Part shown: piece by piece, positions 1 through 25,110 of the stretch
Position numbering within the stretch: position 1 is the stretch's first letter
Layout: every line of letters starts with the position of its first letter
NCBI GenBank assembly: GCA_028875335.1
Contig: JAPPEF010000246.1
Location: 1 to 25,110, forward strand
Source: Gemmatimonadota bacterium
GTDB lineage: Bacteria; Latescibacterota; UBA2968; UBA8231
Direction: 5' to 3'
Length of the DNA stretch: 25,110 nt
The notes under the pieces: model-generated
The model's database searches: none
The model's input: only the letters and a program-made list of their open reading frames with translations
What the model was told of the DNA's origin: nothing
Position numbers and translations under genes: made by a program

Positions 1-1
1 T

Positions 2-1234
2 TGCGGCCCGTCGCGCAACAGCATTGTCTCGGGCCAGTACGTCCACACCCACGGCCTTGACCGCAATGAGGCGTGGCTGACGCCCGACCAGCCCAATTGG
101 ATCGAGCAGCTCAGAGACGGCGGCTACCACACGGTCAACATCGGCAAGATGCACACCGCGCCCATCCGCCTGCCGTGCGGCTTCCGCCACCGCACGGTCG
201 TCGAAAACAAAAACTATCACCAGGGCCACCACGGTCCCGACCCAGACGACTACGACTTGTACTTGATGCAGTTCGGGCTTCGGCGACCGGCGCTGACCTA
301 CTACCGCGACGTGCCCAACTGGCCGGATTACTTGGGCGCAGCCGTGTGGCCGCACGACGAAGAGTTGTTTATCGACAACTGCGTTGGACGCTGGAGCGTG
401 GAGGCCATTCGCGATCACGACTTTGCCAAGCCGCTCTTTTTGTGGAGTGGTTTCGCCGGGCCGCACGACCCCTTTGACGCGCCCGCGTCCGCACTGGCGC
501 GCTACGAGGGCGTGGAAATTCCCGATCCCGTGGGGATCCCCAACGAACTGGACACCAAGCCGCCGCCACAGCGCCGAGCCATGGAGGGCATGGATGGCAG
601 ACTTGCGCCTGCGGCGATCTGGTGGAGCCGAGCGACCCCGGAACGCATTCGCCGCATGCGTCGGCACTACTACGCCAACATCACGGCCATTGACGATTGG
701 GTCGGCGCGATGGTCGCGGCCATGGACGAGCGGGGCGAACTGGATAACACGATTTTTGTGTTTACCTCGGATCACGGCGACTGCCTTGGCGACCATCACC
801 AAGTCTATAAGTTCTCGTCTCACTACGACTCAGTGGCGCGGGTGCCGCTGATTTTTGCCGGACCCGGAGTCGAGCGGCTGGGGGTACGCGATCCGCTAAT
901 CGAGCTGATTGACCTGGGTCCAACCCTGTTGGAAATGGCGGGATTAGGGCCGTTGGCTGGGGCGGCGGGGCTTTCTTTAGGGCCGCTGTTGCGCGGAGAA
1001 GAGACCGCATTGCACGAGACTGTGTTTTCCGAGTACGGTCCGCGCATCATGGCGCGAACCGAGGCGTGGAAATTGGTTTTTTACCCTGGGGAACCCTACG
1101 GGGAGTTGTATCATTTAGAAGAGGACCCGGACGAGCTGTACAACCTGTACGACGATCCGGCTCATGCGGGAGCGCGAGGAGAGATGGTGGAACGGATGAT
1201 GGATTGGTATGGAAAGACGCGGATGCAGCGCTAG
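2..1234 (+). CDS. Cys-type sulfatase, 5' end cut by window edge
   Basis: The reading frame is open from base 2, so the gene begins outside the window. The first residues read CGPSRNSIVSGQY, the sulfatase signature C-x-P-S-R whose cysteine becomes the catalytic formylglycine. GKMHT follows at about residue 49, and FTSDHGDCLGDHH, the Asp/His metal-binding block of family S1 sulfatases, lies about two thirds along. About 411 residues are present; only the N-terminal strand with the first metal ligands and any signal peptide is missing. The enzyme should hydrolyse sulfate esters, probably on sulfated glycans, and needs a formylglycine-generating enzyme encoded elsewhere. An internal ATG at 149 is not the start because the catalytic cysteine lies upstream of it. 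The substrate cannot be read from the sequence. The family call is firm. Confidence 0.95.
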   Translation, partial: CGPSRNSIVSGQYVHTHGLDRNEAWLTPDQPNWIEQLRDGGYHTVNIGKMHTAPIRLPCGFRHRTVVENKNYHQGHHGPDPDDYDLYLMQFGLRRPALTYYRDVPNWPDYLGAAVWPHDEELFIDNCVGRWSVEAIRDHDFAKPLFLWSGFAGPHDPFDAPASALARYEGVEIPDPVGIPNELDTKPPPQRRAMEGMDGRLAPAAIWWSRATPERIRRMRRHYYANITAIDDWVGAMVAAMDERGELDNTIFVFTSDHGDCLGDHHQVYKFSSHYDSVARVPLIFAGPGVERLGVRDPLIELIDLGPTLLEMAGLGPLAGAAGLSLGPLLRGEETALHETVFSEYGPRIMARTEAWKLVFYPGEPYGELYHLEEDPDELYNLYDDPAHAGARGEMVERMMDWYGKTRMQR

Positions 1235-1397
1235 CCGAGCAATTGATGATGGTGTGGATGGATTATCCCGAGTTGCGGAAAATCAAACGACTGGCGAGAC
1301 TCGATTAGGATATATAGGTGCTGACCGGCATCCCAATCGCGAGATGAAAGACAGACGCTCGGAGAACAACAATCCGCGCTAGCGAAAGGAGTACACT

Positions 1398-1769
1398 GTG
1401 AACATACACGTAGGTAATTTGGCGAAGACGACCAAAAAGGAGGCACTGGTCCAGCTCTTTCAACCGTACGGAAAGGTCGTGGCGGCCACCATTGCCCGCG
1501 ACAAGAAGAGCGGTGCCTCGCGCGGCTTCGGCTACGTGGAGATGGCCACTCGGCACGAAGGCGAAGAAGCCATCGCCCATCTCAACGACAAGGAATTTGA
1601 GGGGCAGAAGCTGCAGCTGAGCGAGGCGCACGAGCGCAAGGAGAAGGCCGGGCGCGGTGCGGGTAAGGGCGGCAATCGTCCTGACCACCAGCGCGGTAGT
1701 TTTTTCTCACCCCGTGGCGGTCAGCGCGGGTCGGGCAATGTGCGGCGGAGTGGACGGCGGGGATCCTAG
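1398..1769 (+). CDS. RRM-domain RNA-binding protein with Gly/Arg-rich tail
   Basis: This is a 123-aa protein with one RNA recognition motif. RNP2 is IHVGNL at residues 3-8 and RNP1 is RGFGYVEM at 42-49, with aromatic residues at the RNA-stacking positions. From about residue 80 the protein is a basic tail rich in Gly, Arg and Lys, as in the small bacterial and cyanobacterial RRM proteins of about 80-150 residues. It probably binds single-stranded RNA in the cytoplasm; targets are unknown. The start is GTG at 1398 with a clear AAGGAG six bases upstream. Its stop overlaps the stop of the convergent nuclease gene in the shared tetramer CTAG at 1766-1769. The preceding 163 bases contain no other convincing gene. 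Confidence 0.93.
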   Translation: MNIHVGNLAKTTKKEALVQLFQPYGKVVAATIARDKKSGASRGFGYVEMATRHEGEEAIAHLNDKEFEGQKLQLSEAHERKEKAGRGAGKGGNRPDHQRGSFFSPRGGQRGSGNVRRSGRRGS

Positions 1770-4057
1770 TCTGGGCGATCATAAAGCAGCAACCGCGCGA
1801 GGATGGGGTCGTGGTCGCTGGCTTGGTTGGGGAACTCGGTGTTGACGTGGACATAGTCGAACTCGGGCTGGAGCGCGAGCAGGGCCGAGCTGACCAGCAG
1901 GTAGTCGAGTTGCTGGGAAATGCCCTGAAAGTTATAGGAATAGGCCAAATCCCCATCCACCGCGTCGCCGAGATTGAAGAGGATCGGCGGAGTGCCGGCG
2001 AGCGTTCCGAGGACATCGCCCGGCGGCGGTTGCACTGGGGCGAGCGGAAACGGGCTTTCGTTGAGATCTCCGAGCACGACGATGTTGGCGTTGGGATCAA
2101 CGGCTAGCAGATCGGCGACGAGGTCGTGGATGAACGCGGCTTGGGCAAGGCGCTGGGCGAGCCCGCCATTGGTCGGCGGCTGGATTCGACCGAAGAGGGG
2201 TGGGCTGCCATACTTGGACGAGAAGTGGCAGTTGATCACCGTCAGCTTGGTTCCCTTGAAATCGAACGCGGCCTTGAGCGGTTTGCGGCTGTTGCGGAAG
2301 GCGTCGTCTTCAATGCGCTCTACCGAACCAATCAGGGCCACCCGAGCGGGCTGGTAGAGGTACGCAACGCGGATATTGCCGCCCGGCTGGCCGCCATCGG
2401 CCCCATCTGGGGGCGCGACGTCCGCGTACTTATACTTCGGGCCACCGGCCGCAGCAATGGCGGCTACGAGCGTTTGCGCCGTCTGGTCCGCTGAAGTGGT
2501 GCCGTCGTTGGCTGAGCCACTATTGTCCTGCACTTCCTGCAAGGCCAGCACATCTGGTGCGCCTAGGCGATGGACGATTTGGTCGGCAATGGCTGCGAAT
2601 TGACCGTCCGCTAGGTCTGCACTTTCGTCGTGGTCATTGGGATCGAGATTGTACACGTTGAAACTGCCCACCGTCAGATGCGTGGCCGTGCCGACGAGGG
2701 CGGTCGTTTCCGGTGCCAAGCCGGCGCTCTCGACCACCGGCTCGGTCAAGACGAGCACCTCAAAGTTGCCAAAGCGGTAGCTAACCGGGCCGCGCACATG
2801 GCCGAGGGCATCGCCGACCTGCACAGCCGGCATGTCGCCGGGCAGCAGGCTGTCGTCGAGCTGGATGCGCTGCGGATGCAGGGTATGCGGCGTTAGATTC
2901 AACCCGCCCCGCGAGTTGAGCTGCTGCCCCGCACCTGCATCGGCGAGGACGACAATTTCTCCAAAGCGGTTGGTCGGACTAATGGCGACCGCGTCTTGCA
3001 CTTCCACCAACATTCCCTCTAGCGACTCGTAGAAGTCAATGCCGTCCTCGGCTGGGTCGAAAACTGCGAAGTTGTCGTTGTCGATCACCCTTGTCGGCGG
3101 CTGGCGGTCGGCCGCGCCAAGGACTACTGGGGTCGGCGTGGGGTTGCCGGTTGACAAGGTCTGAATGCGGTCGGGCTGGGAGAATTCGGTTATGGTCAGA
3201 TTGTTGGTGGCCGCGCCGCCGGGAATGTATTCGATCACGGTGCCGGTTACCTGTACCTCGTCGCCGATGGCGACCTTTGGGGCGCTTTTGGTATAGACGA
3301 ACATCCCGTCGGATGTGCGCTCATCGCCGTCTCCGGTTGGATCTTGGAAGTAGAAACCATTGCGTGCGACCGCCGTTACAATGCCCCGCGTCGAGACCTG
3401 CTCGTCCTTGTGCGGCGAGGTGTGGCTAGCCCCTTGGATTTCGCAGATTTTGAGCACCGGGGGAGAGGCCGCGTTTGTGCCGAAGACTTGGTCGGCATTT
3501 GGGGCACCAAAGCTGGATGGGGTCGGTATGCTCCAAAAAAAATCACTCGGCGCGGTGCCGGTGCCCTTTAGTTGCAGGGAAAATTCCACTGGCGTGGAAT
3601 TGGATTCGGTAACCTGGATGTCGGTGCTGGTCATGCCGTCAGCGGGTCCACCCACTGCCGTGAACGTCCCTTCGTAACTGAGGAACTGGACGGCCTGCCC
3701 GTTGGCGACTAGGGCGATCCCGTCGGGGGCACCGTTCTGGATGCTTTTTGCAAAGCCGAAGGAGATCGCTCCGAACCCGTTGGCCTGATCTGGTATGACC
3801 CCGCTCAAGTGCTTAGTGCGGTATGAAGCGCCATTCCGTCCGTTGTAGAGCACCAAGGCCCAGCCGGAAAGATCGGTCCCGGCTGGGCCGGCGATCTCGA
3901 TGGCTTCGCCGGTATCCTTGCCGGTGTTATCGTAGTGAATTTCGTTGATGAATGCAGTTTGGCCGAGCAACGGCCCGGCTCCAAGCGAGAGTAGAAAGGC
4001 GCAAAAAGCGGATCGGCGAAGCTTGGCGAGTTGGGTTTTGGAGTATGTAGCGAACAT
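1766..4057 (-). CDS. Secreted extracellular nuclease: lamin-tail + OB-fold + EEP domain
   Basis: The product is about 763 aa. A basic N-terminus with a hydrophobic stretch ending near GPLLGQTAF is a likely signal peptide. Residues about 35-180 look like a lamin-tail domain (INEIHYDN, GWALVLYNG). Residues about 205-440 resemble the OB-fold-like region of ExeM/NucH-type nucleases. The C-terminus is an endonuclease/exonuclease/phosphatase domain: SFNVYNLD, LALQEVQD (metal Glu), INCHFSSK, VLGDLNESP (Asp/Asn) and SDHDPI (catalytic Asp-His). The protein probably degrades extracellular DNA for phosphate or biofilm turnover. I chose ATG at 4057; a TTG two codons upstream at 4063 is also possible. Its stop overlaps that of the convergent RRM gene. 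Whether a C-terminal sorting tail exists is unclear; none is obvious. Confidence 0.92.
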   Translation of the reverse strand: MFATYSKTQLAKLRRSAFCAFLLSLGAGPLLGQTAFINEIHYDNTGKDTGEAIEIAGPAGTDLSGWALVLYNGRNGASYRTKHLSGVIPDQANGFGAISFGFAKSIQNGAPDGIALVANGQAVQFLSYEGTFTAVGGPADGMTSTDIQVTESNSTPVEFSLQLKGTGTAPSDFFWSIPTPSSFGAPNADQVFGTNAASPPVLKICEIQGASHTSPHKDEQVSTRGIVTAVARNGFYFQDPTGDGDERTSDGMFVYTKSAPKVAIGDEVQVTGTVIEYIPGGAATNNLTITEFSQPDRIQTLSTGNPTPTPVVLGAADRQPPTRVIDNDNFAVFDPAEDGIDFYESLEGMLVEVQDAVAISPTNRFGEIVVLADAGAGQQLNSRGGLNLTPHTLHPQRIQLDDSLLPGDMPAVQVGDALGHVRGPVSYRFGNFEVLVLTEPVVESAGLAPETTALVGTATHLTVGSFNVYNLDPNDHDESADLADGQFAAIADQIVHRLGAPDVLALQEVQDNSGSANDGTTSADQTAQTLVAAIAAAGGPKYKYADVAPPDGADGGQPGGNIRVAYLYQPARVALIGSVERIEDDAFRNSRKPLKAAFDFKGTKLTVINCHFSSKYGSPPLFGRIQPPTNGGLAQRLAQAAFIHDLVADLLAVDPNANIVVLGDLNESPFPLAPVQPPPGDVLGTLAGTPPILFNLGDAVDGDLAYSYNFQGISQQLDYLLVSSALLALQPEFDYVHVNTEFPNQASDHDPILARLLLYDRPD

Positions 4058-4103
4058 GGTCAACCGTCTTCGTTGGCGGCGAGTAGGGGCTTACGGAATG
4101 TTT

Positions 4104-4718
4104 TCAGCCGCGTACCCGATGCGCCAGCGCGAGTAGCTCGGCGTGGCTTTGGACGCGGAAGTCGGCTTTATCAGTCCACTCGTTTTGATCGAGAGGATCG
4201 TAGTAGATGGTGGTAACTTCGGCGCGGCGGCCAGCTTCGAGGTCATAGCGGAAGTCGCCGACCATCACGGCGGTTGTTGGCGCAGCATCCCAAGCGGCGA
4301 GCAGCTTGTGGATGCCATCGGGATCGGGCTTGGGGGCGGCCTCGTCGCGGCCTAAGACGTGGGCGGGATCGAAGAATTCGGCGAGGTCGCAAACGGCGAG
4401 CGTCTGCAACGCATTGGCGTGGTTATTGCGGGTGAGGATGCCGAGCCGGAAACCGCGTTCGACCAGTGAGCTCAGCAGCGCGTGGACGCCGGGTAGGGGC
4501 TGGGCGCGAAGCGCGTACTCGCGTTCGAGCGCGGCAAGGCGGCGTCTGAGCGCGGCTGCTTCGGCAGCGGGGCGGGTGTCAATTTCTTCGAGCATCCCCT
4601 TCCCCAAAGGCAGACCCAATTCCTGGCGCATAGCATTGAAATCAATGGCGCTATCGGCTAGAGTGTTGTCGAGATCGAAAATCCAATGGGTGAAGTTCAG
4701 TGCCTTGTTATTGGTCAT
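4104..4718 (-). CDS. HAD-superfamily hydrolase, phosphoglycolate phosphatase-like
   Basis: This 204-aa protein carries all four HAD motifs. Motif I is FDLDNTL with nucleophile Asp15 and acid/base Asp17, motif II is LTRNN with Thr96, motif III is Lys130 in PKPDP, and motif IV is VGDFRYD with Asp155 and Asp159. The segment at about 25-80 is helical and fits a small alpha-helical cap (subfamily I). The reaction is probably hydrolysis of a small phosphate ester in the cytoplasm; the substrate cannot be assigned. The gene lies about 100 bases downstream of the PhyH gene, from which it is separated by AT-rich heptamer repeats, and 46 bases upstream of the nuclease start. Its ribosome-binding site is weak (GAAAGAA). 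Confidence 0.93.
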   Translation of the reverse strand: MTNNKALNFTHWIFDLDNTLADSAIDFNAMRQELGLPLGKGMLEEIDTRPAAEAAALRRRLAALEREYALRAQPLPGVHALLSSLVERGFRLGILTRNNHANALQTLAVCDLAEFFDPAHVLGRDEAAPKPDPDGIHKLLAAWDAAPTTAVMVGDFRYDLEAGRRAEVTTIYYDPLDQNEWTDKADFRVQSHAELLALAHRVRG

Positions 4719-4726
4719 AATTCTTT

Positions 4727-4823
4727 CAATTAGGAATTAGGAATTACCCCAACCGTCCCTCCAATTCGGTCGGCTTGTCACGCTCTAATTCCTAATTCTC
4801 AATTCTCAATTCCTAATTCCTAA
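4727..4823. repeat. AT-rich heptamer repeats in inverted arrangement
   Basis: On the plus strand 4786-4823 is an array of 7-bp units: TAATTCC, TAATTCT, CAATTCT, CAATTCC, TAATTCC, then TAA. At 4727-4746 the same heptamer occurs in the opposite orientation (CAATTAGGAATTAGGAATTA). About 39 bases of ordinary sequence separate the arms, so a transcript could fold into a long stem-loop. The right array overlaps the stop codon of the PhyH gene. The composition is much more AT-rich than the surroundings. Function is unknown; dispersed intergenic repeats of this style occur in many bacterial genomes. Confidence 0.85.
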
Positions 4824-5791
4824 CGGCGCTCGGCAAAAGGGGTCCAGCCGCGGCCGGGGTTGCGTACGGGGGTCTGTTCGTAGCGGGTGCGGATTTCCTT
4901 GAATTTGGCGATGTCGGTGATTTCGCGCTCGGGATTTTGCGCGTCTTTGATGACAAAGTCGCCCTCCCCAGGCCAGCAGGCCATGGTGACCGGCTCGCGT
5001 TCCAGGTCGAAGTCTGCGGGGTCTTCGTCGATGTTGTTCGGAATCTCGGCGTCTTGGTAGCGGAGATCGACGCTCCAGCGGACGATGTCGGTGTTGTTCT
5101 CAAAAGAGGCGTGCGGGGTGAGATTGGTCATAAAGAGCACTGACCCGGCGCGCATTGGGCAGGCCACAGGCTCGGGGGCCGGCAGGTCTTCGCCGGCGAT
5201 TTCGAGATACCCGCCTTGCCCGCCGGTGTAATGGCGATAGACGCCGCTGCGGTGCGATTTGGGCAGGACGTACAGGCAGCCGTTTTCAATGGTGGCATCG
5301 ACGAGAGGAATCCAGCAGGTCACGATTAGGCTCTGGTCGCAGTGAGGCATGAAGTAGCCCGAGTCTTGGTGCCAAGGCACGGCCCCACGCGAGTAGCCGG
5401 GAGCCTTGGGGCGGACGCGGTACACGGACGAGCCAATGATGTCCGGGCCGACGAGGCTTTCGATGCAGGAGACGAGCGGCGGGTGGCGCAAAAAGTCGAG
5501 AATGGCTTGTTCTTTGAAGCCGCCGCCGCCGTGCCCCATGATCGTTCGGGTCACGCGCTCGCCGACTTCGACATCGGCTTTGAAGAGGGCACCGAGCCGG
5601 GTTTCAAAGGGTTCGGAGGCAGAAGTTTCCGCGCCGAGTAGCCCTTCTTCTTGTAGAGTGGCACACGTCTGGTCAATGACGGCGGTGAGGCCGTCTTTGA
5701 GGGGTTGGAGATCGGCTTGGGAGTAGATGTCTTCTTTGACTACGTAGCCAAGGTCGTGGAATTGCTGGCGTTCGGCAGTGGTTAGGCTCAT
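4820..5791 (-). CDS. Phytanoyl-CoA dioxygenase (PhyH) family Fe(II)/2-oxoglutarate oxygenase
   Basis: The 323-aa protein has the double-stranded beta-helix iron site of the family: HxD at His141 and Asp143 in WHQDSGY, distal His227 in TPHASFENN, and Arg238 as the likely 2-oxoglutarate ligand. The length is typical of bacterial PhyH proteins. It should hydroxylate or otherwise oxidise a small organic substrate in the cytoplasm, using oxygen and 2-oxoglutarate and releasing succinate and CO2; the substrate is unknown. The ATG has CGGAG about seven bases upstream. Upstream is the GH99-like gene on the same strand, with about 50 bases between them. Large families of such oxygenases are typical of Poribacteria and Latescibacteria, which is one reason for the taxonomic suggestion. 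Confidence 0.93.
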   Translation of the reverse strand: MSLTTAERQQFHDLGYVVKEDIYSQADLQPLKDGLTAVIDQTCATLQEEGLLGAETSASEPFETRLGALFKADVEVGERVTRTIMGHGGGGFKEQAILDFLRHPPLVSCIESLVGPDIIGSSVYRVRPKAPGYSRGAVPWHQDSGYFMPHCDQSLIVTCWIPLVDATIENGCLYVLPKSHRSGVYRHYTGGQGGYLEIAGEDLPAPEPVACPMRAGSVLFMTNLTPHASFENNTDIVRWSVDLRYQDAEIPNNIDEDPADFDLEREPVTMACWPGEGDFVIKDAQNPEREITDIAKFKEIRTRYEQTPVRNPGRGWTPFAERR

Positions 5792-5841
5792 GACATGCTC
5801 CGAGTTGAATGGGTCGTCAAAGGGTATCCCCTCTTTCCGCT

Positions 5842-7059
5842 CTAGTCAATGGCATCCCGAAGCAGTATTTTTCTCGCGGCCTCATTCTCCGACGCGAACA
5901 AAAATGCTGCGACGCTGTCGAGATGTGTGGCCGTCCGCCCGTCCGCTGCTACTTGCTGGCGAAGCTGGTATAGCGCGATGGGCAGGCGCAGATCTTCTGG
6001 GTTGTACGGAAAAGTTTTGCCGGCGTGCTTTCTGCGGTAGTTCTGTAGCGCTTCGAGATAGCGATAGCCGAATTCTATCGTCGGCTCGATTATGGTGCCC
6101 TCGCCGTAATCGTTCCAAGTGACAATCTGGATCAGCGACGCGTTTTCCCCTGCGCGTGCTAGCGTCTCGGCAAAAACCGCGCCCTCTTGGTCGTCGAGAT
6201 ACCCGTAGCTTTCGCGCACACCGGCTTCCTCGTAAATGTCGTGGAACTTGGGGAACGCCGTGCCGACGCCGTCCTTCTCGTAAAGCTGGCTTAGGTAGGT
6301 GCGCCAAGTGGCAGGAGATACGACGCGGCCGTCGTGTACTGGAGGCCACCCGAATACCCCGTCGGCTCCTTCTTGCAGGGTGTTCAGAGTGTAGAAGTAC
6401 GGAGGTTGCGACAAGCCCGAAAATAGCTCCTTCCACGCCGCCCCTTTGAAGTACTGCGGGCCAAATACGAGGAGCAGAGGCCGGCCAGCGATCTTGGCGT
6501 ATTCGTCGGCGACAAACCAGTGGTCTTGCATCCAGCGCAAGACCTCTTGGCCGTGGCTAAGGGCTTGGCTTTCGCGGAGAATCCCATCGTTGACGAGGTG
6601 TTTTATCGTTTGGTCTTCGTAACAAATGGCGAAACTCAATCCGGCCTTTTTGATGTATGTGATTAGGTGGTTTGTATTGTGGTGGATTGCGGCGTAATCG
6701 CGGTGATCTTTGATGCCGTACCAGTCGATGATTGCGCCGTCGATGCCCGCGAATTTCATAAGCAGGACATGGCATTCCAATGCGTGTGGATCGTTTGAAT
6801 CGTACGGCCCGATCAATGGGTAGTAATGAGAGGCTATTTCGCGGCGGCCATCGTCGGCGATGGTGTCGGGATCAAAGTGATTCATGGTCCAGTGCCAGCC
6901 CCACTCGCCGCTGACGGGTTTCGATGCGTACCAGGGCATGTAGTGAACCATTATTTTCGGGGCTGCTGCGAACAGAGACTGAGCATCCGAGTCAACGAGG
7001 CTTTTGACGCAGGAGCACAGCGACACACAGCACAGGGCGATGAGGGGGAGACGTTTCAC
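5842..7059 (-). CDS. GH71/GH99-like glycoside hydrolase-type lipoprotein
   Basis: This 405-aa protein starts MKRLPLIALCCVSLCSC, a short charged and hydrophobic signal with a probable lipobox (LCSC), so it is probably a lipoprotein. The mature part begins PKIMVHYMPWY and continues with GIDGAIIDWYG, LLLVFGPQYF and IQIVTWNDYGEGTIIEP. These blocks are characteristic of the GH71/GH99-like TIM barrel that in known members acts on mannan-type or alpha-glucan linkages. Substrate cannot be assigned. The start codon is GTG and its ribosome-binding site is weak. The gene lies 39 bases downstream of the unrecognised 370-aa gene and is probably co-transcribed with it. Together with the sulfatase it suggests polysaccharide use. 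Confidence 0.85.
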   Translation of the reverse strand: MKRLPLIALCCVSLCSCVKSLVDSDAQSLFAAAPKIMVHYMPWYASKPVSGEWGWHWTMNHFDPDTIADDGRREIASHYYPLIGPYDSNDPHALECHVLLMKFAGIDGAIIDWYGIKDHRDYAAIHHNTNHLITYIKKAGLSFAICYEDQTIKHLVNDGILRESQALSHGQEVLRWMQDHWFVADEYAKIAGRPLLLVFGPQYFKGAAWKELFSGLSQPPYFYTLNTLQEGADGVFGWPPVHDGRVVSPATWRTYLSQLYEKDGVGTAFPKFHDIYEEAGVRESYGYLDDQEGAVFAETLARAGENASLIQIVTWNDYGEGTIIEPTIEFGYRYLEALQNYRRKHAGKTFPYNPEDLRLPIALYQLRQQVAADGRTATHLDSVAAFLFASENEAARKILLRDAID

Positions 7060-7098
7060 GTAATAAGCTACTCTAAGGGCACGAGCCCAGTCCGCTTG

Positions 7099-8211
7099 TT
7101 ACTCTTTCCTACCAATCTCTCGTTCCAATTGTTCAAACAGCGATTCCTCGCGTTCCAATTCATCGACGAATTGAACCTGCTTTATGTTGTACGGGTAAAT
7201 CACTTTGACAAAGCCCTTGAGGAAGGCTCTCAGGACGTGGTCCGTTACTTCCTCCAGCACCACGTCGTCCAAGGGGTACGTCGGATCTACGTGGAAACGC
7301 CTGTTGGTGCAATCGGGATCATCTGCGGAATGGTCGATGATCCCGTGGCGCACGAACCCCAAAATAGTTATAGCCTGGTACGGCAAAAAGCCGCCGGATT
7401 GGGCTTCGGCGCGGCCTATTGTGCTCTCCAGCCGCTGTTGCCAAAAAGGGTGGTCTCCGCCAGTAGTCTGGAGTTGCTCTTTGGTCCACTTCAGGTAGAA
7501 AAGGACGAAATGGCGCACCAAAGGCGAGACAAAGCCTCCCTTGGACCGCAACACGCGCTTGACCACTTTGAGCAGCCCGGGGTCGCCGTAGAGTCGCTTG
7601 CTGAACTCGTATTCTACATCTCCTCCCGCGGCAGGCAAGAGTTCGTCGCCTCGCCCGTGCAGGTCTTTAGCGGCCTGATTGATCTCGTAGAAGAGCGAGT
7701 TCCCCACAGTGATCCACCCCACATCCCGACCGTCTAGTCCGGTGGCGAACGATAGGTGATTCGTGGGGGTGGCGAATCGCCCGCCGAGCGCTTGATCCAC
7801 GCGCATCAGGTCCGGGGTTGCGCCCAAACTCTCACCAAATGTGGCATCGGCCACGACTTTTTCGTACGTGCTGGCAATGAGGTCGTGGGCCTTCTGCTCT
7901 ATTTCCGGCGGCAGGGATAACGCGGTCTCGGCAAAAGGAATGATGCCGTCGTCTCTGAGTTGTAGGCTCTGCGTTTCTTCCACAAACGAAGGCCGGGCCG
8001 GGGTGTCGTCCTCTGCATCGCGGGTGGCGCGCAAAGCCATATACGTTGCGAACAGCAGATCGTTAAAGGGCACGTAGCGCATGCTGGTCAGCAGTTGGCC
8101 CTTATGGGTCGAGAATACGTAGAGCTTGTCGGCATAGACGGTCCGCGTATATCCCAGACCATTTGCCCCGACAAAGGAAAGCGCATGGGAGAAATGGGCA
8201 TCACTGGTCAT
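7099..8211 (-). CDS. Unrecognised 370-aa cytoplasmic protein
   Basis: I do not recognise this family. The protein has no signal peptide or transmembrane segment, few cysteines and a mixed composition. Visible blocks include FVGANGLGYTRTVYADKLYVF near the N-terminus, TNHLSFATGLDGRDVGW in the middle and a C-terminal Glu/Arg-rich helix ending EREIGRKE. An in-frame GTG at 8229 would add six residues, but the sequence between them contains AAGGAG (8218-8223) six bases before ATG 8211, so ATG 8211 is the better start. It follows the TPR-propeller gene by 30 bases and precedes the GH99-like gene by 39, so the three are probably one transcription unit. No function can be inferred beyond that context. 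Confidence 0.8.
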   Translation of the reverse strand: MTSDAHFSHALSFVGANGLGYTRTVYADKLYVFSTHKGQLLTSMRYVPFNDLLFATYMALRATRDAEDDTPARPSFVEETQSLQLRDDGIIPFAETALSLPPEIEQKAHDLIASTYEKVVADATFGESLGATPDLMRVDQALGGRFATPTNHLSFATGLDGRDVGWITVGNSLFYEINQAAKDLHGRGDELLPAAGGDVEYEFSKRLYGDPGLLKVVKRVLRSKGGFVSPLVRHFVLFYLKWTKEQLQTTGGDHPFWQQRLESTIGRAEAQSGGFLPYQAITILGFVRHGIIDHSADDPDCTNRRFHVDPTYPLDDVVLEEVTDHVLRAFLKGFVKVIYPYNIKQVQFVDELEREESLFEQLEREIGRKE

Positions 8212-8241
8212 TTTTTGCTCCTTGGCCACTACCGCTCGACT

Positions 8242-11217
8242 CTAAGGAGTTCCCTGGAGGGGGCTGGCCTCGATACGGAAGATGGCTTGGGTGTCTTCGT
8301 CGCTGGACAAATAAAGGTGTCCGGCCTCGTCGGTAGTCAGCCCAACCGGCTTACCCCATGCGTTACTGGAATTAAAAGAGAAAAAACCGAATAACCCAGC
8401 CAATCCGGCATCCCCGTTATCCTCGTCGGAATCGAGTCGGAAGCCGGTGAGAAAATCGGCGACGCGGGCATTGGACCCATCCGGCTCGGCAAAGAGCACC
8501 ATGACCTTGTAGCCGGGATCGTTGCCCAAAGCTCCGGCGCGGCAGGCGACGAATGCGGCGTGTTTGTACTGGGGCGGGAACTGGTCGCGCTCGTAGAAAT
8601 GCAGCGCCATGGGTGCCAAGTGGGCGGGAATGAGGACGGCTGGAGTATCCATGTTGGCAACTAACAGCGAATCGGCAGCAGTCAGCGGCAAGATGGACCT
8701 TCCGTAGGAGGAGAAATCGGTCCAGACTTTGTCTCCGTACGCCAACGGCCAGCCATAGAATCCGCCGTCGCGGAGTGGAGTGATCCACTCCGGTGGCAGG
8801 TTTGGACCCTCGCGGTCGTGCCCAGTGTTGGCAGCCCACAGCTCGCCGGTGGTCGGGTGCAAGGCGAGGCCGATGGCATTGCGCAGTCCTGAAGCAAAGA
8901 TCCGCCGACCTGTGCCATCGGTGTTTATCTGCATGACGGTGGACCGTTCTGGATCGTCTTCGCGGCATACGTCGCAACCTGAGCCAATGTGGAAGTAGAG
9001 CTTGTCGTTGGATTCGTCGAAAACTAGCGTATGGGTTACGTGTTCAACGGGACGGCCCATGAAACCGGGCACCTCGGCGAAAACGGCGCGCTCCTCGTAA
9101 AAGCCGTCCGCGTCTTGGTCTTCGAGGCGGTAGATCGCATCGTCGTCGGCGACGAAGAGTGCCCCTTTATAGAAGGCGATGCCGTGGGGCCAGTTAAGGT
9201 CATCAACCGCTTTGTACACGGTGTCGGCGCGGCCGTCGCCGTCTTTGTCGGGCAAGGCCAACACCGTGCTTTGGCGGCCGGGGACCGGGGCCCATGTATG
9301 CTGAGGTTTCATGTTGGTCACGTGTAGGACGCCGTGGTCGTCCCAAGCCATAAAGCGTGCTTTATCTACTTGGTCGGAGAAGAGTTTGACCTTAAAGCCG
9401 GGCGGGAGGTTGAGCGTGCGGTCGGGGAGACCTTCGACCGGTACCGGTTCAAGGTGGAGGTCGATCTTGGGCGTTAAGCGGATTGGACTGGGAGCGTCCT
9501 CGCCGCGGAGTGTGGCGAGATACTCGTCGAATCCTTCGCGCGAGCCGTGCCGGCGCTCGTACAGCGCGGCTAGGGCCGCTTGGCAGGGGTTGGGTCCCCA
9601 ACTTCGGACTTCGAGGCCAGCGAGATAGGCATCCGCCGCCTTGTCGAGCCAAGTGTCGGCTGCCTCCCGAGCCTCGGCCTCGGTCGCCATGTGCTCGAAC
9701 ATCTGGCCTAAGTGATAGTGCGCACGGGTGTTTCTCTGCGAAAATTTCAGTGCCCGCTCGATCTCGTTGCGGCCTTCCTCGACGCGACCCGCTTTGTAGA
9801 GTGCCCACCCGAGGGCGTCGTAGATGAGGCCCAAGTAGAAGTTCAGCCGGCCCTCTCCCCGCGTATCCTCTTCGGTCCTGTCGAGCATGGCTTGTATGAC
9901 GCCCTGAGCGAGTTCGGCCGCCTCCTCGGCGTACGGCGTGCGGTCGGCCATCAAGATAAGGGCACCGTACGTTACGTACGGATTGGGCTGCTGCTCGTAC
10001 CGGACCAAGCCGCGCACCGCCTCGGCGAGTTCTTCGGCCGGAATCGGCTTCATGGCGCTCAGGGAACTAAGAAGCGCTCGGTACGGTCGCTCGCGGAAGC
10101 TGTCGTCGTAGAGGGGGTTTTCGAGGAACCGATAGGCCGCGTCGCAGATAAGGCGAAGCCGATTTTGGTACTCGGGCGCGTCCCTGCGGACGATGCGCTC
10201 CAACTCGGACTGTAATCGTTGGTACTCCCGTTCGAATTTCCCCTGGTGGATCCGCGACGCATGTTGGCTCGCGGGAGCCTGCGCCAGCAGTTTCGCCTCG
10301 AACGCCGCGGCCTGCTCTTCGTCCTCGAGTACGTTCCTATAAGCCGTGGTGAGCAGGGCGAGGCCGCGCACGGTCTCCGGCACGGCCTGCCGATAGGCGG
10401 CGATGCTGGCCTCAATGGCGGCGCGTCGCTCGTCAGCGGGGAGCTGATCCGTCTCGTTGAGAATCTGCCAATGCAAGTAGCGCACATCCGCGGAGCTTGG
10501 GGAGAGACGAATGGCCTCTTCGATTAGTGGGAGTGCCTCCTGCGGCTTGTCAGACCGGTGTAGTTGTTGCGCGGCGCTGAGGTAACCGCTGACGTGGTCG
10601 GGCCAACGCATTCTCAGCGCGGCCAGAGTAGCGAGGCTTGTGTCCGCATAGGCGGGATTATTCAGCGAGTACTGTGCCCGGTACTCGAGTTCCGCGCGGG
10701 CATGGAGGACTTCGGGATGGTGGAGCGTCGCCGCATCCACTGAGTCCAAAAATGCCATTCCCGCTTCCGTGTTCCTGAACCGAAGCGCCTGAAGGTACGT
10801 CGCGGCGAACTCCGGTCGGGGCAGCAGCCTCCAAGCGCGCAAGCTAGACTCGGCCGCCTCGCCGAAATGCTGCCAGTCCGTCAGAAACGCGAGTGCTTGC
10901 GCGTAGAGTCCCCACGGGTTGTCCGGCTCCCGTTCCAAGATCGCGTCGGCTTGCTCCTGGATCTCTCGGCACCCGTCCAATTGCCCCTCTAGCTGACGCG
11001 CGTAGAGTGCCCGCAGTTCGGCGTCCTCCGGTGCGCGGCTCGTCCATTCACGGCCGAGGATGGTTCCCTCCTCGAACGTCCACAACCGATTGTGCTCGCG
11101 CAGTTGTGCTTTCGCCGCTTCTAGCTCTTGGGGCGAGTAGTGTTGCTCGGTTTCGCTCGCGGTGCAGACGCAGACGCTCAACATCAATCCGATGAGACTG
11201 CCAGTCAAAGACTTCAT
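8242..11217 (-). CDS. Secreted TPR protein fused to sorbosone/PQQ-dehydrogenase-like beta-propeller
   Basis: The start is taken at ATG 11217 (MKSLTGSLIGLMLSVCVCTAS), which gives a 991-aa protein with a signal peptide; an in-frame upstream extension has no signal character. Residues about 25-565 are helical TPR-type repeats (NPWGLYAQALAFL, NTRAHYHLGQMFEHMA). From about residue 600 a beta-propeller of the glucose/sorbosone dehydrogenase type begins: LNLPPGFKVKLFSD, DGDGRADTVYK, WPHGIAFYKGALFVAD, GLRNAIGLALHP, LWAANTGHDREG. There is no CxxCH haem motif, so PQQ binding and catalysis are not assured. The TPR half is a close paralogue of the TPR half of the gene at 12752-14968. It is followed at 30 bases by the 370-aa gene. 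I saw no sigma-54 promoter upstream. Confidence 0.9.
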   Translation of the reverse strand: MKSLTGSLIGLMLSVCVCTASETEQHYSPQELEAAKAQLREHNRLWTFEEGTILGREWTSRAPEDAELRALYARQLEGQLDGCREIQEQADAILEREPDNPWGLYAQALAFLTDWQHFGEAAESSLRAWRLLPRPEFAATYLQALRFRNTEAGMAFLDSVDAATLHHPEVLHARAELEYRAQYSLNNPAYADTSLATLAALRMRWPDHVSGYLSAAQQLHRSDKPQEALPLIEEAIRLSPSSADVRYLHWQILNETDQLPADERRAAIEASIAAYRQAVPETVRGLALLTTAYRNVLEDEEQAAAFEAKLLAQAPASQHASRIHQGKFEREYQRLQSELERIVRRDAPEYQNRLRLICDAAYRFLENPLYDDSFRERPYRALLSSLSAMKPIPAEELAEAVRGLVRYEQQPNPYVTYGALILMADRTPYAEEAAELAQGVIQAMLDRTEEDTRGEGRLNFYLGLIYDALGWALYKAGRVEEGRNEIERALKFSQRNTRAHYHLGQMFEHMATEAEAREAADTWLDKAADAYLAGLEVRSWGPNPCQAALAALYERRHGSREGFDEYLATLRGEDAPSPIRLTPKIDLHLEPVPVEGLPDRTLNLPPGFKVKLFSDQVDKARFMAWDDHGVLHVTNMKPQHTWAPVPGRQSTVLALPDKDGDGRADTVYKAVDDLNWPHGIAFYKGALFVADDDAIYRLEDQDADGFYEERAVFAEVPGFMGRPVEHVTHTLVFDESNDKLYFHIGSGCDVCREDDPERSTVMQINTDGTGRRIFASGLRNAIGLALHPTTGELWAANTGHDREGPNLPPEWITPLRDGGFYGWPLAYGDKVWTDFSSYGRSILPLTAADSLLVANMDTPAVLIPAHLAPMALHFYERDQFPPQYKHAAFVACRAGALGNDPGYKVMVLFAEPDGSNARVADFLTGFRLDSDEDNGDAGLAGLFGFFSFNSSNAWGKPVGLTTDEAGHLYLSSDEDTQAIFRIEASPLQGTP

Positions 11218-11340
11218 AGGGCAAATACCTTTAGAAAGGGTTTTGAAATGGCGCTTCCGAGAGACGAGGTGCGAGTAGGCTGGACAGGCATGGGTACTCC
11301 GATGATTTGAGGCTCTGCTATTCAAACTTCGCAAAAAGTT
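11218..11340. other. Leader/promoter region of the TPR-propeller gene, nothing decisive seen
   Basis: These bases separate the start of the TPR-propeller gene from the hairpin cluster. A short dyad, CCTTT-AG-AAAGG (11229-11240), lies just upstream of the start and contains the only AAAGG that could act as ribosome-binding site. I found no convincing -35/-10 or -24/-12 pair and no small gene. Confidence 0.4.
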
Positions 11341-11374
11341 GCGGCGGACGATACTGGGTCAATCCGTCCGCCGC
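11341..11374. terminator. Perfect 10-bp hairpin, probable intrinsic terminator
   Basis: Arms GCGGCGGACG (11341-11350) and CGTCCGCCGC (11365-11374) are perfectly complementary around a 14-base loop. On the minus strand the stem is followed by AACTTTTTGCG, which fits a terminator for the secreted protein gene ending at 11551. On the plus strand it is followed by TTTTGC, so it could also act in that direction. Confidence 0.7.
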
Positions 11375-11383
11375 TTTTGCCGA

Positions 11384-11415
11384 CCGGGCCGGAGGCCACC
11401 ACTCCTCCGGCCCGG
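11384..11415. repeat. Perfect 12-bp inverted repeat
   Basis: CCGGGCCGGAGG (11384-11395) and CCTCCGGCCCGG (11404-11415) are perfect complements with an eight-base loop. There is no U-run on either side, so this is not a classical terminator by itself. It sits between two related hairpins. Confidence 0.85.
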
Positions 11416-11417
11416 GT

Positions 11418-11456
11418 GCGACGGACGGGATTAGGTCAATCCATCCGGTCCGTCGC
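11418..11456 (+). terminator. Hairpin plus T-rich tail, second copy of terminator-like element
   Basis: GCGACGGAC (11418-11426) and GTCCGTCGC (11448-11456) are perfectly complementary and are followed on the plus strand by TTTTGCTTTTGCC. The loop holds GGTCAATCC, also present in the loop of the 11341-11374 hairpin, and both end CGCTTTTGC, so the two look like diverged copies of one element. On the plus strand no gene reads into it, so any terminator role would act on antisense transcription. Confidence 0.55.
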
Positions 11457-11550
11457 TTTTGCTTTTGCCGTTCGTTGCTGGTTATCAGGGCCCGCGAATC
11501 GATAGTGTGTCTGTTTGAAAATTGGCGTGAAAGCGCAATAAAAGGGCCGG

Positions 11551-12348
11551 TTATATGGCCGAGAATAGGAAAGGATTCGGCCGTTTGGAGGTGTAGAAGA
11601 CTTCGACAAAGCGCCACATCGTCCGGTCTGGATCCCATACCAGCCGACAGAAGAAAGGAGTGCATGTCGGCCCTTCCGAGCCGGCGAACTCCGTCGGCTC
11701 TTCAGTGACAAACGCGATGTCAGTGAAAACTCGCTTCTCACCGGCTCGCAGCGCAGCTTCAACCTCTTTTTGCAATTTGAATCTGCTCTTGACAGCGTTC
11801 CTCGGGTACGACTCATAGCGCTCGTACTGGCCCTGCATCTCGAACACCTTGAGCGTGCTGTGGCGAAAGAAGGCGTTGCCAAAGCAGTATTCATAGCCTT
11901 GGTGGTCAAGTATGGCTCGGTGCATGGCCCGGAAGAGGTCAAAGGGCGTGTCGCCTTGGGGGATGTCCCAACTCTCCAAGGTCTCTTGCATGTTCCTCAA
12001 GGCCCTAGGGTTGTTGACGCCCTCGCGCAGGTAAAACTGGGCGGCGAGGCTGTCGTTGCCGGAAGCGGAAAAGGCGACCAAGAAGTCGTAGAGCCAGTCG
12101 CGTAGGTCGGCTTCTTGCTCGGAGGTGATGGGGACGCCCGTCGCGACGGGGATGGCCGTAATGGTCTGCCACAACTTGGGACCGGCTTTGACCTGGACCT
12201 TCTTCGCGGTGCGGACATAGTCAAGCAGGCCTTGGAGCTTGTCGAGGCGGGGCTCAAAGCCGCCGTGGGGATACTTGGTCTCGACGGCCGCGGCGCTGGA
12301 GACGGTGATCAGCGCGAGAGATAGGATGCGAATGGCTAAGCGTTGCAT
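11551..12348 (-). CDS. Secreted protein of unknown function under a sigma-54 promoter
   Basis: The start is ATG 12348 (MQRLAIRILSLALITVSSAAA), with GGAGGG five to six bases upstream and a good signal peptide, giving 265 aa; a longer in-frame start has neither. The mature protein has no family I recognise. It is mostly helical by eye and carries three cysteines, one in YEYCFGNAFF and two in TCTPFFC near the C-terminus. Those two could form a disulfide and make it a plausible client of the nearby thioredoxin-like proteins (inference). It has its own promoter (12397-12412), with a 5' leader of about 38 bases, and strong hairpins downstream, so it is probably a single-gene unit in the same regulon as the TlpA cluster. 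Confidence 0.85.
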   Translation of the reverse strand: MQRLAIRILSLALITVSSAAAVETKYPHGGFEPRLDKLQGLLDYVRTAKKVQVKAGPKLWQTITAIPVATGVPITSEQEADLRDWLYDFLVAFSASGNDSLAAQFYLREGVNNPRALRNMQETLESWDIPQGDTPFDLFRAMHRAILDHQGYEYCFGNAFFRHSTLKVFEMQGQYERYESYPRNAVKSRFKLQKEVEAALRAGEKRVFTDIAFVTEEPTEFAGSEGPTCTPFFCRLVWDPDRTMWRFVEVFYTSKRPNPFLFSAI

Positions 12349-12396
12349 GATGCCCTCCTTGTGGAAGAGTGCGGTTGCTGCTTCAGTAAGCACTAC

Positions 12397-12412
12397 CGCA
12401 ACTATCGTGCCA
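12397..12412 (-). promoter_or_regulatory. Sigma-54 (RpoN) -24/-12 promoter of the 265-aa secreted protein
   Basis: The minus strand reads TTGGCACG-ATAG-TTGCG. The consensus is TGGCACG-N4-TTGCA/T; here all of TGGCACG and TTGC match, and the GG and GC pairs are exactly ten bases apart. The inferred transcription start is near 12386, 38 bases before ATG 12348. Upstream is an unusually AT-rich stretch (about 12445-12520), of the kind that could bind IHF or bend DNA, bordered by the dyad TTACTCT (12446-12452) and AGAGTAA (12492-12498). Confidence 0.85.
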
Positions 12413-12463
12413 ATGGAGGGAGCTAATGGCTGCCAATCGCGCCGATTACTCTATTTTATTTTT

Positions 12464-12724
12464 CTAACTTCCTGTTAAATAATACTTTATAAGAGTAAGA
12501 TAATTTTTAGCTGTCTCTCGAAATCTGGCAGTATCCGCCGTTTTGATGATCTTTCTACTGTACGCGAGCGGACAGCAGGTGTACGCGAGCGGACAGCAAG
12601 GGTTGGTGATGTTGTGCATGGGCACGTTCTGGCCGTCAGCGGTCAGATAATCCGCGAATACCTCGTGGTCGCCACGCGTCCTGTCGTTTAGAGGCCGCGA
12701 GTCCTTGAACCGACCCTGCTGCAC
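12464..12724 (-). CDS. Doubtful 86-codon ORF with a tandem seven-residue duplication
   Basis: An ORF with a GTG start occupies much of the gap between the TPR-thioredoxin gene and the sigma-54 promoter. It has no convincing ribosome-binding site, no recognised family, and its 3' half runs into AT-rich sequence that looks regulatory. It contains CCPLAYT-CCPLAYS, the translation of a 21-bp tandem repeat. It may be a gene remnant or chance. In total 12349-12751 is about 400 bases with no convincing gene. Confidence 0.2.
   Translation of the reverse strand: MQQGRFKDSRPLNDRTRGDHEVFADYLTADGQNVPMHNITNPCCPLAYTCCPLAYSRKIIKTADTARFRETAKNYLTLIKYYLTGS
12560..12601. repeat. Two tandem copies of a 21-bp unit
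   Basis: The 18-base core GTACGCGAGCGGACAGCA occurs at 12560-12577 and again at 12581-12598, so the period is 21 bp. The cores are identical, indicating a recent duplication. It lies about 170 bases upstream of the inferred start of the sigma-54 promoter, where activator sites often lie, but binding is unproven. Confidence 0.85.
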
Positions 12725-12751
12725 CCTCGTAATAACTAGTACTTCAGGGCA

Positions 12752-14968
12752 CTAAGGACTCTCCTCGGCACCGCGCAGCGCCTCGACGATCCATGCGAAT
12801 TCCTCCTCCAGATGCGAGTCGCTGCTCCCCCCCCTTTGAACAAACTGGATATAGCCGTCGCCATCGACGAACCACGTCCTAGGCACGCCATAAATACTGG
12901 CCTTTTGCATGTACCCGTCGTCCATCAAGACAGTGAAATCGTATTCGTTCTTCGCCATGTACTTATCGACCACATCGCGCGACTTGTCTCTGCTGATGGA
13001 GATCACTTCCACTTCGGGGTCGTTGAGATAACGCGCGTGGAATTTCTGATACTCGGGCATTTCCCAGACGCAGGGGGCACACGTGGTTGACCAGAAGTGG
13101 AGGACGGCGATCTTGCCATCGAAATCGGCGGAATCGACGCGCTCTCCGTCGAGCTTGGTGAGGGCGAACGGTTCGTAGGTGCGGACCGTATCGAGCCGTG
13201 ATTCCAGAATCCGCTGGCGTCTTTGGAGTCTTTCCCGTTCGATAAACGCGGCGAGATACTCGTCGAGCCCTTCGCGCGAGCCGTGCCGGCGTTCGTACAG
13301 CGCCTCTAGCGCCTCCTGGCAGGGATGTTGGCCCCAGCTTAGGGCATCAAGGCCAGCAATGTAGGACTCCTCTGCCTTGTCGAGCCAATCGCGGAATGTC
13401 TCGGCTGCATCCTGAGCTTCGGCCTCGGTCGCCATGTGCTCGAACACTTGGCCTAGGTGGTAGTGAGCACTGGTATTTGTCCCCGAGAGTTCCAGTGCCC
13501 GCTCAAGCTCGTTGCGGCCTTCTTGGATACGACCCGCTTTGTAACTAGCCCACCCGATGGCGTCGTGGACATCGGTCAAGTAGTAGTTTAGGCGACTCTC
13601 CTCCCACCCTTCCTCCTCGGCCTTATCGCGTATGGCTTGTATGCCACCCCGAGCGAGTTCTGCCGCCTCCTCGGCGTAGGGCGTGTGGTTGGCCATCGAG
13701 ATAGGAGCTATGGAGTATTTGAAGTGTGGGCTGAGCTGCTCGTACTGGACCATCTCGCGAACTGCATTGGCGAGTTCCTCGGCCGGAATAGGCTTCATGG
13801 CTTCAAGGGCCTCGAAGAGATTTAGGTACGCCCGCTCGCGTCCGAAGCTGTCGTTGTAGAGGGGCTTCTCTAAGAACCGATAGGCTGCATCGCGGACGAG
13901 GCGAAGCTGGTTTTGGTACTCCTGTGAGTCCGCGCCATGCTCGCGCTCGATGCGGTCACGTTCGGACTCTAGCTCGGACTCTATTCGTTTGTATTCTCGC
14001 TGGTAGGCCCATGACGCCTGTTTACTCTCGGGGGCCAGCGCCACCAGCTTCGCTTCAAACTCTGCTGCCTTCTCTTCGTCCGCTAGGAAATAACTATAGA
14101 CCGAGGTGAGCATGGTTAGACCGTGTACAGCCTCCGGCACGGCCTGCCGGTACTCGGCGATGCCGGCCTCAATGGCAGGGCGTCGCTCCTCGGCGGGGAG
14201 CAGATCCGTCTCGTTGAGGATCTGCCAATGCCAGTAGCGCACATCGGCGGAGCCCGGCGCGAGCCGAACCGCCGTTTCGATCAGAGCGAGCGCCTCCTGC
14301 GGCTTCTCTTGGTATAGATATTCCGCGGCGCGCCGGTAGCCGCTGACGTGGTCGGGCCAACGCTCTCGCAGCATGGCCAAGGTAGCAAGGCTGGTGTCCA
14401 CATAGGCGGGATTCTCTCTCGCGCGACGTGCCTCAAACTGTGCGCGGGCATGGAGGACTTCGGGATGCTGGAGTGTCGCCTCATCCACTGAGTCCAGAAA
14501 TGCCAGCCCCTCTTCCACGCTTTTAGACTTAAGCGCCTGGAGGTGCGTCGCGGCGAACTCCGGATGGGGCAGTAGCTTCCAAGCGCGCAGACTGGGCTCG
14601 ACCGCCTCGGAATAATTCCAGTCTGCCAGAAACGCTAGCGCCTGTGCGTAGAGTCCCCACGGGTTATCCGGCTCCCGTTCTAAGATCGCGTCGGCTTGCT
14701 CTTGGATCTCTTTAGGTCCATAGATCTGCCCGTGCAATTGACGCGCGTAGAGCGCCCGCAACTCGGCGTCTTCAGGCGCGCGGTTCAACCATTCCCGGGC
14801 GAGTATGGCTCCTGCTTCGAACGTCCACAGTCGATTGTGTTCGCGCAGCTTCGCTTTTGCCGCTGCCAGCTCTTGGGGCGAGTAGTGCTGCTCGGTCCCG
14901 TAGCTAGCACAAACGACGAGAACGGCTAAGGAACCGGCGATTAAACGGCTTGGGAATCGATATGACAT
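12752..14968 (-). CDS. Secreted TPR protein with C-terminal TlpA-like thioredoxin domain
   Basis: ATG 14968 follows a strong AAGGAGGG and opens a signal peptide (MSYRFPSRLIAGSLAVLVVCASYG), giving 738 aa. Residues about 25-570 are TPR-type helices nearly matching the TPR half of the 8242-11217 gene (EQHYSPQEL, REHNRLWTFE, EREPDNPWGLYAQALAFL). Similarity stops just after DEYLA, where this protein instead continues into a TlpA/AhpC-TSA-type domain: IAVLHFWSTTCAPCVWEMP with redox cysteines 630 and 633, then SISRDKS and a cis-Pro region YGVPRTWFVD. It should be an extracytoplasmic thiol-disulfide protein tethered to partners through TPRs. It lies 73 bases downstream of the stand-alone HTH gene; I saw no separate promoter, so it may end the same operon. 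Confidence 0.92.
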   Translation of the reverse strand: MSYRFPSRLIAGSLAVLVVCASYGTEQHYSPQELAAAKAKLREHNRLWTFEAGAILAREWLNRAPEDAELRALYARQLHGQIYGPKEIQEQADAILEREPDNPWGLYAQALAFLADWNYSEAVEPSLRAWKLLPHPEFAATHLQALKSKSVEEGLAFLDSVDEATLQHPEVLHARAQFEARRARENPAYVDTSLATLAMLRERWPDHVSGYRRAAEYLYQEKPQEALALIETAVRLAPGSADVRYWHWQILNETDLLPAEERRPAIEAGIAEYRQAVPEAVHGLTMLTSVYSYFLADEEKAAEFEAKLVALAPESKQASWAYQREYKRIESELESERDRIEREHGADSQEYQNQLRLVRDAAYRFLEKPLYNDSFGRERAYLNLFEALEAMKPIPAEELANAVREMVQYEQLSPHFKYSIAPISMANHTPYAEEAAELARGGIQAIRDKAEEEGWEESRLNYYLTDVHDAIGWASYKAGRIQEGRNELERALELSGTNTSAHYHLGQVFEHMATEAEAQDAAETFRDWLDKAEESYIAGLDALSWGQHPCQEALEALYERRHGSREGLDEYLAAFIERERLQRRQRILESRLDTVRTYEPFALTKLDGERVDSADFDGKIAVLHFWSTTCAPCVWEMPEYQKFHARYLNDPEVEVISISRDKSRDVVDKYMAKNEYDFTVLMDDGYMQKASIYGVPRTWFVDGDGYIQFVQRGGSSDSHLEEEFAWIVEALRGAEESP

Positions 14969-15041
14969 TGGGTCCCTCCTTGGGGAGAGTAATTGATTGT
15001 AGAAAAACCCTCGGTGATCGTCCACGCCACGGGGCTGGCAT

Positions 15042-15218
15042 TTACGAGGTAGCTTTTGGTCGTTTCAGCCCGTACTTGCGCATGCGGTACCGCAGCTTCT
15101 CCGGGCCTATGCCCAACAGCCGAGCCGCTCCCCTCGGGCCATAAATTCGCCAGTTGGTGACTTTGAGGGCTGCTAAAATTTGCCGCTTTTCGGCCTCTGG
15201 TAGTGTCATCAGGGGCAT
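15042..15218 (-). CDS. Stand-alone Fis-type helix-turn-helix protein, 58 aa
   Basis: The product is almost entirely a Fis/HTH_8-type DNA-binding domain: QILAAL, TNWRIYGPRGAARLLG, GPEKLRYRMRK. This matches the C-terminal domain of the sigma-54 regulator encoded at 20871-24005 nearly residue for residue, with changes such as I/M, Y/H and K/Q. ATG 15218 has AAAGGA seven bases upstream; a TTG two codons earlier is also open. It ends in TAA before the next gene and contains no AAA+ part. It lies 53 bases after a TlpA gene and 73 before the TPR-thioredoxin gene. It could be a small DNA-binding competitor of the full regulator, or a translated remnant of a duplicated regulator. The intact frame and ribosome-binding site favour a real gene. 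Confidence 0.8.
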   Translation of the reverse strand: MPLMTLPEAEKRQILAALKVTNWRIYGPRGAARLLGIGPEKLRYRMRKYGLKRPKATS

Positions 15219-15271
15219 AACCAAATCCTTTCGGCGAAGCGTCGTTAAGAAATGGACCTGTTGTACCTGAC

Positions 15272-16390
15272 TTAGTTATCGGCCTGTAGCAACGCCTTGA
15301 TTTGCTCTTCAGTAGGCAGGTCGTTCACAAGGGAGATGCGGTTATCTCGGTCGATCAGGATGTAGTGGGGTATAGGTCCGCCTGGATCGAGACCGTAGCG
15401 CCGGAAGGTCTCGCCCGTGTCGAGGGCAATGGGGAACGCGTAATCATGGCGGCTGACAAAGTCATCTAGATTGCTGGCCCGCCACTCCGAATGCAGGGAA
15501 ATGACGATAAAACCTTGATCCCGATAGCGCTCGTATAGCTCGGCGACATAGGGCAGTTTTTCTATGCAGGGATTGCACCACGTAGCCCAAAAGTCGAGCA
15601 GTACTACTTTGCCCTGTAATTGCCCTAGACTGTTCAAGGGGGACTCCTCATAACCGGCGACGGGCTGTAACCAGCGCTCAATGTCCATTTCAAAGGGCAC
15701 GGCTCCCTTCTCCACAGCGTGCCGCTGGTGCATGACTTCCTTTTCTTTAGGGCTGATGTAGCGGACGGAAAAGGTCTGGCCGTCGTCGGTGAATTCGGCG
15801 CGGTCCCACTGCAAGATCGCCTGATCGGCCGTGGGCTTTTCCAAGGTTTGACGCTGGGGAACCGTCAGGATGGGAGCGAGGCGGACGACGGTGTGTAGCA
15901 AGGCGTCCGAGGGACCAGACCCAGCCCAGATCCAGTGGCCGCGCTGCCAGCGGGTCAAGTGGGTGCGGAGTGGCTTCTCGGCAGAGCGGTACGTGGATTG
16001 GGCTTGGACTGCCGGGTCGCCGACCTCGGTTTCTAATCCGGGGAAAGGCTCGCCCACCAGTGCTTGTCGGTGCCCCGACAGACGATTCCGGTTAAGATCG
16101 TCCCGAATATGCGACTGGCCGTCTGGGTGGTGGACGATCACGGTAAAGGGATTGGTTTTTTCAATTCGACCTAGTTGATCCGCTCGGCCGAGAACGGTAT
16201 GCCACAGCTCTTGGCTCTCGGCATCTACGCGCCAAGCGTGCAGCCATCCCTGGCGCAGTTGCGCCTGCACGGAACCGCCGATTGAGGCCGGCAAATCAAC
16301 CGAGTCGCGCCAAGCGGGGGTCGCGGCGGCTTCGGCGGCGACGATCAATCCGGCTACGAGGCCGGTGCAGAAAATTTTAGCACAAGTCAT
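15272..16390 (-). CDS. Secreted TlpA-like thioredoxin, CxxC-containing (copy 1)
   Basis: This 372-aa protein has a signal peptide (MTCAKIFCTGLVAGLIVAAEA) and an N-terminal domain of about 220 residues that I do not recognise, shared with the three genes upstream (GWLHAWRVD, HRQALVGEPFPGLE). Its C-terminal TlpA-like domain is GKVVLLDFWATWCNPC with redox cysteines 272 and 275, then QGFIVISLHS and a Pro-containing loop IPHYILIDRD. It is about four-fifths identical by eye to the gene at 17902-19029. It is probably a periplasmic thiol reductase or oxidase; partners are unknown. It follows the redox-dead paralogue at 16413-17783 by 22 bases, so the two are co-transcribed. Confidence 0.92.
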   Translation of the reverse strand: MTCAKIFCTGLVAGLIVAAEAAATPAWRDSVDLPASIGGSVQAQLRQGWLHAWRVDAESQELWHTVLGRADQLGRIEKTNPFTVIVHHPDGQSHIRDDLNRNRLSGHRQALVGEPFPGLETEVGDPAVQAQSTYRSAEKPLRTHLTRWQRGHWIWAGSGPSDALLHTVVRLAPILTVPQRQTLEKPTADQAILQWDRAEFTDDGQTFSVRYISPKEKEVMHQRHAVEKGAVPFEMDIERWLQPVAGYEESPLNSLGQLQGKVVLLDFWATWCNPCIEKLPYVAELYERYRDQGFIVISLHSEWRASNLDDFVSRHDYAFPIALDTGETFRRYGLDPGGPIPHYILIDRDNRISLVNDLPTEEQIKALLQADN

Positions 16391-16412
16391 GGTGAAAACC
16401 TCTCGCTAAGGG

Positions 16413-17783
16413 TTAATGGGTCGGGAACGGATCGTCGAGCAAGTACTTCAGTAGGGTGGTACTTGGTGCTTCGCCGTCCTGACTGATCCAAGCCAGCCGG
16501 CAGTTGCGGTCGAGGAGGACGGATTGGGGGAAACTCCAGATGCCGTAGCGCTGTGCGCTCGCGCCTTCATCTACTGCAATGGGCAACGTATAGCCACGTT
16601 CGGCGACGAAGGAGTCCACATCGTCGGCTCCTTCGGCGCTGTGGATGGCGATGACGACGAGGCCTTGGTCTTTGTGTTCTTTGTATAACTGGTCATAGTG
16701 GGCGAGTTGCTCAACGGATTCGGGCGACCAAGTGGCCCAAAAATGCAGCAGTACCACTTGGCCTAGGAACCAGCCTATGCGTTCGCCGTGACCGATGGGG
16801 TTGGACCAACGCTGGACTTCTATATTGAAGGGTACGGCACCTCGGACCAATCTATGCTTTTGCTGCGTACGGTCCGCTTCGACAGGGGCGATATAATCGA
16901 CTATTAGCACATCGCCACTATCCAAGAGTTGGGCGTCGTCCCAGCGCACAAAACCCCCGCTGCCGTTCATACCGAAGCGCGGCCTTTCCGGCACGAACAC
17001 CGTCGGAGTCAGGCGGATGAGCGTATCCCAACTATCATTCGCATGCGGCCCCAAGGCCACCCAGAGTTGACCATGTTTCTCCCATTTGGTGATGCCGCGT
17101 TGCGAAGCCTGAGTGGGCGAGCTCTGGTCAATGGTGCTCTGGCGGAGGGTGGTGTCGGGATTGGCGAACGCCTCTGGCACCCGCTTTTTGAGCAGAGCCA
17201 AAGTGGCCGTGTCGAGGCTGGCGAACGCCTCCGGCCCCAATTGTTGGACCAGATTCGCCAGAGCGGTGGAGTCAGCGCTGGCAAATGCTTCCGGCGGCAC
17301 TTGCTGGAGCTCAGCCGGAGTGGGTAAATGCGTAGCCCTCTTCATGGTGCGTTCGCTTCGGTCAATACCGTTCTGGCGAATGGTGGTATCGAGACTAGCG
17401 AACGCCTCCGCCCCCAGTTTTTGCCGGTGGGCGGCCAAGGAGGTGTAGCCAAAGTCGTCGCGGACGAAGTACGAGCCGTTGGCGTGGCGCACTTCGATGG
17501 CAATGTCTAGGTGTTCAAGCGTAGGGGGGTGTTGTGGATCGGCTTCGGCGAGGATGAGGTGCCAAAAGGGGGTGTCGTTTTGGTCGAGGCGACGGGCGTG
17601 GAGCAAGCCATCGACAATATATGCTTCTACGCGCTCGCCCGGGTATCTTTCTTCATCGACGGGGATGGACTCGCTCCATTGAGCTTGGGCGGCCGGATCT
17701 GCGGCTGCGGTGATGTAGGGGCCGCTGAGGAGCAGGGCTACCGCTGCGAGAATTTGGTACTTTATCGAACGAAAGGAACGCAT
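16413..17783 (-). CDS. Secreted TlpA-like protein lacking redox cysteines, with PEAFASLD repeats (copy 1)
   Basis: I place the start at ATG 17783 (MRSFRSIKYQILAAVALLLSG), preceded by AAAGGAGG, giving 456 aa; an in-frame extension upstream runs through the intergenic region. After the signal peptide comes the N-terminal domain shared by all four cluster paralogues (VEAYIVDGLLHARRLDQ). A repeat block follows with units starting PEAFASAD, PEAFASLD and PEAFANPD. The C-terminal TlpA-like fold is VVLLHFWATWSPESVEQL, with Ser353 and Ser356 where CxxC should be. Other fold blocks remain (GLVVIAIHS, FPQSVLLDR), so it is probably a folded but redox-inactive relative, perhaps a binding or scaffold partner for the CxxC protein encoded 22 bases downstream. 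Confidence 0.9.
   Translation of the reverse strand: MRSFRSIKYQILAAVALLLSGPYITAAADPAAQAQWSESIPVDEERYPGERVEAYIVDGLLHARRLDQNDTPFWHLILAEADPQHPPTLEHLDIAIEVRHANGSYFVRDDFGYTSLAAHRQKLGAEAFASLDTTIRQNGIDRSERTMKRATHLPTPAELQQVPPEAFASADSTALANLVQQLGPEAFASLDTATLALLKKRVPEAFANPDTTLRQSTIDQSSPTQASQRGITKWEKHGQLWVALGPHANDSWDTLIRLTPTVFVPERPRFGMNGSGGFVRWDDAQLLDSGDVLIVDYIAPVEADRTQQKHRLVRGAVPFNIEVQRWSNPIGHGERIGWFLGQVVLLHFWATWSPESVEQLAHYDQLYKEHKDQGLVVIAIHSAEGADDVDSFVAERGYTLPIAVDEGASAQRYGIWSFPQSVLLDRNCRLAWISQDGEAPSTTLLKYLLDDPFPTH
17139..17294 (-). repeat. Intragenic 57-60 bp repeats coding for PEAFASLD units
   Basis: Units begin at minus-strand positions 17294, 17234 and 17177 (20, 19 and about 13 residues): PEAFASADSTALANL, PEAFASLDTATLALL and PEAFANPDTTLRQ. 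A further diverged unit, EAFASLDTTIRQNGID, lies upstream in the same protein. The last unit resembles that first one (DTTLRQ/DTTIRQ), suggesting internal expansion. Confidence 0.85.
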
Positions 17784-17804
17784 CTGAAGCCTCCTTTGAG
17801 GTGT

Positions 17805-17820
17805 CCCCGACAGGTCGGGG
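17805..17820. repeat. Perfect hairpin just upstream of a ribosome-binding site
   Basis: The plus strand reads CCCCGAC-AG-GTCGGGG, 7-bp arms with a two-base spacer. It lies in the 118-base gap between the two duplicated TlpA modules, immediately before the AAAGGAGG of the 16413-17783 gene. The equivalent leader at 20409-20508 lacks it. There is no U-run, so it is not a classical terminator; an RNA-stability or processing element, or an operator, is possible. Confidence 0.7.
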
Positions 17821-17901
17821 CGGTTGGTGGATGAAGATCGTTGATGAGGCGGTCTTTTGGGGTCCATTGGACTTAAGGCGTTCAAGAATCGCGTTCTCGC
17901 T

Positions 17902-19029
17902 TTAGCTACCGGCCCGCAGCAGGGCCTCGATTTGTTCTTCAGTAGGCGGTGAGTGTCGTGATTCCAATGACTCTCCATCACGGGCAATGCGGTTATCCCG
18001 GCCAATTAGGATGTAATGGGGGATGCCCTCGACGCCGTAGCGCCAGGCGGTCTCGCCCGTGTCGAGAGCAATGGGGAACGGATATTCATGCTCGCCGACA
18101 AAGTCATCTAGGTTGCTGGCCATATCCGCCGAATGCAGGGCAATGACGATAAAGCCCTGATCCCGATAGCGCTCGTGCAGTTCGGCGACATAGGGCAGTT
18201 TTTCTACGCAGGGCGAACACCACGTCGCCCAAAAATCGATCAGCACCACCTTGCCCCGTAGCTGCGCCAGACTATTCAAGTCCTCATGGCCGACTATGGG
18301 CTGTAGCCAGCGATCAATGTCTATTTCAAAGGGGACGGCTCCTTCCTCCATGACGTGCCGCTGGCGCGTGACTTCCATTTCTCTAGGGCTGATATAGCGA
18401 ATAGAAAAAGTCTGGCCGTCGTCGGTGAATTCGGCGCGGTCCCACTGCAAGATCGCCTGATCGGCCGTGGGTGGTTCCAAGATTTTGCGCTGGGGAATGG
18501 TCAGGATTGGGGCTAGGCGGACGACGGTGTGTAGCAGGGCGTCCGAGGGTCCAGACCCGGCCCAGATCCAATGGTCGCGCTGCCAACGGGTCAAGTGGGT
18601 GCGGGGAGACTCGTCGGTAGATCGGTACGTGGATTGGGCTTGAACCGCCGGGTCGCCGATCCCGGTTTCTAAGCCGGGGAAAGGCTCGCCCATCAGTGCT
18701 TGGCGGTGCCCTGACAGACGGCTCCGGTTAATATTGTCCCGAATATGCGACTGGTCGTCTGGGTGGTGGACGACCACGGTAAAGGGATTGGTCTTTTCAA
18801 TCCGGCCTGGTTGATCCGCTCGGCCGAGAATGCTATGCCACACTTCTTGGCCTTCGCCGTCCACGCGCCAAGCGTGTAGCCAGCCTTGGCGCAGTTGCGC
18901 CTGCACAGAGCCGCCGATTGAGGTCGGTAAATCAACCGAGTCGCGCCAAGCGGGGGTCGCGGCAGCCTCTGTGGCGGCGACGATCAATCCGGCTACGAGG
19001 CCGGTGCAGAGAATCTTAGCACAAGTCAT
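17902..19029 (-). CDS. Secreted TlpA-like thioredoxin, CxxC-containing (copy 2)
   Basis: The 375-aa protein begins MTCAKILCTGLVAGLIVAATEA, a signal peptide nearly identical to that of the 15272-16390 gene, and the two proteins align along their whole length. The N-terminal half is the shared cluster domain (GWLHAWRVDGEG, HRQALMGEPFPGLE). The C-terminal TlpA-like domain has GKVVLIDFWATWCSPCVEKL with cysteines 271 and 274, QGFIVIALHS and IPHYILIGRD. Differences from copy 1 cluster in the C-terminal tail. It follows the SPES paralogue at 19056-20408 by 26 bases, so co-transcription from the promoter at 20519-20534 is likely. It probably acts in thiol-disulfide exchange outside the cytoplasm. Confidence 0.92.
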   Translation of the reverse strand: MTCAKILCTGLVAGLIVAATEAAATPAWRDSVDLPTSIGGSVQAQLRQGWLHAWRVDGEGQEVWHSILGRADQPGRIEKTNPFTVVVHHPDDQSHIRDNINRSRLSGHRQALMGEPFPGLETGIGDPAVQAQSTYRSTDESPRTHLTRWQRDHWIWAGSGPSDALLHTVVRLAPILTIPQRKILEPPTADQAILQWDRAEFTDDGQTFSIRYISPREMEVTRQRHVMEEGAVPFEIDIDRWLQPIVGHEDLNSLAQLRGKVVLIDFWATWCSPCVEKLPYVAELHERYRDQGFIVIALHSADMASNLDDFVGEHEYPFPIALDTGETAWRYGVEGIPHYILIGRDNRIARDGESLESRHSPPTEEQIEALLRAGS

Positions 19030-19055
19030 GGTGAAAACCTTTCGCTAGCTAGGGG

Positions 19056-20408
19056 TTAGTGGGCCGGAAAAGTGTCGATGTCGTCGAGCAAGTACTTCAG
19101 TTGGGCTGGGCTCGGCATTTCGCCGTCCTGACTGATCCAAGCCAGCCGACAGTCGCGGTCAAGGAGGACGGATTGGGGGAAATTCCAGATGCCGTAGCGC
19201 TGTGCGCTCGCGCCTTCGTCCACCGCTATGGGCAACTCATAACCGCGTTCGGCAATGAAGGCGTCCAGATCGTCGGCTCCTTCGGAACTGTGGACGGCGA
19301 TAACGACGAGGCCCTGGTCTTTGTGTTTTTCGTATAACTCGTCATAGTGGGAGAGTTGCTCAATGGATTCGGGAGACCAAGTGGCCCAAAAATGCAGCAG
19401 CACCGCTTTGCCTAGGAACCAGCCTATGCGGTCGCCGCCCCCGATGGGGTTGATCCAGCGCTGGGCCTCGATGTTGAAGGGTACGGCACCCCGGACCAAT
19501 TTGTGCTCTTGCTGCTTGCGGTTCGCTTCGGCAGGGGAGACATAGCGGGCGATCAGCACTCCGCCGCTCTCATGGAGTTGGGCATCGTCCCAGCGCAAAA
19601 AAATAGGGCCAAAGGCCGGCTTTTCCGGTACGAACACGGTCGGAGTCAGGCAGATGAGGGCATCCCAATGGTCCATATTCGGTCCTAGGCCCACCCAGAG
19701 CTGCTGGTTCTTCTCCCATTTAAAGATGCCGCGATTCCACTCACTTGTCTCCGGCGGTGGTTTTTGGAGCTGAGCCAGAGAGGTGGAGTCGAGGCTGGCG
19801 AACGCCTCCGGCCTTAGTTCTTGGAGGATAGCCAGAGTCATAGGGTCGAGGCTGGGGAACTCCTCTGGCGGTATTTTTTGGAGCCGATCCAGAGAGGTGG
19901 AGTCGAGCTGGGCGATCATCAGAGGTGCCCGTTTTTGGAGTTGAGCCGGAGTGGAAGGACCGTTCTGGCTCCCGTGCAGGTCAATGCCGTTCTCGCGGAC
20001 GGTGAGGTCGAGGCTGGGGAACGCCTCCGGCGGCAGTTGTTGTCGGTGGGCCGCTAGGGTGCTGCTCGAAAAGGTGTCGCGGACGAAGTACGCGCCGTTA
20101 GCGTGGCGCACTTCGACGGCAGCGCCGACGTATTCGAGGGCAGGGGGTTGGTTTGGATCGGCTTCGGCGACGATGAGATGCCAAAGGAGGTTGTCGGTTT
20201 GGTCGAGGCGGCGGGCGTGAAGCAGGCCATCGACAATATATGCCTCTATGCGCTCGCCCGGACCGATTAGAGGAAAGTCGGGAAGGGGGATGGACTCGCT
20301 CCACTGGGCTTGGTCGGTCGGGTCTGCGGCTGCGGTGATGTAGGGGCCGCTGAGGAGCAGGACTGCCGCTGCGAGGATTTGGTACTTCATCGAACGAAAG
20401 GAACGCAT
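19056..20408 (-). CDS. Secreted TlpA-like protein lacking redox cysteines, with PEAFASLD repeats (copy 2)
   Basis: ATG 20408 (MRSFRSMKYQILAAAVLLLSG) has AAAGGAGG just upstream and gives 450 aa. An in-frame extension would read through the sigma-54 promoter, so it is rejected. The layout matches the 16413-17783 protein: signal peptide, shared N-terminal domain (IEAYIVDGLLHARRLDQ), a repeat block of three exact 19-residue units, and a TlpA-like domain with LLHFWATWSPESIEQL, where Ser345 and Ser348 replace the redox cysteines. GLVVIAVHSSEGADD and FPQSVLLDRD preserve the fold. It is the first gene of the operon, about 100 bases downstream of the inferred sigma-54 start. The same substitution in both copies means the loss of cysteines predates the duplication. 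Confidence 0.9.
   Translation of the reverse strand: MRSFRSMKYQILAAAVLLLSGPYITAAADPTDQAQWSESIPLPDFPLIGPGERIEAYIVDGLLHARRLDQTDNLLWHLIVAEADPNQPPALEYVGAAVEVRHANGAYFVRDTFSSSTLAAHRQQLPPEAFPSLDLTVRENGIDLHGSQNGPSTPAQLQKRAPLMIAQLDSTSLDRLQKIPPEEFPSLDPMTLAILQELRPEAFASLDSTSLAQLQKPPPETSEWNRGIFKWEKNQQLWVGLGPNMDHWDALICLTPTVFVPEKPAFGPIFLRWDDAQLHESGGVLIARYVSPAEANRKQQEHKLVRGAVPFNIEAQRWINPIGGGDRIGWFLGKAVLLHFWATWSPESIEQLSHYDELYEKHKDQGLVVIAVHSSEGADDLDAFIAERGYELPIAVDEGASAQRYGIWNFPQSVLLDRDCRLAWISQDGEMPSPAQLKYLLDDIDTFPAH
19755..19925 (-). repeat. Three tandem 57-bp intragenic repeats
   Basis: Units start at minus-strand 19925, 19868 and 19811, exactly 57 bp apart, and encode PLMIAQLDSTSLDRLQKIP, PEEFPSLDPMTLAILQELR and PEAFASLDSTSLAQLQKPP. 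A diverged fourth unit, PEAFPSLDLTVRENGID, lies about 100 bp upstream in the gene. Conserved positions are Pro1, Phe4, Leu7, Asp8, Leu12 and Leu15. Confidence 0.9.
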
Positions 20409-20455
20409 CTGAGCCTCCTTTGCTAAGGCTAGGGACGATTGGTGGACGGTTTGTT

Positions 20456-20468
20456 GCTCTATAAGAGC
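20456..20468. repeat. Small perfect hairpin in the leader of the TlpA operon
   Basis: GCTCT-ATA-AGAGC lies in the inferred 5' untranslated region, about 48 bases before ATG 20408. No U-run follows. The role is unknown. Confidence 0.5.
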
Positions 20469-20518
20469 CCTTCGTCCAAAGTGTGTAAACTTTTTTACGT
20501 CTTTTGGAATCGACGTAA

Positions 20519-20534
20519 TGCACATTTCGTGCCA
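20519..20534 (-). promoter_or_regulatory. Sigma-54 (RpoN) -24/-12 promoter of the TlpA operon
   Basis: The minus strand reads TGGCACG-AAAT-GTGCA. The -24 block matches the consensus fully, and the -12 block has one change (G for T) with GC intact; GG and GC are exactly ten bases apart. The inferred start is near 20508, about 100 bases before ATG 20408. The gene directly upstream encodes a sigma-54 AAA+ activator, which is the arrangement expected for a dedicated regulator and its target. Confidence 0.85.
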
Positions 20535-20559
20535 TTATTAGGGTCGAGAACAGAAAAAT

Positions 20560-20581
20560 CCTTTAGGAGTTACCCTAAAGG
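20560..20581. promoter_or_regulatory. Perfect 8-bp dyad upstream of the sigma-54 promoter
   Basis: CCTTTAGG (20560-20567) and CCTAAAGG (20574-20581) form a perfect inverted repeat around six bases, centred about 63 bases upstream of the inferred start. Fis-type HTH activators bind such dyads as dimers, although this position is closer than most enhancer sites and would also suit an auxiliary or repressing site. Confidence 0.6.
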
Positions 20582-20679
20582 ACTGAAAAACATAGGATTT
20601 AAATAGCGAGAAAAATGTCTTTCTACGCGGCAGACATTGGATGGGGTTGCAAGCTGATCTACGATTTTTCGTTTAAAGA

Positions 20680-20733
20680 AACGATTTTTGAACGATTTTT
20701 GAACGATTTTTGAACGACTCTGAACGATTTTTT
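20680..20733. repeat. Array of 11-bp direct repeats (AACGATTTTTG), possible activator sites
   Basis: Three exact units AACGATTTTTG (20680-20690, 20691-20701, 20702-20712) are followed by a diverged AACGACTCTG and then AACGATTTTTT (20723-20733). A further ACGATTTTTCGT lies at 20661-20672. The period of 11 bp is close to one helical turn. The array lies roughly 170-225 bases upstream of the inferred sigma-54 start, within the usual range for enhancer-binding-protein sites. Confidence 0.75.
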
Positions 20734-20779
20734 ACAGATTAGCGGCAGCCTCTAATCCATAATAGATGTTACCCTTAGA

Positions 20780-20835
20780 CCCCTTGGGTATGGGATGCTT
20801 TGACTCCGCTGCGCTGCGCTCAGCATGACAAGGGG
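20780..20835. repeat. REP-like palindromic element between regulator and array
   Basis: CCCCTTG (20780-20786) and CAAGGGG (20829-20835) bracket ATGCT (20795-20799) and AGCAT (20822-20826) with a GCTGCGCTGCGCT core. The minus strand contains GTCATGCTGAGCGCAGCG, a widely seen dispersed bacterial repeat whose chance translation reads CHAERSAAES. It lies 35 bases after the stop of the regulator and could act as its 3' end hairpin. Between about 20734 and 20870 I see no gene. Confidence 0.75.
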
Positions 20836-20870
20836 AGGAACGCGTCAGTCCGCAATCTCCGCACAGGCTC

Positions 20871-23800
20871 TTACGGCGACGGCTTCTCTGGCCGTTGCAA
20901 TCCGTGCTTGCGCATGCGATATCGCAGCTTCTCCGGGCCCATGCCCAACAAACGAGCCGCCCCTCGGGGGCCATAGATCCGCCAGTTCGTGGCTTGGAGG
21001 GCCGCCAAAATGCGCTGCTTTTCGTCCTCATCTTCGGCATCCCAGTCGAACCCTTGTTCAACAGGCAGGGCAAGCTCCGCCTCGGCAGCCTGAAACGGCA
21101 CATCCGCTACCTGAATGACGTCTCTGTCGCCCAACACGACTGCCTGCTGGATTACGTGCTCCAACTCGCGCACGTTCCCCGGCCACGCATATTGTTGCAA
21201 ATGCGCCACCGCCTCCTCGCCCAACACCGGCGTCGGCCGCCCGAGCTGTTCGGCACACCGGCTGGCAAAATGCGTTGCCAAGAGCGGGATGTCCTCCTGA
21301 CGCTCCCGCAGGGGCGGTAGTACTAAGGAGAGTACGCTCAGCCGATAGAACAGATCCTCGCGGAACGTCCCGGCCTGAATAGCCTCTTCCAGGTCCTTGT
21401 TGGTCGCGGCGACGACCCGCACATCTACCGGGATAGACTGCTCGCCGCCGACGCGCGTCAGGTGGCCCTCCTCCAAGATGTGGAGCAAGGCCCGTTGGGA
21501 GTCTAAGGGCAAATCGCCCACCTCGTCGAGGAACAAAGTGCCGCCATTGGCCCGCTCAAAGTAGCCGATCTTTTGGGCATTTGCGCTGGTAAAGGCTCCC
21601 TTCTCATGGCCGAACAGTTCGCTTTCGATCAGCCCGGCGGACAGACCCCCACAATTGACAGGTATAAAAGGGTTGGCTTGGCGCGGGCTGAGGTTGTGGA
21701 GCAGTCGCGCCAGCACGCCCTTGCCGACCCCGGTCTCGCCTAGCACCAGCACCGTCATATCCGTCTCGGCCATTGATTCGACCTGTTCGAAGAGCCGTGC
21801 CATGGCTTGGCTCTGGCTGAGAAAACCCTGATTCGAGACTCGCAGCATTTGCTCTAGGCGTCGGAGGTGGGTGGGGACCACTCGCATCTCTAGGCGGGCT
21901 AGGTCCGACATCAAGCCGTCCCGGTCCACGGTCCGCACTTCAAAGTGGAACAGGCCGGCCGGCACGTCTTGGTACGTCACCCGATTGGCGGGCGTGAATG
22001 CGCTCCACTCTTCTGCCGGGCCGTAGCCGACGAGCCGGTGGCTATAGCGCATTTGCTCGGCCCCACTCCTGAAGCTGAGGCCCTGGAAGTGGAACTGAAT
22101 CTCGGGCGTGCTATCCGGGCAGGACACGGCTTGGGGTTCGTCGAAAGTGCGCCCGGCCACGACCTGGCGGATGCGGATGCGAGGCGGCGTCTCCCCTGGT
22201 TGATACGCAATGAGACCGGCCCGCGTTCCGAACCACAGCCGACCCTGGCTATCGCGCAGAATGGCTTCGACGATATTCTCAAGAGCGGACTTTCCGAGAC
22301 GGATGCTTTGGAAGGTCCGACCGTCGTACTTCAGCACGCCCCCGCCGCTGGTTCCAATCCACAGACATGCTTGCTGCGGGTCGGCCACCAAGGCCAGAAT
22401 GCCATTGGCGGACAGATCGCCTTGGTCAACTGTAAACTGGCGCACCTCTTTGGCTTGGTAGTCAATGGCGAAAAGGCCGTGAGTGGTTCCCACCCAAATC
22501 GAGTCCCGGTACTCACACAAAGCATTCACATAAACGATGGCTTCCATGCCGGCCGTGTCATACGCGCGAAGATGACCGTCCTTGTAATTGTATAGAGCCG
22601 GCCTTGTTCCATAGAGGCCGATCCAGAAGGAGCCTTCTCGATCCTGTAGCACGACTCTACACTCCTGAGGCCGCAACTCCCCAATCGCAATGAAGCGGTT
22701 TGCTTCGATCCGTCCCAATTGCCCCGCGGAAGTGCAGGCGATTAAGTGCCCTTCTCGGCCTTGGAACAACATCTCGATTTCTACACCCCCTGCGATCACC
22801 GCGATCGCTTGGGTTTCTCTACCTGCCGACTTAAATACTTGTCCATCGGGGCCATTGCTCCAAACCTGTCCTTGTCGATCTACTGCCATAGACAAGACGG
22901 TATAACCTACCTCCACCGGCCGGATCCGGCTGTCCTCTAAGCAGGCTAAGCCTCCGGTCGTGCCAATCCAGATCCGGCCCTCCTGGTCTTCTCTCAGACA
23001 CCGGACCTCGCTGTCGGGTAGGCCGTCTTTTTTGTCGTATAGCTGAATGCTGACTGGATCGCAAAAGATCAGCCCGCCACCCCAGAGTCCTACCCAAATA
23101 TTTCCTTCGCTATCCTCGTAGGTCAGGCGCGTATCCGAAAAGTGAACATCTGGCAAGCCGGCTGAGAAAGGATGCCATTCCTCTCCGTCGTACACTAGCA
23201 CGCCCCGGCGGCTCAACCAGAGCCGATCGCGGTCGTCCACGCGCACATGGCGCGTTCCATGCTGGACGACTTCCGCTCCTTCGGCTCCATCGTCCACGCG
23301 GATGAGCTCGAATTGTCGGCTCGCGGGATCGTAGCGACCGACAACCACTTGTGTGCCTATGTAGCGGAAAGCGATCCACAGGTTGCCAGCGGCGTCTTGA
23401 GCGAAATTCCAAGGCCACTGCATTGCGTCGTCCCCAGGGCTTGCATCTGTGTTCATGCGCTGGCCTTCCAAGCTGATGACCCCATGCTCCCAAGTCGCCA
23501 GCCACGTCGTACCCGCCGAGTCGGTCGCCATGTCGTACATCACTCCTAGGGGCTGGCCCCCCAGTTCCGTCATGCACTCTACGCACTGTCCTTCGACGAA
23601 CCGGCCTACTCCCTCTAGGGTCAGTACCTGCACCGAGCCGTCGGCCTGGGTTTGCAGGCCCAATATGTCGTTGGAAGGCAGCCCGTGTTCGGTGGTGTAC
23701 ACCTGAAAGCCGCGCCCGTCGTAGGCTGCTAGCCCGCCGCCGAACGTTCCGAATAACAGCCGTCCGTCTGCATCTTCGACAATCGTTGTTACGGTGAGAT

Positions 23801-24005
23801 GGGGCAGCCCGTCCGACAGGCCAAAGGTATCAAAGTGCGCTCCGTCGAAGCGGCTTACGCCGCCGTCGGTTGTGCCGATCCAGAGGAGGCCGTGGCGGTC
23901 TTGATAGATGTCTTCCACGTACATCCCGGCCAACCCGTCGAAGACCGTGTATTGCTGTCCGAGGATGTGACCGAATGCCTTCTGGCTTGGGGCCGTGAGG
24001 TTCAT
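20871..24005 (-). CDS. Sigma-54 activator with Reg_prop/Y_Y_Y sensor and Fis-type HTH
   Basis: I start at ATG 24005, 29 bases after the previous stop; a longer frame would overlap that gene by 85 bases. The product is 1044 aa. Residues about 20-620 are Reg_prop-type propeller repeats (DRHGLLWIGTTDGGVSRFDG, EGNIWVGLWGGG, QGRLWFGTRAG). Residues about 628-700 are a Y_Y_Y-type domain (FHFQGLSFRSG, MRYSHRLVGY). Residues about 735-960 are a sigma-54 AAA+ domain: Walker A GETGVGKG, ESELFGHEKGAFTSA, Walker B GGTLFLDEVGDL, arginine region FREDLFYRL, sensor II NVRELEH. The C-terminus is a Fis-type HTH. No transmembrane segment, histidine kinase or receiver is visible. It should sense a ligand and activate sigma-54 promoters; the TlpA operon promoter lies just downstream. 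The sigma-contact loop is GAFTSA, not GAFTGA. Confidence 0.93.
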   Translation of the reverse strand: MNLTAPSQKAFGHILGQQYTVFDGLAGMYVEDIYQDRHGLLWIGTTDGGVSRFDGAHFDTFGLSDGLPHLTVTTIVEDADGRLLFGTFGGGLAAYDGRGFQVYTTEHGLPSNDILGLQTQADGSVQVLTLEGVGRFVEGQCVECMTELGGQPLGVMYDMATDSAGTTWLATWEHGVISLEGQRMNTDASPGDDAMQWPWNFAQDAAGNLWIAFRYIGTQVVVGRYDPASRQFELIRVDDGAEGAEVVQHGTRHVRVDDRDRLWLSRRGVLVYDGEEWHPFSAGLPDVHFSDTRLTYEDSEGNIWVGLWGGGLIFCDPVSIQLYDKKDGLPDSEVRCLREDQEGRIWIGTTGGLACLEDSRIRPVEVGYTVLSMAVDRQGQVWSNGPDGQVFKSAGRETQAIAVIAGGVEIEMLFQGREGHLIACTSAGQLGRIEANRFIAIGELRPQECRVVLQDREGSFWIGLYGTRPALYNYKDGHLRAYDTAGMEAIVYVNALCEYRDSIWVGTTHGLFAIDYQAKEVRQFTVDQGDLSANGILALVADPQQACLWIGTSGGGVLKYDGRTFQSIRLGKSALENIVEAILRDSQGRLWFGTRAGLIAYQPGETPPRIRIRQVVAGRTFDEPQAVSCPDSTPEIQFHFQGLSFRSGAEQMRYSHRLVGYGPAEEWSAFTPANRVTYQDVPAGLFHFEVRTVDRDGLMSDLARLEMRVVPTHLRRLEQMLRVSNQGFLSQSQAMARLFEQVESMAETDMTVLVLGETGVGKGVLARLLHNLSPRQANPFIPVNCGGLSAGLIESELFGHEKGAFTSANAQKIGYFERANGGTLFLDEVGDLPLDSQRALLHILEEGHLTRVGGEQSIPVDVRVVAATNKDLEEAIQAGTFREDLFYRLSVLSLVLPPLRERQEDIPLLATHFASRCAEQLGRPTPVLGEEAVAHLQQYAWPGNVRELEHVIQQAVVLGDRDVIQVADVPFQAAEAELALPVEQGFDWDAEDEDEKQRILAALQATNWRIYGPRGAARLLGMGPEKLRYRMRKHGLQRPEKPSP

Positions 24006-24034
24006 CGCGTTGACCTCGTCTGCCTTGGGATTCC

Positions 24035-25054
24035 TTACGGCGTCGGCGCGTCTTCCCGCAACAGTCCTTCCGCCTTTAGCTCGGCCCACAGATTCGTTGG
24101 TATTTCGTGCTGAAACCACTGGGCGTTGGTCTCGATGTGCGCCGGTGTTTGCGCTCCTGGGATGATGGCCGCAACGAGGGGATTTCCGAGCGGGAACTGC
24201 ATGGCGGCGGCGGGCAAGGGCACGTCGTGCCGCTGGCAGATGGCTTGGATGCGGCGGGTCTTTTCGAGGATTTTGGGTGAGGCGGTGTCATAGGCGTAGC
24301 GGGCCCCTTCGACCGGGCCAGAAGCAAGAATGCCGGAGGCAAAGACCGAGCCGATGACGATGCGCACGTCGCGCTCCTCGCAGAGCGGGAACTCCCCGTC
24401 GAGGGAGTCCTGGTCCAAGAGCGTGTAGGGCATGGCGACGATGCAGAAGTCGAGGTCGGCCGCGTCGAGCAGGCGCGGCATGGCTCCCATGCGGTTGAGG
24501 CCCGCGCCGACGGCCTTGACTAGCCCTTGGGAACGCAGTTCGTCGAGGGCGCGCCAGCCGCTGGTGATTAGGTGGTTGACGTGGGCGGAAAAGCGCTGCT
24601 CGCTGTCGTGGAAGAAGCTGTCGAGGTCGTGGATTAGGAGCAGATCAATGGAGTTGAGGCCCAGCCGCTGCAAGCTGTCTTCCCACGAGCGCATGATGCC
24701 GTCGTACCCGTAGTCGAAGCGATAGTCAAAGGGCAAGCCGCCGATCCAGAAGCCTTTCTCGAAAGAATCGAGGTTGCGGGTGGCCGTGAGCACCCGGCCG
24801 ACCTTGGTCGAGAGCACGAAGTCCTTGCGCTCCTGCTGGCGGAGAAAGTAGCCGAGGCGGTGTTCGCTTTTGCCGTAACCGTAGAACGGGGCGGTGTCGT
24901 AGTAGCGGATGCCAGCGTCCCAGGCCGCTTGCAGGGTGTCTTGGGCTTGGGTTTCGCTGACCGGATCGAACAGCTCGCCCAAAGGAGCGCCGCCAAAGCC
25001 GAGTGTGCTTAGCTCGACGCCGGTGCGCAAAGCACGCGTGGGGATGGTGGACAT
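24035..25054 (-). CDS. Aldo/keto reductase
   Basis: The 339-aa protein has the AKR TIM barrel with the catalytic tetrad visible: Asp53 and Tyr58 in YYDTAPFYGYG, Lys84 in LSTKVGR and His142 in LLLIHDLD. Residues such as VIGSVFASGIL and AAIIPGAQTPAHI near the C-terminus fit the NADP-binding part. It resembles the D-threo-aldose 1-dehydrogenase (L-fucose dehydrogenase) and pyridoxal dehydrogenase branch, so an NAD(P)-dependent sugar oxidation is plausible, but the substrate is not certain. ATG 25054 has AAAGGAAG about eight bases upstream. It ends 29 bases before the sigma-54 regulator on the same strand, so the two may be co-transcribed. Confidence 0.93.
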   Translation of the reverse strand: MSTIPTRALRTGVELSTLGFGGAPLGELFDPVSETQAQDTLQAAWDAGIRYYDTAPFYGYGKSEHRLGYFLRQQERKDFVLSTKVGRVLTATRNLDSFEKGFWIGGLPFDYRFDYGYDGIMRSWEDSLQRLGLNSIDLLLIHDLDSFFHDSEQRFSAHVNHLITSGWRALDELRSQGLVKAVGAGLNRMGAMPRLLDAADLDFCIVAMPYTLLDQDSLDGEFPLCEERDVRIVIGSVFASGILASGPVEGARYAYDTASPKILEKTRRIQAICQRHDVPLPAAAMQFPLGNPLVAAIIPGAQTPAHIETNAQWFQHEIPTNLWAELKAEGLLREDAPTP

Positions 25055-25110
25055 AGGATGCTTCCTTTCTACAGGTTGCTCTAAAAATTGTTAGAAGCGG
25101 CCGTGATGCG

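Follow-up and report, generated by a model that had tools for sequence, protein, structure and literature searches.

The stretch of DNA analysed here (25,110 nucleotides, hereafter the window) holds, within a row of genes for TlpA-like proteins, a short reading frame whose product, MPLMTLPEAEKRQILAALKVTNWRIYGPRGAARLLGIGPEKLRYRMRKYGLKRPKATS, resembles the C-terminal DNA-binding domain of the sigma-54 activator encoded at the head of the row. The locus raises the question of whether a DNA-binding domain detached from its activator is a gene in its own right, how it came to lie there, and what it could do in the presence of its parent.

The mini-HTH gene and its operon

The initial annotation had described a 58-residue protein with its own ribosome-binding site and start, devoid of AAA+ and sensor domains and encoded downstream of four TlpA genes, and the features collected in Table 1 bear out each of these points. 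The Shine-Dalgarno sequence AAGGA stands 7 nt ahead of the ATG, and HTH_8 (PF02954; E=5e-10; score 39.4 bits, where the curated cut-off is 22; profile positions 1-42 of 42) is the sole Pfam match across the 58 residues, with neither an AAA+ sigma-54 interaction domain nor a sensor domain detected by Pfam. On the minus strand the order is activator, four TlpA-like genes with redoxin/AhpC-TSA domains, mini-HTH, a fifth gene combining TPR and AhpC-TSA domains, and more genes.

Table 1. Coordinates of the mini-HTH gene, its parent activator and the intervening features in the window.
Feature	Position	Strand	Remarks
TPR + TlpA-like gene (AhpC-TSA)	12752..14968	-	directly 3' of mini-HTH; start taken as ATG with AAGGAGG
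mini-HTH gene, 58 aa, solely HTH_8/Fis-type DNA-binding domain	15042..15218	-	ATG at 15218, stop at 15042; Pfam, kept in relatives
Shine-Dalgarno AAGGA + ATG of mini-HTH	15216..15230	-	inside 36-nt leader 15219..15254 conserved in relatives
TlpA-like gene 4	15272..16390	-	ends 53 nt ahead of mini-HTH start
TlpA-like gene 3	16413..17783	-	start taken as ATG with AAGGAGG; mechanical ORF start 18005
TlpA-like gene 2	17902..19029	-
TlpA-like gene 1	19056..20408	-	start taken as ATG with AAGGAGG; mechanical ORF start 20525
Sigma-54-type promoter TGGCACGAAATGTGCAT	20518..20534	-	like site behind orthologous activators
Hairpin + T-run, probable activator mRNA terminator	20554..20582	-	between putative enhancer and promoter
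Putative enhancer (UAS), 10-11 bp spacing	20669..20727	-	TCGTTCA half-sites at 20721, 20711, 20700, 20689
Putative enhancer (UAS), remaining half-sites	20678, 20669	-	variant at 20678, inverted variant at 20669
Activator C-terminal HTH, source stretch of the duplication	20877..21029	-	78% aa over 51
Parent activator: Reg_prop beta-propeller sensor, sigma-54 AAA+ domain, C-terminal HTH_8	20871..24119	-	Pfam; AAA+ domain 225 bits

The further claim that the protein is almost identical to the activator's HTH applies to a part of it: the two have the stretch TNWRIYGPRGAARLLG in common without a single difference, and also the recognition helix, GPEKLRYRMRK, whereas identity over the 51 aligned residues as a whole is 78 per cent. 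When the two DNA sequences are compared with each other, 82 per cent of 141 bp agree (E=4e-38), a likeness that extends from codon 8 of the mini-HTH to four codons ahead of its stop.

Between the activator and TlpA-like gene 1 lie, in this order, the row of half-sites, the hairpin with its T-run and the sigma-54-type promoter. No second sigma-54-type site was found with the pattern used on the minus strand from 8000 to 25110, and no further terminator-like hairpin with the patterns used on that strand from 8000 to 21000. With one such promoter and no other terminator-like hairpin ahead of it, the mini-HTH is probably transcribed from the same sigma-54 promoter as the TlpA genes. Counted against this co-transcription, and against the damping role discussed below, is a terminator-like hairpin discerned by eye just 5' of the mini-HTH at the related locus L075.

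Other frames with this type of HTH occur in the related genomes G001-G006 and G012, among them several of ~1050 residues with the HTH at the C-terminus, probably paralogous activators, and others of ~355 residues with the same HTH at the end, possibly sensor-less activators. At locus L076 the orthologous activator (16210..19357) lies in two frames, with a break near residue 932, before the HTH, which is either a sequencing error or a true separation of the AAA+ domain from the HTH.

Conservation among relatives

A scan for the activator returned 25 loci, of which L001-L005, L007 and L008 are close (at least 84 per cent in the best segment) and the rest more distant; the records of the close loci are assigned to Gemmatimonadota/Gemmatimonadetes or Latescibacterota/Latescibacteria, and L007 is a chromosome. 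Some HTH match was present in 19 of the 25 genomes of the G006-family search (E 1e-6). Across the 25 genomes searched, mini-HTHs with at least 91 per cent identity number seven copies in six genomes, to which G002 adds a contig-edge fragment; the orthologous activator is present in the same seven genomes (72.6 per cent in G012, at least 84 per cent in the others), and the best HTH matches in the other 18 reach at most 63 per cent identity. The search of other genomes that the initial annotation had proposed thus finds the gene present in relatives and open through the domain. The copies compared below are eight open mini-HTHs from seven genomes, the window included, the ninth being cut by a contig edge; the L078 copy leaves its contig after 57 codons, with the stop beyond the edge.

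Among ~5.8 billion predicted proteins, matches to the mini-HTH at E <=0.001 form 20 clusters. Fourteen of these, P0001-P0014 with 138 member sequences, consist of stand-alone proteins that share the motif TL[PS]E[ATV]E[KR]R at the N-terminus. Of the others, P0015 and P0016 are apparent ends of the same activator, P0017 and P0018 apparent paralogue ends, and P0020 an apparent activator end with a late frameshift. P0019 is a mini-HTH with a frameshift inside the domain, P0008 has one in the tail, and the domain has drifted in some clusters, as in P0012 (VSGPRG, ISTETLRYRMRK) and P0013 (VSGPRG, ISPEQLRYRMRK). P0006 joins the mini-HTH N-terminus to an activator-type tail, HGLQRPKKPSP, which likely reflects recombination between copies at the 3' end.

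The surroundings of the gene vary more than the gene itself. L073 carries two mini-HTHs (L073a and L073b), each behind a TlpA-like gene, and in L076, L077 and L078 the mini-HTH comes after TlpA pairs. In L074, a chromosome, the TlpA row is down to an 81-residue tail and the mini-HTH is kept; in L075 there is no TlpA match in the stretch and the mini-HTH precedes a TPR-PQQ gene. The leader and start are conserved despite these lost or reduced neighbours: over the 36-nt leader, 25-34 positions equal those of the window in the seven other copies, as against 6-10 of the next 36 nt upstream, but 30 in L078 (both ungapped). The tail past residue 54 is variable (KATS, EKPSQ, NATSQLPAP). Some details count against function, namely the weaker Shine-Dalgarno sequence AAGAA of the L074 copy and the loss of its usual stop, which extends it to 63 residues, and the non-conservative domain changes R29C in L073b and L34F in L076; the frameshifts of P0019 and P0008 weigh on the same side.

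The row of TlpA genes that separates the mini-HTH from the activator grows and shrinks, from none in L075 and a remnant in L074 to two pairs in L077 and L073. Behind the promoter of L074 stands, in place of the row, a gene judged by eye to be WD40/TolB-like, and in L073 and L076 an intergenic hairpin repeat, GTAGGGGCGATTCGCGAATCGCCCCTAC, REP/MITE-like by eye, lies ~60-90 nt 5' of the mini-HTH start.

Selection was assessed on the eight nucleotide copies over 55 codons. Pairwise dN/dS lies between 0.00 and 0.26 (28 pairs; dS 0.13-0.80, dN 0.00-0.05), and variable sites fall 8, 2 and 26 at codon positions 1, 2 and 3, so that third positions account for 26 of 36. In neutral simulations, run on an approximate tree with an assumed kappa of 3, none of 5000 was as constrained as the mini-HTHs in its ratio of amino-acid to silent change. 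All eight copies stayed free of stops in as many as 377 of the 5000, and open frames by themselves are therefore weak evidence. The dN/dS values and the simulation indicate purifying selection, in contrast to the lack of it that the initial annotation had named as a refutation, and on these sequence comparisons the mini-HTH is a genuine small gene. Chance, whether of the open frame or of the similarity, is ruled out by the DNA identity to the activator, the dN/dS values and the neutral simulation.

Gene conversion between mini-HTH and activator could mimic constraint. In a tree of the HTH core (141 bp, SH-like supports), seven activators group together with support 0.984, and seven mini-HTHs are split from the activators and the L075 pair with the weaker support of 0.814. 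The sole grouping of a mini-HTH with an activator is that of L075 (0.979), which is read as conversion in that genome because the L075 mini-HTH has the common N-terminus and leader. By dS the activator of the same genome is not the nearest for six of the eight mini-HTHs, the exceptions being L075 (0.118) and L076 (0.250); the L076 activator is also the nearest for L073a, L074, L077 and L078 and is tied for L073b. Given these dS values and the tree, conversion was judged unlikely as the full cause of the likeness.

Candidate target and action at the enhancer

The recognition helix GPEKLRYRMRK is constant in all eight mini-HTHs and in seven of the eight activator HTHs examined, the L075 activator having SAEKLRYRMRK, and a protein with the same recognition helix should bind the same CGTTCA half-sites. 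The paired motif CGTTCA-N5-CGTTCA has 15 matches in seven genomes (three in the reversed control), of which 14 lie just 3' of an activator or of L073b and one elsewhere; no exact pair was found in G012, the most distant genome. This distribution makes the activator locus the one evident target of the mini-HTH, and together with the common helix it points to the enhancer as the expected site, if the protein binds DNA specifically.

The opening of sigma-54 promoter complexes needs the AAA+ domain of this class of activator, and the mini-HTH, having none, would be unable to drive it. The chances are about even that the mini-HTH serves as a dead-end competitor for the enhancer and thereby damps the TlpA operon. 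The negative feedback proposed in the initial annotation may arise in this way, and it is reasonable to infer it from the shared recognition residues and the missing AAA+ domain. Isolated domains of this kind are able to bind, which favours such competition, and their affinity bears on how it would proceed: the NifA DNA-binding domain alone binds its UAS with a Kd of 20 uM and, without a helix A, is monomeric off DNA; low-nM binding is reported there for NtrC and NtrC1 (PMC10590331, in the part of the text available). Weak, monomeric binding of this sort suggests that the mini-HTH might have to be abundant in order to compete with a full-length activator that binds cooperatively.

There is some reason to consider the opposite effect, in which the mini-HTH bends or bridges DNA of the half-site array or near the promoter and so aids the activator in the manner of Fis. 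The AF2 model has three helices (7-20, 31-35 and 39-49; mean pLDDT 81), and the solved folds nearest to it in Foldseek are the sigma-54-activator DNA-binding domains 2m8g and 4l5e, then Fis; the best E is 0.069, none is <=0.001 and TMq is ~0.7, so the likeness is stated at the level of fold, and it suits the competitor as well as the helper. By sequence the nearest solved structure is 2m8g (E=4e-4). Fis and lambda NinH, which have the same type of HTH, bend DNA (PMC7166090, as far as its accessible text goes), LuxO is reported to act with Fis and sigma-54 on the Qrr genes (PMC11407668, likewise), and an array of five same-facing half-sites can seat several proteins. The model of the mini-HTH, however, lacks the helix A that precedes the HTH helices in Fis and gives that protein its stable dimer, and domains without it are reported to be monomeric off DNA (PMC10590331). 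This absence is not decisive, since NinH, a phage protein of 68 residues with a Fis-like HTH, helices matching B-D of Fis and a degenerate Fis-like site, is a homodimer in solution (PMC7166090, in the portion available). Competition with the activator over identical sites is nevertheless the simpler outcome, and a helper role is considered unlikely.

Several known proteins resemble the mini-HTH in part. The isolated DNA-binding domains of sigma-54 activators (2M8G and that of NifA) share with the mini-HTH the three-helix Fis-type HTH and the lineage of the parent activator, but they are laboratory constructs cut from activators, whereas the mini-HTH has its own gene, start and leader. Fis, too, is a stand-alone HTH_8 protein, probably derived from a sigma-54 activator, with a match at the level of fold; in contrast to the mini-HTH, with its 58 residues, three predicted helices and evident sites at one locus, it possesses one more helix and acts globally, and the mini-HTH, unlike Fis, is highly identical to a neighbouring activator. 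No parent activator is known beside lambda NinH. The available text on Fis gives its length as 98 residues (PMC7166090) and credits Morett and Bork 1998 for its thought descent from an NtrC-type regulator (PMC11407668), and NinH as described in the former source resembles the mini-HTH as a small Fis-like HTH protein.

Copying of the regulatory module

The initial annotation had derived the mini-HTH from duplication of the regulator's 3' end, in agreement with the DNA likeness between the two and with the flanks of two relative copies. Downstream of L073b follow the activator's 3' flank, a row of half-sites, a hairpin and a sigma-54 promoter, with a TlpA gene behind them, and the fragment L081 still has the activator's 3' flank and promoter behind it, the enhancer being kept on the first of these copies. 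These flanks imply that the duplicated unit comprised the activator's 3' end together with enhancer, terminator, promoter and genes. The comparison of flanking sequence indicates that the mini-HTH moved within this larger regulatory module, a point that the initial annotation had missed.

A cassette of half-site array, hairpin (TCCTTTAGG..CCTAAAGGATTTTT) and sigma-54-type site recurs at loci L073-L123 and at 20518..20727 of the window. It seems to have been copied to new operons in seven genomes, at times with a broken end of an activator gene.

Matches to the hairpin pattern number 38 across seven genomes (none in the reversed control); with the window and two near-variants these form a set of 41 cassettes, in which a sigma-54-type site follows the hairpin by 18-20 bp in 32 and is not found by pattern in nine. 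Upstream of the 41 lie an activator-type frame, uninterrupted as far as the checked stretch extends, in 19 cases, the frame-broken L076 activator in one, HTH remnants that are truncated, frameshifted or interrupted by a stop in six, no HTH in 14 and a contig end in one. Half-site types vary with the activator (CGTTCA, CGTAT, CCACA and CACG, by eye).

It might be supposed from these cassettes that the mini-HTH is a passive remnant, functionless activator DNA that hitchhiked as enhancer and sigma-54 promoter were copied to new genes. The HTH 3' ends of other activators do precede copied cassettes in L082, L083, L088, L089, L093 and L099, the activator's 3' flank and promoter still stand behind L073b and L081, and the L082 piece (G004:C85:5966, ~5966..6109), an HTH-only piece of a second family downstream of its activator in one genome, is open for ~55 residues and carries no sign of conservation, which illustrates how little an open frame proves. 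Further pieces lie away from cassettes, two in different frames in L084 and one partial in L085. Yet all six cassette-adjacent remnants are broken, whereas all eight mini-HTHs are open, with the constraint described above. The mini-HTH is also kept where no enhancer copy was found within the next 130 nt (window, L073a, L074, L075 and L076), it retains an N-terminus absent from the activator, and the tree separates mini-HTHs from activators where conversion might have been invoked. A passive remnant is for these reasons improbable.

It is equally doubtful that the mini-HTH is a separate regulator acting on other genes, such as those downstream, through sites of its own: the gene that follows it directly is of the TPR-TlpA or TPR-PQQ kind in the window, L073a and L074-L077 (a rule to which L073b and the L081 fragment do not conform, the L078 contig stopping at the mini-HTH), and the domain has drifted in P0012 and P0013, but the recognition helix is constant in the eight copies of known locus and the half-site pair is essentially confined to the activator enhancer and its copy.

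TrlR of Agrobacterium is a truncated TraR that has kept the dimerisation part and lost DNA binding, and it shares with eukaryotic microProteins the principle of a separately expressed piece of a regulator restraining the full-length form. The mini-HTH is the reverse of TrlR, a DNA-binding domain only, and its repression is putative; as in microProteins, it derives by duplication from part of a larger factor and is kept as a gene. Taken as a whole, the picture of a DNA-binding microProtein, an activator domain copied with its promoter module and captured by selection as a half-site blocker within the operon that it damps, is tentatively put forward at somewhat less than even probability. The activator's 3' end was copied with enhancer, terminator and sigma-54 promoter to yield the mini-HTH gene, which is probably expressed from the TlpA sigma-54 transcript. 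The protein, retaining the activator's three-helix domain, would bind the enhancer half-sites and most likely either occupy them or pair with activator DNA-binding domains at the palindromic end of the array, so that the operon would be damped in proportion to the mini-HTH's own transcription.

Searches of open-access papers turned up no published case of a DNA-binding domain that has come away from a sigma-54 activator and lies next to it, and a word search of the accessible text of a Latescibacterota paper (PMC12993501) returned no occurrence of TlpA, sigma-54, regulator or thioredoxin. Fis and lambda NinH are known examples of Fis-type proteins that stand alone; what is new is an origin that is recent and can still be traced next to the parent, and the locus-restricted motif, together with the broken remnants in sister systems, which serve as a natural control for the mini-HTH.

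The descent of Fis-type proteins from sigma-54 activators is thought to be ancient, and here the intermediate steps are visible within one clade: the parent activator, the duplicated module, the broken sister remnants and the one remnant that became a kept gene. If the microProtein reading is true, each duplication of the module brings both target genes and a brake, as in L073 with its two mini-HTHs. The mini-HTH is a concrete, testable case of a DNA-binding domain turning into an independent protein in uncultured bacteria, and may represent a way of limiting sigma-54 promoters without a dedicated anti-activator.
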